Source: an uncultured Alcanivorax sp. (GTDB taxonomy: Bacteria > Pseudomonadota > Gammaproteobacteria > Pseudomonadales > Alcanivoracaceae). From it: a stretch of DNA of 64,000 bases. This document shows, one piece after another, positions 1 through 64,000 of this stretch (position 1 is its first letter; each line of letters opens with the position of its first letter). The notes under the pieces are model-generated. The model searched no databases and was not told where the DNA came from. It saw nothing but the letters and a program-made list of their open reading frames with translations. The stretch lies in contig NZ_CAMYIV010000005.1 in the NCBI RefSeq assembly GCF_947258575.1, forward strand, positions 124,001 through 188,000. The letters run 5' to 3'. The translations under genes and the position numbers were made by a program.

Positions 1-593
1 TTTATGAATTTGCCTCGTCCGGCAACTGCTACAAGCTGCGGCTGGCCATGGCCCAGTTGGGAATACCCTTTCGGCGTATCGAAAAGGATATCACCCGCGG
101 TGAAACCCGCACCGCAGAATTTCTCGCCATCAATCCCAATGGTCGTATACCTGTATTGGTGACACCTGATAACAGGGTGCTGCCCGAATCCAGTGCGGCG
201 CTCTGGTATCTGGCCAGAGACAGTAAACTGATGCCCGTGGATGCGTTTCAGCAAGCCCAGATATTGCAATGGATGTTTTTCGAGCAATACAACCACGAGC
301 CCAATATCGCCACCTCGCGCTACTGGATTCATGTGCTGGGAGAAAAGCAAAAATACGCTGAGGCACTGACGGAAAAACAGCAGAAAGGCCATGACGCCCT
401 GAGTGTTATGGAAACCCATTTGTCAGAGCGGGACTTCTTTGTCGGCAGTGATTATTCCATTGCCGATATTGCCTTGTATGCCTACACCCATGTGGCCGGG
501 CAGGGCGGTTTTTCTCTGGCGAATTATCCGGCGATTCGTGCCTGGCTGAAACGGGTTGAACAGCAACCGGGTTACGTTGCCATGGAAGCGTGA
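1..593 (+). CDS. Glutathione S-transferase family protein (5' end outside window)
   Basis: The reading frame is already open at base 3, so the gene starts upstream of the window; 196 residues are visible. The N-terminal part (YEFASSGNCYKLRLAM) is the start of a GST thioredoxin-fold domain, with Ser/Cys near the usual catalytic position and a PNGRIPVL segment carrying the cis-Pro that binds glutathione. The SAALWYLA stretch matches the SNAILxYLA motif, and a helical C-terminal domain follows (SIADIALYAYTHVA). It presumably conjugates or reduces small electrophiles with glutathione in the cytoplasm. It sits beside two glutathione-dependent formaldehyde genes, but on the opposite strand, so it is not in their operon. 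The GST class cannot be fixed from sequence alone. Confidence 0.88.
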   Translation, partial: YEFASSGNCYKLRLAMAQLGIPFRRIEKDITRGETRTAEFLAINPNGRIPVLVTPDNRVLPESSAALWYLARDSKLMPVDAFQQAQILQWMFFEQYNHEPNIATSRYWIHVLGEKQKYAEALTEKQQKGHDALSVMETHLSERDFFVGSDYSIADIALYAYTHVAGQGGFSLANYPAIRAWLKRVEQQPGYVAMEA

Positions 594-628
594 GAATCCA
601 CAACAGCGGATGACCAAGCGGTAGAACG

Positions 629-726
629 GTAGGGTGGATTAGCCGAAGGCGTAATCCACCATCGACCTGCGCCGTGGTTTGGCGGTGTCTGGCTGGTGGG
701 TTACGCCTTCGGCTAACCCACCCTAC
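629..726. repeat. Inverted repeat, GTAGGGTGGATTAGCC type
   Basis: Two 33-bp arms (629-661 and 694-726) are inverted copies differing at about two positions, separated by 32 bp. Each contains GTAGGGTGG and GCCGAAGGCGTAA. Similar GTAGGGTGGATTA elements are common between genes in proteobacteria. It lies between the converging ends of the GST and fghA genes, so the RNA hairpin could also act as a terminator, although no T-run is present. Confidence 0.7.
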
Positions 727-750
727 GTGATGGCGCTCTGCTCGAAAGAT

Positions 751-1596
751 TTATTGCGTCAGGTGGTGGAAGTGATATTTCAGATGATCGTCAATAAAGC
801 TGGCGATAAAGAAATAGGAATGGTCATAACCGGGCTGCATGCGCAGGGTGATTGGCACGCCGGCTTCCTCGCAGGCGGCGCTGAGAGCTTCTGGTTGTAG
901 TTGACCGTCGGTGTAGAAGTTATCCGCATCGCCCTGGTCCACCATCAAGGCCAGGTCGCTGCCATAGGCCTTGACCAGCTCGCAGGCATCCCAGGCTTTC
1001 CAGCTTTCCTGATCATCACCCAGGAAACCGTTCAGGGCTTTTTTACCCCAGGGGCATTGCATCGGGTGGCTGATCGGCGCGAAGGCGGAGACCGAGGTGT
1101 AGCGCCCCGGGTTTTTCAGGGCGCAGATCAGGGCGCCATGGCCACCCATGGAATGGCCGCTGATGGCCTCGCGACCATTAAGGGGGAAATGGTCACGCAG
1201 CAGTGCCGGCAACTCATCGATCACGTAGTCGTACATGCGGTAGTGCTGGCTCCAGGGGGCGCGGGTGGCGTTCACATAGAAACCGGCACCAGAGCCGAAA
1301 TCATAGCTGTCGTGCTCACCGGGCAGATCGGTGCCGCGCGGACTGGTGTCCGGGCAGACCATGGCCAGGCCCAGCTCGGCGGCGGTGCGTTGAGCGCCGG
1401 CTTTTTGCATGAAGTTTTCATCGGTACAGGTAAGGCCGGACAGCCACCACAGCAGAGGAACGTGGTTTTCATCGGCGGCCGGTGGCAGATAAATGGCGAA
1501 GATCATCTCGCAGTTGAGTACCTGACTGCGGTGCTTGTAGCGTTTCAGCCAGCCACCAAAGGATTTGGTGGCAGAAACCAGTTCGATATCAGACAT
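751..1596 (-). CDS. fghA: S-formylglutathione hydrolase
   Basis: This cytoplasmic serine esterase hydrolyses S-formylglutathione to formate and glutathione, the second step of glutathione-dependent formaldehyde oxidation. The protein is 281 residues, normal for the esterase D family. The nucleophile Ser149 lies in GHSMGGHGAL, and candidate acid and base residues lie in DQGDADNF and GYDHSYFF near the C-terminus. LSGLTCTDENF is the family's oxyanion-side motif. It lies downstream of frmA on the same strand with 126 bp between them, filled by an inverted repeat. The two are probably co-transcribed or co-regulated, as frmA-frmB pairs commonly are. Confidence 0.96.
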   Translation of the reverse strand: MSDIELVSATKSFGGWLKRYKHRSQVLNCEMIFAIYLPPAADENHVPLLWWLSGLTCTDENFMQKAGAQRTAAELGLAMVCPDTSPRGTDLPGEHDSYDFGSGAGFYVNATRAPWSQHYRMYDYVIDELPALLRDHFPLNGREAISGHSMGGHGALICALKNPGRYTSVSAFAPISHPMQCPWGKKALNGFLGDDQESWKAWDACELVKAYGSDLALMVDQGDADNFYTDGQLQPEALSAACEEAGVPITLRMQPGYDHSYFFIASFIDDHLKYHFHHLTQ

Positions 1597-1620
1597 GATT
1601 TATCCTTTCTGACGAAGCCG

Positions 1621-1705
1621 CTGTAGGAGCACCTCTCGAGGTGCGAACCTGGTCTGGCAAGGAGCCCTCTAAAGCAGATTCGCACCTCGAGAGGTGCTCC
1701 TACAG
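1621..1705. repeat. REP-like inverted repeat (CTGTAGGAGC...GCTCCTACAG)
   Basis: Perfectly inverted 27-bp arms (1621-1647 and 1679-1705) begin CTGTAGGAGC and contain the self-complementary core CCTCTCGAGGTGCGAA, separated by a 31-bp spacer. Related elements with the same GTAGGAGC ends recur at 3861, 26237, 30548, 50984 and 59036. It fills the frmA-fghA gap and could affect mRNA stability between the two genes. Confidence 0.75.
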
Positions 1706-1722
1706 TCGGAATTCATTGCATC

Positions 1723-2925
<1,203 letters not shown>

Positions 2926-2969
2926 CTATAAGGCACAATCTGGCAAGAGATTATTGTCAGGTAGCAACA

Positions 2970-3842
2970 ATGCAGCACTGGGATCGTATTGAAGCCTTTG
3001 TAGAAGTAGTACGCCGGGGTTCCTTCGCCGATGCCGCCCGGCACCTGGGGGTGTCCAGCTCCCACGTGAGCCGGCTGGTGTCGCGACTGGAGACCCAGTT
3101 GGGCACCCAGTTGCTTTACCGCACCACCCGGCGCTTGAAGCTCACCGATGCGGGGGCGGTCTACTTCGACCACTGTGGTCAGTTGTTTGACGGTTTCCAG
3201 GAGGCGCTGTCGGCGATCAGTGATTATCAGCAGCGCCCCACCGGGGTGCTGAAGCTGACCTGCGCCACCACCTTTGGTGAGCGCTATATCGCGCCGCTGG
3301 TAAATGATTTTCTGGCCCGCCATCCGCAACTGTCGATACAGCTGGATTTCACCAACCGGCGGGTGGATATCATCGACGAGGGTTTTGATGTAGCCATCCG
3401 TACCGGTGCCCTGCCGGATTCATCGCTGATTGCCCGCAAGCTTTGCCCGCGTCGGGAATACATTGTCGGTTCCGCCGACTATTTCCAGCGCCATGCCCGC
3501 CCCCACACGTTAGGGGAGCTGAGCCAGCACAATTGCCTGCTTGGTTCCGCGGACCAGTGGGCGGTGGATGTGGATGGCCAGCACCGGCAATGGAAAGTGC
3601 AGGGAAGCTGGAAGGGCAACTCCGGCATGGCACTGCTGGATGCAGCCCGTAAGGGCCTGGGATTGGCGCAGCTACCGGATTATTACGTGGAGGATGATCT
3701 GGCCGACGGTCGCCTTGTCTCGGTGCTGGGTCAGTACGCCTGCACCCACACGGCGGTGTGGGTGGTCTATCCACGCCACCGGCATCTGTCGCCCAAGGTG
3801 CGCCAGTTTGTGGATTTTCTGGTGGAGGGTATGGTGCGTTGA
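2970..3842 (+). CDS. LysR-family transcriptional regulator
   Basis: The protein has 290 residues, normal for the family. An N-terminal winged helix (IEAFVEVVRRGSFADAARHLGVSSSHVSRLVSRLE, about residues 6-40) is followed by the usual two-lobed effector domain (from about residue 90, GVLKLTCATTFGERYIAPL). The start at 2970 gives the standard LysR N-terminus; an upstream in-frame ATG at 2886 would add 28 unrelated residues. It is transcribed away from frmA, so regulation of the formaldehyde genes is the simplest hypothesis. Formaldehyde regulators in other bacteria belong to several families, so this is inference. The C-terminal VRQFVDFL is typical of CrgA/DsdC-like members. Confidence 0.93.
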   Translation: MQHWDRIEAFVEVVRRGSFADAARHLGVSSSHVSRLVSRLETQLGTQLLYRTTRRLKLTDAGAVYFDHCGQLFDGFQEALSAISDYQQRPTGVLKLTCATTFGERYIAPLVNDFLARHPQLSIQLDFTNRRVDIIDEGFDVAIRTGALPDSSLIARKLCPRREYIVGSADYFQRHARPHTLGELSQHNCLLGSADQWAVDVDGQHRQWKVQGSWKGNSGMALLDAARKGLGLAQLPDYYVEDDLADGRLVSVLGQYACTHTAVWVVYPRHRHLSPKVRQFVDFLVEGMVR

Positions 3843-3860
3843 AAGACGCTGAAGCCTTTT

Positions 3861-3876
3861 TGTAGGAGCTCCTACA
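3861..3876. repeat. Core-less REP-like palindrome
   Basis: TGTAGGAGCTCCTACA is a perfect 16-bp palindrome. It equals the two outer ends of the larger REP-like element at 1621-1705 joined directly, with the whole core missing. It lies 18 bp after the LysR stop codon. Confidence 0.6.
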
Positions 3877-3896
3877 GCAACTAAAACGGAGTGGAT

Positions 3897-4295
3897 ATGT
3901 ATACGGGAAGCTGTCTTTGCGGCGGCATCACCTTTGAAATCGCCGGTGAGCTGGCGCCGATTCAGGTCTGCCATTGTCAGCAATGTCGCAAGGCCCAGGG
4001 CACGGCACTGGTGACCAATATTCCCGTGGCCAGAGGAAAGCTGCATTGGGTCAGGGGTGAAGCGTTATTGAAACGCTATGAATCTTCGCCGGGCAAGCAG
4101 CGGGTGTTTTGCCGGGAGTGTGGTTCGCCGATTTACAGCTGCCATGAGAGCAAGCCGGGCGTGGTACGGATTCGGGCGGGGCTGCTGAATGAGCCGCTGG
4201 CCACGCGGCCCGCGTTTCATATCTATACGGATTCGGCGTGTAACTGGTGGGCCATCGATGATGGCTTGCCGCAGTATCCCGAAGGCGCGGGATAA
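3897..4295 (+). CDS. GFA / Mss4-like zinc protein (DUF636)
   Basis: The product is 132 residues with the paired cysteine motifs of the GFA fold: CLCGG near the N-terminus, CHCQQCRKAQG around residue 32, and CRECGSPIY around residue 75. These bind structural and catalytic-site zinc in this fold. The family is named after glutathione-dependent formaldehyde-activating enzyme, although many members have no proven activity. ATG at 3897 is preferred over the in-frame GTG at 3891 because ACGGAG lies five bases before it. Its place next to frmA/fghA suggests formaldehyde or glutathione handling, but it may belong to another branch of this broad family. Confidence 0.88.
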   Translation: MYTGSCLCGGITFEIAGELAPIQVCHCQQCRKAQGTALVTNIPVARGKLHWVRGEALLKRYESSPGKQRVFCRECGSPIYSCHESKPGVVRIRAGLLNEPLATRPAFHIYTDSACNWWAIDDGLPQYPEGAG

Positions 4296-4300
4296 AAAAA

Positions 4301-4325
4301 TGCCGGGCGATGGCCCGGCATTTCT
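4301..4325. terminator. Bidirectional rho-independent terminator
   Basis: The stem TGCCGGGC / GCCCGGCA with a GATG loop (4301-4320) is flanked by AAAAAA on the left and TTTCTT on the right. It can therefore stop transcription from the GFA gene (+) and from the converging gene ending at 4328 (-). Confidence 0.9.
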
Positions 4326-4327
4326 TG

Positions 4328-5482
4328 TTACGCCATTTGCGCTTTCAGTGCCTCGATTTCGTGGGCATCACCGTTGCGTGCCGCGAAGGCTTGCCAGTTA
4401 TCGGCGGCATGGCTTTTGAGCACCTTGGCCACACGGGGCAGCTCCGCCTCAGGCAGGTGGCCGAACAGGCCCAGCAGCTTGCTGTCGTGGGCCTGCCCCA
4501 GCGCCTGGCCCAGTGCCTGCGGCTGGCTACTGGTGAGCACATCCACCGCCGGCGTCAGGTGTTCCTGATCCAGTAGCGGCAACAGGGTGAGCAGCTCATC
4601 CCAGCTGTTTTCACTGGCCACGGTGGCAATCAGGCTTTCCATGATGTCTGCTTCGCGCAGCTTGGGCACATTTACCACCATCTGCTGATGCTGGTTGTCC
4701 ATGGCATTCACGGCTTGTAGCAGGTTGGTCCAGAGGCGCTGTTCACTGGCCACTTCGATGATGTGGCTGATGACGGTTTCGCCCTGTTCGGCCACCAGGT
4801 TGCCCATCTGGCCGCGCAGTTCGGTATTCAGGTGCCCGTTCAGGGACAGCACTGCCGGCCACAGTTCATGGTCGGTGGCGGCTTTCAGGGTGGCCCGTTG
4901 CTGCGCTTCGCTGAGCAAGGCCAGCACGGTGTCCAGTTTGCTCTTGTCTTCCAGGTAAAGGGCAATCTTCACCATGGCTTCGCCATCATCGATGTTGCTG
5001 GTGACGGCTTTCAGGGCAGAGGGCTGAATCACCGCCACAAAGCGGGCCAGGGTGATGTGCTCGCCCATGGTCAGCAGAGTCTTGGCAACGGAGGCGACAA
5101 TCTTGTCGGGCATGGCGGCCAGCAGTTCCCGGGAGTACCTGGGCTCCAGGTGGATGCATAGCTTGGCCAGGAAGTCTTCGGGCAGCTTGTCAGCCAGCTT
5201 GATGGCGCGCTCCGGGGGCAGCTCGGAGGCAATCCCGGCGGCCAGTACCGAGCCGAGCACGGTGGTTGCCAGTTTGGCGCTGGCACCGGTGGGCACCAGT
5301 TTGCTGATGCCGGCCAGGCGCTGATAGCTGTCCTGGTGCTGCTCGTAGAAAAAACCGGAGATGGCACTGCGGAACGACGCCAGAGTGTCCAGATTCTGGC
5401 CGTCCAGGAAAGCCAGATCGCTTTCCTGGTTTTCCAGCAAGCGGCTGAGTTTGAGCAGTTCGGCCTGAGTTTCAATATGCAT
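4328..5482 (-). CDS. Hypothetical helical-repeat protein
   Basis: The 384-residue protein has no signal peptide or membrane segment and is predicted here to be almost entirely helical, with many short Leu/Ala-rich repeats (LPEDFLAKLCIHL, ELLAAMPDKIVASVAKTLL, LPEAELPRVAKVL). The spacing resembles HEAT-like or MgtE N-terminal superhelices, but no specific family is recognised. AAGGAGACAGAC gives a strong ribosome site for the start at 5482. It follows the 72-residue gene at 5493-5711 by 10 bp on the same strand, so the two form an operon. A role as a cytoplasmic scaffold or adaptor is possible but unproven. Confidence 0.75.
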   Translation of the reverse strand: MHIETQAELLKLSRLLENQESDLAFLDGQNLDTLASFRSAISGFFYEQHQDSYQRLAGISKLVPTGASAKLATTVLGSVLAAGIASELPPERAIKLADKLPEDFLAKLCIHLEPRYSRELLAAMPDKIVASVAKTLLTMGEHITLARFVAVIQPSALKAVTSNIDDGEAMVKIALYLEDKSKLDTVLALLSEAQQRATLKAATDHELWPAVLSLNGHLNTELRGQMGNLVAEQGETVISHIIEVASEQRLWTNLLQAVNAMDNQHQQMVVNVPKLREADIMESLIATVASENSWDELLTLLPLLDQEHLTPAVDVLTSSQPQALGQALGQAHDSKLLGLFGHLPEAELPRVAKVLKSHAADNWQAFAARNGDAHEIEALKAQMA

Positions 5483-5492
5483 GTCTGTCTCC

Positions 5493-5711
5493 TTAACCGA
5501 ACAGCATTTTTTTCACCGGGCGGCGGAAGGGCCCGGGCACGACGTTAAGTGCGTTGTTCATCGCTTTTTCGACTCTGGCGTCTTTGGTTTCCAGAGCCGC
5601 AAGGACGGCATCGGCCAGTTTGCCGGCCTGATCGGCGGGCAGGGACTCGATAAAGGCCAGCGCGTCAGCTGGCAGCCCCTTGTTCTTCAAGGTACTGATG
5701 GAATCAGACAT
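5493..5711 (-). CDS. Hypothetical small protein, partner of the 4328-5482 gene
   Basis: The 72-residue protein begins after a strong GGAGGAACC ribosome site. It contains a motif similar to the downstream protein: ADALAFIESLPADQAGKLADAVLAAL parallels that protein's LP-D-LAKL helices, suggesting a shared repeat unit. The C-terminus is basic and hydrophobic (PFRRPVKKMLFG), which could contact membrane or a partner. No family is recognised. The tight spacing indicates co-expression with the larger gene. The upstream gap (5712-5939) holds a hairpin (GCGCCCCG/CGGGGCGC, 5730-5755) but no gene. Confidence 0.7.
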   Translation of the reverse strand: MSDSISTLKNKGLPADALAFIESLPADQAGKLADAVLAALETKDARVEKAMNNALNVVPGPFRRPVKKMLFG

Positions 5712-5939
5712 GGTTCCTCCTTCTATGCAGCGCCCCGAAGCAGAATCCGGGGCGCCCTGAATACAGGCTGTCTGGCGCAGCCTGCCTATGGCTGGCGCTA
5801 CTATGCCAGCAATAGAGGAGGATGGGTGTTGCCGAAAAGCCGTTGCCGGGCGGCGCTCAAGAAAGCACAGCCATCCCTTTTCGGCGGTTTGGCGGGCTGA
5901 TAGCGCTGCCGACTCCTGAATTCATCCCGCAGGACAGGG

Positions 5940-6881
5940 TCAGGCGAAATCCATCTGGTCGGTGATGAAGCCCACACTGATGGCGCCGGGGCCGATATTG
6001 ACGCCCCCGGTAAGCCCCATGTGACTGATCAGCAGGTCCACCTCGTGTTTCTCTGTGGTGGCTTTCAGTTGGCTGAAGCCAGGCATCTGGTAGACCGCAT
6101 CCGGGTCGCCGGCATAACTGACGCAGACAATGGGGGTTAATAGCCCCTGTTCCACGCAGGCGCAGGCGTGGGTAAACATCTTTGCCACGGCGGTTTCAAA
6201 GCCGCGCACCTTGGCCACCGGGAAGGTTTGGTCCTGGCGGGCACAGAGGATGGGTTTGATGTCCAGTGCCGAGCCCATCAGGGCCCCGACGAAACCCACG
6301 CTCTTGTCACCTTTCTTGCGGGCGCGCTTGTGGACGTAATAGAGATCCGGCACCACGGCATAGCCTACGGTTTTCGGGGTCAGGTCACTGACGCGCTGGC
6401 GGATATCGCCGACTTTCATGCCGTCATTGATCAGCCGCATGGTTTCCGCAGCCAGCACACCCTGGCCGGCAAACAGCGTCTGGCTGTCACTGACGCGGAT
6501 ACGGAACGGTCCTTCCCGGCCAGCCGCTTCCCGGTATTTCTTGTAGTCGGCGAGGATGGCATGGGCGGCGTCGGTGGCGTTCTCGAAAATCGGACTACGG
6601 CTTTTCGGCACCGTCTGCACCAGAGCGTAGTCGAATTCCCCTACTGCCTGTTCCAGGAACAGGGTGCGGATCTGATCCACCGTTGGCGGTGCGGTTTCCG
6701 CGTCGTGGTTCTTGTCCACTTCGTGGCGGGCGTAAAACTCCCGGGCCCGTTGCGGGTCGCGGTCATCCACGAAAATTTCCTTGCCGATGCGGATGGGCAC
6801 CGGCATTACCAGGATGTTGTTAGCGTCAATAAAGTCCTTGGGCAGATCACAACCCGAGTCCACAACCAGACCGATTCTCAT
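5940..6881 (-). CDS. DegV family protein
   Basis: The 313-residue protein begins MRIGLVVDSGCDLP, the typical DegV start in which the Asp/Ser cluster lines the fatty-acid site. A second lobe contains RVSDSQTLFAGQGVLAAE, matching the DS-x2-S/A-GxG motif. The C-terminus (GPGAISVGF) resembles the GTGPGAxGVxF ending of the family. DegV proteins bind fatty acids; in Firmicutes the FakB members present acyl chains to a FakA kinase. No FakA is visible here, so the exact job is unclear. In a lipid-degrading organism a fatty-acid-binding role is plausible. GGAAG precedes the start. It is monocistronic by spacing. Confidence 0.9.
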   Translation of the reverse strand: MRIGLVVDSGCDLPKDFIDANNILVMPVPIRIGKEIFVDDRDPQRAREFYARHEVDKNHDAETAPPTVDQIRTLFLEQAVGEFDYALVQTVPKSRSPIFENATDAAHAILADYKKYREAAGREGPFRIRVSDSQTLFAGQGVLAAETMRLINDGMKVGDIRQRVSDLTPKTVGYAVVPDLYYVHKRARKKGDKSVGFVGALMGSALDIKPILCARQDQTFPVAKVRGFETAVAKMFTHACACVEQGLLTPIVCVSYAGDPDAVYQMPGFSQLKATTEKHEVDLLISHMGLTGGVNIGPGAISVGFITDQMDFA

Positions 6882-7000
6882 TGTTATGCTTCCTGTGGGA
6901 AGGGTAACAATGAGTCTAGTACCGCCGTTCCGTTACTGACGTCTTTTTGCGTATGGGATTGGTTAGGGGCTGTTACAAGGCGCAAGGTGGCGACGATGCG

Positions 7001-8461
7001 CTACTGAATATTGCCGCCCACCTGGATCACCTTCAGGGTGTTGGTGCCGCCGTGGGCATCGTTGTAGTTGCCCTTGGTGATCAGTACCCGGTCGCCCTCC
7101 TGTACCACCCCCATTTCTTCCAGGATCGCCACTGCACGGCGGTTTACTTCATCGCTGGCAATGGCATGGCTATCAAAGGGGATAGCGCGCACGCCACGCA
7201 GGATCGCCACCCGGCGCTGGCTGCTGGGGTAGGGAGTAAAGGCATAGATGGGAATGCCGGAGCGCAGTCTCGACATCAGCCGCGGAGTGTTGCCGCTTTC
7301 GGTCATGGCGATGATGGCGGTGACGTTGCTGAGACGGTTGGCAGCCTGCATGGCGGCCATGGCAATGACTTCATCGATGTTGTCGGTATTGTCGTTGATG
7401 GGACGGTCCGTGCGCCTTTCCTGCCAGGTACGCTCTGCGCCAAGAATGATGCGGTCCATGGCCTGTACGGTTTCTACCGGATATTCACCTACTGCGGTTT
7501 CCGCTGACAGCATTACCGCATCGGTGCCATCCAGTACTGCATTGGCCACATCGGAGACTTCCGCACGGGTGGGTTGTGGGCTATGAATCATGGATTCCAT
7601 CATCTGTGTGGCGGTGATGACGAAACGGTTCAGTGCTCGTGCCCGGCGAATAATATGTTTCTGCACTCCCACCAGTTCGGCGTCGCCAATCTCCACCGCC
7701 AGATCACCGCGCGCCACCATGACGCCGTCGGAGGCCTCGATGATGGCATCCAGAGTGGCGTCGTCTGCCACTGCTTCGGCTCGTTCAATCTTGGCAATAA
7801 TGCCGCCCTGGCCGCCGGCCTGCTGATAGCGCAGGCGGGCTTCTTCCACATCGTCAGCATCGCGAGGAAAGGAGAGAGCAAGAAAATCCACGTCCATATC
7901 GGCGGCGGTGATGATGTCAGCCAGATCCTTGTCGGTCAGCGCCCGGGCGCTGAGCCCGCCCCCCTTGCGGTTCACCCCCTTGTGATCCGACAGCTCGCCG
8001 CCCACCAGCACCGTACAGTCCACCCGGGTGCCGTTGATGGCGGTGACTTTCAGCTCCAGCAGGCCGTCGTTAAGCAGCAACACATCGCCGGGTTGGCAAT
8101 CGTCCGGGAGTGGTGGATAACTCACGCCGACCTGTTGGTCGTTGCCGGCATCGTCTGCCAGGGCGGTATCCAGGGCAAAGGGTTGGCCGGCCTTCAGCAG
8201 GATGGGGCCACCGGGAAAGCTGCCGATACGGATTTTCGGACCTTGCAGGTCTGCCAGAATCGCCACGTGCTCGCCACATTGCTCGGCGCAGTGGCGAATG
8301 GTTTGCGCGGTTTGCCGGTGAGTGTCGGCGTTGCCGTGGGAAAAGTTCAGGCGGAACACATTGACGCCAGCCCGGATCAGGGCATCGAGTCGAGACTCGG
8401 AGGACGATGCAGGGCCAACGGTGGCGACAATCTTGGTACGGCGCAGGGGGGAGCGGGACAT
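7001..8461 (-). CDS. pykA: Pyruvate kinase
   Basis: This enzyme converts phosphoenolpyruvate and ADP to pyruvate and ATP. With the start at 8461 it has 486 residues, close to E. coli PykA (480). Visible signatures are RRTKIVATVGPASSS at the N-terminus, the PEP-site FRLNFSHG, GVMVARGDLAVEIG, the active-site helix ITATQMMESMI, and DGTDAVMLSAETAVGEYP. In-frame ATGs at 8470 and 8476 are possible starts because no strong ribosome site marks one of them; extension to 8548 is unlikely. Its presence fits the glycolytic/gluconeogenic cluster at 14-20 kb. Confidence 0.95.
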   Translation of the reverse strand: MSRSPLRRTKIVATVGPASSSESRLDALIRAGVNVFRLNFSHGNADTHRQTAQTIRHCAEQCGEHVAILADLQGPKIRIGSFPGGPILLKAGQPFALDTALADDAGNDQQVGVSYPPLPDDCQPGDVLLLNDGLLELKVTAINGTRVDCTVLVGGELSDHKGVNRKGGGLSARALTDKDLADIITAADMDVDFLALSFPRDADDVEEARLRYQQAGGQGGIIAKIERAEAVADDATLDAIIEASDGVMVARGDLAVEIGDAELVGVQKHIIRRARALNRFVITATQMMESMIHSPQPTRAEVSDVANAVLDGTDAVMLSAETAVGEYPVETVQAMDRIILGAERTWQERRTDRPINDNTDNIDEVIAMAAMQAANRLSNVTAIIAMTESGNTPRLMSRLRSGIPIYAFTPYPSSQRRVAILRGVRAIPFDSHAIASDEVNRRAVAILEEMGVVQEGDRVLITKGNYNDAHGGTNTLKVIQVGGNIQ

Positions 8462-8544
8462 TCGAAGCATTTCCATCAGCTGATTTTTGCTCAGCATACC
8501 ATGGTGATCTGGCGGAGGGATGACAGTGTGTCGGCAGTGAGCAG

Positions 8545-8572
8545 ACAAAAAATACCCCCGCGAAGGCGGGGG
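8545..8572 (-). terminator. Rho-independent terminator of the ybaK-like gene
   Basis: The stem ACCCCCGC / GCGGGGGT with a GAAG loop spans 8553-8572. On the minus strand it is followed by ATTTTTTG. It lies 28 bp past the stop of the 8601-9068 gene, reading in the same direction. Confidence 0.85.
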
Positions 8573-8600
8573 TAAGAGGGGATCGTGATGCTGGTGAAAA

Positions 8601-9068
8601 TCAATGCAGCATGGCGAAGGAGCAGGACTGGGCTTCGCTCAGACGGAGAAAATCGCCCATGCCCATCTTGATCACTTCCGTGTGGGTGCCGGCATTAAAG
8701 GCCAGCCAGTCTTCGCTGATCATGGTGTCATCCACATACACCTTCATGTTGTAGAGATTGCCGAACGGTGGTTCGCCACCGGGTTCGCAAAGCGGGAAGC
8801 GATCCTTGAAATCCTCCTCCTGAGCCAGCCGGACGCTGTTGGCATTCAGCGCCTGGCGCAACCGGTCCGGTTCCAGGTATTGATCCGATGGCAGCACCGC
8901 CATGGCCAGTTCGCCATCCACATCCACGATAACCGTTTTGGCCATGTGTCGTCCGGGAATATGGCTGGACTGGGCCACCTCGGAAGCGGTAATGGCTGGC
9001 GGGTGGTTATAGCAGTGATAGTTCACATTGTTGTTGTCGAGAAAATCAGCCAGTGCGCGGGCAGGCAT
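8601..9068 (-). CDS. YbaK/EbsC-type aminoacyl-tRNA deacylase
   Basis: The 155-residue protein has the YbaK fold throughout, with HPPAITASEVAQSSHIPGRHMAKTVIV at the front, the conserved GGEPPFGNL active-site turn, and FNAGTHTEVIKM near the end. Family members hydrolyse mischarged tRNAs (ProXp, YbaK or INS-like editing); the substrate cannot be told from sequence. It starts after a strong AGGAGG ribosome site and ends at its own terminator, so it is probably monocistronic. Confidence 0.88.
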   Translation of the reverse strand: MPARALADFLDNNNVNYHCYNHPPAITASEVAQSSHIPGRHMAKTVIVDVDGELAMAVLPSDQYLEPDRLRQALNANSVRLAQEEDFKDRFPLCEPGGEPPFGNLYNMKVYVDDTMISEDWLAFNAGTHTEVIKMGMGDFLRLSEAQSCSFAMLH

Positions 9069-9233
9069 GATAGACCTCCTCCCGGAGATGGTAGGCCGGG
9101 AATAGCGAGCCGCCGCAGGGACAGTTTGTGACCGGCCCTGGGCCAGCTCTGTGAATGTTCATATTCAAGCTTAGGGAGGAGGGTGCAGGTGGGGAAATAC
9201 GGTTATACGCTAAGGGAAATAGCGGAATGGCAT

Positions 9234-9258
9234 AATAGTTAACAGTTAATAGCGAAAA
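9234..9258. repeat. Dispersed AACAGTTAATAG repeat, copy 1
   Basis: AATAGTTAACAGTTAATAG followed by CGAAAA matches copies at 29223-29259 and 30498-30536. All three lie between genes. Next to this copy (9308-9336) is a short tandem array of TTCACTG/TTCACAG units. The rest of the 9069-9339 gap holds only the metF terminator. Confidence 0.55.
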
Positions 9259-9269
9259 TCAAGAGCCAA

Positions 9270-9308
9270 AAAATTGACAAGATAGGCAGCTACACCAGCC
9301 TATCTTGT
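9270..9308 (-). terminator. Rho-independent terminator of metF
   Basis: Arms ACAAGATAGGC (9277-9287) and GCCTATCTTGT (9298-9308) form an 11-bp stem with a 10-nt loop. On the minus strand the stem is followed by CAATTTTTTGG. It lies about 30 bp after the metF stop. Confidence 0.85.
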
Positions 9309-9339
9309 TCACTGTTCACTGTTCACAGTTCACTGCCTG

Positions 9340-10170
9340 TCACATCCCCAGATTATCCAGAATCCGCAGATTCGGACCGGCCTGGTTCATGGTGTAGAAA
9401 TGCAGGCCCGGTGCGCCCATGGCCAATAGGCGTTCACACAGCCGGGTGACCACTTCCTCGCCGAAGGCTTTCACTGCCGCGTCATCATCCTTGATGTCGT
9501 TGAGCTTGCTGTGCAGCCAGCGGGGGATGTCGGCGCCGCAGGTGCTGGAGAAGCGTACCAGGTTGGCGACGTTGAGGATCGGCATGATGCCCGGATAAAC
9601 CGGCGCGTCGCAGCCGATTTTCTGCAGCGCATCCAGGTAGTAGCCGTAGGCATCCGCGTTGTAGAAATACTGGGTCAGGCCGCTGTTGGCGCCGGCGTCG
9701 ATCTTGCGCTTGAAGTGGGCAATATCGTCTTCGAAGCTGCGCGCCTGGGGATGCATTTCCGGGTAGCCGGCCACTTCCAGGGTGAAGTGATCGCCGGTTT
9801 CCTCGCGGATCAGTTGCACCAGCTCGTCGGCGTACTTGATTTCGCTCTGGGCATAACCCATGCCGGAGGGCAGGTCGCCGCGCAGGGCGACGATGCGGGT
9901 CACGCCGGCATCCTTGTAACCGTTCACCAGTTCAAGGATTTCGTCGCGACTCTGGCCAATGCAGCTCAGGTGCGGAGCCGTATCGCCATGTTGATTGCGC
10001 AACTGGTTGACCATGTCGCGGGTGTTGTCACGGGTGGAGCCCCCGGCACCAAAGGTGCAGGAAAAAAACGCAGGGTTCTTGGCCAAGAGTTTCTGCTGGG
10101 TAGCCAGCAGCTTTTCTTTTCCCGCATCGGTTTTCGGCGGGAAAAATTCAAAACTGATTCTTTTGCTCAT
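9340..10170 (-). CDS. metF: 5,10-methylenetetrahydrofolate reductase
   Basis: This FAD enzyme reduces methylenetetrahydrofolate to methyltetrahydrofolate, the methyl donor for methionine synthesis. The start at 10170 gives 276 residues and the family N-terminus MSKRISFEFFPPKT. Other signatures are the FSCTFGAGGSTRDNT segment, CIGQSRDEI, RIVALRGDLPSG and GANSGLTQYFYNADAY. It lies downstream of ahcY on the same strand, separated by 134 bp containing an inverted repeat. It belongs with ahcY and metK in the activated-methyl cycle and may be read through from the SAH riboswitch-controlled ahcY, as in related bacteria. Confidence 0.96.
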   Translation of the reverse strand: MSKRISFEFFPPKTDAGKEKLLATQQKLLAKNPAFFSCTFGAGGSTRDNTRDMVNQLRNQHGDTAPHLSCIGQSRDEILELVNGYKDAGVTRIVALRGDLPSGMGYAQSEIKYADELVQLIREETGDHFTLEVAGYPEMHPQARSFEDDIAHFKRKIDAGANSGLTQYFYNADAYGYYLDALQKIGCDAPVYPGIMPILNVANLVRFSSTCGADIPRWLHSKLNDIKDDDAAVKAFGEEVVTRLCERLLAMGAPGLHFYTMNQAGPNLRILDNLGM

Positions 10171-10202
10171 TTGGCTAGTGCCTTTTCGATCAAAAGCCGT
10201 TT

Positions 10203-10298
10203 CACCACAGAGGTCACAGAGCACACAGAGTTAAAACCATCGCCATCAATATACGCATTGTTTTTCCTCGGTGAACTCTGTGCCCGCTGTGGTAAAAA
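10203..10298. repeat. Inverted repeat, ACCACAGAGGTCACAGAG type
   Basis: ACCACAGAGGTCACAGAG with ACACAGAGTT (10203-10231) is the inverted partner of AACTCTGTGCCCGCTGTGGT (10276-10295). Elements of this CACAGAG type occur between genes in many proteobacteria. It fills the ahcY-metF gap and would form a long hairpin in the shared transcript. Confidence 0.65.
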
Positions 10299-10304
10299 CA
10301 GCCT

Positions 10305-11693
10305 TTAGTACTTGTAGTGCTCAGGCTTGTACGGGCCGTTCACGTCCACGCCGATGTAGTCTGCCTGCTCTTTGGTCAGCTTGGTGATCACGCCACCGAA
10401 GCCCTGCACCATATAGCGAGCCACTTCTTCGTCCAGGTGCTTGGGCAGCACTTCCACCTTGAGCATTTTTTCCTTCACGGTGTCAGAATGCTTGGCGTAG
10501 CCCTGGTCGAACAGGTACATCTGCGCCAGTACCTGGTTGGCGAAGGAGCCATCCATGATGCGGCTGGGGTGGCCGGTGGCGTTGCCCAGGTTCACCAGGC
10601 GACCCTCGGAGAGCAGCAGCAGGAAGTCACCGGCGGCCTTGTCGCGCCATACCTTGTGCACCTGCGGCTTCACTTCTTCCCATTCCCAGGTCTTGCGCAT
10701 GAAGGCGGTGTCCACTTCGTTGTCGAAGTGGCCGATGTTGCAGACCACGGCGCCTTTCTTCAGAGCCTTGAGCATGTTGGCGTCACAGACATTGAAGTTG
10801 CCGGTGGTGGTAACCAGAAGGTCGGTGGTGCCCAGCAGTTCGGTGTTGATGGACGCTTCGGTGCCGTCGTTGATGCCATCCTTGAACTGGCTGACCACTT
10901 CGTAACCATCCATGCATGCCTGCATGGCACAGATCGGATCCGCTTCGGTGACCTTCACGATCATGCCTTCCTGACGCAGGGACTGGGCAGAGCCCTTGCC
11001 CACATCACCATAGCCGATGACCAGCGCTTTCTTGCCGGACAGCAGGTGATCGGTGCCGCGTTTGATGGCGTCATTGAGAGAGTGGCGGCAACCGTACTTG
11101 TTGTCGTTCTTGCTCTTGGTGACGGAGTCATTCACGTTCACCGCCGGCACTTTCAGGGTGCCCTTGTTGAGCATCTCGTAAAGACGGTGCACACCGGTGG
11201 TGGTCTCTTCGGTGATGCCGTGGATGTTGTCCAGCATCTGCGGATAAGTGTCGTGGATGTAGCCGGTCAGATCGCCGCCGTCATCCAGGATCATGTTGGC
11301 GTCCCACAGCTCGCCGTTGCCGTCGCGGCAGGTCTGCTCGATGCACCACATGTACTCTTCTTCGGTTTCTCCTTTCCAGGCGAATACCGGTACGCCGGCG
11401 GCAGCGATGGCGGCAGCGGCGTGGTCCTGGGTGGAGAAGATATTGCAGCTTGACCAGCGCACTTCCGCGCCCAGGGCGACCAGGGTTTCGATCAGCACCG
11501 CAGTCTGAATGGTCATGTGGATACAGCCGATGATCTTGGCGCCTTTCAGCGGCTGTTCGGCCCGGTACTTTTCGCGGATGGTGATCAGTGCCGGCATTTC
11601 GGTTTCGGCAATATGAATCTCGGAGCGACCGTAGGCGGCCTGGGAAATATCTGCCACTTTAAAGTCGGTAAAAGTGTCCGCTTTTGCGTTCAT
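10305..11693 (-). CDS. ahcY: S-adenosylhomocysteine hydrolase
   Basis: The enzyme splits S-adenosylhomocysteine to adenosine and homocysteine, removing the inhibitor of methyltransferases. It has 462 residues. The NAD-binding motif [15 protein letters not shown], the substrate-site segment [20 protein letters not shown] and the conserved C-terminus KPEHYKY are present. The start at 11693 is chosen over an in-frame ATG four codons upstream because GGAGAACACC precedes it. A SAH riboswitch occupies its leader. The gene lies between metK and metF, all on the minus strand. Confidence 0.98.
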
Positions 11694-11702
11694 GGTGTTC
11701 TC

Positions 11703-11796
11703 CATTCGTTTTTGACGAATGGGCGCCGTTGCTCTTTCTGTGTCAGCCCTGCGAGCCTCGCGGTCATGCCGCTGCAGCGCCCCTCACTGGGCTGAC
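11703..11796 (-). promoter_or_regulatory. S-adenosylhomocysteine (SAH) riboswitch
   Basis: Read on the minus strand, the ahcY leader contains all the conserved SAH aptamer blocks in order: GTCAGCCC (P1 5' arm), GAGGGGCGCTGCAGC, GAGGCTCG, GGGCTGAC (P1 3' arm) and the pseudoknot strand CAACGGCGCC. Immediately after it, CCATTCGT and ACGAATGG can form a hairpin that absorbs the GG of the ahcY ribosome site GGAG. This is a plausible expression platform that would release translation when SAH rises. The aptamer itself spans roughly 11719-11796. This class is known to activate ahcY operons in Pseudomonas and relatives. Confidence 0.92.
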
Positions 11797-11852
11797 GTTA
11801 TCGGGATGTTGCCGGCGCCGTCGCAGAGACGACGCCGGCAGTGATGTCGTTG

Positions 11853-13001
11853 TTAAAGCGCCTTGGCCAGGTCTGCAGCCTTGTCGGTTTTCTCCCAGCT
11901 GAAACCTTCGCGGCCGAAGTGGCCGTAGCTGGCAGTGGGCCGGTAGATCGGCTTGCGCAGGTCGAGCATTTCGATGATGCCCCGCGGGCGAAGATCGAAA
12001 TGTTCGCGGACCAGATCGACAATCGCGTTGTCGCTGATTTTGCCGGTGCCGAAAGTGTTGACGGAGATGGAAGTGGGCTCGGCCACGCCAATGGCATAGC
12101 TCACCTGGATCTCGCACTTGCTGGCCAGGCCAGCGGCAACGATGTTCTTGGCGACATAGCGACCGGCGTAGGCCGCTGAGCGGTCTACCTTGGACGGGTC
12201 CTTGCCGGAGAAGGCGCCACCACCATGGCGGGCCATGCCGCCATAGGTATCCACGATGATTTTACGACCGGTCAGGCCGCAGTCACCCATGGGACCGCCG
12301 ATCACGAAAATCCCGGTGGGGTTCACGTGGTACAGGGTGTCCTTGTGCAGCCACTCCTCTGGCAGCACCGGCTTGATGATTTCTTCCATCACCGCTTCAC
12401 GCAGGTCCGCCAGCTTGATTTCCGGCGCGTGCTGGGTGGACAGCACCACCGCATCCACGGCCACCGGTTTGCCGTTGTCGTAGCGCAGGGTGACCTGGCT
12501 TTTCGCATCCGGGCGTAGCCACGGCAGGGTGCCGTTCTTGCGCAGTTCAGCCTGACGCTCCACCAGACGGTGGGAGTAATAAATCGGCGCCGGCATCAGG
12601 GTGTCGGTTTCGTCGGTGGCAAAACCGAACATCAGGCCCTGGTCGCCGGCGCCCATTTCCTTGTCTTCGGCCTCGTCGACACCGATGGCGATATCCGCGG
12701 ACTGTTTGCCGATGCCGTTGAGTACTGCACAGCTGGCGCCGTCGAAACCCTTGTCGGAGCTGTCATAGCCGATGTCCAGAATGACCTGGCGAACGATGTC
12801 CTCCAGTTCCACATAGGTGCTGGTGCGGACTTCACCGGCGACGATGGCCATACCGGTTTTCACCATGGTTTCCACCGCCACCCGTGCATGGGGGTCATCC
12901 TTGATGATGGCATCCAGAACGGCGTCCGAGATCTGATCGGCCATTTTATCCGGGTGGCCTTCGGATACAGATTCGGAGGTAAAGATGGAATATTCACTCA
13001 T
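11853..13001 (-). CDS. metK: S-adenosylmethionine synthetase
   Basis: The enzyme makes S-adenosylmethionine from methionine and ATP in the cytoplasm. It has 382 residues, near E. coli MetK (384). Signatures are [13 protein letters not shown] with ATP-site His16, [16 protein letters not shown], and the glycine-rich [19 protein letters not shown]. The start at 13001 is the family N-terminus; an in-frame ATG eight codons upstream is less likely. It lies between an ArsR-methyltransferase regulator and ahcY, all on one strand. The SAH riboswitch separates it from ahcY, suggesting separate control of the two genes. Confidence 0.98.
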
Positions 13002-13063
13002 TACTGGAGTGCTCCCGTTATTCAAGTGTGCGTTACGTTGCCTTCAACAGGCGCCAAAAACTT

Positions 13064-14044
13064 TCAACTCTTCCTGAAGGTGCGTACCTGCACCTGAAAA
13101 CCATTGCGCAGGGCCAGAAATTGGCTTTCCTGCAACTCAAGACCGGCACGGCCGGCCCAGTCCACCAGATCGGCTTCTTCGAAGCCAAGCCAGAAATCAC
13201 CACAGGCCTCATGGGCCCAGTGCTGATCGTGCCGACACAGGTCGGTGATCAGCAGGGTGCCGCCAGCATTCAATTGCCGGGCCGCCGCACCAATGGCGCT
13301 GGCGGGGGCGGGCAAATGATGCAGCACCATGTTCAGCACCACAGCATCGACTGTGGGCAGGGTGGTGGCGCTGGCCGGCCATTCCCCCAGTATCAGTTCC
13401 ACATTTTGCCGTTTGGCGACAGCCAGGCTCTGGCGGGCCCGTTCCAGCATGGCCTCGGCATTGTCCAGGCCCTGCACGGTATCGAAACGGGCGGCCAGCT
13501 CGAGCAGGAACTGGCCATCTCCGGGGCCGATTTCCAGGGCGCTCTTGTTCTCTGGGCCCTCCGGGCAGGCCCGGGTGAGAAGCTCCAGGGCCTGCTCGGC
13601 GTACTGGCCGTAGTCGGCAATCAGCTCCTGCTGGTCGTCCAGTTCCGCATGGCGGGCAAAAAAGGCCCGGCTTTGCGCCGCCCGCTGGCTTTGTACCTGC
13701 TCCAGTCGCTCGGCAACACCGGCATCCAGGTGGCCATCATCCAGCTCATCCAGCAAGGCGCCGTGAAGTGCACCCTCCACGCTGTCCGCCTGGGGCAGGC
13801 GCCGGCGGTAGAAGATCGAGTTGCCTTCCCGCCGTTTCTCTACCAGTCCGCCCTGGGCCAGTACCTTCAGGTGGTGGCTCATGCCGGACTGTTTCATGGC
13901 CATGATGTCGCACAGCTCCAGCACCCCGAAGCTGTTCTGGCCCAGCACCTGCAGCACCTGCAAACGTAACGGGTCGCCAGCGGCCTTGAGGAAGCCCGCC
14001 AGATGATCGGTGATCTCCGGTGCGTCGGGTGCTTGTGCATTCAT
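13064..14044 (-). CDS. ArsR-type regulator fused to a SAM-dependent methyltransferase domain (SahR-like)
   Basis: The 326-residue protein has an ArsR winged helix at about residues 10-80 (GDPLRLQVLQVLGQ, SGMSHHLKVLAQGGLVEKRREG), then a class I methyltransferase-like domain with the SAM/SAH-binding motif EIGPGDG at 171-177 and acidic loop VQGLDNAEAMLE. Regulators of this kind sit next to metK/ahcY in many proteobacteria; SahR is an ArsR-family regulator of methionine metabolism that responds to SAH. The domain layout and position suggest this gene senses SAM or SAH and controls metK or itself. Whether the methyltransferase domain is catalytic is unknown. Confidence 0.9.
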   Translation of the reverse strand: MNAQAPDAPEITDHLAGFLKAAGDPLRLQVLQVLGQNSFGVLELCDIMAMKQSGMSHHLKVLAQGGLVEKRREGNSIFYRRRLPQADSVEGALHGALLDELDDGHLDAGVAERLEQVQSQRAAQSRAFFARHAELDDQQELIADYGQYAEQALELLTRACPEGPENKSALEIGPGDGQFLLELAARFDTVQGLDNAEAMLERARQSLAVAKRQNVELILGEWPASATTLPTVDAVVLNMVLHHLPAPASAIGAAARQLNAGGTLLITDLCRHDQHWAHEACGDFWLGFEEADLVDWAGRAGLELQESQFLALRNGFQVQVRTFRKS

Positions 14045-14074
14045 AGGGACGGATTCTAGCGTAATGAACAGCTA

Positions 14075-14093
14075 AATCAAAATAAATTGATAT
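14075..14093. promoter_or_regulatory. Candidate ArsR/SahR-type operator
   Basis: ATCAA (14076-14080) and TTGAT (14087-14091) are inverted around a 6-bp AT-rich centre, and the symmetry extends imperfectly outwards (AAATCAA / TTGATAT). The dyad lies about 30 bp upstream of the ArsR-methyltransferase start, in the divergent gap with tkt. It is a reasonable autoregulatory site, but binding is inferred. Confidence 0.4.
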
Positions 14094-14278
14094 AGGTTTT
14101 TGCGGGCACCGGCAAGGCATCGGGCTGGCGGGGGGAGGGATATGTCGCCGATGCCGTCATGGCCGCCTTTCAGTGGTTTGCGGACTGCCTTCTGGCTTGC
14201 AGCTTGCGGCTTGTAGCGATTACCCCCATGAGGGACAATAGCGCCCCTTTTCAGCCACCAGCCAGTTTGGAGCCCTGC

Positions 14279-16279
14279 ATGTCCAGTGCCCCCGCCCGCC
14301 GTGAACTCGCCAACGCTATCCGTGCCCTGAGTATGGATGCGGTACAGAAAGCCAATTCCGGGCACCCCGGTGCGCCCATGGGAATGGCCGATATCGCCGA
14401 GGTACTCTGGCGCGGCTTCCTCAAGCACAACCCGCAGGATCCCACCTGGCCCGACCGGGATCGCTTCGTGCTGTCCAATGGTCACGGCTCCATGCTGCTT
14501 TACAGCCTGCTGCACCTGAGCGGCTACGGCGTCAGCCTGGACGACATCAAGAACTTCCGTCAGCTGGGTAGCCCCACCGCCGGCCACCCGGAATACGGCG
14601 ACGCCCCGGGCATCGAAACCACCACCGGTCCGCTGGGCCAGGGTATTGCCAATGCGGTGGGCATGGCGCTGGCGGAAAAGATGCTGGCGGGTCAGTTCAA
14701 TCGTGAAGGGCACGCTATCGTCGATCATTACACCTACTGCTTCCTGGGTGATGGCTGCATGATGGAAGGTATCTCCCACGAAGCCTGCTCCCTGGCCGGA
14801 ACCCTGGGCCTTGGCAAGCTGGTAGCCTTCTATGACGACAACGGCATTTCCATTGATGGTGAGGTGGAAGGCTGGTTCACCGATGACACCGTGGAACGTT
14901 TCCGTGCCTACGGCTGGCAGGTGATTCCCAATGTGGATGGCCACAATGCCGAAGAGGTGCAGGTGGCCATCGAGAATGCCCGCGCCAATACCGATCAACC
15001 CACCCTGATCTGCTGCAAGACCGTTATCGGTTTCGGCAGCCCCAACAAGCAGGGCAAGGAAGAATCCCACGGTGCCGCCCTGGGTGAAGATGAAATTGCC
15101 CTGACCCGGGAATCGCTGGGCTGGAAGCACGGTCCCTTCGAGATTCCCGCCGAGATCAAGCAGGCCTGGGATGGTAGCGAAAAGGGTGCCGCCGCCCAGA
15201 GTGACTGGCAGCAGCGTTTCGATGCCTATAAAGCGGCCTACCCGGAACTGGCGGCGGACTTCCTGCGTCGCCAGGCCGGTGAACTGCCCGCCAACTTCCT
15301 GGAGCAGGCGGATGCCTACATCCGCGAGTGCCAGGAGAAGGGTGACAAGGTTGCCACTCGCAAGGCCAGCCAGAACACCCTGGATGCCTTCGGCCCGTTG
15401 CTGCCGGAACTGGCCGGCGGCTCCGCCGACCTGGCCGGCTCCAACAACACCATCTGGAAAGGCTGCAAGTCGGTCACCGCCGATGATGCCAGCGGCAACT
15501 ACATCCATTACGGGGTGCGTGAATTCGCCATGACCGCGATCCAGAATGGTCTGTGTCTGCACGGCGGTCTGCGTCCCTACGGCGGCACCTTCCTGGTGTT
15601 CATGGAATACGCCCGCAACGCGGTGCGCATGGCGGCGCTGATGCACCAGCCCAACATTCTGGTCTACACCCATGACTCCATCGGTCTGGGTGAAGACGGC
15701 CCGACCCACCAGCCCATCGAACAAATGGCCAACCTGCGCCTGACGCCGAACATGCGTACCTGGCGCCCCTGTGACACGGTGGAATCCGCCGTGGCCTGGA
15801 AGAAAGCCATTGTCCGTCAGGACGGTCCCTCCGCCCTGATCTTCTCCCGTCAGGGGCTGCCCTGCATGGAGCGTGGCGACGCGCAGCTGGTCGATGCCGA
15901 GAAAGGTGGCTACACCCTGCTGCAGACCGGTGAAGGCACCCCGGACGCCATCATTATCGCCACCGGCTCTGAAGTGGAGCTGGCGGTGACGGCGGCCAAA
16001 GCACTCACCAGCAAGAATGTGCGCGTGGTGTCCATGCCCTGCGTGGAAGAGTTCCTGGCCCAGGACCGTGAGTACCAGGAAAGCGTGCTGCCCTCCGGTG
16101 TGCGTGCCCGGGTAGCGGTGGAAGCGGCCATCGCCGATTACTGGTACCGCTTCGTGGGCCTGGACGGCAAGATCGTGGGCATGAACAGTTTCGGCGCCTC
16201 CGCCCCGGCTGGCGATCTGTTCAAGCACTTCAATATCACTGCCGAGGCAGTGCAGCAGGCCGTGGAGAGCCTGCTCTAA
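14279..16279 (+). CDS. tktA: Transketolase
   Basis: This thiamine-diphosphate enzyme moves two-carbon units in the non-oxidative pentose phosphate pathway. It has 666 residues (E. coli TktA 663). Visible landmarks are [15 protein letters not shown], the ThDP motif region [14 protein letters not shown], the pyrimidine-domain [20 protein letters not shown], and SRQGLPCM near the end. GGAG precedes the ATG at 14279; an upstream in-frame start at 14159 would add 40 residues unlike the family. epd starts at the base after its stop, so the two are translationally coupled. Pgk and Fba follow on the same strand. Confidence 0.97.
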
Positions 16280-17296
16280 GTGAAAGTCGCGATTAACGGC
16301 TATGGCCGTATCGGGCGTTCCTTTGTCCGTGCCCTGGCCGAGCGCGAAGGCGCCGGCTGGCAGGCACCGTTTACCCTGGCGGCGATCAATGACAAGGGTC
16401 GCCCGGAAGACCTGCTTTACCTGACCCGCTATGACACCACCCATGGTCGTCTGGCGGAGCCGGCGGAGCTGATTGAAGGCATGCTGCGTATCGGTAACCA
16501 GGCGCCCCGGCTACTGGAACAGCCGAAGCCGGAGCAGTTGCCCTGGGCCGAGATGGGTGTGGATCTGGTGCTGGAATGCTCTGGCCATTTTCGTAGCCAC
16601 GCGGGCGCCTCACGGCATCTGACTGCCGGTGCCAAACGGGTCATTATCGGGGCGGTGCCATTTGATCAGGCCGACCAGATCGTGGTGTATGGCGTGAATC
16701 ATGAGGGTGTGCGCGACGACAGTAAGGTATTGTCGGCGGCCTCCTGTACCACCCATTGCATTGCGCCGCTGCTGACCCGGCTGGATCAGGCCTACGGCAT
16801 CCGCCAGGTGCTGATGAAGGAGATCCACTCCTACACCTCGGACCAGACCCTGCTGGACCATGTCCATCGGGATCCGCGCCGGGGCCGGGCCGGGGCACAG
16901 AACATCGTGCCGACCACCAGTAGTGCGATTGGGGCGGTACAACAGGTGTTGCCGCAACTGGCGGGCAAGATAAGCGGTCATTCCATCCGTGTGCCCACCC
17001 TGAATGTGGCCATGGTGGAGCTGACCCTGCTGCTGGAGCGTACCCCGGATAGTGACAGCCTGAACCAGTGGCTGCAGCAGCAATCGAAAGAAGCCAGCGC
17101 GCTGATTGGGTACAATGACGCACCGCTGGTGAGCGTGGATTTCAACCATCAGCCGGAATCTGCCATCGTCGATGGCACCCAGACCCGGGTGCAGGGCGAG
17201 ATGGTGCAGGTGGTGGCCTGGTACGACAACGAATGGGGCTATGCGAACCGACTGCTCGACTGGGTGGCGACGCTGGCTGAATCACATCAAGCTTGA
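16280..17296 (+). CDS. epd: Erythrose-4-phosphate / glyceraldehyde-3-phosphate dehydrogenase family protein
   Basis: The 338-residue protein has the NAD-binding start VAINGYGRIGRSFVRAL and the catalytic cysteine in ASCTTHCIAP. The GAPDH-fold C-terminal half includes IVDGTQTRVQGEMV and WYDNEWGYANRLLD. The wording VSVDFNHQPESAIVDGTQT matches Epd more closely than glycolytic GAPDH, and the tkt-epd-pgk-fba order is the usual Epd context. Epd oxidises erythrose-4-phosphate for pyridoxal phosphate synthesis; a GAPDH role is not excluded. It starts with GTG directly after the tktA stop. The residue after SCTT is His instead of the usual Asn. Confidence 0.88.
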   Translation: MKVAINGYGRIGRSFVRALAEREGAGWQAPFTLAAINDKGRPEDLLYLTRYDTTHGRLAEPAELIEGMLRIGNQAPRLLEQPKPEQLPWAEMGVDLVLECSGHFRSHAGASRHLTAGAKRVIIGAVPFDQADQIVVYGVNHEGVRDDSKVLSAASCTTHCIAPLLTRLDQAYGIRQVLMKEIHSYTSDQTLLDHVHRDPRRGRAGAQNIVPTTSSAIGAVQQVLPQLAGKISGHSIRVPTLNVAMVELTLLLERTPDSDSLNQWLQQQSKEASALIGYNDAPLVSVDFNHQPESAIVDGTQTRVQGEMVQVVAWYDNEWGYANRLLDWVATLAESHQA

Positions 17297-17344
17297 ATGA
17301 ATGGATGCACCCGAGCGGGTGGCCGTGAATGAGGTAAGTACGAC

Positions 17345-18508
17345 ATGAACTTCAAACGCATGACCGACCTGGATCTGGCAGGCAAGCGTGTTCTTATCCG
17401 TGAAGACCTGAATGTGCCGGTGAAAGACGGCAAGGTCACCAGCGACGCGCGTATCCGCGCCTCCCTGCCCACCATCGAGCACGCTCTCAAGGCTGGTGCG
17501 AGGGTAATGCTCATGTCCCATCTGGGCCGCCCCACCGAAGGCGAGTATGCCGAGGAATTTTCCCTGCAGCCGGTGGCCGATCATCTGGGCAAGCTGCTGG
17601 ATTGCGACGTGCCGCTGGTAAAAGAGTGGCTGGACGGCGTGGATGTGGCAGAAGGCCAGGTGGTGTTGTGCGAGAACGTGCGCTTTAACAAGGGCGAGAA
17701 AAAAGACGACGAGGCACTGTCACAAAAGATGGCTGCCCTGTGTGATATCTATGTCATGGACGCGTTTGGTACCGCTCACCGGGCCCAGGCGTCTACCCAT
17801 GGTGTGGGCAAGTTTGCTCCGGTAGCCTGTGCCGGGCCGCTGCTGGCCAATGAGCTGGATGCCCTGGGCAAGGCGCTGAACGCACCGGAAAAACCGCTGG
17901 TGGCGATTGTTGGGGGCTCCAAGGTGTCCACCAAACTGGAAGTGCTGGAATCCCTGTCCGATGTGGTCGATCAGTTGGTAGTGGGCGGCGGTATCGCCAA
18001 CACCTTCCTGGCGGCGGCCGGCCACCCGGTAGGCAAATCCCTTTATGAGAAAGACCTGATTCCGGCGGCGCAGAAAATTGCCGACAAGGTCCATATCCCG
18101 ATCCCGGTGGATGTGGTTACCGCCAAGGAATTTGCCGAATCCGCTGAAGCGACTGCCAAGAAGGTGGCAGAGGTGGCCGACGATGACTTGATTCTGGATA
18201 TTGGCCCGCAGACTGCCCACATCGTCGCGGCGCTGATGAAGGAAGCCAAGACCATTATCTGGAATGGCCCGCTGGGTGTGTTCGAGTTTGACCAGTTTGG
18301 CGAGGGCACCAAGGAAATGGCAGAAGCCATTGCCGACTCTGATGCCTTCTCCATTGCTGGTGGCGGTGACACTCTGGCAGCGGTGGACAAGTACGGTATT
18401 ACCGATCGCATCAGCTACATCTCAACCGGTGGCGGTGCCTTTCTGGAATTCGTGGAAGGCAAGGTGTTGCCGGCGGTAGCCATGCTGGAAGCGCGGGCGA
18501 AAGACTGA
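17345..18508 (+). CDS. pgk: Phosphoglycerate kinase
   Basis: The enzyme interconverts 1,3-bisphosphoglycerate and 3-phosphoglycerate with ADP/ATP in glycolysis and gluconeogenesis. It has 387 residues. The N-lobe substrate motif appears as [13 protein letters not shown], with SHLGRPTEG and [10 protein letters not shown] following; the C-lobe has [21 protein letters not shown] and the nucleotide-site [15 protein letters not shown] provides the ribosome site. It lies 48 bp after epd and 84 bp before fba in the same direction. Confidence 0.98.
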
Positions 18509-18592
18509 AGAAAAGGTCGCTGCGGCGGTCTTTGCAATGACTGAACAGGAAACGGGCAGCATCGCTGCCCACGGAACCGAAGGGGAAACACA

Positions 18593-19657
18593 ATGGCACT
18601 CGTAAGCATGCGACAGTTGCTGGATCACGCCGCCGAATATGGCTATGGCGTACCGGCCTTTAACGTCAATAACGTGGAACAGATGCGCGCCATCATGGAA
18701 GCCGCGGACCAGACCAATTCCCCGGTGATTGTGCAGGCCTCCGCCGGCGCCCGGAAATATGCCGGTGCCCCTTTCCTGCGTCATCTGATTCTGGCGGCCA
18801 CCGAAGAGTTTCCGCATATCCCGGTGGTGATGCACCAGGATCACGGCACCAGCCCCTCCGTGTGTCAGCGTTCCATCCAGCTGGGCTTCTCCTCGGTGAT
18901 GATGGACGGTTCTCTGGGTGAAGATGGCAAGACGCCGATGGATTACGACTACAACGTGCGCGTGACCCAGGAAGCGGTGGCCATGGCCCACGCCTGTGGC
19001 GTCTCCGTGGAAGGCGAGCTGGGTTGTCTTGGCTCCCTGGAAACCGGCCAGGCCGGTGAAGAAGATGGTATTGGTGCCGAAGGGACCCTGAGCCACGATC
19101 AGATGCTCACCGATCCGGAAGAGGCGGCGGACTTCGTCAAGCAAACCAAGGTGGATGCCCTGGCGATCGCTATCGGCACCAGCCACGGTGCCTACAAGTT
19201 CACCCGTCCGCCCACCGGTGACATTTTGGCCATCGAGCAGATCAAGGCGATCCACAAGCGCATCCCGGATACTCACCTGGTAATGCACGGTTCTTCCTCC
19301 GTACCGCAGGACTGGCTGGCCATCATCAACGAGTACGGTGGCGAGATCGCGGAGACCTACGGGGTGCCGGTGGAAGAGATTCAGGAAGGCATCAAACACG
19401 GCGTGCGCAAGGTGAACATCGATACCGATCTGCGCCTGGCGTCCACCGGTGCGATTCGTCGTTTCCTGGCCCATAACCCGGCCGAATTCGACCCGCGCAA
19501 GTACCTGAAAGAATCCATCACCGCCATGCGTGATATCTGTATTGACCGTTACGAGGCCTTTGGCACCGCCGGCAATGCGGACAAGATCAAGCCGATCAGC
19601 CTGGAAAGCATGTTCATGCGCTACGAAGCCGGCGAGCTGGATCCGCGCGTCAAGTAA
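18593..19657 (+). CDS. fba: Fructose-bisphosphate aldolase, class II (Calvin-cycle subtype)
   Basis: The zinc-dependent enzyme condenses dihydroxyacetone phosphate and glyceraldehyde 3-phosphate. The 354-residue length and wording match the class II subtype found in Pseudomonas (Fda). [12 protein letters not shown] lies near the start. The zinc-site [30 protein letters not shown] and MHGSSSVPQ follow. It ends the tkt-epd-pgk-fba cluster and is followed by a strong terminator. In an alkane or fatty-acid user the cluster would mainly serve gluconeogenesis. Confidence 0.97.
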
Positions 19658-19685
19658 TCCAGTGCGGCAAAACAGCACCGGTATC

Positions 19686-19722
19686 ACAACAAGGCCCCGC
19701 AATGCGGGGCCTTGTTGTGTCT
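19686..19722. terminator. Bidirectional rho-independent terminator
   Basis: ACAACAAGGCCCCGC (19686-19700) pairs with GCGGGGCCTTGTTGT (19704-19718) around an AAT loop. It lies 28 bp after fba (+) and 8 bp after the end of the converging META-domain gene (-), so it probably serves both. Confidence 0.9.
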
Positions 19723-19729
19723 GGCGCGG

Positions 19730-20158
19730 TTATTTCTGACGGGAGGCTTGGATCCTGACATCGTCAGCGCCGCTGAGGATCAGTTGCCCGTCCTCACTGA
19801 GATCGGCCTGGTTCACTCCTTCCAGGGCATCCAGAAACTGCTGCTCCAGTTTCATCAGCGGCTGTGGGCAGGCCATCATGGTGACGCCACCGGTCTTCAC
19901 CGTGAAACTGTCATCCTCCAGCGTATAGCTGGCCATGTAATTGTTGCAGGCGGCTTTGCCAGCCAGTCGACCGGGTTCGTGGAAGTTAAGGGTAACCAGC
20001 GCGTCGCCCACCTCGGAACCATTGACGGTGTTGACTTGCCAGGCGCTGCCCTGCAGTTGCTCGGTGGTTACCATGGCAGTGGTTCCTGCGGGATGGTTGC
20101 TACAGGCGGCCAGAGCCATGGCGGCGCCTGCCAGCAGGGAAAGTTTGAGTGGTTGCAT
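19730..20158 (-). CDS. META-domain (HslJ-like) lipoprotein
   Basis: The 142-residue precursor has a signal peptide ending in lipobox LAAC (Cys19), so it is lipid-anchored. The rest is one META domain: LQGSAWQVNTVNGS at its start and the paired-Cys strand AACNNYMASYTL followed by MACPQPLMKLEQQFLDAL. E. coli HslJ, with the same domain, is linked to novobiocin resistance and heat shock, but the biochemical role is unknown. AAGGACC precedes the start. It is monocistronic by context. Confidence 0.88.
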   Translation of the reverse strand: MQPLKLSLLAGAAMALAACSNHPAGTTAMVTTEQLQGSAWQVNTVNGSEVGDALVTLNFHEPGRLAGKAACNNYMASYTLEDDSFTVKTGGVTMMACPQPLMKLEQQFLDALEGVNQADLSEDGQLILSGADDVRIQASRQK

Positions 20159-20241
20159 ATCGGGTCCTTCTCGATGACGCGGTATTGAGTCGTCTTGAAT
20201 GAATTAGTCCCCGCCAGGGTGCAATAGTTTCCCTTGGCAGG

Positions 20242-20901
20242 CTAACCCTGATCGTTGACCGGGTTAACTGGCTCAAGGTGAGTCAGGGGCTGGTCCGGTT
20301 TAGGGTAGCTCCAGCGTGCCTGACGGTGGGTCAGGTGATAGCTGTCCAGGCCGGAAAGGGCCACAGTCCCTGCCTTCTCAATATCCACATAACCGTCACT
20401 GCCCAGGGCATAGCCGGGCAACTGGATATGTTCGATGGCGCCAATCACCATCACGGTGTCGTTGATCTGCAGGGTGTGGGTTTCCAGCAGCACCATGCCC
20501 AGGCGGATGCGTGCCTGCTCCACAAACGGTGCCGGGAAATCAGGCAGGTAAGCCGGCGTCAGACCGGTGGCCGTGAACTCGGACACCTCGCGCGGGTAGC
20601 GTGCGGCGGTCTGGTGGGCGGCAGGCACCATATCGCCATGCACCTGGTTGAGCGTATAGAAGCCGGTTTCCATCAGGTACTCCAGGCTGTGCCGGTCCAC
20701 GGAGTGGGGGCGAATGATCATGCCGATCAGGGCCGGGTCGGCGCCCAGATGGAAGCAGGAGCTGACAATGGACAGGTTCTCCTGGCCATTACTGGCGCGG
20801 GTGCCCAGCAGGTTTGCGCTCTTGAAGCCGGACAGGCTGTTGATCAGGTTGACCCGTTGTTGGCGTGGCAGGTCCTTGAGAGTATCGGCGGTCAGGTGCA
20901 T
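20242..20901 (-). CDS. Flavin reductase-like (FMN-binding split barrel) protein
   Basis: The 219-residue protein resembles the flavin reductase/FMN-binding family: LSGFKSANLLGTRASNGQENLSIVSS forms the first FMN-binding strands, and RHSLEYLMETGFYTLNQV the conserved helix and strand. The usual TGAxVVT motif is replaced by LLGTRAS, as in a subgroup often found in marine Gammaproteobacteria. The substrate is unknown; it could be an NAD(P)H:FMN reductase or a redox enzyme. AGGAGG precedes the start. It is divergent from the hydrolase at 20972. Confidence 0.82.
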   Translation of the reverse strand: MHLTADTLKDLPRQQRVNLINSLSGFKSANLLGTRASNGQENLSIVSSCFHLGADPALIGMIIRPHSVDRHSLEYLMETGFYTLNQVHGDMVPAAHQTAARYPREVSEFTATGLTPAYLPDFPAPFVEQARIRLGMVLLETHTLQINDTVMVIGAIEHIQLPGYALGSDGYVDIEKAGTVALSGLDSYHLTHRQARWSYPKPDQPLTHLEPVNPVNDQG

Positions 20902-20971
20902 GGTGTGCGTCCTCCTGGCGCCGTATTATCAGAAGCCGCCGTGAGTAAACCGTGGAGACCTCTTACCGGCT

Positions 20972-21922
20972 ATGGCAAATCCTTTCGACCGTGAGCATAT
21001 TGTTCAGCAGTGGCAGCCCCTCAACTGGGAAGCGTTTGATCCGCTCAGTGAATCCACCCGGCGCTACGTTGCCTACTATGGCCTGAATTTCGCAGAGCGC
21101 CTGCCGGATCTGGAGCATGGCTTCGGTTATTTCGAGGCGGCCGGTCACCAGCTGTCGGTGCATGCCTGGCGCCCTAGGGAGCCGCGCGGCACCGTGCTGG
21201 TCTGCCACGGCTACTTTGACCATGTGGGCCTGTACCGCCATATCATTGGTCATGTGCTGGAGCTGGGTTATGCGGTGCTGGCGTATGACCTGCCCGGCCA
21301 TGGTCTCAGTTCTGGCCCCCAGGCGGTGATCGATGATTTTCGTACCTACCGGGATGTGCTCGAGCAATGTCTGGCGCTGGCGGATAACCACTTTCCCGGG
21401 CCCTGGCATGTAATCGCCCAGAGCACTGGCGGCGCCATCGTGATGGACTACCTGTTAAGTCGCGGTGACGGCGATGCCAACCCCTTTGAGCATGTGATCC
21501 TGCTGGCGCCACTGGTACGGCCGTTCAAGTGGTCGTCGGCGCGCTGGCTACATACGTTTATCCGTCCCTTTGCTCGCAGTATCAAACGGGTTTTCACCAT
21601 CAACTCCAATGACCCGGATTTTCTGGATTTTCTTGAAAATCAGGATCCGCTCCAGGCGCGCCGGATGTCGGCGGTATGGGTATCCGCGCTGAAAAAATGG
21701 CTGCCGGGTTTTGAGAAGGCATCACGAATTAAGGTGTCGCCGGTGGTGATACAGGGGGACATGGATGAAACCGTCGACTGGCGTTATAACTTGAAGGTAA
21801 TTCAGGAAAAATTCCAGGATCCGCATATTCATATGCTGCCAGGAGCGCGCCATCAGCTGGTTAACGAGGATGAGGGGTTTCGCCGGAAAATTTTCGCGAT
21901 TATCGATCAATATCTCGACTGA
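20972..21922 (+). CDS. Alpha/beta hydrolase, lysophospholipase-like
   Basis: The 316-residue protein has the alpha/beta hydrolase order: oxyanion strand VLVCHGYFDHVGLYRHI, the YDLPGHGLSSG loop typical of monoacylglycerol lipase and PldB-type enzymes, and the nucleophile Ser in VIAQSTGGAIVMDYL (Ala replaces the first Gly of GxSxG). A C-terminal Asp (QGDMDETVDW) and His (LPGARHQL) complete the triad. No signal peptide is present, so it is cytoplasmic. It probably cleaves acyl esters such as lysophospholipids or monoglycerides. The ribosome site is weak. Confidence 0.87.
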   Translation: MANPFDREHIVQQWQPLNWEAFDPLSESTRRYVAYYGLNFAERLPDLEHGFGYFEAAGHQLSVHAWRPREPRGTVLVCHGYFDHVGLYRHIIGHVLELGYAVLAYDLPGHGLSSGPQAVIDDFRTYRDVLEQCLALADNHFPGPWHVIAQSTGGAIVMDYLLSRGDGDANPFEHVILLAPLVRPFKWSSARWLHTFIRPFARSIKRVFTINSNDPDFLDFLENQDPLQARRMSAVWVSALKKWLPGFEKASRIKVSPVVIQGDMDETVDWRYNLKVIQEKFQDPHIHMLPGARHQLVNEDEGFRRKIFAIIDQYLD

Positions 21923-21952
21923 TTATCGATTTTACGCTTTGTTACTTGAGCT

Positions 21953-21996
21953 GTGACGCAAATTTCCCGATGGTAGCGTCACATATTGGCAATATG
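21953..21996 (+). promoter_or_regulatory. Inverted repeats upstream of the KEA-rich exported protein
   Basis: GTGACGC (21953-21959) and GCGTCAC (21976-21982) are a perfect 7-bp inverted pair 16 bp apart. A nearly perfect palindrome, CATATTGGCAATATG, follows directly and could include the promoter. They lie 45-75 bp before the ATG at 22028. They may be an operator or leader hairpin; the regulator is unknown. Confidence 0.35.
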
Positions 21997-22027
21997 CCTT
22001 TTGATTGTTGTTTCAAGGAGACAAAGC

Positions 22028-22543
22028 ATGGATAAGAAATGGATGCTGGCGATGACCGCCGGTGCCGCAATGATGAGTCAGGTAGCAGTAGCCGACCTGA
22101 ACGCGGGTATCAACGCTGCTGTTAACGCCGAAGCGGATGCCAAAGCCACCGAGCAGTCTGTCCGTGATCAGCGTGATGCAGGCAAAGCCAAAGCCGAACA
22201 AATGAAGGAAGAGGCCAAGGCTCGCAAGGAAGCTGCCAAAGAGAAGGCTGAAGCAAAGAAAGAAGAAGCCAAGGCCAAGAAAGAAGCCATGAAGGAAGAG
22301 GCTGAAGCCAAAAAAGAAGCAGCCAAAGAGCGTGCTGAAGCAGAGCGCGAAGCCGCAGAAGATCGCATGGAAGCAGAGCGTGAAGCTGCTGAAGACATGA
22401 AGGAAGCCGCCAAGGCCAACGCTGAAGCCGATGTTAATGCCAGTGCCGAAGTCAATGGCAACGGTGCCAAGGCTAACGCAAATGTGAATGCCAATGCCAA
22501 AGAGAACGCCAGCGAAAAAGCCTGGTTCAACTTCTGGGATTAA
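22028..22543 (+). CDS. Exported Ala/Lys/Glu-rich helical protein of unknown function
   Basis: The 171-residue precursor has a signal peptide (cleavage after QVAVA, residue 22). A long uninterrupted run of EEAKARKEAAKEKAEAKK-type repeats follows at about residues 55-125. The pattern of alternating acidic and basic residues favours a stiff single helix or coiled coil. The tail (about 130-165) is Asn/Ala-rich, ending in AWFNFWD. It resembles the TolA middle domain in composition but has no membrane anchor or TolA C-terminal domain. AAGGAG precedes ATG 22028. It stands alone between a hydrolase and a terminator. A periplasmic spacer or envelope role is a guess. Confidence 0.8.
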   Translation: MDKKWMLAMTAGAAMMSQVAVADLNAGINAAVNAEADAKATEQSVRDQRDAGKAKAEQMKEEAKARKEAAKEKAEAKKEEAKAKKEAMKEEAEAKKEAAKERAEAEREAAEDRMEAEREAAEDMKEAAKANAEADVNASAEVNGNGAKANANVNANAKENASEKAWFNFWD

Positions 22544-22558
22544 GTCATTCGCTTTGCG

Positions 22559-22591
22559 AAAAAAAAGGGCCGCAATTTGCGGCCTTTTTTA
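22559..22591. terminator. Bidirectional rho-independent terminator
   Basis: AAAAAAAGGGCCGCAA and TTGCGGCCTTTTTT form a hairpin flanked by A- and T-runs. It lies between the converging KEA-rich gene (+) and rpiA (-). Confidence 0.9.
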
Positions 22592-22609
22592 TTGCTTGGA
22601 ATACAGAAT

Positions 22610-23263
22610 TTAATACTGATTGACGCTGCCGTTCTCGCCCACCAGCACCACATCCGCAGGCCGTTTGGCAAACAGCCCATTGGTAACCACGCCGACAATA
22701 TTATTGATTTTCTCTTCCATCTCGATGGGATTAAGAATATCCAGATTGTGCACGTCGAGAATGATGTTGCCGTTGTCGGTAACAAAGTCTTCCCGGTACT
22801 CTGGCTGACCACCCAGAGCGACCAGTTTACGAGCCACATGGGAGCGCGCCATGGGGATCACTTCCACCGGTAGCGGGAATTTCCCCAGCCGTTTTACTTG
22901 CTTGGACCCATCAACAATACAGATAAACTGTCGGGCCACAGCGGCGACAATTTTTTCGCGAGTCAGTGCGCCGCCACCGCCCTTGATCATTTCCCGATGG
23001 CCGTTTACTTCATCGGCGCCGTCCACATACACCGGCAAGCTGTCCACGTCGTTCAGTGACAACACCGGAATGCCGTGACTCTTGAGTCGTTCTGCGGTGG
23101 CGTCGGAGCTTGCCACGGCACCCTTGATGCGGTCTTTCAGGCTGGCCAGGCCGTCGATGAAGAAGTTGGCGGTGGAGCCGGTCCCCACGCCGATGACTTC
23201 GCCCTCGGGTACAAAGCGGAGCGCCGCCTCGGCGACCTGTTTTTTCAGCGCATCCTGGTCCAT
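22610..23263 (-). CDS. rpiA: Ribose-5-phosphate isomerase A
   Basis: RpiA interconverts ribose 5-phosphate and ribulose 5-phosphate in the pentose phosphate pathway. The product has 217 residues (E. coli 219). Family motifs include [41 protein letters not shown], the catalytic-region [14 protein letters not shown], and [10 protein letters not shown]. The minus-strand frame stays open far upstream, antisense to ilvA, but the ATG at 23263 gives the family N-terminus [11 protein letters not shown] and AGGAC precedes it. It is divergent from ilvA, as in many gammaproteobacteria. Confidence 0.97.
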
Positions 23264-23419
23264 GAAATTGTCCTGTCGTGCGGGTAAAAGAAATGTGCGG
23301 GAATTATAGGGCAGGCGTGGCGATGACTCGACCCTGGAGAGTCCCGACCTATCGCATTTATCCCGGCCAGCCCCTAGACTAGACCCTTCTGCGCACCAAA
23401 CACCAACCCGGAACTCCCC

Positions 23420-24937
23420 ATGCTGGATAAATACGTCAAACGGATACTGCAATCCCGCGTCTACGACGTGGCGGTGGAAACCCCCATCCATGCGGCGCCG
23501 TTGATTTCCAAGCGTATTGGCAACCGGGTGTTGCTCAAGCGGGAAGACCTGCAGCCGGTGTTTTCCTTCAAGCTGCGCGGCGCCTATAACAAGCTTTGTC
23601 AGCTCAACGATGAGCAGCTTCAGCGCGGGGTGATCTGTGCCTCCGCCGGCAACCATGCTCAGGGGCTGGCGCTGGCAGCCAGTTCCATGGGTATCAAGGC
23701 TACCATCGTGATGCCGCGCACTACGCCGGACATCAAGGTGAACTCGGTGCGCAATCATGGTGGCAAGGCGGTGCTCTACGGCGACAGTTTCGATGAGGCT
23801 CTCGCTCATGCCCGCAAGCTGGAAGCGCGTGACAACCTGACCTTTGTGCACCCCTATGACGATCCGGATGTGATTGCCGGGCAGGGCACGGTCGGTATGG
23901 AAATCCTCCGTCAGCAAAGTCGCGACCTGGATGCCATCTTTATCCCTGTGGGCGGCGGGGGGCTGGCCGCCGGTGTGGCGGCCTATGTGAAATATGTGCG
24001 CCCGGATGTGAAAATCATCGCGGTAGAACCGGAAGATGCCGCCTGCCTGAAGGTGGCGCTTGAGAAAAATCGCCGTGCAATCCTGCCTGAGGTGGGGTTG
24101 TTTGCCGATGGCGTGGCGGTGAAACAGATTGGCAAGGAAACCTTCAAGATCCTGCGTCACCACGTGGATGAAGTGATTACCGCCACCACCGATGAAATCT
24201 GTGCGGCCATCAAGGATGCCTTCGAGGATACCCGGGCCATCTGCGAGCCCGCCGGCGCGTTGGCCCTGGCCGGTCTGAAGAACTGGGTAGCCAAACACCA
24301 GGTGGAAAACCAGACCCTGGTGGCGATTCAGAGTGGCGCCAATGTGAATTTCGACCGTCTGCGCCATGTGTCAGAGCGGGCGGAGCTGGGTGAACAGCGC
24401 GAGGCTATTCTGGCGGTGACCATTCCCGAACGCCCTGGTGCGTTTCGTGCTTTCTGCCAGGCCCTGGGTCGGCGTGGTATTACCGAGTTCAACTACCGTT
24501 ACAGCGATGACCGGGATGCCAACATCTTTGTGGGCATCCAGCTGCGACCGGGCGGGGAAGCCCTTCAGGCCTTGATGGCAGACCTGGAGGAGCGTGGTTA
24601 CCCAGTGGTGGATATGAGCGGCAACGAAATGGCCAAGTTGCACATCCGCCATATGGTAGGAGGGCATGCGCCACGCCAGGATATGCAGGAAAGGCTGTTC
24701 CGGGTGGAATTTCCCGAACGCCCCGGTGCCCTGATGAAGTTTCTCCAGTCCCTGGGAGAGAAGTGGAATATCAGCCTGTTCCATTACCGTAACCATGGCG
24801 CGGCCTATGGCCGGGTGTTGGTGGGCTTTCAGGTGGAGGCCGGGAAGTATTCCCGACTGCTTGCTGATCTCAAAAAGGTGCCTTATCCCATGGTCGAGGA
24901 AAGCGACAACCCGGCCTACCGCCTGTTTCTGGACTAA
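23420..24937 (+). CDS. ilvA: Threonine ammonia-lyase, biosynthetic
   Basis: This PLP enzyme deaminates threonine to 2-oxobutanoate, the first step of isoleucine synthesis. It has 505 residues. Lys51 in [12 protein letters not shown] binds [15 protein letters not shown] is the substrate loop, and [10 protein letters not shown] the phosphate-binding loop. Two C-terminal ACT-like domains follow ([16 protein letters not shown] and [15 protein letters not shown], about residues 335 and 430), indicating feedback control by isoleucine and valine as in E. coli IlvA. It is divergent from rpiA. Confidence 0.97.
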
Positions 24938-25097
24938 TACTGAACTAAATAGCGGTGGTTCGGTCACTCCATGGCGACTTTGCTGGAAGGCCAGAATTGA
25001 AATAGTTGGCACAATCACTATTTGCGTTTAAAGCGGGTGTTTTTAGCCAGTTAATGGGCCTTTTTGTTAAGAAACGTCAGCAAAGCCGGCTAAGTGC

Positions 25098-25160
25098 TTG
25101 ACTTTACATTGCGAAATGATCAAATTTTGACCCGGTTGGCATTTTACATTTTGTAATAGC
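25098..25160 (+). promoter_or_regulatory. Candidate promoters and palindrome before a 48-residue ORF
   Basis: The 296-bp gap after ilvA is AT-rich. It holds two TTGAC-type -35 candidates (TTGACT near 25098, TTGACC near 25124), each with AT-rich DNA downstream, and a perfect palindrome TTACATTTTGTAA (25144-25156). TTTACATT occurs twice, suggesting a repeated binding site. No gene other than the following small ORF is seen. Confidence 0.35.
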
Positions 25161-25233
25161 TTTAAGATGACACTCTTGTTACGACTTTCGGGTCGCTTTG
25201 AGTATTGCTGTACCGCTTTTTGGGGATAGAAAA

Positions 25234-25380
25234 ATGAAGAAGAAGCCGGACGCCCTGGTGCTACTGGCTGTGATATTCGGCTTGGGCGTGCTGATCAGCA
25301 GCCTGACCTACGGCGGCAACGAAAACGATTACCAACGCTACGCAGATAGCGCCGGCGTTGTTGTCAGTCACATCCAGTAG
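25234..25380 (+). CDS. Small single-span membrane protein (hypothetical)
   Basis: The 48-residue product starts MKKKPDALVLLAVIFGLGVL: a positively charged start, one transmembrane helix of about 18 residues, then a short polar tail (GGNENDYQRYADSAG). GGGGAT lies ahead of the ATG. A TTG 36 bases upstream is a less likely start. The 3' end overlaps the end of the converging ygfA gene by 17 bp. No family is recognised. Its promoter-like upstream region and sensible topology favour a real gene. Confidence 0.6.
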   Translation: MKKKPDALVLLAVIFGLGVLISSLTYGGNENDYQRYADSAGVVVSHIQ

Positions 25381-25945
25381 TAACAGTCAGATCTACCGGT
25401 TGGTCCCACGGGGCTACCGGTAGCGTTCCCTCCGTAACCTTTTGAAAGTCATAACCCACCGCCACCAGTATGGGTCGCCTTGGCCTGCGCGCCAGCTCTG
25501 CCAGCGTGCGGTCGTAATACCCTCCCCCCATGCCTAGCCGATAGCCGCAGGCGTCAAACGCCACTGCCGGCAGCAGAATCACGTCCAGTGCCCACAACGC
25601 CCGACCCCGATAGTGGTGTGCCGGTTCGGCAATGCCGTAATGGTTGGGGTGCATGGGGTGGTGCCGCTGCCAGAGGCGAAACTGCAGGTGGCCACGGCGG
25701 ATCGGGTCCAGGCGTGGCAGGTAGGTAGTGGCAAGCTGGAAGCGGTTGTGGTCGAGCCCGGGTAGCAGATCGAGCTCGCCGTCGTTGGCCAGATACAGCG
25801 CCAGATGGCGGGCCGGGCGATGGCCTAGTGCCTGATCCAGCTGAGCTCCGACACGGTGGCTGGCCCGGCGGCGCTGGCCAGGAGTCAGGGAGCGGCGTTG
25901 CTGTCGGAACTGGCGGCGCAGTTGCCGCCGCGTAGCTGCGGTCAT
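25364..25945 (-). CDS. ygfA: 5-formyltetrahydrofolate cyclo-ligase
   Basis: The enzyme converts 5-formyl-THF to 5,10-methenyl-THF with ATP. With the start at 25945 (MTAATRRQLRRQFRQQRR) it has 193 residues, the family norm. The conserved ending motif is clear: LPAVAFDACGYRLGMGGGYYDRTL, followed by VGYDFQ near the C-terminus. The frame is open upstream through the 6S RNA gene, but that part is RNA. The zapA - 6S RNA - ygfA order is the standard gammaproteobacterial arrangement, in which ygfA is often processed from the 6S transcript. Confidence 0.94.
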   Translation of the reverse strand: MTAATRRQLRRQFRQQRRSLTPGQRRRASHRVGAQLDQALGHRPARHLALYLANDGELDLLPGLDHNRFQLATTYLPRLDPIRRGHLQFRLWQRHHPMHPNHYGIAEPAHHYRGRALWALDVILLPAVAFDACGYRLGMGGGYYDRTLAELARRPRRPILVAVGYDFQKVTEGTLPVAPWDQPVDLTVTTGCD

Positions 25946-25971
25946 GGGCTGGCCAATGCAGAAATAAAGGG

Positions 25972-26157
25972 TGCTTCCCGGTCCGCCGCTGCGGGTTTGA
26001 CCCTTGAACCGCAGGTTCAAGGTGGAGGCAGCAACCCCACCTTCAGGCTTTCCGCTCAATAGGCGGACATGCACACAGGCAGGGCAATATTTGCCCCCGG
26101 GTATTACTTTATCGGCTCGGGGACATGACCCTCTGGCGAACGGGCCAGGAAGCACTC
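25972..26157 (-). ncRNA. ssrS: 6S RNA
   Basis: On the minus strand the ~186-nt stretch has the 6S features in order: 5' closing arm GTGCTTCCTGGCCCG, CCCCGAGCCGAT, the upper segment GCCTGTGTGCATGTCCGC, GAGCGGAAAGCCTGAA, the conserved hairpin TTGAACCTGCGGTTCAAGG, and the 3' closing arm GGACCGGGAAGCAC. GTGCTTCC pairs with GGAAGCAC to close the rod. It sits between zapA and ygfA, the expected site. 6S RNA mimics an open promoter and binds sigma-70 RNA polymerase in stationary phase. Ends are estimated from the promoter and closing stem. Confidence 0.93.
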
Positions 26158-26163
26158 GGGTGC

Positions 26164-26192
26164 AGTATAACAGTGGTATCGGGGACAGGTCA
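26164..26192 (-). promoter_or_regulatory. Sigma-70 promoter of the 6S RNA
   Basis: On the minus strand TATACT (26169-26164) lies 17 bp after TGACCT (26192-26187), a weaker -35. The -10 ends seven bases before the predicted first nucleotide of 6S RNA at about 26157. Confidence 0.7.
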
Positions 26193-26236
26193 GGACTTGA
26201 CAGGGAAAGGATTTCGTTGGCCTTTACTCGGAGTCG

Positions 26237-26402
26237 CTGTAGGAGTTCCCTTCCAGGGGACGAACCACGCGTCAGCGTGGAAATCGCCCGCAGGGCGATC
26301 AGGGATGCCGGGGATCGACAGGTCTTTCCAGAAAGGAATGCGTGTTGGTCGGGGCTTTTCCTCGCCAAGGCTCGGTTCGCGCCTCAAGCCGCGCTCCTAC
26401 AG
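26237..26402. repeat. REP-like composite inverted repeat
   Basis: The element starts GCTGTAGGAG...GGGACGAACC and ends GGTTCGCGCC...GCTCCTACAG, so its outer ends are inverted GTAGGAGC repeats like those at 1621 and 50984. The interior holds smaller hairpins, such as ATCGCCCGCAGGGCGAT and CCACGCGTCAGCGTGG. A run of nine or more Gs follows (26402-26410). It fills the gap between zapA and the 6S promoter. Confidence 0.6.
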
Positions 26403-26431
26403 GGGGGGGGTAGAAACGTGGAGGGAAGAGA

Positions 26432-26743
26432 CTACAGCTTGCGGCGGGCGTCTTCGAAGGCCTGGATTTCGTCTTCCAGGCGAGTGAGCAGGGCCTGGAC
26501 GCGGGCTTCGCTTTCGGAGTCTTCGGACACCGCCTTGCGGGCGTTGAGCAATTCGTGGCTCATGTTCAGGGCGGTCATGATGGCAATGCGTTCCAGGCCG
26601 ATCACATTGGCATCGCGGACTTCACGCAGTTGTTTGTCCAGATAGCGGGCGGCGGCGAGCAGGTTGTCCTGCTCACCGGCCGGGCAGGCGACGCGATACT
26701 CCTTGTCCAGTAGATGAATTACCAGGGAGTTTTCGTTAGACAT
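26432..26743 (-). CDS. zapA: Cell division protein ZapA
   Basis: ZapA binds FtsZ and promotes bundling of filaments at mid-cell. The 103-residue protein shows the ZapA N-terminal domain (VIHLLDKEYRVACPAGEQDNLLAAARYLDKQLREVRD) and a C-terminal coiled coil (LLTRLEDEIQAFEDARRKL) used for tetramerisation. The start at 26743 (MSNENSLV) is preferred to a start four codons upstream. It lies 51 bp after a small coiled-coil gene on the same strand and upstream of 6S RNA and ygfA. Confidence 0.95.
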   Translation of the reverse strand: MSNENSLVIHLLDKEYRVACPAGEQDNLLAAARYLDKQLREVRDANVIGLERIAIMTALNMSHELLNARKAVSEDSESEARVQALLTRLEDEIQAFEDARRKL

Positions 26744-26794
26744 GGCCGAGGGCACCGCATTGGCTGTGGATCAGTGTCAGGCAGGATGTCACGC

Positions 26795-27007
26795 TCAGGA
26801 CTCCTGCTCCAGGGATTTCAGACGCGAAATAATGGCTTCGACCTTGTTGCGAGCCACATCGTTTTTTTTCAGCAGTTGGGCCCGTTCTTCCACCAGCTTG
26901 GCCTCGCGTTCATGCAAGGACTGGTTTTCCTGACGCAGGCGCGCACTGATGCGCAGCAGGTCATCGACGCGGGCTTCCAGTTGCCGTAGTTGTTGTTCCG
27001 TCGTCAT
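26795..27007 (-). CDS. Small coiled-coil protein (TIGR02449-like)
   Basis: The 70-residue protein is a single heptad-repeat helix (LRQLEARVDDLLRISARLRQENQSLHERE). It matches the small family that lies directly before zapA in gammaproteobacteria and resembles ZapB in size and form. A role in cell division with ZapA is likely from position but not shown by sequence. It is divergent from the ygfB-like gene; the 279-bp gap between them presumably holds both promoters, and no other element is recognised there. Confidence 0.88.
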   Translation of the reverse strand: MTTEQQLRQLEARVDDLLRISARLRQENQSLHEREAKLVEERAQLLKKNDVARNKVEAIISRLKSLEQES

Positions 27008-27286
27008 GGCAAAATGTACGCTGTTCGCCTAAGGTGTGGACCTTTCTCGGCCCGGCGTTCCCGTAGAGCCTGTTTATTGGCCCTCACCCTGCCGGTATTT
27101 TCCGGCAATGGCATTCCCACCCGGATTACAGGTTGTTTCAACTATAGGTGTGGGGTTTGCAGGGGTCAACGAAATTCAATACTGGTAGCCACTTAGCGCA
27201 CATTATTCACGGGCTGCCTGAGAACCTTTACGGCGTCCGGACAGGAGCCGAGATAACCTTCCCATTCCCGCAAAACGGATAGAGTC

Positions 27287-27871
27287 ATGTCCAACCCGAT
27301 TGATTTTGAAGCCCTGGCCCAGGGCCTGGCTGCCGCCGGTGTGGCCCATTCCCCCAGTGAACTGCAAGGTGTCATGGCGGGGCTGCTGGCCACTGGCCAT
27401 GGCGGTCACGATGAAGAAGTGATGGGCGTACTGGCGGCCCATACAGATATTGATGGTGGCTTTGACGGCGCTCTCTCGGTGGCACTGCTTTCATTGCGTG
27501 ATCAGCTTCACGAAGGGTTCCAGGGTACCGGTCTCGATCTGGCGTTGTTGCTGCCCGGCGATGAAGAAGAGCTGGGCCTGCGTGTGGCGGCAGTGGCCCA
27601 GTGGTGCGAAGGCTTTCTGGTGGGGTTCGGTACCGGATCGGCCAACACCCATGACAAGGACCTGTCGCCGGGTATCCAGGAAGCCTTGTCCGACCTGGCA
27701 GCGATCAGTCAGGTGGCCACGCCGGACGATGACGGGGACGAGCAGGAAGATATGTTCGAGCAAGTGGCGGAGCATTGCCGGATGGCAGCACTGATGATTT
27801 ACACTGAGCTGGTCATGCGCAACCAGGACAAGCCGGCACCAGCGCCGCAAACGCCACCTACCCGGCACTGA
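27287..27871 (+). CDS. ygfB: UPF0149 family protein (YgfB-like)
   Basis: The 194-residue protein matches the UPF0149/YgfB family in layout: SPSELQGVMAGLLATG near the start, LLLPGDEEELGLRVAAVAQWCEGFLVGFG in the middle, and EEDMF-like acidic ends (DEQEDMFEQVAEHCRMAALMIYTEL). YgfB in Pseudomonas aeruginosa affects beta-lactam resistance through control of ampDh3. The molecular mechanism is not evident from sequence. It is followed after 37 bp by pepP, the usual order in gammaproteobacteria. Confidence 0.93.
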   Translation: MSNPIDFEALAQGLAAAGVAHSPSELQGVMAGLLATGHGGHDEEVMGVLAAHTDIDGGFDGALSVALLSLRDQLHEGFQGTGLDLALLLPGDEEELGLRVAAVAQWCEGFLVGFGTGSANTHDKDLSPGIQEALSDLAAISQVATPDDDGDEQEDMFEQVAEHCRMAALMIYTELVMRNQDKPAPAPQTPPTRH

Positions 27872-27908
27872 GAATCGCCGTTATCGCTGCCACTACCAAG
27901 GAGAGCTC

Positions 27909-29234
27909 TTGAGTATCAACCGTCAGGAATTCGATCGTCGCCGCCAGGAGCTGATGGGTATCATGGGGCCCAACAGCATTGCCATCCTGCCGGCTGCCCC
28001 GGAACGCACCCGTAATCGGGATGTGGAATACCCCTACCGGCAGAACAGCGATTTCTGGTACCTCACCGGTTTTGGCGAACCAGAAGCGATCATGGTGCTG
28101 CTGCCTGGCCGGGAGCACGGCGAGTATGTGCTGTTCTGCCGCGAACGCGATCGGGCCATGGAAATCTGGAACGGCTACCGGGCTGGGCCGGATGGTGCCG
28201 TGGCAGACTTTGATGCGGACGACGCCTTCCCCATTGGTGATATCGACGAGATCCTGCCGGGCCTGATCGAAGGCCGTGAACGGGTCTATTACGACTTGGG
28301 CCACGATGCGGAATTCGACCGTCGCCTGATGGGCTGGGTTAACAGTATCCGTGAGCGGGTCCGTTCCGGTGCCCAGCCGCCCGGAGAGTTCGTTGCCCTG
28401 GCCCACCATCTGCACGACATGCGCCTGTTCAAGAGCGCCGCTGAAATCAAGTTGATGCGCCGCGCTGCCAGCATTTCCGCAGGTGCCCATGTGCGCGCCA
28501 TGCAGGCGGTCAAACCGGGCATGATGGAATACCAGCTGGAAGCGGAATACATCCACGAATTCATGCGCAACGGCTCACGCAGTCCCGCCTACCCGAGTAT
28601 TGTCGGTGGCGGTGCCAATGGCTGCATCCTCCACTACATCGAAAACAGCCAGAAGCTGAAAAGCGGCGACCTGGTGCTAGTGGATGCCGGTTGCGAGCTG
28701 GAGAACTATGCCTCGGACATCACTCGTACCTTCCCGGTGAGCGGTACCTTCAGCAAACCGCAGCAAGCCTTGTACGAACTGGTGCTGGCCAGCCAGCATG
28801 CGGCTATTGAGGCTACCCATCCGGACAATCACTGGAATGTCCCCCACGAAAAAGTGGTGCATATCCTCACCCAGGGTCTGCTGGATCTGGGACTGCTCAA
28901 AGGTGAATTCAACGAGGTGGTGGAAACCGAAGCTTACCGCCGCTTCTTCATGCATCGCACCGGTCACTGGCTGGGGCTGGATGTGCATGATGTGGGCGAC
29001 TACCGGGTGCAGGAACAGTGGCGGCAACTGGAGCCGGGCATGGCGCTGACCGTGGAGCCTGGGCTGTATGTGGCGCCGGACGACGACAGTGTGGACGAAC
29101 AGTGGCGCGGCATCGGTATCCGCATTGAGGATGATGTGGTGGTGACCAAAGACGGCTGTGATGTGCTTAGCCATGAAGTGCCGAAGGAAGTAGCGGATAT
29201 CGAAGCGGTGATGAAAAAAGCTGTTAACAGTTGA
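27909..29234 (+). CDS. pepP: Xaa-Pro aminopeptidase
   Basis: This M24B metallopeptidase removes N-terminal residues preceding proline. It has 441 residues, as in E. coli PepP. The N-terminal domain begins NRQEFDRRRQELMGIM. The dinuclear metal site includes VDAGCELENYASDITRTFPV (two Asp), HRTGHWLGLDVHDVG (His), LTVEPGLY (Glu) and GIGIRIEDDV (Glu). It starts with TTG at 27909 because AAGGAG lies just upstream. The last codons and stop lie inside the dispersed AACAGTTGATAG repeat, so its final residues VNS come from repeat sequence. ubiH follows, as in E. coli. Confidence 0.96.
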   Translation: MSINRQEFDRRRQELMGIMGPNSIAILPAAPERTRNRDVEYPYRQNSDFWYLTGFGEPEAIMVLLPGREHGEYVLFCRERDRAMEIWNGYRAGPDGAVADFDADDAFPIGDIDEILPGLIEGRERVYYDLGHDAEFDRRLMGWVNSIRERVRSGAQPPGEFVALAHHLHDMRLFKSAAEIKLMRRAASISAGAHVRAMQAVKPGMMEYQLEAEYIHEFMRNGSRSPAYPSIVGGGANGCILHYIENSQKLKSGDLVLVDAGCELENYASDITRTFPVSGTFSKPQQALYELVLASQHAAIEATHPDNHWNVPHEKVVHILTQGLLDLGLLKGEFNEVVETEAYRRFFMHRTGHWLGLDVHDVGDYRVQEQWRQLEPGMALTVEPGLYVAPDDDSVDEQWRGIGIRIEDDVVVTKDGCDVLSHEVPKEVADIEAVMKKAVNS

Positions 29235-29259
29235 TAGTGAATAGTTAACAGCGAAAACC
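29223..29259. repeat. Dispersed AACAGTTAATAG repeat, copy 2
   Basis: The sequence GTTAACAGTTGATAGTGAAT runs on into AGTTAACAGCGAAAACC and has GTTAAC at each side. It overlaps the last codons and stop of pepP. It matches copy 3 (30498-30536) almost completely and copy 1 (9234-9258) in part. Confidence 0.65.
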
Positions 29260-29311
29260 GGTGCTAATACGCTCCTGCAGATACCCCTTATATGGTTTCG
29301 GGAAAACCTGG

Positions 29312-30493
29312 ATGACGGAACAGAGGCAAGACCCCATTCTTATCGTCGGCGGTGGCATGGCCGGGGCGTTGCTGGCCTTGTTGTTGCGGCATCACGGTGC
29401 GTCGGCGGTGACGCTGGTGGAAAGCCATCCTCTGACCCTGCCCGATGAACCGCCGCTGACGCCCAGCTTCGATGCGCGCAGCACCGCGCTGTCCGCCGGC
29501 ACCCTGTCGGTACTGGATGAGTTGGGATTGGCCGAGGCCATTCGTGAACATTCCGCCGCTATCGATACCGTGCACGTATCTCGCCGCTCGCGACTCGGCA
29601 TCACCCGCCTGCGCGCCAGCGAAGAAGGGGTGCCGGCGCTGGGGGCGGTGGTGGAAAACCGCTGGCTGGGTTTTGTGTTGTTGCGGGCCCTGTATGCGGA
29701 TGCCGCTATCCAGGTGCTGGCACCGGAACGGCTCAGCGCCATTCGCCGTCTCGAAGACGGTTATCAGGCCACCCTGGAATCCGGCCGCACCCTGACCACG
29801 CCGTTGCTGATCGCTGCGGATGGTGCCAAGTCGCGTACCCGCGAATGGCTGGGAGTGAGCGCCCGGGACAGCGATACCGGCCACGATGCCATGATCGCCA
29901 ACCTGTCACTGGCCAGCGACCACCAGGGTATTGCCTACGAGCGTTTTCTCAGCGATGGGCCGTTGGCGCTGTTGCCGCTGCCGGACCGCCGTTTTGGCCT
30001 GGTCTGGACCGGCCCCCGTGATCAGGTGGATGCCTGGATGGAAATGGAGTCCGGTGCTTTGCTGGAGCAGTTGCAGCAGCAATGCCCGGCAGAGGCGCCC
30101 CGGATTACCGGCATCGGCGAACGTCAGCGTTACCCGCTGATACTCACCCATGCCTGTGCCCAGGCGGTGCCCTTCGGTGTGGTGGTAGGCAATGCCGCCC
30201 ACACCCTGCACCCGGTGGCAGGCCAGGGTTTCAATCTGACCGTCCGCGATCTGGTTCAGCTGGCATGTACCGTGGGCGGCGCGTCGGCACCGGGAAAACT
30301 GTCCCTGTTGCAGCAATACGTGCAGCGCCGGGAGCAGGACCAGGCCCTGATCAGCCAGGCCTCGCGCTGGGTGCCGGAAATGTTCCGGGCCCAGCAACCG
30401 TTGTTTGCTCACAGCCGGCAGCTGGGGCTGGTGGCCATGGATATTCTGCCCGGCCTGCGGCAGGGGTTCGCGCGGCGGGCCATGGGGCTTTGA
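29312..30493 (+). CDS. ubiH: 2-octaprenyl-6-methoxyphenol hydroxylase family FAD monooxygenase
   Basis: This UbiH/COQ6-family flavoprotein hydroxylates the aromatic ring during ubiquinone synthesis. It has 393 residues. Motifs are PILIVGGGMAGALLALLL (FAD dinucleotide fold), FDARSTALSAGTLSVL (the UbiH-type substrate-binding region), LLIAADGAKSRTREWLG, and VVGNAAHTLHPVAGQGFNLTVRDLVQL. The start MTEQRQDPILIVGG at 29312 fits the family; an upstream in-frame start is unlikely. It follows pepP and precedes a second paralogue, the classical pepP-ubiH-visC order. Confidence 0.93.
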   Translation: MTEQRQDPILIVGGGMAGALLALLLRHHGASAVTLVESHPLTLPDEPPLTPSFDARSTALSAGTLSVLDELGLAEAIREHSAAIDTVHVSRRSRLGITRLRASEEGVPALGAVVENRWLGFVLLRALYADAAIQVLAPERLSAIRRLEDGYQATLESGRTLTTPLLIAADGAKSRTREWLGVSARDSDTGHDAMIANLSLASDHQGIAYERFLSDGPLALLPLPDRRFGLVWTGPRDQVDAWMEMESGALLEQLQQQCPAEAPRITGIGERQRYPLILTHACAQAVPFGVVVGNAAHTLHPVAGQGFNLTVRDLVQLACTVGGASAPGKLSLLQQYVQRREQDQALISQASRWVPEMFRAQQPLFAHSRQLGLVAMDILPGLRQGFARRAMGL

Positions 30494-30497
30494 AAGG

Positions 30498-30536
30498 CAG
30501 TTAACAGTTAATAGTGAATAGTTAACAGCGAAAACC
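30498..30536. repeat. Dispersed AACAGTTAATAG repeat, copy 3
   Basis: CAGTTAACAGTTAATAGTG followed by AATAGTTAACAGCGAAAACC begins five bases after the ubiH stop. It closely matches copy 2 at the pepP stop. Confidence 0.65.
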
Positions 30537-30547
30537 AGGCTACGGAG

Positions 30548-30742
30548 CTGCTGTAGGAACGGAGTGTAGCGGAGTAACGCACGTAGTTCCGTGCGGCCCG
30601 AGGCGTGAGCGAAGCGAATACGCCGCTTGAGGCGCGAAGAGCTTGCAGCTGCTTCGGCGTTTGATAAAGGCGGGCTGACAATGCAAACGCAGCAGCACGC
30701 GTTAAAGATCGTGGACATTCGCGCCTCAAGCGGCGCTCCTAC
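30548..30742. repeat. REP-like inverted repeat between the two Ubi hydroxylases
   Basis: The element opens with GCTGTAGGAACGG. It contains CGCCGCTTGAGGCGCGAA (30621-30638) and its inverted partner TCGCGCCTCAAGCGGCG (30719-30735), and ends GCTCCTACAT. It fills most of the 287-bp gap. Confidence 0.6.
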
Positions 30743-30780
30743 ATATCAACAGCGAGCATCGACCTTTGAAGAATGCGGCC

Positions 30781-32028
30781 ATGACAGAACAGCCTGATTC
30801 CCAACATATCGTCATCGTCGGCGGTGGTATGACCGGGGGCTTGCTGGCGGTGTTGCTGGCGGAGCAGGGGCTGGATGTGACCGTGCTGGACGGGGCGCCG
30901 GCGCCGGTGATGCCCTCCGGTCCGGCCCAGTTGCGGGTGTCCACGCTCACTGAGGCCAGTTACTGGTTGCTGCAAAACAGCGGCGTCTGGGAGCATCTGG
31001 ACATGAGCCGGGTGCAGCCCTACGACGCCATGCAGGTGTGGGATCAGGATGGCACCGGCGAAGTGCTGTTCCGTGCGGAAGAGGTGGGCGCGCAGTCCCT
31101 GGGCTGGCTATTGGAAAACGGTCACCTGGCGGCGGCGCTGTACCGGCGGGCGGCGGACTTTGCCAATCTGGACTGGCGCTGCAATGCAGCGGTGGACAGC
31201 GCCCGCCGTGAGCAGGGTGGCTGGCAGGTGCGCGCCGGGGACCAGAGCTGGCAGGCGGTTCTGCTGGTGGGGGCCGATGGCGCCCGCTCCCGGGTGCGGG
31301 ACTGGGCCGGTATCAGTGGCGGAGCCCGCGACAGTGGCCATCATGCCCTGGTGGCCACCATCTCTACTGCGCTGCCCCATGATGCCTGCGCTCGCCAGGT
31401 GTTCATGGAATCCGGGCCGTTGGCGCTGCTGCCGCTTTACAGTGACCCGCAGCAGGGTGAGCAGCGGCAGTGTTCCATTGTCTGGTCTGGCTGGCCGCAG
31501 CGAATTGCGGGGCTGCGTGATCAGGCGCCGGCGGAGTTTGCCGCCGAACTGCAAGCGGCCGTTGGCGATGCGCTCGGCGACGTCACCTTGCTCAGCGAGC
31601 GGGCGGTCTTTCCCATTCAGGAGCGCCACGCCAGCAGTTATGTGGCGGCGGGCCTGGCGCTGGTGGGCGATGCCGCCCACGTGATTCATCCGCTGGCGGG
31701 GCAGGGCGTCAACCTGGGCCTGCTGGACGCGGCGGTGCTGGCGGAAGAGGTGGAGCGAGCCGTTGGCAGCGGGCGTTCCTGTGCGGACAGTGCGGCCCTT
31801 GCCCGATATCAGCGTCGGCGCCGCGGTGAGAACCTGATCATGCAGAATGCCATGCGCGGGTTTCAGCACTTGTTTGGCCAGCGAGCCCTGCCGGTGCGCT
31901 GGCTGCGCAACACAGGCATGCGCTGGGTCAATCAGGGCGGGCCGCTCAAGCGACTCTTTGCCAGCCAGGCCATGGGCCGCGGTGCGGATTTGCCGGCGCG
32001 CGCACGGCCGCAATCTCAGGGTCTGTAA
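30781..32028 (+). CDS. UbiH/UbiF/VisC-family FAD monooxygenase
   Basis: The 415-residue flavoprotein is a paralogue of the preceding gene. It has IVIVGGGMTGGLLAVLLAEQGL (FAD fold), QLRVSTLTEASYWLL, LLVGADGARSRVRDWAG, and LVGDAAHVIHPLAGQGVNLGLLDAAVLAEE. Position after ubiH suggests the UbiI (VisC) role, hydroxylation at C5 of the ubiquinone ring, but UbiF cannot be excluded. ATG 30781 gives MTEQPDSQ, parallel to UbiH; a TTG at 30766 is an alternative. A large repeat separates it from ubiH. Confidence 0.9.
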   Translation: MTEQPDSQHIVIVGGGMTGGLLAVLLAEQGLDVTVLDGAPAPVMPSGPAQLRVSTLTEASYWLLQNSGVWEHLDMSRVQPYDAMQVWDQDGTGEVLFRAEEVGAQSLGWLLENGHLAAALYRRAADFANLDWRCNAAVDSARREQGGWQVRAGDQSWQAVLLVGADGARSRVRDWAGISGGARDSGHHALVATISTALPHDACARQVFMESGPLALLPLYSDPQQGEQRQCSIVWSGWPQRIAGLRDQAPAEFAAELQAAVGDALGDVTLLSERAVFPIQERHASSYVAAGLALVGDAAHVIHPLAGQGVNLGLLDAAVLAEEVERAVGSGRSCADSAALARYQRRRRGENLIMQNAMRGFQHLFGQRALPVRWLRNTGMRWVNQGGPLKRLFASQAMGRGADLPARARPQSQGL

Positions 32029-32081
32029 GGCACGCAAATCAGGCTAGAGCTTGGCATGAAATCCTGCCATACTTGCGCCTC

Positions 32082-32102
32082 AATTAAGAATCATTCTTGT
32101 TT
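32082..32102 (+). promoter_or_regulatory. Possible Fur box
   Basis: AATTAAGAATCATTCTTGTT, 30-50 bp before the iron-binding protein gene, contains the dyad AAGAAT-C-ATTCTT and the AATCATT core of the Fur consensus. By eye about 11 of 19 consensus positions match. The downstream iron-transport genes make it credible. Confidence 0.45.
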
Positions 32103-32130
32103 CCTTGTGCATTTGATGGAGTCCTCTACT

Positions 32131-33141
32131 ATGCGAGCCGTTGCGTTTCTGGCCGCCGCCGCTGTCATGCTTACCGGGCTGTGGGCCTGCTCCGAACCCG
32201 CCGCCGAAGAAGAACTGGTGGTCTATACCTCGCGGAATGACCATCTGATAAAGCCGGTATTCGATGCCTATACCGAAGCCACCGGCGTGAAAATCCGCTA
32301 TATCACCGACAACGCCGCCGCCCTGACCGCCCGTTTGCAGGCGGAAGGTGAGCGCTCTCCAGCGGATATGCTGATCACCGTGGACGCCGGCAACCTCTGG
32401 AATGCGGCGGACAAGGACCTGCTGCAACCGCTGGAGTCTCCGGTACTGTCTGCCAACGTGCCGACGGAACTGACCGACCCGGAAAACCGCTGGTTCGGCC
32501 TGACCGTGCGGGCCCGCACCCTGGTGTATTCCACAGACCGGGTGGACCCGGCGGCACTGTCCAGCTACGAAGCGCTGGCGGAACCGGAATGGAAGGGCCG
32601 TCTGTGCCTGCGCACCTCCAAGAAGGTCTACAACCAGTCCCTGGTGGCAACCATGATCAAGCGCCTTGGCGAAGAAAAAACCGAGGAAATTGTGCGTGGC
32701 TGGGTGGCGAATCTGGCCACCGACGTGTTTTCCAACGACACCGCCCTGATGGAAGCCATCGTCGCCGGGCAATGTGATGTGGGCATCGTGAATACCTACT
32801 ACTTTGGCCGCATGAAGCAGGACAATCCGCAGCTGCCCCTGTCCCTGTTCTGGGCCAACCAGCAAAGCAGCGGTGTCCACGTGAACATCTCCGGCGCCGG
32901 CATCACCCGCCATGCGCCGCACCCGCAAAAAGCCCGCGACCTGCTGGAATGGATGAGCCAACCGCAGGCCCAGAAACTGCTGGCCGACCGCAATATGGAA
33001 TACCCGGTGAATGCCGCCGTGGAGCCTGCCGAGGAAGTGGCCTCCTGGGGGAAATTCAAATCGGATGATCTGAACGTCAGTGTGGCCGGCGCCCTGCAGG
33101 TGGATGCCGTCAAACTGATGGATCGCGCCGGGTACCGCTAA
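32131..33141 (+). CDS. Ferric iron ABC transporter substrate-binding lipoprotein (FbpA/HitA-like)
   Basis: The 336-residue precursor has a signal peptide with a lipobox-like LWAC, so it is probably lipid-anchored rather than free in the periplasm. The mature part is a class II binding protein: LVVYTSRNDHLIKPVFDAYTEATG, ERSPADMLITVDAGNLWNA, and GIVNTYYFGRM, with the tandem Tyr that coordinate Fe3+ in FbpA. GGAG lies nine bases before ATG 32131. The permease gene follows three bases after the stop. A possible Fur box lies upstream. Confidence 0.93.
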   Translation: MRAVAFLAAAAVMLTGLWACSEPAAEEELVVYTSRNDHLIKPVFDAYTEATGVKIRYITDNAAALTARLQAEGERSPADMLITVDAGNLWNAADKDLLQPLESPVLSANVPTELTDPENRWFGLTVRARTLVYSTDRVDPAALSSYEALAEPEWKGRLCLRTSKKVYNQSLVATMIKRLGEEKTEEIVRGWVANLATDVFSNDTALMEAIVAGQCDVGIVNTYYFGRMKQDNPQLPLSLFWANQQSSGVHVNISGAGITRHAPHPQKARDLLEWMSQPQAQKLLADRNMEYPVNAAVEPAEEVASWGKFKSDDLNVSVAGALQVDAVKLMDRAGYR

Positions 33142-33144
33142 CCG

Positions 33145-34743
33145 GTGCGAACACGGGGAGCCCTTTCCGCCAGCGGTGCCAGCGTTCTGCTGCTGGCCTT
33201 GCTGGTGCTGGTGCCCATTGTGGTACTGCTGGCCGCCTGGCAGCAGGAACAGTGGGCCACCTGGCAGCACCTGCTCGACACGGTGCTGTGGCGGCTGGTG
33301 GGCAACACCCTGTTCCTGATGGTGGGGGTCACCGCCGGGGTGCTGCTGCTCGGGGTCTCCCTGGCCTGGTGTGTGGCCACCCTGGAATTCCCCGGGCGGC
33401 GCTGGCTGCAATGGGCGCTGTTGTTGCCCATGGCCATGCCCGCCTATGTGCTGGCCTTCGTGATGGTGGACCTGCTGGATTACGCCGGCCCCGTCCAGAC
33501 CTTCCTGCGCCAGTGGCTGCCGGCCCTGGATTTCAGCGCCCGTCATCCCCTGTGGGTGGTGATCACCCTGTCCCTGGTGCTCTATCCCTATGTCTACATG
33601 CTTGCCCGGCTGGCCTTCGAGGCCCAGGGGCGGGCGGTGCTGGAACAGGCCCGTATCCTCGGCGACACGGCCTCTTCCGCCTTCTTCCGGGTGGCCTTGC
33701 CGATGGCGCGCCCCGGCATCGCGGCGGGTCTGGCGCTGGCACTGATGGAAACCCTGGCCGACTTCGGCGCGGTGAGTATCTTCAACTTCGATACCTTTAC
33801 CACGGCGATCTACAAGAGCTGGTATGGCCTGTTCAACCTGCAGGCCGCCGCCCAGCTCGCCTCCCTGTTATTGCTGTTCGTGGTGGTGGCCCTGTGGCTG
33901 GAGCGGCGTGGCCGCAGCCGCGCCCGCTACAGTGAGATCGGCGGCCGCCAGACCTTGCGCAGCCGCCCGCGGCTGGCCTGGGGCGTCACCCTGTTTGCCT
34001 TTGCGGTACTGTTTCTGGCCTTCCTGCTGCCGGTCAGTCGCCTGCTGTACTGGGTTATCGACAATGGCTTGATGCAGGTGGATGCCCGTTTCCTCAACCT
34101 GATCTGGCGCACCTTCCTGCTCGGCACCATGGCTGCCGTGCTGGTGCTGACACTGGCCGGCTGGCTGGCCTGGGTGAAGCGGCATCAGCCGTCACCCTCG
34201 GTCTCCGTGGCCGTGCGATTGGCGACCCTGGGATACGCCTTGCCGGGTTCGGTGCTGGCAGTGGGCATCATGATCAGCTTCAGCGCGGTGGAGGGCTGGC
34301 TGGCGGATCTGGGGCTGGGCATCGTACTGGTCAGCACCCTGGCCGCGTTGCTGCTGGCCTACGTGGTGCGCTTTATGGCTGTGGGTTTCGGGCCGGTGGA
34401 AAATGCCCTGCAGCAGGTGCGCCCCAGCCTGGTGGAGGCGGCTCGTACCCTGGGGGCATCCTCGGCGGAAGTGGGGCGCCGGGTCTATGTGCCGATGATG
34501 CTGCCGGGTCTGCTCACGGCGCTGTTACTGGTGGGCATCGATGTAATGAAGGAAATGCCCGCTACCCTGCTGCTGCGCCCCTTCGGCTGGGACACCCTGG
34601 CAGTGCGCATTTACGAGCTGACCGCCGAGGGGGAGTGGCAACGAGCCGCTGCGCCGGCGTTGACCCTGGTACTGCTGGGGCTGATTCCAGTGATGGTACT
34701 GACCCGCCGACGTGCCGAACGACTGAACTCGCCCCGGAACTGA
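33145..34743 (+). CDS. Ferric iron ABC transporter permease (FbpB/HitB-like)
   Basis: The 532-residue inner membrane protein has about 12 hydrophobic segments and two ABC permease domains. The cytoplasmic EAA-type loops that contact an ATPase appear as EQARILGDTASSAFFRVALPMARPGI in the first half and EAARTLGASSAEVGRRVYVPMMLPGL in the second. It starts with GTG at 33145, right after the binding-protein stop. No ATP-binding subunit gene follows, so the ATPase must be encoded elsewhere, as with Pseudomonas HitAB. Confidence 0.93.
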   Translation: MRTRGALSASGASVLLLALLVLVPIVVLLAAWQQEQWATWQHLLDTVLWRLVGNTLFLMVGVTAGVLLLGVSLAWCVATLEFPGRRWLQWALLLPMAMPAYVLAFVMVDLLDYAGPVQTFLRQWLPALDFSARHPLWVVITLSLVLYPYVYMLARLAFEAQGRAVLEQARILGDTASSAFFRVALPMARPGIAAGLALALMETLADFGAVSIFNFDTFTTAIYKSWYGLFNLQAAAQLASLLLLFVVVALWLERRGRSRARYSEIGGRQTLRSRPRLAWGVTLFAFAVLFLAFLLPVSRLLYWVIDNGLMQVDARFLNLIWRTFLLGTMAAVLVLTLAGWLAWVKRHQPSPSVSVAVRLATLGYALPGSVLAVGIMISFSAVEGWLADLGLGIVLVSTLAALLLAYVVRFMAVGFGPVENALQQVRPSLVEAARTLGASSAEVGRRVYVPMMLPGLLTALLLVGIDVMKEMPATLLLRPFGWDTLAVRIYELTAEGEWQRAAAPALTLVLLGLIPVMVLTRRRAERLNSPRN

Positions 34744-34966
34744 TTCTCCTCCCCGTCCGCGCTCCCCCCTGCAAAAAGCCTAACTCCCCCGAAAAAGCTA
34801 CGAACATCCTTCTACCTGCTTCGATATCGAAGCGTTTATTTTTGTGTATATATGTAAATTTGGTGACGGTTTAGGCATTTGCCGTGATGTATTTGTGAAG
34901 GAAAGTTGGTACGTTTATGCCAACTTGTTGCGCACATAACTGTGTATGCAATTTGAAAATAAAAAC

Positions 34967-34993
34967 AGCCCCGTTACGGGCGCGTCTTTTTTG
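34967..34993 (+). terminator. Weak attenuator-like hairpin in the leader of cassette A
   Basis: CCCG-TTA-CGGG (34970-34980) is followed by GCGTCTTTTTTGG and then the GGAG ribosome site of the barrel gene at 35003. The short stem plus T-run resembles a weak terminator inside the leader. A second hairpin, AAGTTGG/CCAACTT (34903-34926), lies upstream. A TATATA-containing AT-rich stretch near 34850 may be the promoter. The 34744-35002 gap holds no other gene. Confidence 0.3.
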
Positions 34994-35002
34994 GAGAGCT
35001 TC

Positions 35003-36367
35003 ATGACAATACGGAAACTGCTGCCAGCCATGTTGGCGGGTGTTGGGGTTGTGTGCATGTCGCCGGCACTGGCCAGCATGGGCAATATCGGTACCACTTA
35101 CGGGGTGCTGCCTTCTGATCTGGCTTCTGCTCAGGCCCTGTCGTTGTTCAACAGCCAGGTCTCCGCCACCTATTACAACCCGGCCTACCTGGCCCATGAC
35201 GATCGCGGCGAGCTGACCACCGGCCTGTTGCATGCGGACCATGAGTTGCGTGGGAGCAGCCTGGGTGGTGCTGCGCCGTTACCTCGCAGCAGCGATACGC
35301 TGCAGGACTCACCCTCCCAACACACCCTGCTGGGCATGAAGACCGACCTGTCCTCACTGACCCGCTATAACCACCCCATGTACCTGGGGTTCATGCTGGG
35401 GGTGGAGAAGTACGGTGAGGAAATGATGGCGTTCAATTCCCAGACTTCCGTTGAAGGTCAGTACTTTGAATTCGGCCGCCAGCCTCTGTTTCTCAACCTG
35501 GGCGGTGGCACGAAGATCTGGCGTGGCCTGGATATGGGCTTGTCTGCCCGCATTACCCTGCACTCCGAGGCAGAACTGGTGGCCACCTCGACCCTGGGTG
35601 GGGAGACCAGCTACGAGACGCTCAACGTGTCTGCCAAGCCCTCCATTCGTCCGATCTTCGGCATGAACATGGATTGGGGCGAGAGCTTCTGTGGCGAGGG
35701 CGATAACTGCTGGTACAACGGTCTGGAAACCGCCTTCAGCTTTCGCGGTTACTCCAACACCAACACCACGGTGGACTCCACCATCACCATCCCCGGCACG
35801 GTGCTGGACCCGGGCATCAACCTGGCCATCAGCACCGTGGATTCCTACCAGCCGAACATTTATGCCGCGGGTCTGGCCTACGGTCGTGATCGTTGGCGGG
35901 TGGGCCTGACCGTGGAAATGCAGGAATGGTCACGGCTGGAAGAAGAGCTGGAACGCGACACCATCAAGGACCAGGCGGTGAATGCCGCACAGGATGACTA
36001 TCGCCTTGAGTTCAAGGACATCGTGGTGCCCCGTCTGGGCGGCGAATTCCATCTGGATGACACCTACATGGTCACCGGCGGGGTAGCGTTCAGCGAATCG
36101 CCGCTGGATTCCGACGGTTCCCTGGAAGTGAACTATCTGGATACCGACAAATGGATTGTGGGCCTGGGGCTGACGGCCCGCTACAAGTCGGTGCCGGTGC
36201 TTGCCTACCCGGTGCGCCTGGATCTGGCCTACCAGTATCAGAAACTGGAGGCGCGCACCTTTGATCTCTACGACCGTCGCTCTCCGTCGTTCCCGCAGCC
36301 CTACGAAAGCGTGGAAGCGGACGGGGATGTCCATGTCTTTTCCGGCTCTATCACCCTGAAATTCTAG
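35003..36367 (+). CDS. FadL/OmpP1-family outer membrane barrel, cassette A
   Basis: The 454-residue precursor has a signal peptide (cleavage near SPALA/SMGNIG) and ends in Phe (SITLKF), the outer membrane assembly signal. FadL-like landmarks are the N-terminal YNPAYLAHDDRGELTTGL (compare the NPA segment after the FadL hatch), a W-S-x-L-E-E-E-L strand, FKDIVVPRLGGEFHLDD, GGVAFSESPLDSD and DKWIVGLGL. Two Cys (CGEGDNC) probably form an external-loop disulfide. FadL proteins admit fatty acids and other hydrophobic compounds. GGAG precedes ATG 35003. The lipoprotein gene follows 10 bp later. TraF-like barrels were considered but fit less well. Confidence 0.85.
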   Translation: MTIRKLLPAMLAGVGVVCMSPALASMGNIGTTYGVLPSDLASAQALSLFNSQVSATYYNPAYLAHDDRGELTTGLLHADHELRGSSLGGAAPLPRSSDTLQDSPSQHTLLGMKTDLSSLTRYNHPMYLGFMLGVEKYGEEMMAFNSQTSVEGQYFEFGRQPLFLNLGGGTKIWRGLDMGLSARITLHSEAELVATSTLGGETSYETLNVSAKPSIRPIFGMNMDWGESFCGEGDNCWYNGLETAFSFRGYSNTNTTVDSTITIPGTVLDPGINLAISTVDSYQPNIYAAGLAYGRDRWRVGLTVEMQEWSRLEEELERDTIKDQAVNAAQDDYRLEFKDIVVPRLGGEFHLDDTYMVTGGVAFSESPLDSDGSLEVNYLDTDKWIVGLGLTARYKSVPVLAYPVRLDLAYQYQKLEARTFDLYDRRSPSFPQPYESVEADGDVHVFSGSITLKF

Positions 36368-36377
36368 GAGATCGGCG

Positions 36378-39300
36378 ATGAGAACAAGAAATCTATGGCT
36401 GGTCACAGCCGCCGTGACCCTGGCCGCCTGTGGCGGCGATGCCGGAGACACCCCGTCCATTGCCGGTTGGCAGCAGGCCGAGGTCTATTACAGTTACCCC
36501 TATGACGGGCAGCAGAATCTGTCCCCGAAAACGCCGCTGGTACTGCGCTTTTCCCACGCCATGGAGGTGGATGCCAGTCACTTCACCCTGCTGCGCTGTG
36601 GGCAAGTGGATGATAGCTGCGCGGATACCGGCGACAATCGGGTGGCCTTGAGCGCCCCCCAGGCGCTGGACAGCGGCAAGGGGGTCAGCCTGCAGCCGCT
36701 TTCCCCATTGCAGGCGCATACCCACTATCGGCTGGTCATCGACGGCATCGAAACCAGCCAGGGTAGTCCGGTGTTCCCGGACGGCGGCCTGGATTTTGTC
36801 ACCCGTCTCAGCGAAGACGGCCCCATGTCCAGCCAGATGGCTACACCGGATCTGGCCATCAGTCAGATCATTCCCGATGGTGATGCCCTGCCGTTCATGG
36901 ATTTTTCCACCCTGCGGCTACGTTTCAACCAGATGCTCGACCCGGCCACGCTGGTGTACGGCGACACCGGCGCGGGTGCCTCCGTGGAGCTGGAGCACCA
37001 GGGTGACACCGTGCCTGCGGCGCTGCTGGTCAAGGGCAATGCGGTTACCGTGGACCCGCTGGATGACCTGACCCCGGGCCAGCAGTACACCCTGAAGTTC
37101 ACCTCGTCGGTACGCGGTGTGGATCAGGCCCAGCTGACCGGTGGCTTCGAGAAGAGTTGGGTCGCCGGTAATTCCATGCCCCGCGCTACCCTGGTACAGG
37201 ATGTTCTGAGTGCCAGTGATGACCAGGACGACCCCTGCAACGCTTCCGGTGCCCTGGTAGCCAAGCTCACCGGCGCCACCATGAACTGCGTGCCGATTCA
37301 GTCCACCCTGCTGGGTGACAAGGACGCCACCATGCAGACCGGTAATGTGTTTGCGGAGCTGGCCCACCTGCCCAACTACCCGAATGTGTCGCCACTGCGC
37401 ATTCCCCGCAACAGCCTGCTCACCGGCACCAACGTGACCGTCAAGGTGGCCGGGGAAGTGGCCGCCGGCATTGAGACCGGCGCCATCTCGGTGACCTTCC
37501 TGTCCGATGCGTCCGGTTACCTGTTGCCCAATCCCTACAGCGATGCCCATCAGGCGCCCAAACAGGTGAAGCTGTACATGGATGTGTCCATGACTGCGGA
37601 GAACCCGGAGGCCAATGGCGCTCTCAGCCAGACCCTCATGCATGTGGAGCTCAACGGCATGGCACTGGTGAAAGAGGGCCGCATGGAAATTGATGCGGTG
37701 GGTATCGTGGAGCCGAAAGTACTCGGCCAGGAAACCGCCTTTGGCTTGCTCAGCTTCCACATGAAGTCCTACGAGGACCAGGAAAATGCCCCGCAACCGG
37801 TGCCGGACATGACCGCACCGGTACGGCAATCCATGGTGCCAGCGGTGGATGCGGAGGGTATGGCGATGAATGCACGCCCCGGCGATGCGGTGATCCTGAA
37901 TTTCAGTGAGCCACTGGACACCGCCACCCTGCGAGCCGGTGATACCTTCGGCCTGCAACACAATGGCAGCCATGTGACGGTGGACTGGTACCTGGATGGC
38001 GCATCGCTGGTCATGCGTCCGGTCACGCCGCTGGCATTTGGTGAAAGCTACACCGCCATGGTCAGCGATCAGGTCACCGACCTGGCCGGTAACCCGGTTA
38101 TCCCCGTGAGCGACGCATTCAGCTTGCCGGAACGTATCGGTGGCAATGCCGCGCCCATGGTGCTTACCAGTTACCCGGGTTTCCCCTGTGCTGCTGACAA
38201 GGAGCACTGGGAAATCGAAGCCGGTAATCATGGCTTCTGTCAGGGTGTTAGCACCGATGACGACCGTAACCCGGTGCCGCATCTACCGGCGGATCGCGCT
38301 ATCCGGGTGAATTTCTCCCAGGATATCGCGGCAGAGTCCGTGGTGTTCGAAAACACCGATGCCTGCAACGTGGGCAGTTTCCGGGTGGAAAAAGTGGCGT
38401 TGGACCCGAGCACCGGTCGCCCGTTGCGCTACGACGAAGGTGGCAAGCGCAAATACAGCTGTGAAACCGGGGTAACGGGGCAACTGAAAGTGGGCACCCG
38501 CAGCCTGGTATTCACGCCGGACCAGCCCTGGGAAGCCGGCGCTTATTATCGCTATATCCTGATGAGCGTGAACCAGACCTCTGCCCAGCAGCCCGATGAT
38601 TGCAGCAGCGGCGAGGCTATCTGCTCCAGCGATGGCAAGCGTCTGCAGACAGCCATGCTGCGAGCGCCGGCGGGCGACATGGGCGGGCCGGACATGCATC
38701 TGCATTTCATTGCCAGTGCTCCGGTTGCCAGTGTCTTCCAGCCACTCAAGAATCTGCCCACTGCAGATCTCAATGGTAATGGCCGCTTTGATGTGGGCGA
38801 ACCGGGGTACCAGGGGGGCGAACCCGGTGCCAACACCACGGCGTTGATCATTGATCAGAGCAAGGGAAACAATGGCAGCGAAGGAGGGGTGACCGACCCT
38901 GCGTTGATCTGTGATCAGCCGGAGCAGTGCGGTATCCATGTGGTCGGCGGTCTCAACTCCGAGGTGATCGGCGCTACCGAGCCCTACGATGACCCCTCGA
39001 CAGCGGACGTGGAAGCCTGGCCGGCGGTAAGGGTAGGGTTGTACCCGACCCTGATCCAGGCGTCGTCTGTCACCCTGAAAGTGAAAATTCTCGGTATTGC
39101 AGAAAGTGATACACCCACGGAAACCCAGTTCATGCGCATGCGTTACAGCTGTGTCGCCTGGCCGGAGGATGCCGAGAACTTCTGCGGCAAGCAGAACCCG
39201 GATGGCAGTTTTGTCTTCGATGAGTGGGAGCGTCAGGGCCTGATTCCAGGCTGGATCGTGCAAACCCCGGACGGCCCGGAGTTCCGTGCCGATGTGAACC

Positions 39301-39554
39301 TGTATCTGGATGCCCCTTACATGCACATCCTGCTGGACGGTTCCCACAACCAGCACAGCTACCCGTTGACCATGAACCTGGCCGGGCCGGTGACGTTCCT
39401 GCCGGATGGCCGCATGGTGATCGAACAGCTCAACAGCAACGATATCGCTGTGGATGTGAATCTGTCAGTGCTGATCCTGAGCCCGAAGATCTACCTGAAA
39501 ATCCCGGCTGGCGGAGTCAAGCTCCAATACCTGGGTGAGCCCATCAAGCAGTAA
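36378..39554 (+). CDS. Large outer membrane lipoprotein with Ig-like (SbsA-type) repeats, cassette A
   Basis: The 1058-residue precursor has lipobox LAAC (Cys18) followed by Gly-Gly, predicting outer membrane sorting. Big_5/SbsA-type Ig repeats begin near residues 35 (YPYDGQQNLSPKTPLVLRFSH), 175 (MDFSTLRLRFNQMLDP), 495 (GDAVILNFSEPLDTATL) and 635 (ADRAIRVNFSQDIAAES). A central ~200-residue domain (about 285-480) opens with LTGATMNCVP and is shared with the other two paralogues. YPGFPCA and an EF-hand-like loop DLNGNGRFDVGE (797-808) follow. No GxSxG or other enzyme motif is seen. TAGGAG gives the ribosome site. It is co-transcribed with the FadL-like gene, suggesting a surface partner of that channel. 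Confidence 0.82.
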   Translation: MRTRNLWLVTAAVTLAACGGDAGDTPSIAGWQQAEVYYSYPYDGQQNLSPKTPLVLRFSHAMEVDASHFTLLRCGQVDDSCADTGDNRVALSAPQALDSGKGVSLQPLSPLQAHTHYRLVIDGIETSQGSPVFPDGGLDFVTRLSEDGPMSSQMATPDLAISQIIPDGDALPFMDFSTLRLRFNQMLDPATLVYGDTGAGASVELEHQGDTVPAALLVKGNAVTVDPLDDLTPGQQYTLKFTSSVRGVDQAQLTGGFEKSWVAGNSMPRATLVQDVLSASDDQDDPCNASGALVAKLTGATMNCVPIQSTLLGDKDATMQTGNVFAELAHLPNYPNVSPLRIPRNSLLTGTNVTVKVAGEVAAGIETGAISVTFLSDASGYLLPNPYSDAHQAPKQVKLYMDVSMTAENPEANGALSQTLMHVELNGMALVKEGRMEIDAVGIVEPKVLGQETAFGLLSFHMKSYEDQENAPQPVPDMTAPVRQSMVPAVDAEGMAMNARPGDAVILNFSEPLDTATLRAGDTFGLQHNGSHVTVDWYLDGASLVMRPVTPLAFGESYTAMVSDQVTDLAGNPVIPVSDAFSLPERIGGNAAPMVLTSYPGFPCAADKEHWEIEAGNHGFCQGVSTDDDRNPVPHLPADRAIRVNFSQDIAAESVVFENTDACNVGSFRVEKVALDPSTGRPLRYDEGGKRKYSCETGVTGQLKVGTRSLVFTPDQPWEAGAYYRYILMSVNQTSAQQPDDCSSGEAICSSDGKRLQTAMLRAPAGDMGGPDMHLHFIASAPVASVFQPLKNLPTADLNGNGRFDVGEPGYQGGEPGANTTALIIDQSKGNNGSEGGVTDPALICDQPEQCGIHVVGGLNSEVIGATEPYDDPSTADVEAWPAVRVGLYPTLIQASSVTLKVKILGIAESDTPTETQFMRMRYSCVAWPEDAENFCGKQNPDGSFVFDEWERQGLIPGWIVQTPDGPEFRADVNLYLDAPYMHILLDGSHNQHSYPLTMNLAGPVTFLPDGRMVIEQLNSNDIAVDVNLSVLILSPKIYLKIPAGGVKLQYLGEPIKQ

Positions 39555-39575
39555 TCCCGGGATGATGAAATCCTT

Positions 39576-39599
39576 GCCGGCCTTCGGGCCGGCTTTTTT
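39576..39599 (+). terminator. Rho-independent terminator of cassette A
   Basis: GCCGGCC-TTCG-GGCCGGC (39576-39593) is followed by TTTTTTA. It lies 22 bp after the lipoprotein stop, so each cassette is its own transcription unit. Confidence 0.92.
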
Positions 39600-39872
39600 A
39601 TGGTCATCTACCCTCCCGTCACATACCCGCCTTTCTGAAGGCAAACCGAAACCGCCCGGTTACATCAGTTAACAATACCGGTGCTCCCACCTACTTTTCT
39701 CAACTATTCCCAACTTTTTGCCAACGGCGCTGGCACCGTCGTTTTGTTTGACTTATTGCATATACACAGGGGGGAATAGGCGAGAGGCTGCATAGCTTCA
39801 CGTGTTGTTCTCCTGTCGCCTGGGAGCTTAACCTGAGGCGAAAACCCTAATAACAAACGCCGGAGAAGCGCT
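39600..39872 (+). promoter_or_regulatory. Leader and promoter region of cassette B
   Basis: The 273-bp gap after the terminator is AT-rich in its middle. GCATATACAC near 39757 is a possible -10, comparable to TATATA before cassette A and GTATATC before cassette C. TCGCCT (39815-39820) and AGGCGA (39836-39841) can form a leader hairpin. CCGGAG precedes the ATG at 39873. No gene is seen. Confidence 0.35.
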
Positions 39873-41228
39873 ATGACTACCAAGACCCTTACCCGCTGGG
39901 GAGCTGCTGTCATTGTCAGCACTGCCCTGTCGAGCCCTGTTTTTGCTGCCATGGGCAACACGGCCAGCACCTATGGCCTGCTTCCCGCTGATGTGGGGAC
40001 AGCCATGGGCCTTTCCATGTTCAACCCCCAGGCATCGGCGCTTTACTACAATCCGGCCTACTTGACCCGGGATCCCCGCGGTGAGCTGACCGTGGGCCTG
40101 TTGCACGGCGATCAGGAACTACGTGCCGTCAGCCAGGGCAACCCCAACGGTGGCGCGCCGTCAGTGATTCGTGATGGTGACGTACTGAATGACACCATGT
40201 CTCAGCAGCAGGTCATTGCGCTGAAAACCGATCTCACCGACATGACCAAGTTTGAACACCCGATCTACTTCGCGATCATTGCCGGCGTGGAAAAATTTGG
40301 TGAGGAAATGCTGGCGTTTGATTCCAGCACCAGCCGGGAAGGCCAGTTTTTCAACTACGGCCGACAGCCATTGTTCCTCAATCTCGGTGGCGGCCTCGAA
40401 CTGGCCAACGGTATTACCACCGGTGCCTCCGCGCACATTTCCCTGCGTTCTGAGGCTACCCTGATCGCCAGCGCCAACCTGGCCGGTGAAACCCAGCGCG
40501 AAGAGCTGACCGTGTCTGCCAAGCCGGTGATTCGTCCGGTGCTGTCCATGAATCTGGAATGGGACAAGGTGTTCTGCGGCAAGGAAGACTGCGGCATCTG
40601 GACCGGTCTGGAGACCGCTTTTGCTTTCCGCGGGCACACCGAGGCCCGCACCGCGGTGGAATCCAATCTGACCATTCCCGGTACCGTTATTGATCCGGGT
40701 ATTACCGTGTTGATCGATACCATCGATTCCTATCAGCCGGATATCTTCAGTGCCGGCCTGCTGTATCACTTCACCGACAACTTCCGCGCTGCCGTTACCG
40801 TCGAACAGCAGAACTGGAGTGACCTGGAAGATGAACTGGCCCGCGACACGGTCAAGGACCAGGCCTTCGCCGAGTTCAAGGATATCGTGGTACCGCGTAT
40901 TGGTGCAGAGTGGACGGTGAACGATCACCTGATTCTGTCCGGCGGTGTGGCGTATCAGGAAAGTCCGCTGGAAAGCATCCAGACCCCGGACGTGAACTAC
41001 CTGGACAGTGACAAATTGATTGTCGGCGTGGGCTCATCCCTGATCATCCAGAACCCGCCCATCCTCGCTTATCCGCTGCGCCTTGATTTCGGTTACCAGT
41101 TCCAGAAACTGGAAGAGCGGGATTTCGAGCTGACCACCACCCGTCCCGGTGTGGCGAACCCCTATGAAGTGGTAACCGCTGATGGCGATGTCCATGTGTT
41201 TTCCGGCGCTATCACGGTGAAGTTCTAA
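39873..41228 (+). CDS. FadL/OmpP1-family outer membrane barrel, cassette B
   Basis: The 451-residue precursor is cleaved near SPVFA/AMGN and ends in Phe (AITVKF). It follows the cassette A barrel throughout: STYGLLPADVGTAMGLSMFN, YYNPAYLTRDPRGELTVGLLHGDQELR, the loop Cys pair CGKEDC, WSDLEDELARDTVKDQ, FKDIVVPRIGAEW, GGVAYQESPLES and NYLDSDKLIVG. It is the most divergent of the three, lacking the DD/E-rich segment after VKDQ. GGAG precedes the start. Its lipoprotein gene begins 12 bp after the stop. The substrate is unknown; the FadL family suggests hydrophobic molecules. Confidence 0.85.
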   Translation: MTTKTLTRWGAAVIVSTALSSPVFAAMGNTASTYGLLPADVGTAMGLSMFNPQASALYYNPAYLTRDPRGELTVGLLHGDQELRAVSQGNPNGGAPSVIRDGDVLNDTMSQQQVIALKTDLTDMTKFEHPIYFAIIAGVEKFGEEMLAFDSSTSREGQFFNYGRQPLFLNLGGGLELANGITTGASAHISLRSEATLIASANLAGETQREELTVSAKPVIRPVLSMNLEWDKVFCGKEDCGIWTGLETAFAFRGHTEARTAVESNLTIPGTVIDPGITVLIDTIDSYQPDIFSAGLLYHFTDNFRAAVTVEQQNWSDLEDELARDTVKDQAFAEFKDIVVPRIGAEWTVNDHLILSGGVAYQESPLESIQTPDVNYLDSDKLIVGVGSSLIIQNPPILAYPLRLDFGYQFQKLEERDFELTTTRPGVANPYEVVTADGDVHVFSGAITVKF

Positions 41229-41240
41229 CGGAGGTGTTCC

Positions 41241-44200
41241 ATGAAAAAGAATAATATCGCCCTGACAGCACTGACCGCCCTTGCGGTGGCAGGCTGTGGC
41301 GGGGACAAGGACAGGGTGAGTTTCGATACACCCACCTTCAATGCACGCAACCTGCACTACACCTACCCGCTGGATAACCAGACCCAGTTGGCGCCGCGTG
41401 CCATTGTGGCATTACAGTTCAGCCATACCGTATCGGCCACGGCAGATAATTTCGTGTTCCAGGATGCGGATGGCGCGGATGTGGCCTTCACCCTGGAATC
41501 CGTGGCAGATGGCCGGGGTGTGGTGCTGACCCCTGTGGATGCACTGTCTCCGGCAACGGATTACAAGGTGGTCATGAATGGCGTCACCGTGCTCGGTGAA
41601 ACCACCACTTTCAAGGACGGCGAGCTCAATTTCACCACCCGCGCCGCTCTGGAAGGACCGCTGGATACCCAGCAGACCGCCGCCAGCTTTGAAGTGGAGT
41701 CCATCTTCCCGGATGACGACCAGTTCGAAAGCATGGATTTCTCCAGTTTCCGGCTGCGCACCACCAAGCCCATTGATGCGTCCACGGCGGTTTATGGTGA
41801 CACCGTCAGCCTGATGAGCAACGGCGAACTGGTGCCGGCACAACTGCTGGTTGGCCGTACCGCGATTACCGTGGACCCGCTGGAAGACATGACCCCCGGC
41901 CAGACCTATGAGCTGGGTGTCAACGGCGTGCTCAGCCAGTCCGGCGAAACCATTGCCGGCTTTACGCATTCCACCGTGCCCCAGGACACCACCTCTCCCA
42001 CCACCGGTGAGCGGGCGGTACTGGTGACCAATGCACCGCCGGCGGATGATTCCCTGGGCTGTCTGGATGAAGGGGTGATCACCTCCGAACTGACCGGTCA
42101 GCCGATCAACTGCGTGCCGGTGATTGGTACCCTGCTGCAGGACAAGACCGTATCCAAGCAGTCCGGTGACGTGTATGCGGAGCTGGCGTTTACCCCCAAC
42201 TTCCCGGATGTCACCCCGCTGCGGGTCAAGAAGGGCGGCATTCTTACCGGTGATGCGCTGGAAGTCTTTATTGGCGGTGAAGTGCCGGTGGGCTTTGATT
42301 CCGGGGAAGTGACGGTACAGATCATTTCCGATGCTACCGGTTATCTGTTCCCCAACCCCAATGCCGAAAGCGACGATGCGCCCAAGCAGCTGCGGTTGAT
42401 GATGGATGTGGCTACCTCCACCTCCGACGCCCGCGCCAATGGGGCGTTTACCCAGAACCTGATGCATCTGGAGCTGGTGGGCACTGGCCTGATTGAAGAT
42501 GGCCAGCTCAATACCGATGCCATCACCGTGGTGGAGCCGCGCGTGTTGGGCGTGGAAAACAGCTACGGGGTGCTCAGCTTCCGTATGGAGTCCTACCTGG
42601 ATCAGGAAAATGCGCCGATCCAGCCGATCGATTCCGTGAATCCCATCGTTCCCGTTCTGAATGGGGATAACGGCCCGGAATTGTCCTGGCAGCCAGGTAA
42701 TGTGGCAGACCGCATGGAACCGGGTGAGCCCATTGTTATTCACTTCAGCGAAGCGCTGGAGCCGCAAAGCATCAACGCGGGCACTTCGCTGATGCTCAGC
42801 AAAGGTGGCGTTGCCGAGCCCTTCAGTTGGGAACTCAGCGGTAATGCGCTGGTGATTACCCCGGATAGCCCGGTGGAATACGGCGTGGAATATGTGGTGA
42901 CCACCACACCGGAAATCACCGACCTGGCCGGTAACCCGCTACAGATGCTCGACTCTCTGGAAGGCGACAACTCCCTGGACTTCACCCTGCCGGAATACGT
43001 GGTGGATGACGGTGGCGACGATGTTCGCCGTGGGCCGTTCGCGTCCACCGTTTACCCGGGCTTCCCTTGCGCCAGCAGCACTGCCAGCCAGGGCGAAATT
43101 GACGCCGGCACTCAAGGCGTGTGTGTGTCTTCCAGTCCGGAAGCGGATCAGGTTGTGATTGACCAGCTGCCCATCGTTGGGTTGCCGGCCAACCGCCCGG
43201 TCAAGGTGCGTTTCTCCCAGAACATGGACCCGAGCACCCTGGTGCTTGGCGATACCGTGTTGGTACAAGCGGACGACAACGGCACCTGGGTTGATGTGGA
43301 GGGTGAGCTCACAGTAGAAACCCGTGGCTTCACCTTTACACCCAATCAGCCCTGGGATGACACCGGTGACACCCTGTACCGTTATGTGATGGCCGGAAAT
43401 GGTGGCGGTACCGGTTGTGCCGGCATCTGCTCCGCCGACGGGCTTCCCCTGCAAACGGCTCCGTTGCTCGGTGGCGGTTTGAAAGACGGTGGCCCTGACA
43501 TGGAGATTCTGTTCCGGGGTGAAACCGCTGTAGATACCATCTTCCAGGAGCTGGGTAACCTGCCCAGTGCTGATGTGAACAACAACTTCCAGATCGACAG
43601 CAACGAACCGGTGTTGACCGGGGATACCATTGATCCGGCCAATACACCGGCCAATGCCACCATGATTGTGCCTCGCGGTACCGGTGGGGAAGGGTTGGTG
43701 GCTTACGCCAATACCGGTTGCGGTTTTGACAACGTAGCCAGTGGTGAGCCCACCCAGTGTGACGGTGACAAGATCATTTACATCACCGGGTTGCTGAATA
43801 CGGAAATTCTGGATTTCGATGCCGAAAACCAGGGTGTCCCCGTGGTGATCTATCCTACTGCCGTGGCCTTGACCAACCTGGATGCGACGGCGGTTATTGG
43901 TCTGCGACTGACCTCGGATGATGAAACCGGTGGATTGCTCGGTATTATCCCGGTGGTCGGTGACCTGCTTCAGGGTGTTGTGGATGGGCTGCTGGGTGCC
44001 ACTGGCATCGATAACCTCATTGAGGCGGTCGGGCTGGACAACATCGGCCTGGCACCTGTGCCCACCGCCACCGGCCCCAACATCTTGCGGGTGCGCTACG
44101 AGCCGGAAGATCCCAATGATCCGAACAGCCCGCGCACCGTGCCGCCGGTAGGCCTTATCGTGGATACCCCGGATGGCCTGGTGTTCCGTATCCAGTTCGA

Positions 44201-44459
44201 CCTGCTGTTCGATGCCCCGGCACTGAGCCTGCCGCTGGGTCTGGAGCACAATGTGAAGAGCCTGCCCATCGACAATGTACAACTGGAAGGGCCGCTGGAC
44301 TTCCTGCCCGATGGGCGCCTGTTCATCGGTCTGCAAAACCAGGAAGCCCTGGATGTGGACCTGGAGATCACCCTGGCCGGTTTCGATGGTGGCAAGGTGT
44401 TGCTGCAGATTCCGCTGGGCGGCATCAACCTCAGCTACCAGAGCGCATCCATTCAGTGA
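41241..44459 (+). CDS. Large outer membrane lipoprotein with Ig-like (SbsA-type) repeats, cassette B
   Basis: The 1072-residue precursor has lipobox VAGC (Cys19) followed by Gly-Gly. Its order matches cassette A: Ig-like repeats near residues 35 (YPLDNQTQLAPRAIVALQFSH), 170 (MDFSSFRLRTTKPID), 490 (GEPIVIHFSEALEPQS) and 650 (NRPVKVRFSQNMDPST), the central domain from LTGQPINCVP, the YPGFPCA signature and the EF-hand-like loop DVNNNFQIDSNE (778-789). A unique hydrophobic insert (about 893-945, GGLLGIIPVVGDLLQGVV) resembles an amphipathic or membrane-active helix. GGAGGT precedes the start. No catalytic motif is recognised. Confidence 0.82.
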   Translation: MKKNNIALTALTALAVAGCGGDKDRVSFDTPTFNARNLHYTYPLDNQTQLAPRAIVALQFSHTVSATADNFVFQDADGADVAFTLESVADGRGVVLTPVDALSPATDYKVVMNGVTVLGETTTFKDGELNFTTRAALEGPLDTQQTAASFEVESIFPDDDQFESMDFSSFRLRTTKPIDASTAVYGDTVSLMSNGELVPAQLLVGRTAITVDPLEDMTPGQTYELGVNGVLSQSGETIAGFTHSTVPQDTTSPTTGERAVLVTNAPPADDSLGCLDEGVITSELTGQPINCVPVIGTLLQDKTVSKQSGDVYAELAFTPNFPDVTPLRVKKGGILTGDALEVFIGGEVPVGFDSGEVTVQIISDATGYLFPNPNAESDDAPKQLRLMMDVATSTSDARANGAFTQNLMHLELVGTGLIEDGQLNTDAITVVEPRVLGVENSYGVLSFRMESYLDQENAPIQPIDSVNPIVPVLNGDNGPELSWQPGNVADRMEPGEPIVIHFSEALEPQSINAGTSLMLSKGGVAEPFSWELSGNALVITPDSPVEYGVEYVVTTTPEITDLAGNPLQMLDSLEGDNSLDFTLPEYVVDDGGDDVRRGPFASTVYPGFPCASSTASQGEIDAGTQGVCVSSSPEADQVVIDQLPIVGLPANRPVKVRFSQNMDPSTLVLGDTVLVQADDNGTWVDVEGELTVETRGFTFTPNQPWDDTGDTLYRYVMAGNGGGTGCAGICSADGLPLQTAPLLGGGLKDGGPDMEILFRGETAVDTIFQELGNLPSADVNNNFQIDSNEPVLTGDTIDPANTPANATMIVPRGTGGEGLVAYANTGCGFDNVASGEPTQCDGDKIIYITGLLNTEILDFDAENQGVPVVIYPTAVALTNLDATAVIGLRLTSDDETGGLLGIIPVVGDLLQGVVDGLLGATGIDNLIEAVGLDNIGLAPVPTATGPNILRVRYEPEDPNDPNSPRTVPPVGLIVDTPDGLVFRIQFDLLFDAPALSLPLGLEHNVKSLPIDNVQLEGPLDFLPDGRLFIGLQNQEALDVDLEITLAGFDGGKVLLQIPLGGINLSYQSASIQ

Positions 44460-44486
44460 TTTCTCTCCAGTAGTTCCTTGAAATAT

Positions 44487-44512
44487 GCCCCGGCTTGTCC
44501 GGGGCTTTTTTT
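44487..44512 (+). terminator. Rho-independent terminator of cassette B
   Basis: GCCCCGG (44487-44493) pairs with CCGGGGC (44499-44505) around CTTGT and is followed by TTTTTTT. It lies 27 bp after the lipoprotein stop. Confidence 0.92.
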
Positions 44513-44812
44513 GTTTTCCCTGAAGCAGATATCCTCGACCCGTTGGCGCCTTGCTGGCAAGGCGAAGCCCGGACGACCCCGATATCCTGATCTGTGCCCT
44601 GGCCGCTGCCGACTTTTTGGCACATTCGTGCCGGACGTGGCGCCCCTTTCTCCTGCCAAGTGCATCACTGTTTTCAACAATTTTACGTATATCTGTCGCG
44701 GATTACGCCGATTACCGCTTTCTTCCTATGTGAATGCCTGTGTACTCCTGACTAGGGTGTCATCCCCCTGTCGCCACCCCCGCGACACAGAAAAAGAAAT
44801 CAGGAGTGCACA
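44513..44812 (+). promoter_or_regulatory. Leader and promoter region of cassette C
   Basis: The 300-bp gap contains TTACGTATATCTG near 44683 (possible -10), and TGTCGC (44769-44774) with GCGACA (44782-44787) forming a hairpin 25 bp before the start. CAGGAG is the ribosome site. CCTGTCGCC appears here and in the cassette B leader (39811-39820), hinting at a shared leader element. No gene is supported. Confidence 0.35.
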
Positions 44813-46171
44813 ATGTCTGTTTCATTCAAGGGACGCGCTGCCGTCGTTGCCGGCGGTTTGCTGATGCAGTCTGTTGCCATGGGCAGCATGGGTAACATCG
44901 GTACCACCTACGGCGTGTTGCCTTTCGATCTGGCCACCGCCCAAGCCCTGAGCCTGTTCAACAGCCAGACCTCAGCCACCTATTACAACCCGGCCTATCT
45001 GGCCAAGGATTCGCGCGGCGAACTCACCGCCGGTTTCATGCACGCGGACCATGAGCTGCGCGCTAACAGCCTGGGCGGCGCGGATGCGCCGGTACGGAAC
45101 GGTGATGTGATTCAGGACTCTCCCTCCCAGCATGTGCTGATCGGCATGAAGACCGATCTCACCTCGCTGACCCAATACGATCATCCGCTCTATCTGGGCC
45201 TGATGCTGGGCGTGGAAAAATACGGTGAGGAAATGCTCGCCTTCGAATCCCAGACCTCCCAGCAAGGGCAGTACTTCGAGTATGGCCGTCAGCCCCTGTT
45301 TCTGAATCTGGGCGGTGCCACCCAGCTGTGGCGGGGGATCGACGTGGGTGCCACCGCCCGGATTACCCTGCATGCCGAAGCCGACCTGGCCGCCACCACG
45401 GACCTGGCCGGTAACACCCGCTATGAAAAACTGGAAGTGTCCGCCAAGCCCGCCATCCGGCCGATCTTCGGCATCAACATGGATTGGGGCGAGACCTTCT
45501 GCGCCGAAGGCGACGACTGCTGGTTCAATGGTCTGGAAACCGCGCTGGCCTATCGCGGCTATTCCAATACCAAGACGGAAGTGAACGCCAATGCGGTGAT
45601 CCCCGGGGTAATTTCCAGCCCGGGCCTGATGCTGGCCATCAACACCCTGGATTCCTACCAGCCCAACATCCTCAGCGGTGGCCTGCATTACCAGTCCGGT
45701 CGCTGGCGCACCGGGGTGAGCGTAGAATGGCAGGAGTGGTCGGCGCTGGAAGAGGAATTCGAGCGCGACACCATCAAGGACCAGACCGTCAATGGCGATG
45801 TGGGTCAGCTGCGTTTCAAGGATGTGGTGATCCCGCGGCTGGGCGCCCAGTACCGCCTCAACGACACCTTTACCTTCAATGGTGGCCTGGCCTTCAGCGA
45901 ATCACCGCTGGATTCCGACGCCTCCGTGGACGTTAACTATCTGGATAGCGACAAGTGGATCGTTGGCCTGGGTGTGGCCGCTGAGTTCAAGGAACCGTGG
46001 TTGCTGGCCTACCCGGTGCGTCTGGACTTCGGTTACCAGTACCAGAAGCTGGAAGCCCGGGAGTTCGATATCTATGACACCCAGTCCGCCGCTTACCCGC
46101 AGCCCAGCGAACGGGTGGAAGCGGAAGGTGACGTCCACGTCTTCAGCGGTTCCCTGACCCTGAAATTCTGA
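44813..46171 (+). CDS. FadL/OmpP1-family outer membrane barrel, cassette C
   Basis: The 452-residue precursor has a signal peptide (cleavage near SVAMG/SMGN) and C-terminal Phe (SLTLKF). It is very close to the cassette A barrel: SMGNIGTTYGVLPFDLATAQALSLFN, NPAYLAKDSRGELTAGFMHADHELR, loop Cys pair CAEGDDC, WSALEEEFERDTIKDQ, FKDVVIPRLGAQYRLND, GGLAFSESPLDSD and NYLDSDKWIVGLG. The A/C similarity suggests the more recent duplication involved these two. AGGAG precedes the ATG. The lipoprotein gene starts 14 bp downstream. Confidence 0.85.
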   Translation: MSVSFKGRAAVVAGGLLMQSVAMGSMGNIGTTYGVLPFDLATAQALSLFNSQTSATYYNPAYLAKDSRGELTAGFMHADHELRANSLGGADAPVRNGDVIQDSPSQHVLIGMKTDLTSLTQYDHPLYLGLMLGVEKYGEEMLAFESQTSQQGQYFEYGRQPLFLNLGGATQLWRGIDVGATARITLHAEADLAATTDLAGNTRYEKLEVSAKPAIRPIFGINMDWGETFCAEGDDCWFNGLETALAYRGYSNTKTEVNANAVIPGVISSPGLMLAINTLDSYQPNILSGGLHYQSGRWRTGVSVEWQEWSALEEEFERDTIKDQTVNGDVGQLRFKDVVIPRLGAQYRLNDTFTFNGGLAFSESPLDSDASVDVNYLDSDKWIVGLGVAAEFKEPWLLAYPVRLDFGYQYQKLEAREFDIYDTQSAAYPQPSERVEAEGDVHVFSGSLTLKF

Positions 46172-46185
46172 TTGCGGAGGCAAGC

Positions 46186-49134
46186 ATGATGTTGCGAATA
46201 CTTTCCCTGATTGCCGCCGCGTCGCTGCTGGTCGCCTGTGGCGGCGGTAGCGAGCAGACGGTGGATTACAGCGCCCGTAAAAAAGGGCAGGTCTATTACA
46301 GCTATCCGGCGGATGAACAGACCGGCGTGTCCGTGCATGCGCCGGTGGTGGTGCAGTTTTCCGAGCCGCCAACACTGGCCGATCAGGACGTGAGCCTGGT
46401 GGGGCCGGATGGCCAGGTGGATGTGGTGCTATCCCGCGCCGACCAGGACCGGTCCCTGGTGGTGACTCCCCAAGCGCCGCTGGCATTCCATAGCGATTAC
46501 CGGCTGCAGCTGGATGGCATGACGCTGGCCGGTTTCAGCGGTGGCGAGCTGGCCTTCACCACCGGCACTGCCGGCAAGGGCCCGGCCAGCGAGCAACAGC
46601 AGGCGGAGGCTTTTACCGTCAGCCGCTTTTCGCCGTCCGCTGACGACACCCGCCCGCTGATGGATTTCTCTACCCTGCACGTGCAGTTCAGCCAGCCGCT
46701 GGACCCGGGCACGGTGGAGTACGGCACCACCGTCAGCCTGGAAGATGGCAGCGGCAACCTGGTGGAGGCCAGCGTGCTGGCAGGCAGCAACCGCCTCACG
46801 GTAGACCCGGCTGGCGACCTGCAACCGGGGCAGAGCTATACCCTGATGCTCGATAGCGCCCTGAGCAGCCGTTTCGGCACGGCCCTGACCGGCGACAGTG
46901 AGTTTGCGGTAAACCCGCAGGACTCTCAGCCCCGTGAAACCCTGGCTCTGGAAGCCATGGCCGCCGACCCGGTGAAAGGCTGTAATGAGGAAGGCGTGAC
47001 ACTGTCTCCGCTGACCGGCGCGCCGATCAACTGTGTGCCCCTGATTGCCCGTTTGCTGGGCAACACCACGGTGTCGAAACTGTCCGGGGATCTGTTTGCC
47101 GACCTGGCCTTTATTCCCAACTACCCGGACGCCTCGCCGCTGCGGATTCGCAAGGGCGCGCTGCTAAAAGGCGCGCCGCTGGAAGTCTTGATCGGTGGCC
47201 AGTTGCCCGCCGGCTTTGATTCCGGCGAGGTGACGGTGAGCTTCCTGTCCGATGCCACCGGCTACCTGTTGCCGGCCCCCTACAGTGCCCGCCCGGAAGC
47301 GCCGCGCCGCATCATGCTGACCCTGGATCTGGCGTTTTCCACTGCCGATTCCCGTGCCAACGGCGCCTTCACCCAGACCCTGTTGCAAGTGGAGCTGGTG
47401 GGCCGTGCCATCGTCGAAGAGGGGCGTATGGAGATCGATGCCCTGGGTGTGGTCGAGCCGGAAGTGCTCGGTATCGAAACCGCCTTTGGCGTACTCAGCT
47501 TCCATATGGAATCCTACCTGGATCAGGAGAATGCCCCGGCGCCGCCGGTGGATATCACCGGGCCCACCCTGCAAAGCTGGCAGCCCGGTGACTATGCGGA
47601 CCGCTTCCGCCCCGGTGATCCCATTGTCCTCAATCTCAGTGAAACCCCGGATCAGGACAGCATTGAAGCCGGCGTCAGTGTCACTCTCACCGACCAGGGG
47701 GCGGCGGTGCCGTTCAACTGGACCCTGGATGGGGCCTCGCTGATCCTCACCCCGGAGCAGCCGCTGGCATTCGGCACCGAGTATCAGGTCACGCTCACCG
47801 ACGGTGTGGAAGACCTGCACGGTAACCCGGCTAGCCCGGAAACCCTGCTGTTCAGCATGCCTGCTTACAGCCCGGATGCGCCGCGCACGCCTTACACCAC
47901 CACTGTGTACCCGGGCTTTCCCTGCGCCGTGGATCCGTCCAGTCGCGATCTGGGTAACGGCATTCAGGGTCAGTGCGCCAGTGCCTTCCAGAACCAGGCC
48001 GGCGACCTGCTGCCAGTGGATGAGATGCCTGCCAACCGGCCTATTGAAGTGCAATTCTCCCAGGACATGGATGCCAGCAGCATGGTGCTCGGCCAGGCCT
48101 GCGGTGAAGGCAGTGTGCGAGTGGAAAAAATCGACAGTGCGGGTAACTGTCTGGAGGCGGTGCCCGGCTACCTGTCCCGCAACACCCGCTCACTCACGGT
48201 GATTCCCGCACAGCCCTGGGAAGAGGGCACCTTGTACCAGTATGTGCTCGGGTCCCATGAAAACACCGGCTGCGGCCAGGACGTGATCTGCTCGGTGGCG
48301 GGTATGCCCCTGCAGACCGCCCAGTTGCTGGCGCCGGCTGCGGATGAAGGTGGCCCGGATATGGCCATTGCCTTTACCGGTGCCCCGGCCACCAGCAATG
48401 TGTTCCTGCCGCTGCGCAACCTGCCGAAGGCGGATGTGAACGCCAACTTCGAGATGGATGCCGGTGAGCAAAAAGCGGTGGAAGACCCGCCAGGCAGCGG
48501 CGAGTACCCCACGCCCACTAATGCCGCCTCCCTGTTTGTCACCGGCACCGGCGGTCTGGCCACCGGCGCCAACGTGGGCTGCCCACTGAACCAGAGCTGC
48601 CCCGGGGAGAAGTTCACCTACCTGAACGGTGGCATCAATGCGGACATCATCGGCTGGAACGAGGACGAGCAGGCGGTGGAAGTGCTGCTCTACCCGCCGG
48701 TGTTGATGACCACCAACAGCAGCGTCTATGCCCAGATCCTCGGTCTGGTGGAGCCGGAAGTGCCCACCGAGCCGCTGGTGATGCGTGCCCGCTATGCGGA
48801 TGACGGCAGCGGCAATCGTACCGAGCCGGTGCGCGGCTATATCCGTCACGACGGCAATTCGCTGACCTTCGACACCACCCTGGATCTGTTTCTGGATGCC
48901 CCGGAAATGGAAGCGCCGCTGGGGCTGCCACACAACCTGCACAGTCTGGAGCTCAATGACCTGCAGTTGAACGGCCCGGTGGAGTTCCTGGCCGATGGTC
49001 GCCTGGTGATCGGCCTGCTCAGTCTCAATGAGCAGGCTGTCGATGTCAGTATCGGTGGCGGCGCGGCCACCATCGACCTGCAGATCCCTGCCGGCGGCGT
49101 CAACCTGACCTTCCAGAGCGGTTCCATCAAGTAA
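46186..49134 (+). CDS. Large outer membrane lipoprotein with Ig-like (SbsA-type) repeats, cassette C
   Basis: The 982-residue precursor has lipobox LVAC (Cys18) followed by three Gly. Domain order equals A and B: Ig-like repeats near residues 35 (YPADEQTGVSVHAPVVVQFSE), 155 (MDFSTLHVQFSQPLDP), 475 (GDPIVLNLSETPDQDS) and 610 (NRPIEVQFSQDMDASS), the central domain from LTGAPINCVP, YPGFPCA, and the EF-hand-like loop DVNANFEMDAGE (750-761). The C-terminal strand-rich domain ends FLADGRLVIGLLSL...AGGVNLTF, as in the others. It is the shortest copy and lacks the hydrophobic insert of B. GGAGG precedes the start. Confidence 0.82.
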   Translation: MMLRILSLIAAASLLVACGGGSEQTVDYSARKKGQVYYSYPADEQTGVSVHAPVVVQFSEPPTLADQDVSLVGPDGQVDVVLSRADQDRSLVVTPQAPLAFHSDYRLQLDGMTLAGFSGGELAFTTGTAGKGPASEQQQAEAFTVSRFSPSADDTRPLMDFSTLHVQFSQPLDPGTVEYGTTVSLEDGSGNLVEASVLAGSNRLTVDPAGDLQPGQSYTLMLDSALSSRFGTALTGDSEFAVNPQDSQPRETLALEAMAADPVKGCNEEGVTLSPLTGAPINCVPLIARLLGNTTVSKLSGDLFADLAFIPNYPDASPLRIRKGALLKGAPLEVLIGGQLPAGFDSGEVTVSFLSDATGYLLPAPYSARPEAPRRIMLTLDLAFSTADSRANGAFTQTLLQVELVGRAIVEEGRMEIDALGVVEPEVLGIETAFGVLSFHMESYLDQENAPAPPVDITGPTLQSWQPGDYADRFRPGDPIVLNLSETPDQDSIEAGVSVTLTDQGAAVPFNWTLDGASLILTPEQPLAFGTEYQVTLTDGVEDLHGNPASPETLLFSMPAYSPDAPRTPYTTTVYPGFPCAVDPSSRDLGNGIQGQCASAFQNQAGDLLPVDEMPANRPIEVQFSQDMDASSMVLGQACGEGSVRVEKIDSAGNCLEAVPGYLSRNTRSLTVIPAQPWEEGTLYQYVLGSHENTGCGQDVICSVAGMPLQTAQLLAPAADEGGPDMAIAFTGAPATSNVFLPLRNLPKADVNANFEMDAGEQKAVEDPPGSGEYPTPTNAASLFVTGTGGLATGANVGCPLNQSCPGEKFTYLNGGINADIIGWNEDEQAVEVLLYPPVLMTTNSSVYAQILGLVEPEVPTEPLVMRARYADDGSGNRTEPVRGYIRHDGNSLTFDTTLDLFLDAPEMEAPLGLPHNLHSLELNDLQLNGPVEFLADGRLVIGLLSLNEQAVDVSIGGGAATIDLQIPAGGVNLTFQSGSIK

Positions 49135-49145
49135 CCGCCAAACGC

Positions 49146-49201
49146 GAGGCCGCTCCCGTAACCAGCCCTGCGCTGCTTTGTGGGAGCGGTCGTTAGGCCG
49201 C
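49146..49201. repeat. Inverted repeat after cassette C
   Basis: GAGGCCGCTCCC and GGGAGCGGTC (within 49147-49190) are inverted around about 22 bp, with CGCGA-type flanks. The GGGAGCGG wording relates it to the REP-like elements elsewhere. It may serve as a transcription stop for cassette C, which lacks a T-run terminator. Confidence 0.5.
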
Positions 49202-49282
49202 GATCTCCACCAACCCTGCTAAATACCCGGCCAATCCGGCCCTGTCCATGCCGCCAGCCTATGCCCCCCGGCCTCGTCCCGA

Positions 49283-49288
49283 TATAAT
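49283..49288 (+). promoter_or_regulatory. Candidate -10 box of gcvT
   Basis: A perfect TATAAT lies 28 bp before the gcvT ATG. No good -35 is visible about 17 bp upstream, so activation by a regulator would be expected. No glycine riboswitch was found in the 180-bp gap. Confidence 0.5.
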
Positions 49289-49316
49289 TGCCGCTCATTT
49301 GAATAGTGGTGTTTAT

Positions 49317-50396
49317 ATGGGTCATCGCACAGCTCTGTACGACGCGCACCTGGCGGCCGGCGGCAAGATGGTCGACTTTGGCGGCTGGGACATGCCGATC
49401 AACTATGGCTCCCAGATCGAGGAGCACCATGCGGTGCGCCAGCACGCAGGCGTATTTGATGTGTCCCACATGACGGTGGTGGATATCGCCGGGGCCGGCG
49501 CGCGGGACTTCCTGCGCCACCTGCTGGCCAACGACGTGGATCGCGTCACCCCTGGCCGAGCCCTGTACAGCGGCATGCTCAACGACAGCGGCGGCGTCAT
49601 CGATGACCTGATCGCCTACAAGCGGGACAATGACTACCGTCTGGTGGTAAATTGCGCCACCCGCGAGACCGACCTGGACTGGATGGAAAAGCACGCCGGC
49701 GGTTTCGCCGTGGATATCCGCGAGCGTGCCGACCTGGCCATGCTCGCCATCCAGGGCCCGCAGGCACGCAGCCTGGTGGCCGGCCTGCTCAGCGGCGCCC
49801 GTGCCGAGGCGGTGAACACCCTGAAAGTCTTCGGCTTCGCCGAAGAGGGCGACTGGATGATCGCCCGTACCGGCTACACCGGCGAAGATGGCGTGGAAAT
49901 CATGCTCCCCGGTGCCGATGCGGTGAAGCTGTGGGAGCAATTGCTGGACGCTGGCGTGGCGCCCATCGGTCTGGGTGCCCGCGATACCCTGCGTCTGGAA
50001 GCCGGCATGAATCTGTACGGCAACGACATGGACGAAAGCATCACCCCCTGGGAAGCCAACATGGGCTGGACCTTGGTGCTCAACGACCGGGATTTTGTCG
50101 GTCGCCAGCCGCTGCTCAACCAGCAACAAAATGGCCACGGAGAACTCGTTGGCCTGGTGCTGGAAGGCAAGGGCGTACTGCGCGCCCACCAGCAAGTGTT
50201 GTTGCCCAATGGCGAGCAAGGCGAAATTACCAGCGGCACGTTTTCGCCGACGCTGGGCAAGTCCATCGCCCTGGCCCGGCTGCCCGCCGGCGCCACCGGC
50301 AAGGTGGACGTGGAAATCCGCAACAAGCGCCAACCCGCCCAGGTGGTCAAGCCGCCTTTCGTGCGTAACGGCAAGGCAGTGTACAAAGAGTTGTAG
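49317..50396 (+). CDS. gcvT: Glycine cleavage system T protein (aminomethyltransferase)
   Basis: GcvT transfers the one-carbon unit from aminomethyl-lipoyl H protein to tetrahydrofolate, releasing ammonia. It has 359 residues. Signatures are [94 protein letters not shown] and [18 protein letters not shown]. The start at 49317 gives the family N-terminus; extension to 49248 is unlikely. It heads the gcvT-H-PA-PB cluster. Confidence 0.97.
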
Positions 50397-50401
50397 CATT
50401 C

Positions 50402-50545
50402 GCGATGCAAGCATCGCTTCCCACGGCATCTGAACTGGACCGGGGTTTGTAGGAAGTCATGCTTGCATGACGAAGAAATTGGCACCCAGGCATGGCTTCA
50501 ACGACAAGCCTGCAGAACATACAGATTTCGGCGTCATGCGTGCAG
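50402..50545. repeat. ATGCTTGCAT-type hairpins between gcvT and gcvH
   Basis: GCGATGC-AA-GCATCGC (50402-50417) and GTCATGC-TT-GCATGAC (50456-50471) are perfect hairpins. An imperfect third is near 50523-50545 (GTCATGCGTGCAGCATGCCG). Related TGCTTGCATGGCGAA pieces recur at 54009 and 61294. Confidence 0.55.
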
Positions 50546-50580
50546 CATGCCGCGTGAAGCGTTAAACCAAGGAGACAACA

Positions 50581-50967
50581 ATGAGCGAGATTCCAGCCGA
50601 GCTGCGTTATGCCGCCAGCCACGAATGGGCCAAGAACGATGACGGTGTGGTGACCGTGGGCATCACCGAACACGCCCAGGATGCCATGGGCGATCTGGTG
50701 TATGTGGAGCTGCCGGAAGTGGGCCAGGTGCTGGCCGCCGGTGATGAAGCCGGCGTAGTGGAATCCGTGAAAGCCGCCTCCGACATTTACGCCCCGATCT
50801 CCGGTGAAGTGATCGAGATCAACGAGGCGTTGGAAGATGAACCGGAACTGGTCAACAACGTTCCCTATGAAGGCGGCTGGCTGTTCAAGATCCAGATGAG
50901 CGAAGCCGGTGATCTGGACAACCTGCTCACCGCCGATCAGTACCAGGCGCAGATCGAAAGCGAATAA
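50581..50967 (+). CDS. gcvH: Glycine cleavage system H protein
   Basis: The 128-residue lipoyl carrier shuttles the aminomethyl group between P, T and L proteins. The lipoylated Lys lies in [58 protein letters not shown] is the standard N-terminal half. AAGGAG lies nine bases before the ATG. It is separated from gcvT by short hairpins and from gcvPA by a REP-like repeat. Confidence 0.98.
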
Positions 50968-50983
50968 CGCTAGCGATAACACT

Positions 50984-51066
50984 CCGTAGGAGCGGCGCTC
51001 GAGCCGCGAACGTGCTTGCGATGTCTTTCCTCGCACGGATTCGCGGCTCAAGCGCCGCTCCTGCGG
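50984..51066. repeat. REP-like inverted repeat (GTAGGAGCGGCGCTCGAGCC)
   Basis: Arms at 50984-51010 and 51040-51066 are inverted. Arm one is CCGTAGGAGCGGCGCTCGAG with CCGCGAA; arm two starts TTCGCGGCTCAAGCGCCGC. The ends match the other GTAGGAGC elements while the core differs (GGCGCTCGAGCC here, ACCTCTCGAGGT at 1621). Confidence 0.7.
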
Positions 51067-51118
51067 TGCTGATGTAGCGCGCTGTATTAGCCAACACCCA
51101 ACCTATCCAGGTACCCCA

Positions 51119-52477
51119 ATGCCGTATATCCCCCATACCCCCGATGACGTGCGCGCCATGCTCGACGCCATCGGCGCCGACAGCATCGAAGACCTGTTCG
51201 ATGAAATCCCCGCGCACCTGAAAGCCGCTGGCAAACTCGACGCCCTGCCCGAAGGGCTGAGCGAAATGGATGTGACCCGGCTGATGAACGAGCGCGCGGC
51301 CATGGACGCCGGTGCCGTGAGCTTTATCGGTGCCGGTGCCTACCAGCACCACATCCCGGCGGCGGTATGGGAGATTGCCACCCGCGGTGAGTTCTACACC
51401 GCCTACACGCCTTACCAGGCGGAAGCGAGCCAGGGCACCCTGCAGGTGATCTACGAATTCCAGACCCTGATGACCCGGCTCACCGCCATGGACGTGAGCA
51501 ACGCCTCGGTCTACGACGGCGCTTCCGGCCTGGCCGAAGCGGTGCTGATGAGCCTGCGTGCCAACCGCAAGAGCAAGTCCCGCAAGGTGCTGGTGCCGGC
51601 GGCCCTGAACCCACGCTACACCAGCGCCACCCAGGCTATTGTGGAAAACCAGGATGTGGCCCTGGAAACCGTGCCCTTCTGTCAGGAAAAAGGGCAGACC
51701 CTGATCGACGCCCTCAAGCACCACGAAGGCGAAGACTACGCAGCCCTGGTGATCAGCCAGCCCAACTACTTCGGCAGCCTGGAAGAAGTGGATGCGCTCA
51801 CCGACTGGGCCCACGCCAACGGCATGCTGGTGATCGCCGTGGTGAACCCCACCGCCATGGCGCTGATTACCCCGCCTGGTGAATGGGGCGAAGACGGTGC
51901 CGATATCGTGGTTGGCGAAGGCCAGCCGCTGGGCGTGCCGCTGTCCTCCGGTGGTCCCTACTTCGGCTTCATGTGCTGCAAACAGAAATACGTACGGCAG
52001 ATGCCGGGCCGTATCATCGGCCGCACCGTGGACATGGAAGGCAAGCAGGGCTTCACCCTCACCCTGCAGGCCCGCGAACAGCACATCCGCCGTTCCAAGG
52101 CCACCAGTAACATCTGCACCAACCAGGGCCTGGCCATGACCGCCGCCACCATCTACACCTCCCTGCTGGGGCCGGACGGCCTCACCAATGTGGCCGCCCA
52201 TAGTCATGCCAATACCCAGGTGCTGGCCGACAAGCTCACCGCCATCGACGGCGTGGAACGCGCCTTCACCGCACCCACCTTCCACGAAGTGGTACTCACC
52301 CTGCCGAAACCGGCCGGTGAGGTGCTGGCGGCCCTGGCCGAGAAAGATGTGCTGGGCGGCGTTAGCCTGGCCACTGATTACGACATGGACAATGCGATCC
52401 TGGTGAACGCCACCGAAGTCCATTCCGAGCAGGATTTGCAGCTCTTCGAACAAGCCCTGAAGGAGGTGCTGGCATGA
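51119..52477 (+). CDS. gcvPA: Glycine dehydrogenase (decarboxylating) subunit 1
   Basis: This is the N-terminal half of the split P-protein, a PLP enzyme that decarboxylates glycine onto the lipoyl arm of GcvH. It has 452 residues. Features are [67 protein letters not shown] and STNICTN-like SNICTNQGL. It overlaps gcvPB by four bases (ATGA), so the two are translationally coupled. Confidence 0.97.
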
Positions 52478-53940
52478 GCGAGACACAACTGATCTTCCAA
52501 CTGTCTCACCCGGGCCGCAGCGCCACCTCCCAGGCGCCCAAGGCACTCAGCGACGATAAGCTGTCGGCGATTCCCGCGCACCTGCGTCGCAAGCAGAAGC
52601 CGGCCCTGCCGGAAGTCTCCGAAATGCAGGTGGTGCGCCACTACACCAACCTGTCCAGCAAGAACTTCGCCATCGACAAGCAGTTCTACCCGCTGGGTTC
52701 GTGCACCATGAAGTACAACCCCCGCGGCGCCAACCGGGCCGCCATGCTGCCGGGCTTTCTCAACCGTCACCCGCTGGCGCCGGAAAGCCACAGTCAGGGT
52801 TTCCTCAGCTGCATGTTCGAGCTGCAGAACTTCCTCAAGGAAGTCACCGGCATGAAGGGCGTGTCCCTGGCCCCCATGGCCGGCGCCCAGGGCGAATTCG
52901 CCGGCGTGGCCATGATCCGCGCCTACCACGAAGCCCGTGGCGATGATGAGCGCACTGAAATCCTCATCCCCGAAGCGGCCCACGGCACCAACCCGGCCAC
53001 CGCCGTCATGTGTGGCTACAAGGTCCGTGAAGTGCCCGTCGGCAAAGACGGCGACGTGGACCTGGAAGCCCTGAAAGAAGCCTGCGGCCCACAGACCGCC
53101 GGCCTGATGATGACCAACCCGAGCACCTGCGGCGTGTTCGAACGGCAGATCGAAGCCATCTCCAAAGCCGTTCACGAAGCTGGCGGCCTGCTCTACTACG
53201 ATGGCGCCAACCTGAACGCCATCCTCGGCAAGGTGCGCCCCGGTGACATGGGCTTCGACGTGATCCACATGAACCTGCACAAGACCTTCGCCACCCCCCA
53301 CGGTGGTGGCGGCCCCGGTGCCGGCCCGGTGGGTGTGTCCGAGCGCCTGCTGCCCTACCTGCCCACCCCCATGGCGGGCCAGCGTGACGACGGCAGCTAC
53401 CACTGGATCGACAGCGACACCCTGGATACCAGCATCGGCCACCTCAGTGCCTTCATGGGTAACGCCGGTGTGCTGCTGCGCGCCTACTTCTACGCCCGTT
53501 CCCTGGGCCGTGAAGGCATGATCCGCGTGGGCGAATTTTCCACCCTGGCTGCCAACTACCTGCTCAAGCGCCTGGAAGCCGTGGGCTGCACCGCCGCCTA
53601 CCCGGATCGCCGCGCCAGCCACGAGTTCATCCTCACCTTTGCGAAAGAAGCGAAAGAGCTGGGTGTCACCGCCATGGATATCGCCAAGCGCCTGCTGGAC
53701 TACAACCAGCACGCGCCCACCACCTACTTCCCGCTGCTGGTGCCGGAGTGCTTCCTCATCGAGCCCACCGAAACCGAAAGCAAGGAAGCCCTGGACGAGT
53801 TCGTGGACGCCATGGCCGCCATCCTGGAAGAAGCGCGAACCGAGCCCGACATGGTGAAAGAAGCGCCCTTCACCCAGCCGGTGCGCCGCCTGGATGATGT
53901 GAAAGCTGCGAGAGAGCTGGACCTGACCTGGAGCGAGTAA
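52474..53940 (+). CDS. gcvPB: Glycine dehydrogenase (decarboxylating) subunit 2
   Basis: This is the catalytic half of the split P-protein, 488 residues. The PLP Lys is in [24 protein letters not shown]. Other signatures are [30 protein letters not shown] and [19 protein letters not shown]. It begins in the ATGA overlap with gcvPA and ends the gcv cluster; the L protein (lipoamide dehydrogenase) is not in the window. Confidence 0.97.
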
Positions 53941-53950
53941 ATCGTTTAGC

Positions 53951-53977
53951 TCCCCTCTCCCGCTTGCGGGAGAGGGG
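53951..53977. repeat. Inverted repeat after gcvPB
   Basis: CCCCTCTCCCGC and GCGGGAGAGGGG are perfectly inverted around TT. A GAGCGAAGCGAA piece and CATGCTCGCATGG follow, similar to other short intergenic repeats here. Confidence 0.6.
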
Positions 53978-54026
53978 CTGGGGGAGAGGGCGAGCGAAGC
54001 GAATAAGCCATGCTCGCATGGCGAAC

Positions 54027-54057
54027 AAGAACCCGGCGAATGCCGGGTTCTTTTTTA
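54027..54057 (+). terminator. Rho-independent terminator of the gcv cluster
   Basis: AAGAACCCGGC (54027-54037) pairs with GCCGGGTTCTT (54042-54052) around GAAT, followed by TTTTTAT. Confidence 0.92.
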
Positions 54058-54392
54058 TATATCACCCGCGATCCAACGGACTGATCACCCCCAGCCCACC
54101 CCTTGCCTATTCCTCGCCTTCTACATTGCTGTCCTTTTAGCCAATATTTTCATGGGGCTCCGTTTTCAGCGCCGAGCAAGTTGAATATTTAGATTAAGGT
54201 TTGCAGGTTTCCGGATTTTCAAATAAACGAATCAGTTGATGAGTTCATGAGAATCTATATTCAATAAGGCGTGGATTTTTATGAGTATGCAGGGGATTGA
54301 GTAGCCGCAAGTTGGTATGTGGATAATGTGATATGGTATGACTGTTTTTTGAAATAACCGGTATGGTCCTGCTTGGGGCTTTGAGAGTGAGA
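54058..54392. other. AT-rich intergenic region without recognised features
   Basis: About 335 bp with much lower GC than the neighbours, including ATATTTAGATTAAGG and several AT-rich patches that may serve as promoters for the small membrane gene. No RNA gene, repeat or convincing ORF is seen. The base composition suggests acquired or weakly constrained DNA. Confidence 0.5.
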
Positions 54393-54686
54393 ATGGCAAT
54401 GAATCTATCAAGGCGATATATAACTCTTATTTTTGTAGGTTGGCTGTCATTTGGATTTACATGCTTTCTTTGTTCCCGTGGTTACACTGGTGGGGCAGAA
54501 ACATTTTTCTTTTGGCTGTCATTGACCTCTTGGACATTGCTCCCATTGGTTCACTTATTGGCGGCCGTATTAATTGCTGGAAAGAAAAAGAGTGATCCGT
54601 CGTTAGTTGCTACAGCCGGCATGTTGTTCGCTGTCCTGGTTTTCATTGCAGGGCTGATAGGATCAGGATTTTCCAGCTACGCCTAA
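54393..54686 (+). CDS. Small hydrophobic membrane protein (hypothetical)
   Basis: The 97-residue form starts at ATG 54393 (MAMNLSRRYITLIF), preceded by GAGAGTGAGA; ATG 54363 would give 107 residues and ATG 54399 a slightly shorter form. Three hydrophobic segments are visible: ITLIFVGWLSFGFTCFL, FFFWLSLTSWTLLPLVHLLAAVLI and ATAGMLFAVLVFIAGLIGSG. A KKKSD loop sits between the second and third. It is in AT-rich DNA, unlike its neighbours. No family is recognised. Confidence 0.55.
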   Translation: MAMNLSRRYITLIFVGWLSFGFTCFLCSRGYTGGAETFFFWLSLTSWTLLPLVHLLAAVLIAGKKKSDPSLVATAGMLFAVLVFIAGLIGSGFSSYA

Positions 54687-55104
54687 GGGTATTTTCAGGG
54701 TTCCATGGTTCCATTGTTGATGAAGGTTTTTTTACATTAAATTTTTGGGAGCCTTACTCTTTGGCGAATATTAATTTTACTGCCTAAGATCGTGATTTTC
54801 TTGGATTCGGAGATTACATATGGTTTTAGTCTTGTGTCAGTCTTTTCAAGAAGATCAATATTTCCATTGACTCTATGCAGTCGCCCTTCCTGGGCTCCCT
54901 TGGCGACTCATTGTAAGCGGTGAATAGTGCTGCATTCGACGCTACCCCTCGCAGGTGGCAAGTCTCTTTTTATCCCTATTTTGTCTCTTTCTTTCAAGAG
55001 GGAGCTGCAGCCTATGCTGTGAAAGCAAAAGGTCAACGGTTGTTAAAGAAGTGGAGAAGTGTACGGTAAAGGGCCAATGCCAAATTTTCGACAGGAGGCG
55101 CTCA
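54687..55104. other. AT-rich intergenic region upstream of the ATP-grasp gene
   Basis: About 418 bp, AT-rich, with no supported gene. It includes long T-rich runs near 54727 and 54766. A frame in phase with the ATP-grasp gene is open from 54955, but the first 50 residues look random. GGCAGG and AGGAGG near 55090 belong to the downstream start. Promoters for the ATP-grasp operon are expected here but none is clear. Confidence 0.5.
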
Positions 55105-56331
55105 ATGAAAAAAGATCCCAACAAAGGCTATATTGCTTTATTAGGATGGAGTTTGAACGCGGTCGAGGCGGCTGAGAAGTTTGATCGTCGGTATGTGGTA
55201 GTGGCCCCGGACTGGGCAGAGGCGTATTGCCAGGAGCATGATATTCCCTACGTGCCCTGGAATTTCGAACGCCTGAATGATCGCTCCATGGAGATTGCCC
55301 AGACCCTGAAAGACATGGGTGTGGATGTGTCGGTACCGCTGTATGAGGAAACCGTGGAGTGGGCCGGTGCGATTAATTCGGTGCTGCTGGATAATCCTCG
55401 TTTGCTGGGCCAGGCCATGTTGATGCGGGATAAGTCCCTGATGAAGCGGCGCGCACAGCTTGGCGGTATCCGGGTGGGTATTTTTGAGGAAGCCCATGAC
55501 CGGGAGGATGTGATCCGGTTCCTGAAGCGGGTGAACCAGACCCTGCTCAAACTGGATGGTGATCCCAATGACCCGATCCACCTGAAGGCCTTTGACAAGG
55601 CCGGTTGTCTCGGCCACCGGGTGATCCGTACTCCGGATGAGGTGGATGCGATTCCTGATGAGGAATTTCCGTCGTTGATGGAGTCGCATCTGGATGGCTG
55701 GGAATTTGCGGTGGAGGCCTGGATCCATGATGGCAAGATCTGTTTTCTCAACCTGTCCGAATATGTGACGCTGGGGTATTCGGTGTATGTCCCTGCGTCG
55801 CCGGATCTGGAGCAATACCGGCCGCAAATTACCCAGCAGATCGAGAAGCTGATCAAGACCTTTGATATCGAGTTCGGCATGATTCATCCGGAGTACTTTG
55901 TCACCAGCGATGGTGAGATGTACTTTGGTGAAGTGGCTTATCGCCCGCCGGGCTTCAAGGTGTTCGAGTTGCTGGAACGGGTCTACGAGGGTTTCAATGC
56001 CTACCAGGCCACCATGCTGGTGTTCGATCCCAAGGCCACCACAGAGGAAGTGAAGGCGTACTTCCCGAAAGAAGTGGTGGATGCCAAGGGCCATGCCGGC
56101 TGTTTCGGGGTGTACCCGCGGCGCCGTGTGGTCAGCCAGCTGGAAATCCCGGAAGAGACCGAAGACCATCCCTACTTCGAGTCCCATGAACTGACGGCGC
56201 CCATGGAAGAGGTGGTCACCAAGCGCACCGCCTTTGGTACCCATTGGGGGCTGATTTACTTCATGGGTGACGACCCGAAAGAGATGCACCGGTTGCTCAA
56301 GCGGCAGGAAGAGCTGGATTTCTATGTGTGA
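55105..56331 (+). CDS. ATP-grasp family ligase of unknown substrate
   Basis: The 408-residue protein begins at ATG 55105 after a strong AGGAGG. The N-terminal ~95 residues form a pre-ATP-grasp domain (YIALLGWSLNAVEAAEKF, VVVAPDWAEAY). The ATP-grasp part shows LMRDKSLMKRRAQLGGIR (from 107), LLKLDG near 147, the hinge ESHLDGWEFAVEAWI (about 193) and the metal-binding FGEVAYRPPG (274-283, Glu276 and Arg280). Such enzymes join a carboxylate to an amine or thiol through an acyl phosphate. It is 57 bp before an unknown 676-residue gene. The substrate is unknown; a peptide, polyamine or amino acid conjugate is possible. Confidence 0.85.
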   Translation: MKKDPNKGYIALLGWSLNAVEAAEKFDRRYVVVAPDWAEAYCQEHDIPYVPWNFERLNDRSMEIAQTLKDMGVDVSVPLYEETVEWAGAINSVLLDNPRLLGQAMLMRDKSLMKRRAQLGGIRVGIFEEAHDREDVIRFLKRVNQTLLKLDGDPNDPIHLKAFDKAGCLGHRVIRTPDEVDAIPDEEFPSLMESHLDGWEFAVEAWIHDGKICFLNLSEYVTLGYSVYVPASPDLEQYRPQITQQIEKLIKTFDIEFGMIHPEYFVTSDGEMYFGEVAYRPPGFKVFELLERVYEGFNAYQATMLVFDPKATTEEVKAYFPKEVVDAKGHAGCFGVYPRRRVVSQLEIPEETEDHPYFESHELTAPMEEVVTKRTAFGTHWGLIYFMGDDPKEMHRLLKRQEELDFYV

Positions 56332-56388
56332 ATACGCTGTCACCATGGGGCCCGCCGGGCCCCCACGGATTCGTTAAGGAACTGCCCT

Positions 56389-58419
56389 GTGTCTACGACC
56401 CATTCAGAGACGTCCGCGTCCAGCAATCTGTCTCTGCTACTTGTACGGCTGGATGATGCCATCACCCAGTTGGCAGAGGCGCCCTCCTTTACCCGGCCGG
56501 CCAAGGTGCCACGGGTACTGGATACGGCCCGGCGGGTAATGATGCAGGAGGGCGGTTGTGCGGCCCTGGGCGAACGCATCGTGACGCTGGAGGCGGCCGG
56601 GATCTTCGCCGGCACAGATTGGGCGGAGCCGCAGATTCTGGTTCCCGGTTTCACTACCCAGTCCCTGCAAAGTGCCCAGGCGGAGCTGGTGGTGATCGAG
56701 GCCCTGAGCGAGCTGCGCATGCTGGCGGTGGCCTGTGGGGATTACCGCCATACCCTGATTTCCGCCGAGCAGGCCCACCATTTTCTCACCCAGGTGCTGG
56801 CGCTCAATCTGGCCATGCTGTTTTCGCCGCCTTCCGAGGCGCAGCGTGAAACCCAGGGCCGCCTGGCGGTGCTGCCACAGAATCTGTTGCAGCATCTGGC
56901 CGAGCGCATCGGCTATGAGCATATCGTCGACAAGCTGATTGAAGAGATCTGGCGGATTCTCAATCAGCGCCCCATTCAGACCGAGCCGGTCAAGCAAATG
57001 GTCACGCAGATCGCCATTTGCCAGGTCAATCCGGATATCGATCTGGGCAGCAGCGGGCAGGGGGCGGACCGCTTGGTGAGCAGCCTGTTCGGCCCGACCC
57101 GGGCCTGCCGGGAAGACCCGGGCGTGGCGATCTACCTGGAGCGGCTGGCCAGCATGGATGCCACGGCCTTGCAGGGCGAAGCCACCGGGTTTGCCCGGGC
57201 CATGCACGACACCGGGTTGGTGTCGCCGTATCACCCGGTGTTGCTGCGCCATTTGCTGGATGAGGGTGACCACCTGGTGGCGGAGGCCATGGGCCTGTCG
57301 TCAACCGGTCGTGATTGCCTGCTGTGTTACCGGCAGTTGGTGCAGGCGTTGATTGAAGCGGCGGTGCATCCGCAAACAGCCCAGGCCATTTATGGCCTGG
57401 CGTTGGTGCTGGAGCGGGGCATTCTCTATCAACCGCCAGTGGCGCCGGCCCTGTGGCGGCAGCTGGGCCTGGTTCTGTCTGACTGGTCGTGCCAGCGCCT
57501 GGCACTGGCTTTCGGGGATCAGGTGCCGCCACAGGCGCATCTGATCGAAGGTGTGCTGTGCATGCTGGGGCAGCCTCTGGGGGTGGGGCAGGGCAATAAT
57601 CCCACCTGCCAGTCCGCTCGTGCGCTGTCCATGTGGTCGTACAACGATCCGGATTACCTGCTGCAAATGGTCACCTGGGCGGCCCGTGACGATGAAATCA
57701 TCATGCATTTCGAGGGCCAGCCGATTTCCTCCAGCGAAAGCGTCGGTGGTGTGGCCAGCAGCCTGCCCATGGACCTGGACCCGGTGTCGCTGTTGGTGGT
57801 GCCCCATCTGGACCGGATCTATGCGGAAATGGGCCGCCGCTGTATTGAGCGTGAGGGTGATCCCCACCGCTGGGTGAACCCGGAGTTTCATGGCTGGTGG
57901 TCCGGCCGCGGTTTTCGTATCAATGTGGATGTGGAAACCGGCAAGCTGTGGGAGCTGGATGATTTCCTGCGTCATTTCTATGCGGCCTATCATCCCTACT
58001 ACAACGGCAATCAGCCGCTGATACATCCCCAGCCTGCGGGGGTCGCTGTCACCGACAGTGCTGCTCGTTTTATCGGCTGGCATGCCATCAGTATCTTGCG
58101 GGTGGCGCTGGACCCCCAGGATGTTATGCGGGTGTATTTCTATAACCCGAATAACGACAGCGGCCAGGACTGGGGCGATGGCGTGGTGGTCAGCACCGCA
58201 GGCCATGGCGAACGTTTTGGCGAGGCGTCACTGCCGTTCGAGCAGTTTGCGTCGCGGCTTTATATCTTTCACTTTGATCCCCTGGAGCGGGGCGAGCTGG
58301 CCCAGGTTGAGCAGCAGCAACTGGATCAGGTCAGCGGCTATCTGCAGCGCAGCTGGGGCGCGGACAGGCTGCCCGAGGGTGGCCTGCAGGCCAGTGAAGG
58401 GGCGACCGGGCCGGGTTGA
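56389..58419 (+). CDS. Unknown 676-residue protein with a possible papain-like C-terminal half
   Basis: No family is recognised. Residues 1-380 are mostly helical (LEAAGIFAGTDWAEPQ, LLQHLAERIGYEHIVDKLI). The C-terminal part shows QGNNPTCQSARALSMWS (Cys407 at a helix start), GWHAISILRV (His565) and YFYNPNNDSGQDWGDG (Asn586-589, Trp-Gly). This Cys-His-Asn order with an NxxG/WG ending recalls papain-fold amidases and transglutaminases; the assignment is inference. There is no signal peptide or membrane segment. It lies 57 bp after the ATP-grasp gene and 38 bp before a small membrane gene, indicating an operon. A ligase-plus-amidase pair would parallel glutathionylspermidine synthetase/amidase chemistry. 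Confidence 0.7.
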   Translation: MSTTHSETSASSNLSLLLVRLDDAITQLAEAPSFTRPAKVPRVLDTARRVMMQEGGCAALGERIVTLEAAGIFAGTDWAEPQILVPGFTTQSLQSAQAELVVIEALSELRMLAVACGDYRHTLISAEQAHHFLTQVLALNLAMLFSPPSEAQRETQGRLAVLPQNLLQHLAERIGYEHIVDKLIEEIWRILNQRPIQTEPVKQMVTQIAICQVNPDIDLGSSGQGADRLVSSLFGPTRACREDPGVAIYLERLASMDATALQGEATGFARAMHDTGLVSPYHPVLLRHLLDEGDHLVAEAMGLSSTGRDCLLCYRQLVQALIEAAVHPQTAQAIYGLALVLERGILYQPPVAPALWRQLGLVLSDWSCQRLALAFGDQVPPQAHLIEGVLCMLGQPLGVGQGNNPTCQSARALSMWSYNDPDYLLQMVTWAARDDEIIMHFEGQPISSSESVGGVASSLPMDLDPVSLLVVPHLDRIYAEMGRRCIEREGDPHRWVNPEFHGWWSGRGFRINVDVETGKLWELDDFLRHFYAAYHPYYNGNQPLIHPQPAGVAVTDSAARFIGWHAISILRVALDPQDVMRVYFYNPNNDSGQDWGDGVVVSTAGHGERFGEASLPFEQFASRLYIFHFDPLERGELAQVEQQQLDQVSGYLQRSWGADRLPEGGLQASEGATGPG

Positions 58420-58457
58420 TCAAGGCCTGATCCCGTCGCGCAAGGCCCGGCAACACG

Positions 58458-58964
58458 ATGACGCCCCATGACGCTGCGAAGAACACGCTGATGATGGATG
58501 TCCTGTTGTTCCGGCTGGCAATAGTCGCCTGGCTGGTGTGTGCCATTGCTCCCGTCGATGGCACCTGGTTTGCGGGTGTCGGGGTGTTCGTTGTGTCGAT
58601 GATGGGCAGCGTGGTGATGCTCGCCAACCTGACGCCGGATTATGTAGATAGTCTTGGTGAGATGCTGGGTCTTCTTGCTCTTCTGATGCCCGGGTATAAC
58701 CTGATTTTTTTATGGGGGTTGTGGCGCTTCTCTTCGCTGGGGCCGCATCCCTGGTCAGGATGGAATCTGCTGCTTTACGCCTGCTCCCTGCATGCGTGTT
58801 TTTATGCCTTCGCGTTTTTTGTTACCCCTTCTGATGTATCGCTGACTGTTACTGCTACAGGGATTCGCTGGGTGTTTGCGATCTGGTCCGGCTCGCTACT
58901 GTTGTTGGCGTTGGCTTTTCTGGTACGTTGTTATCGGTTACGTCGGTTATTGCGTGAAGGATAA
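58458..58964 (+). CDS. Integral membrane protein (hypothetical)
   Basis: The 168-residue protein has about five hydrophobic segments: VLLFRLAIVAWLVCAIAP, GVGVFVVSMMGSVVMLANL, MLGLLALLMPGYNLIFLWGL, LLLYACSLHACFYAFAFFV and WVFAIWSGSLLLLALAFLV, ending with a basic tail (RCYRLRRLLREG). Its start is 38 bp after the 676-residue gene, so it may be the third gene of the ATP-grasp operon. No family or function is recognised. Confidence 0.65.
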   Translation: MTPHDAAKNTLMMDVLLFRLAIVAWLVCAIAPVDGTWFAGVGVFVVSMMGSVVMLANLTPDYVDSLGEMLGLLALLMPGYNLIFLWGLWRFSSLGPHPWSGWNLLLYACSLHACFYAFAFFVTPSDVSLTVTATGIRWVFAIWSGSLLLLALAFLVRCYRLRRLLREG

Positions 58965-59035
58965 ATGAACGTTTCCTGCTCCGGTTTAGTATCAAGCCTG
59001 TGATTCATCATATCGGATCATGGTTCATGCTTGCC

Positions 59036-59054
59036 GCAGGAGCGCCGCTCCTGC
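59036..59054. repeat. Short REP-like palindrome
   Basis: GCAGGAGCGCCGCTCCTGC is a 19-bp hairpin with arms GCAGGAGCG and CGCTCCTGC. Like the palindrome at 3861, it looks like a shortened form of the GTAGGAGC family. Confidence 0.6.
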
Positions 59055-59202
59055 AGTAAAGGCAATGTCATTCCGGATTAATAAATAACAGGATTTAAAA
59101 AACCGTTGGGCCCATCTTTGCTAGCATGAGGCCGTTGTCAGTTACGGAGAGTTGCTACCGGCATTCTCCAGTCGCCAACCCTGTCATCATGGATGAAATG
59201 CT

Positions 59203-61254
59203 ATGACGGAAAAACGCACCCTCCCCACCTCGACGATTCTGCTACCGGTTTTTATTCCGGCTGTGGTGGTATCGCTTCTGCTGATTATCGGCACCATCAG
59301 CGACCCGGAACGGGCTGGCGAAGCCTTTAACACGGCGCAAGCCTGGATCACCTCGAATTTCGGCTGGTTTTACATGCTGTCGGTAGCGCTGTTCCTGATC
59401 TTTATTGTCGGTGTGGCGATGACTCGCTGGGGCAATATCAAGTTGGGGCCGGATCATTGCGAGGCGGAATATTCATTCCCGGAATGGTTCGCCATGCTGT
59501 TTTCCGCCGGTTATGGCATCGCCTTGCTGTTCTTCGGGGTGGCGGAGCCCGTGCTGCATTATGCGGAGCCCCCGGCCGGGGCGGCAGAAACGGTGGATGC
59601 GGCCAAGCAGGCCATGCAGATTGCCTTTTTCCACTGGGGTTTTCATATCTGGGCGATTTACGGCCTGGTGGGTCTGGTGATGGCCTATTTTGCCTTTCGC
59701 CATGGTTTGCCGTTGTCCATGCGGTCGGCGTTTTACCCGCTGATTGGTGAACGAATTTACGGGCCGATCGGTCATGCCATCGATGTGTTCGCGATTCTTG
59801 GCACCATGTTCGGTATTGCCACCACCCTCGGTTTGTCCGCCGCACAGATCAACGCGGGGCTGAATTATCTGTGGGGTGTGCCGGTGGCCACCTGGGTGCA
59901 GATTACCGCCATTGCCATTGTTACCGCTCTGGCCACCGTGTCGGTGGTGGCCGGGATGGACAAGGGTGTGAAGCGCCTGTCGATTCTTAACATGGTGCTG
60001 GCCGTGGCGCTGATGGCGTTTGTGTTTGTGGTCGGGCCGACCATTCATATCCTGGAAAGTTTTCTGCAGAACACGGGTAGCTATTTAAGCGGCATTGTCG
60101 AACGCACCTTCAATCTGCAGGCCTATACCCACAGCGACTGGATCGGTAACTGGACCCTGTTTATCTTCGGCTGGACCATCGCCTGGGCGCCCTTTGTCGG
60201 GCTGTTTATTGCCAAGATTAGCCGTGGCCGTACCATCCGCGAGTTTGTGGTGGGGGTGATGCTGGTGCCGTCCCTGTTCACCTTCCTGTGGTTCTCCGTA
60301 TTTGGCGATACCGCGCTGAACATGATCATGAATGAGGGGGTGACCACCCTGGTCGGAGATGTGCAGACCGACAAGGCAGTGGCCCTGTTCAAGTTGTTTG
60401 ATGAACTGCCATTGTCGTCGTTTATTTCCTTTCTGGCGGTGCTGTTGATTATCACCTTCTTTGTGACGTCTTCGGATTCCGGCTCCCTGGTGGTGGACTC
60501 GCTGGCTTCCGGCGGGGTGCTGAATACCCCGGCCTGGCAGCGGATTTTCTGGGCGGTGCTGGAGGGGACCATTGCGTCGGTGTTGTTGCTGGCTGGTGGC
60601 TTGCAGGCGCTGCAGACCATGACCATTGCCAGCGCCTTGCCCTTTGCCATCATTATTATTCTGGCTGCCGTGGGCATGTGGCGGGCGTTGGTGATTGAGG
60701 GGCATCGCGAAACCAGCTTGCAAATGCATATGGCGACGCGCCGTCACCTGACCGGTTCCCAGTGGCGCCATCGTCTGAAAGGCATGATGGACTTCCCTGG
60801 CCGCGACAATGTGGAAAGCTTCATTCGCGGTAAAGCCATGCAGAGCATGGAAAAGGTGGTCAAAGAGATGAAGGAGTCCGGCTGGGATGCCAGGGTGGTG
60901 TTCGATGAGAGCCTGATCCGTGCCGAGCTGCAGGTGGAACGTGAAGGGCATGTGGGCTTTGTTTATGACATCCGCCTGGTCAGCCAGCCGGTGCCCGGCT
61001 TCGTAACGGCGGGGGGCGCTTCCACGGTGATGAAAGAGGAAAACTATTACCGGGCGGAAGTGTTCCTGCGTCGCGGTGGCCGTTCCTATGATGTGTTCGG
61101 TTATGACGAGGATGACATCATTCGCGATATTCTCGACCAGTTCGAAAACTACCTGCATTTCCTGGATCTCACTCCGGGCAAACTGCCCTGGGAAATGGGT
61201 GAGCACGATGATCTGCTGCATCCGCCGGAGGATGAAGGGAAAGAAGATCGGTAA
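59203..61254 (+). CDS. BCCT family transporter (BetT-like)
   Basis: The 683-residue inner membrane protein has 12 predicted helices in the first ~510 residues and a long cytoplasmic C-terminal tail, as in E. coli BetT (677). The BCCT signature region reads GWTIAWAPFVGLFIAKISRGRTIREF (from residue 323), and SSDSGSLVVDSLASGG is typical of the family. It should import choline, glycine betaine or a related quaternary amine with H+ or Na+. Choline-type BetT is the closest match in length and wording, but substrate needs testing. No bet genes are adjacent; the ATP-grasp operon lies upstream. Confidence 0.92.
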   Translation: MTEKRTLPTSTILLPVFIPAVVVSLLLIIGTISDPERAGEAFNTAQAWITSNFGWFYMLSVALFLIFIVGVAMTRWGNIKLGPDHCEAEYSFPEWFAMLFSAGYGIALLFFGVAEPVLHYAEPPAGAAETVDAAKQAMQIAFFHWGFHIWAIYGLVGLVMAYFAFRHGLPLSMRSAFYPLIGERIYGPIGHAIDVFAILGTMFGIATTLGLSAAQINAGLNYLWGVPVATWVQITAIAIVTALATVSVVAGMDKGVKRLSILNMVLAVALMAFVFVVGPTIHILESFLQNTGSYLSGIVERTFNLQAYTHSDWIGNWTLFIFGWTIAWAPFVGLFIAKISRGRTIREFVVGVMLVPSLFTFLWFSVFGDTALNMIMNEGVTTLVGDVQTDKAVALFKLFDELPLSSFISFLAVLLIITFFVTSSDSGSLVVDSLASGGVLNTPAWQRIFWAVLEGTIASVLLLAGGLQALQTMTIASALPFAIIIILAAVGMWRALVIEGHRETSLQMHMATRRHLTGSQWRHRLKGMMDFPGRDNVESFIRGKAMQSMEKVVKEMKESGWDARVVFDESLIRAELQVEREGHVGFVYDIRLVSQPVPGFVTAGGASTVMKEENYYRAEVFLRRGGRSYDVFGYDEDDIIRDILDQFENYLHFLDLTPGKLPWEMGEHDDLLHPPEDEGKEDR

Positions 61255-61293
61255 GTCTGATACTGTCGGTAAAGAAGGCCGGCAGTTTTGTAT

Positions 61294-61346
61294 GAGCTAT
61301 GCTTGCATGGCGAAAGGTGTTCGGGTTCGCCATGCGAGCATGGCTC
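61294..61346. repeat. Inverted repeat between the BCCT and DUF2894 genes
   Basis: GAGCTATGCTTGCATGGCGAA (61294-61314, first 20 bases conserved) is inverted as TTCGCCATGCGAGCATGGCTC (61326-61346) with two mismatches. It lies between converging genes and belongs to the TGCTTGCATGGCGAA group also seen at 50456 and 54009. Confidence 0.65.
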
Positions 61347-61379
61347 CTACGGTGGTTTGAATAGACGCGTGAGCGGCGG

Positions 61380-62129
61380 TCAGGAGGGACGCCGCTGCTT
61401 GGCCAGTTTCTCCAGCCACATCAGGGTATCCACCTGGGTGACCAGGTGATCCAGATAGGCGGGGGAAAGATCGCGCAGGGTTTCCAGGGCGCTTGTGACC
61501 AGACGGTGGGAATTGAGCGGGCCGGCGTCGCTGGGGGTCTGATGGATAGCCTGAGCGATGCGTTGGCGTTTGCGCTGACTTTGCTGTGTGGCGCGGACCT
61601 GACGCAGGGCTTTCAGCTCCCGTGGGCCGCTATTGTCTGTCGGCGTTGCCGGAGTAGTGATGCCGTGCCGGGCCAGTACGCTCTGTTCCTGCTGGCGTAG
61701 CAGGGCGGTCATCGGGTCTCTGTGGTCGTCGTCTTCCTGTGGTGTCTGGTTGGCATAGCAGGCGTGCAGGGCGGCAAACGCAGAAGGGTCTTGCTGCCGT
61801 TGACGGGCGCGCAGATGGCGCAGCAGTGCTTTCAGATCCCCTTTCTCCCGCATGGCGGCCACGGGCTCACTCAGCGCCTCCTCGGCCAGTTGCGCATCCA
61901 CCCGGGCACTCTCGGCCTGAAACGCTTGCTGAAACTCTTCCAGCGCTGTGGCCAGCCGTGTCAGCGGCGTGGGGCTGACACGTGTCAGGGTGCCAAGACG
62001 CTCGGCCTGGGCTTCCAGGTAGCGAAAGCGAACCGGGGCAAAGCGGGCTGCGCCCTGATCGCGCAGGCTCGCCAGCTGTTCGGTCATGGCACTGAGCGAG
62101 GGCGTGTTGAGGCTAGGAGCATCAGCCAT
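61380..62129 (-). CDS. DUF2894 domain-containing protein
   Basis: The 249-residue protein has a Gln/Arg-rich, mostly helical sequence (LASLRDQGAARFAPVRFRYLEAQAERL, KQRRP at the end) and ends SPAYLDHLVTQVDTLMWLEKLAKQRRPS, matching DUF2894 proteins. These co-occur with DUF802 and OmpA-family genes in proteobacteria. It starts at 62129, overlapping the end of the OmpA-like gene by eight bases, so it is the last gene of that operon. There is no signal peptide. Its role is unknown. Confidence 0.8.
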   Translation of the reverse strand: MADAPSLNTPSLSAMTEQLASLRDQGAARFAPVRFRYLEAQAERLGTLTRVSPTPLTRLATALEEFQQAFQAESARVDAQLAEEALSEPVAAMREKGDLKALLRHLRARQRQQDPSAFAALHACYANQTPQEDDDHRDPMTALLRQQEQSVLARHGITTPATPTDNSGPRELKALRQVRATQQSQRKRQRIAQAIHQTPSDAGPLNSHRLVTSALETLRDLSPAYLDHLVTQVDTLMWLEKLAKQRRPS

Positions 62130-62793
62130 TGCCGTCGGCTCCTTCTGCCTGGCTGGCATGCTGGGCGGTACTGACCTTGGCGCCCTGGCGGGGCACGGTG
62201 GTCAGTTCTACCCGGCGGTTCTGGGCCCGGGTGGTATCGCTGTCGTTGGGCACCACCGGCTGGTGGGGGCCGAAGGCGGCGGCGAACACCTGGTCAGCGG
62301 GCATGCCCTGGTTGATCAGGGTGCGCGTTACGGTGAGTGCCCGCTGGGCAGACAGGCCCCAGTTGTCCTGATAACGGCGGTTGCCACGCTGAATCGGCAG
62401 ATCATCGGTGAAGCCGCTGACCATCAGTAGTTCGTCGTGCTGGTCGAGAAACACCTGCAGCGGCTTGGCCAGATCGCGCAGCAGTTCCTCGCCCTCCGGC
62501 TGTAGCTGGTCCGAGTTGAGCTGGAATAACACGCTGCCGCTGATGCCGATGCGGCCATCGCGGAAGGTGACCCGGCCACTGGCCAGGGGGTCGGCCAGCG
62601 CCTCTTCCAGGGCCTGGCGGCGCTGCTCTTCGGCCACCCGCCGGGCCTTTTCCTCTTCCAGTGACTGGCTCAGCTCCAGCTGGATGCCGATGACCCACAC
62701 CAGCACCAGCACCAGAATGCCCACCAGGGCAGCCATCAGATCGGAGAAGATGGCCCAGACGGATGAGCTGTCGCTGTCGTGAAGATCGTCCAT
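62122..62793 (-). CDS. MotB/OmpA-like membrane protein
   Basis: The 223-residue protein has one N-terminal transmembrane helix (about 17-40, SDLMAALVGILVLVLVWVIG) with Asp18 in FSDLM, the position of the proton-carrying Asp in MotB and ZorB. A short coiled coil (about 45-65) and an OmpA-type peptidoglycan-binding domain follow: FQLNSDQLQPEGEELL, VSGFTDDLPIQ, NWGLSAQRALTV and RAQNRRVEL. It overlaps the DUF802 gene upstream by ATGA and the DUF2894 gene downstream. It probably forms a proton-driven stator or envelope anchor with the DUF802 protein. Confidence 0.88.
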   Translation of the reverse strand: MDDLHDSDSSSVWAIFSDLMAALVGILVLVLVWVIGIQLELSQSLEEEKARRVAEEQRRQALEEALADPLASGRVTFRDGRIGISGSVLFQLNSDQLQPEGEELLRDLAKPLQVFLDQHDELLMVSGFTDDLPIQRGNRRYQDNWGLSAQRALTVTRTLINQGMPADQVFAAAFGPHQPVVPNDSDTTRAQNRRVELTTVPRQGAKVSTAQHASQAEGADGNG

Positions 62794-64000
62794 CAGTTGA
62801 CCTCGCTGGTCGGGCGTTCTTCGCTGTGGGCGTCGTTGCCGTTGGCGCCGCTGTTGGCGTTATTGAGCGTACCGAGGGCGTCGATCACTTCCTTCTGCGA
62901 GGCCATGCTCAGTTCGATTACCTCGCGGGCCTGCTCCACGTAGTAGTTGAGCTGTTCGTCGGCCCGGGCGGAGGACTGTTCCAGACGACTTTCCACCTGT
63001 TGCAGGTTGTCCAGCAGCTTGTCGTTGGCGTCGCTGAACACCTGCACGGCGGTGGCGAAGGCATCGCTGAGGCTGGCCACTTCGGCGGCGCTACCGGACA
63101 CATCGCCGGCCACCTGGTCGAGCTGCTCGCTCTGTGCGCTGACCTGCTGGGCGAAGGTGTCGCTGACCTGGGTCAGGGTGTCGCTGGCGGTGGTGATCAG
63201 GGTTTCGATGGCATCCCGTTGGGCGCCAGCCGCATCGCGCTGACCGCTGAGCAGGGTGTCCAGCTCGGCCATGATGCGGCGGCGCTCTTCCAGCAGCTCG
63301 TTGTCCCGTTCGCTGCTGCGGGTCATTTCCTCGCGCAGGCGGCTGATCACTTCTGCGGCCGCTTTCGGAGTTTCCGAGGCGGTTTCGATCAGGCGGGTCA
63401 TGGGCGCTTCCAGGGCGGTGCCCAGGCGGCCCAGGTGCTCGCTGACGGTGCCTTCCAGCTGTGCCAGGCGCTCGCTGGCGGCCTCGCTGCGGCCGGCTTC
63501 CGCGTCACGCAGGGCAATCAGTTCCTCGCGCACGGTGGTCACCAGGGTCTCCAGGCCGGTTTTTTGGCCGTCCAGCAGGCCGGTGGCGCTGTCCTGGAAC
63601 TGGCTGTTGTGCGCGCTCAGGGCGCTGCGCAGTTCGCTGATCAGGGTGGTGCCGGAGGCCTGCTGCGCGTCGATGCCGTCGCGCCACTGGGCGGCGGCCT
63701 GATCGCTGACTTCACGGAACTGGCCGGTGACGGCGGTGAGCTGCTCTTCGCTGGTGCGGGCCAGCTGCTGCTGGGTCTCGCGCACTTCCTGCAGCAGGCT
63801 GTGGCCGGTGTCTTTCTGCTCGGCCAGGCCCTGTTGCCACTGTTGCAGAGCCTGCTCACTGGCGCTGCGGAATTGCTCGGCGATGGTTGCCAGTTGCTGT
63901 TCGCTGGCGTTGCCCAGCTCTGCCTGGGTGCTGCGCATCTGTTCGAGCAGCTGGCTGCTGTTGTCCCGGAACTGGTCGTGGTGGGCGGCCAGGGAGGTGC
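62793..64000 (-). CDS. DUF802-type coiled-coil protein (5' end outside window)
   Basis: The frame is open to the window edge, so at least 401 C-terminal residues are visible and the start lies beyond 64000. The sequence is a long Gln/Glu/Ala-rich coiled coil with degenerate ~45-residue repeats (EQLATIAEQFRSASEQALQQW, EQLTAVTGQFREVSDQAAAQW), ending LGTLNNANSGANGND. DUF802 proteins of this kind have an N-terminal membrane part, not seen here, and are followed by an OmpA-family gene, as here. Its stop overlaps the start of the OmpA-like gene. The long tail resembles that of ZorA, which surrounds a MotAB-like motor. Confidence 0.82.
   Translation of the reverse strand, partial: TSLAAHHDQFRDNSSQLLEQMRSTQAELGNASEQQLATIAEQFRSASEQALQQWQQGLAEQKDTGHSLLQEVRETQQQLARTSEEQLTAVTGQFREVSDQAAAQWRDGIDAQQASGTTLISELRSALSAHNSQFQDSATGLLDGQKTGLETLVTTVREELIALRDAEAGRSEAASERLAQLEGTVSEHLGRLGTALEAPMTRLIETASETPKAAAEVISRLREEMTRSSERDNELLEERRRIMAELDTLLSGQRDAAGAQRDAIETLITTASDTLTQVSDTFAQQVSAQSEQLDQVAGDVSGSAAEVASLSDAFATAVQVFSDANDKLLDNLQQVESRLEQSSARADEQLNYYVEQAREVIELSMASQKEVIDALGTLNNANSGANGNDAHSEERPTSEVN

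Follow-up and report, generated by a model that had tools for sequence, protein, structure and literature searches.

We asked what is encoded by three consecutive gene pairs in the window (the whole 64,000-nucleotide stretch of DNA analysed here), each consisting of a gene for a FadL-type barrel followed by a gene for a lipoprotein, and whether they form a system without a described counterpart, as the initial annotation had claimed. Judged by homology, the locus is a set of tandem copies of aupAB, the alkane-uptake operon of Marinobacter, and its kind is already described. The open reading frames were confirmed at the positions first assigned to them (Table 1), and the gaps between barrel and lipoprotein (10 bp in unit A, 12 bp in unit B and 14 bp in unit C) agree with the 10–14 bp layout of the initial annotation. 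Its description of giant lipoproteins with Ig repeats and outer membrane sorting residues holds as well: all three lipoproteins (982–1072 aa) pass Pfam Big_5 (3.8e-30 to 7.6e-41, 3–4 stretches each), carry a signal peptide and lipobox recognised by eye, and have Gly-Gly after the lipobox cysteine.

Table 1. Positions of the three barrel–lipoprotein units and associated features in the window.
Feature	Position	Strand	Remarks
Unit A barrel, AupA homologue (FadL family)	35003..36367	+	NF041571 608 bits; ORF opens at 34946, 35003 being the start chosen in the initial annotation
Unit A lipoprotein, AupB homologue	36378..39554	+	1058 aa; Big_5 Ig domains
Unit A AupB, predicted lipidated Cys18 (LAAC-GG)	36429..36431	+	invariant C18 G19 G20
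Terminator-like hairpin 3′ of unit A	39576..39593	+	hairpin scan, folding compared to shuffles
Unit B barrel, AupA homologue	39873..41228	+	NF041571 522 bits
Unit B lipoprotein, AupB homologue	41241..44459	+	1072 aa; Big_5
Unit B AupB, predicted lipidated Cys19 (VAGC-GG)	41295..41297	+	
Terminator-like hairpin 3′ of unit B	44487..44505	+	hairpin scan, folding compared to shuffles
Unit C barrel, AupA homologue	44813..46171	+	NF041571 617 bits; model matches FadL/TodX structures
Unit C lipoprotein, AupB homologue	46186..49134	+	982 aa; Big_5; model pLDDT 84.5, pTM 0.85
Unit C AupB, predicted lipidated Cys18 (LVAC-GG)	46237..46239	+	

A fourth AupA/AupB pair of the same genome lies outside the window on the minus strand (G000:C4:21743-23014 and 18634-21657). 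The named sequences closest to the window units come from Alcanivorax, for example A. jadensis T9 and Alcanivorax sp. DSM 26293, and the A. jadensis T9 AupB is 94 percent identical to the unit C AupB. The source is probably an oil-eating marine bacterium, and the earlier suggestion that the organism feeds on alkanes agrees with its nearest relatives, which belong to an alkane-feeding genus. Judged by eye from their translations, the genes of the 5′ flank encode an apparent ABC substrate-binding protein and permease, and those of the 3′ flank are glycine-cleavage genes.

All three barrels pass Pfam Toluene_X (FadL, PF03349; 2.9e-10 to 2.6e-15) and match the NCBIfam AupA model NF041571 from profile position 13 or 14 to 444 of 444. 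Their scores of 522–617 bits all miss the equivalog cut-off of 840 bits, and consequently they are not filed as NCBI equivalogs. The predicted structure of the unit C AupA has middling confidence (pLDDT 68, pTM 0.69) and matches FadL of P. aeruginosa and E. coli (3dwo, 3pgs and 1t16; E 2e-15 to 1e-14), with TM values of 0.52–0.60 by either length among the best ten matches. Sequence searches of the PDB with AupA also returned 3dwo, together with TodX.

The equivalog cut-off is passed by ten AupA genes in 9 of the 293 genomes of the order, presumably Marinobacter, and each of the ten is followed by a gene for an AupB relative, whose lipobox is LAAC-GG in nine cases and LAGC-GD in the tenth (L075). 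We judged homology to the Marinobacter-type AupB through these genes, rather than through MARHY0477 and MARHY0478 themselves: a profile built from the window's three AupB proteins matched nine of them, and a wider profile matched the tenth (L075). Because the barrels and lipoproteins are those of aupAB, which was published in 2018 with genetics, co-immunoprecipitation and a multi-copy distribution (Mounier et al., PMC5989066), the claim of an undescribed system was wrong. According to that report, AupA of Marinobacter hydrocarbonoclasticus SP17 is FadL-like, aupB begins 11 nt downstream and both genes are induced on hexadecane. The aup mutants show reduced growth on liquid and solid alkanes and normal growth on hexadecane vapour, and they neither grow on nor bind or incorporate hexadecane in Brij 58 micelles. 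The same report describes an AupA–AupB complex, in which AupB co-precipitates with AupA, multi-copy aupAB pairs in Alcanivorax (up to six) and isolated aup copies. The accessions given are H8WEC1 for AupA and H8WEC0 for AupB (PMC7822026), and in the Marinobacter TT1 proteome of that paper the AupB homologue appears as an Ig-like domain protein that is 4.6-fold up on hexadecane. The accessible text of a Thalassolituus alkane proteomics study (PMC6304351) does not mention AupB.

The hairpin scan found 20 terminator-like sites, compared to 11.9 (sd 3.6) in shuffled sequences, and the sites after units A and B have the most G-C pairs of all of them. In both hairpins 7 of 7 pairs are G-C, followed by T6 (A) or T7 (B), and both fold better than shuffles (z of -3.6 and -2.8, respectively, with 1 of 200 shuffles equally good in each case), in agreement with the strong terminators that had been annotated there. 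The same scan found no terminator-like site directly downstream of unit C, and the promoter scan gave no excess (7 sites compared to 5.1, sd 2.7, in shuffles). The gap that separates unit C from the following gene folds at z -2.3 as a whole and contains, at window positions 49148-49191, a long, imperfect hairpin that includes a GTGGGAGCGG motif. A REP-like repeat was rejected for this hairpin, as the fuller pattern tried has a single occurrence in this genome.

We next considered how regularly the two proteins occur together. AupA (E up to 1e-20) is present in 35 of the 293 genomes of the order, and strong clade-1 AupB is present in the same 35. The AupB profile matched 11 other genomes, two through a sister clade only (G173 and G234) and nine through weak matches, mostly to Ig domains. 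Starting from AupB, we found AupA directly upstream in 45 of 48 places when the best two candidates per genome were scored (the exceptions are G043:C40, G203:C35 and G203:C31), and in 30 of the 35 complete distinct copies of a second set of loci (the exceptions are L024, L025, L033, L036 and L037). These two counts are unbiased; the pooled count of 76 of 82 has an upward bias, since the AupA there was the reason for fetching many of its loci. The pairing counts used 69 of 70 AupA rows (the partial G080:C30 was left out) and 48 clade-1 AupB rows of at least 600 bits, leaving out sister-clade rows, fragments and weak Ig matches, while 12 truncated rows, 6 duplicates and 4 short pieces were removed before the pooled count. 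As the long-model searches scored the best two candidates per genome, the copy numbers taken from them are lower bounds. The AupB genes without an adjoining AupA are all on Alloalcanivorax or Alcanivorax contigs or in genomes of the same family; around each of them except G203:C31, no AupA was found within the fetched stretch. The initial annotation had staked its reading on the lipoproteins not occurring frequently without a FadL partner, and this stands for the clade-1 copies but not for 13 copies of the sister clade, which have an OmpW barrel. The composition of the pairs also varies, with extra AupA genes adjoining complete pairs (for example AupA-AupA-AupB) at L016, L017, L026, G043:C21 and G203:C13 (L093, L094). 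Decayed or frame-broken aup copies are present in other genomes (L070 and L105).

The two proteins have also diverged together. Distances between AupA proteins and between AupB proteins correlate with r = 0.858 (74 pairs); when partners were swapped within a genome or locus, r fell to 0.456 (sd 0.048), and none of 2000 swaps reached 0.858. Part of this co-divergence arises because adjacent genes are linked. For all four of the genome's own pairs, the nearest foreign relatives of AupA and of AupB belong to the same pair, as they do for 50 of the 74 over all pairs. From these comparisons we take the units to be old copies that have diverged while staying stably paired, and not fresh duplicates. 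AupB is the less conserved protein (median identity 37 percent, compared to 52 percent for AupA), and the effective alignment depths of the two proteins are about 30 and 39 sequences.

The confident structure model of the unit C AupB (Table 1) is nearly all beta, and its strands, Pfam matches and alignment divide the protein into a tether followed by domains Ig1, Ig2, X1, Ig3, Ig4 and X2. The two halves, each Ig-Ig-X, are homologous (probability 98.3, E 1.9e-14), and the Ig1-Ig3 and Ig2-Ig4 alignments beat the Ig1-Ig2 alignment. X1 against X2 alone gives a weak match (E 0.001–0.006, probability 6–21), and the duplication therefore rests on the Ig pairs and the whole halves. By these alignments, AupB is built of two homologous halves on a tether. 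Conservation is highest in X1 (2.35; X2 has 1.98 and the Ig domains 1.87–2.10). Four sub-stretches of X1 and X2 had no Pfam match even at E up to 10, and the AupB profile found no PDB sequence match at 0.01. The best 50 of 954 Foldseek matches to the model are multi-domain Ig-type beta proteins (S-layer proteins, receptors and L,D-transpeptidases) with TM values of 0.08–0.14 by query length. An L,D-transpeptidase-like enzyme was rejected, since 4hu2, which consists of domains A and B alone, matches too, and we read the transpeptidase match as one to Ig domains. A SusD-like fold was likewise rejected, on the beta content of the model and on these best 50 matches. Outside the Ig domains, then, Pfam, PDB sequence and Foldseek searches recognised no fold of known function in AupB.

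Vibrio cholerae VolA is a large lipoprotein beside a FadL-type channel, and AupB could in principle be a surface lipase paired with FadL in the same manner. The pairing logic is similar, and the unit C lipoprotein has a marginal match to TIGR03502 (E 0.042); that match, however, covers 40 residues within Ig3, and its 12 bits fall far short of the 383.9-bit cut-off. No lipase domain passed a cut-off in the window lipoproteins, consistent with the absence of a lipase motif in the initial annotation, and GxSxG occurs once, in unit C; it was not found in AupB of units A and B or of the fourth copy, leaving it in one of the four own copies. We rejected a VolA/Pla-1 lipase on the TIGR03502 score and the missing lipase domain, and regard a VolA-like function as extremely improbable.

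The +2 sorting rule for lipoproteins is known from E. coli, and by this rule a lipobox with Gly at +2 predicts an outer-membrane lipoprotein. Among clade-1 AupB proteins the +2 residue is Gly in 80 of 85 sequences, Ser in 2, Asp in 2 and Glu in 1 (85 being 87 less two CVP rows from L017 and L026, where we took the motif match in a truncated ORF to be false), and a Gly-rich stretch often follows the lipobox cysteine. The sequence signal for the inner membrane, Asp at +2, is absent from the window units and present in those 2 of 85 relatives. AupB is thus, going by its signal sequence, most likely a lipoprotein anchored in the outer membrane. In Marinobacter, the inner-membrane fraction contained most of the AupB and the outer-membrane fraction a small part (PMC5989066). 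The word lipoprotein is absent from the accessible main text of that paper, and the accessible part of PMC12472514 does not term AupB a lipoprotein.

The sister clade (clade 2) has a member in the same genome, outside the window, an AupB relative with 28 percent identity in its best-matching stretch (G000:C11, L013:5235-8588). An OmpW-family barrel (PF03922, 4.2e-16) is encoded directly downstream of it; the pair occupies L013:5235-9457, corresponding to about 394234-398456 of G000:C11, with genes for an acyl-CoA dehydrogenase, a 2-dehydropantoate-reductase-like protein and an MDR-family reductase nearby. We found an OmpW barrel directly downstream in 13 of the 13 complete sister-clade copies that were fetched (L013, L064-L069 and L086-L091), and these loci were chosen by their lipoprotein match, independently of OmpW. 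Of the 293 genomes of the order, the 12 that have this OmpW subfamily (>180 bits) are also the 12 that have the clade-2 lipoprotein (>800 bits), and each is present in 13 copies (one OmpW, in G263, is in two pieces); three further OmpW matches, at 75–86 bits, are in other genomes. The +2 residue of the 13 sister-clade lipoproteins, read by eye, is mixed (6 Gly, 4 Glu, 2 Asp and 1 Ser). An AsmA-like DUF748 protein follows the lipoprotein–OmpW pair in six loci (L064 by score and L065-L069 by sequence). At L064:231-11347, the other strand upstream carries an LpoB-like gene together with a two-component system that resembles the 'proteobacterial dedicated sortase' models, with the regulator above and the kinase below cut-off. 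Among 369 genomes drawn class-wide (including the own genome and a few from the same order), three others, G351, G461 and G568, yielded four loci with distant relatives; OmpW adjoins two of them (L135 and L136) and none was found at the other two (L137 and L138). Lipid-transport genes of the MlaD/ABC (Mce) type lie on the opposite strand beside two of these distant relatives, L136:9496-13026 and L138:7733-10197; for L138 this was read from the sequence alone. Literature searches on OmpW with Ig-like or DUF748 returned, among the titles seen, none about such a pair.

Homology, pairing, co-divergence, lipobox and predicted fold are observed here, while we infer the function in this genome and the side of the membrane. 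It is highly probable that the locus holds three diverged tandem aupAB units of an Alcanivorax-type genome, each with an AupA alkane channel and an AupB that is its dedicated lipid-anchored partner; units A to C may differ in substrate or regulation. By analogy with the FadL family, long alkanes would leave surfactant or emulsion micelles through the AupA lumen, and AupA would pass them sideways into the outer membrane as a lateral-diffusion channel. AupB would bind AupA as a dedicated lipidated partner and would either supply the channel with alkane or, in the proposal of Mounier et al., extract alkane from the outer membrane for passage towards the hydroxylases of the inner membrane. The likely role of AupB is to capture alkane and hand it over at a lateral-diffusion channel; the genetics and biochemistry behind this come from Marinobacter.

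Within this main explanation, two arrangements are nearly even. In the proposal of Mounier et al., which we put just short of an even chance, AupB would be a periplasm-facing bridge, anchored in one membrane and extending to the other, that carries alkane from AupA to the inner membrane. The dual fractionation and co-immunoprecipitation (PMC5989066) favour it, the modelled chain of six domains in AupB would suit it, and DUF748 follows the pair in the six sister-clade loci; against it, the lipobox predicts an outer membrane anchor, DUF748 was not found after the own-genome pair (L013), and no lipid-transfer fold was recognised in X1 or X2. Alternatively, and in line with the initial annotation, AupB could be exposed at the surface and dock micelles or oil outside the channel, SusD-like in logic but not in fold, a credible arrangement to which we give somewhat less than an even chance. 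The lipobox (83 of 85 lack Asp at +2, and the Gly-rich stretch is frequent) and the lost binding of micellar hexadecane in aup mutants (PMC5989066) also fit this surface receptor, and co-sedimentation with the inner membrane in Marinobacter (PMC5989066) argues against it. Conservation of AupA was compared using our own loop assignment, taken from the middling-confidence model. Predicted outer loops L2 (136-161; 2.85) and L6 (363-380; 2.76) exceed the average of 2.50, which favours a surface partner; against it, L1, L5 and L7 are under average and the pooled outer loops are no better conserved than the periplasmic turns (2.41 compared to 2.40). Loop conservation did not single out the face of AupA that contacts AupB.

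The passage of alkanes, which are nearly insoluble, across the cell envelope is poorly understood, and AupB is required for micellar alkane without an established mechanism. Its lipobox, its two-half build and the one-to-one pairing with two channel families make its role directly testable. Three features go beyond the literature searched and give the locus its interest: the lipoprotein signal, the build of AupB in two halves and the sister clade paired with OmpW. We give an even chance to a broader reading, in which AupB-type lipoproteins would be a general partner class for hydrophobe importers of both FadL and OmpW/AlkL types, with AupB in the outer membrane and its published inner-membrane site incomplete or an effect of fractionation. 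If true, one lipoprotein superfamily and two barrel families would provide two-part uptake machines for hydrophobic substrates.

Compared to Marinobacter aupAB, the locus has the same order, barrel first and partner next, with a gap of 11 nt there and 10–14 here, and a predicted terminator after aupB (here after units A and B). It differs in having three tandem units plus a fourth elsewhere in the genome, in barrels that score under the NCBIfam equivalog cut-off, and in an AupB that is predicted to be an outer-membrane lipoprotein, whereas Marinobacter AupB was published as an inner-membrane protein. The likeness to VolA/FadL of Vibrio cholerae lies in a large lipoprotein adjoining a FadL-type channel; VolA is a lysophospholipase, as far as the accessible literature describes it, whereas AupB here has no lipase domain. 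SusD is alpha-helical and SusC is TonB-dependent. The combination of lipoprotein and outer-membrane channel makes SusC–SusD a loose analogy only, and unlike the helical SusD, the AupB model is nearly all beta. OmpW/AlkL channels pass hydrophobic compounds, and it is with a barrel of this family that the sister clade of AupB pairs; this pair lies outside the window, has a barrel of a Pfam family other than FadL and, in contrast to aupAB, places the lipoprotein first.
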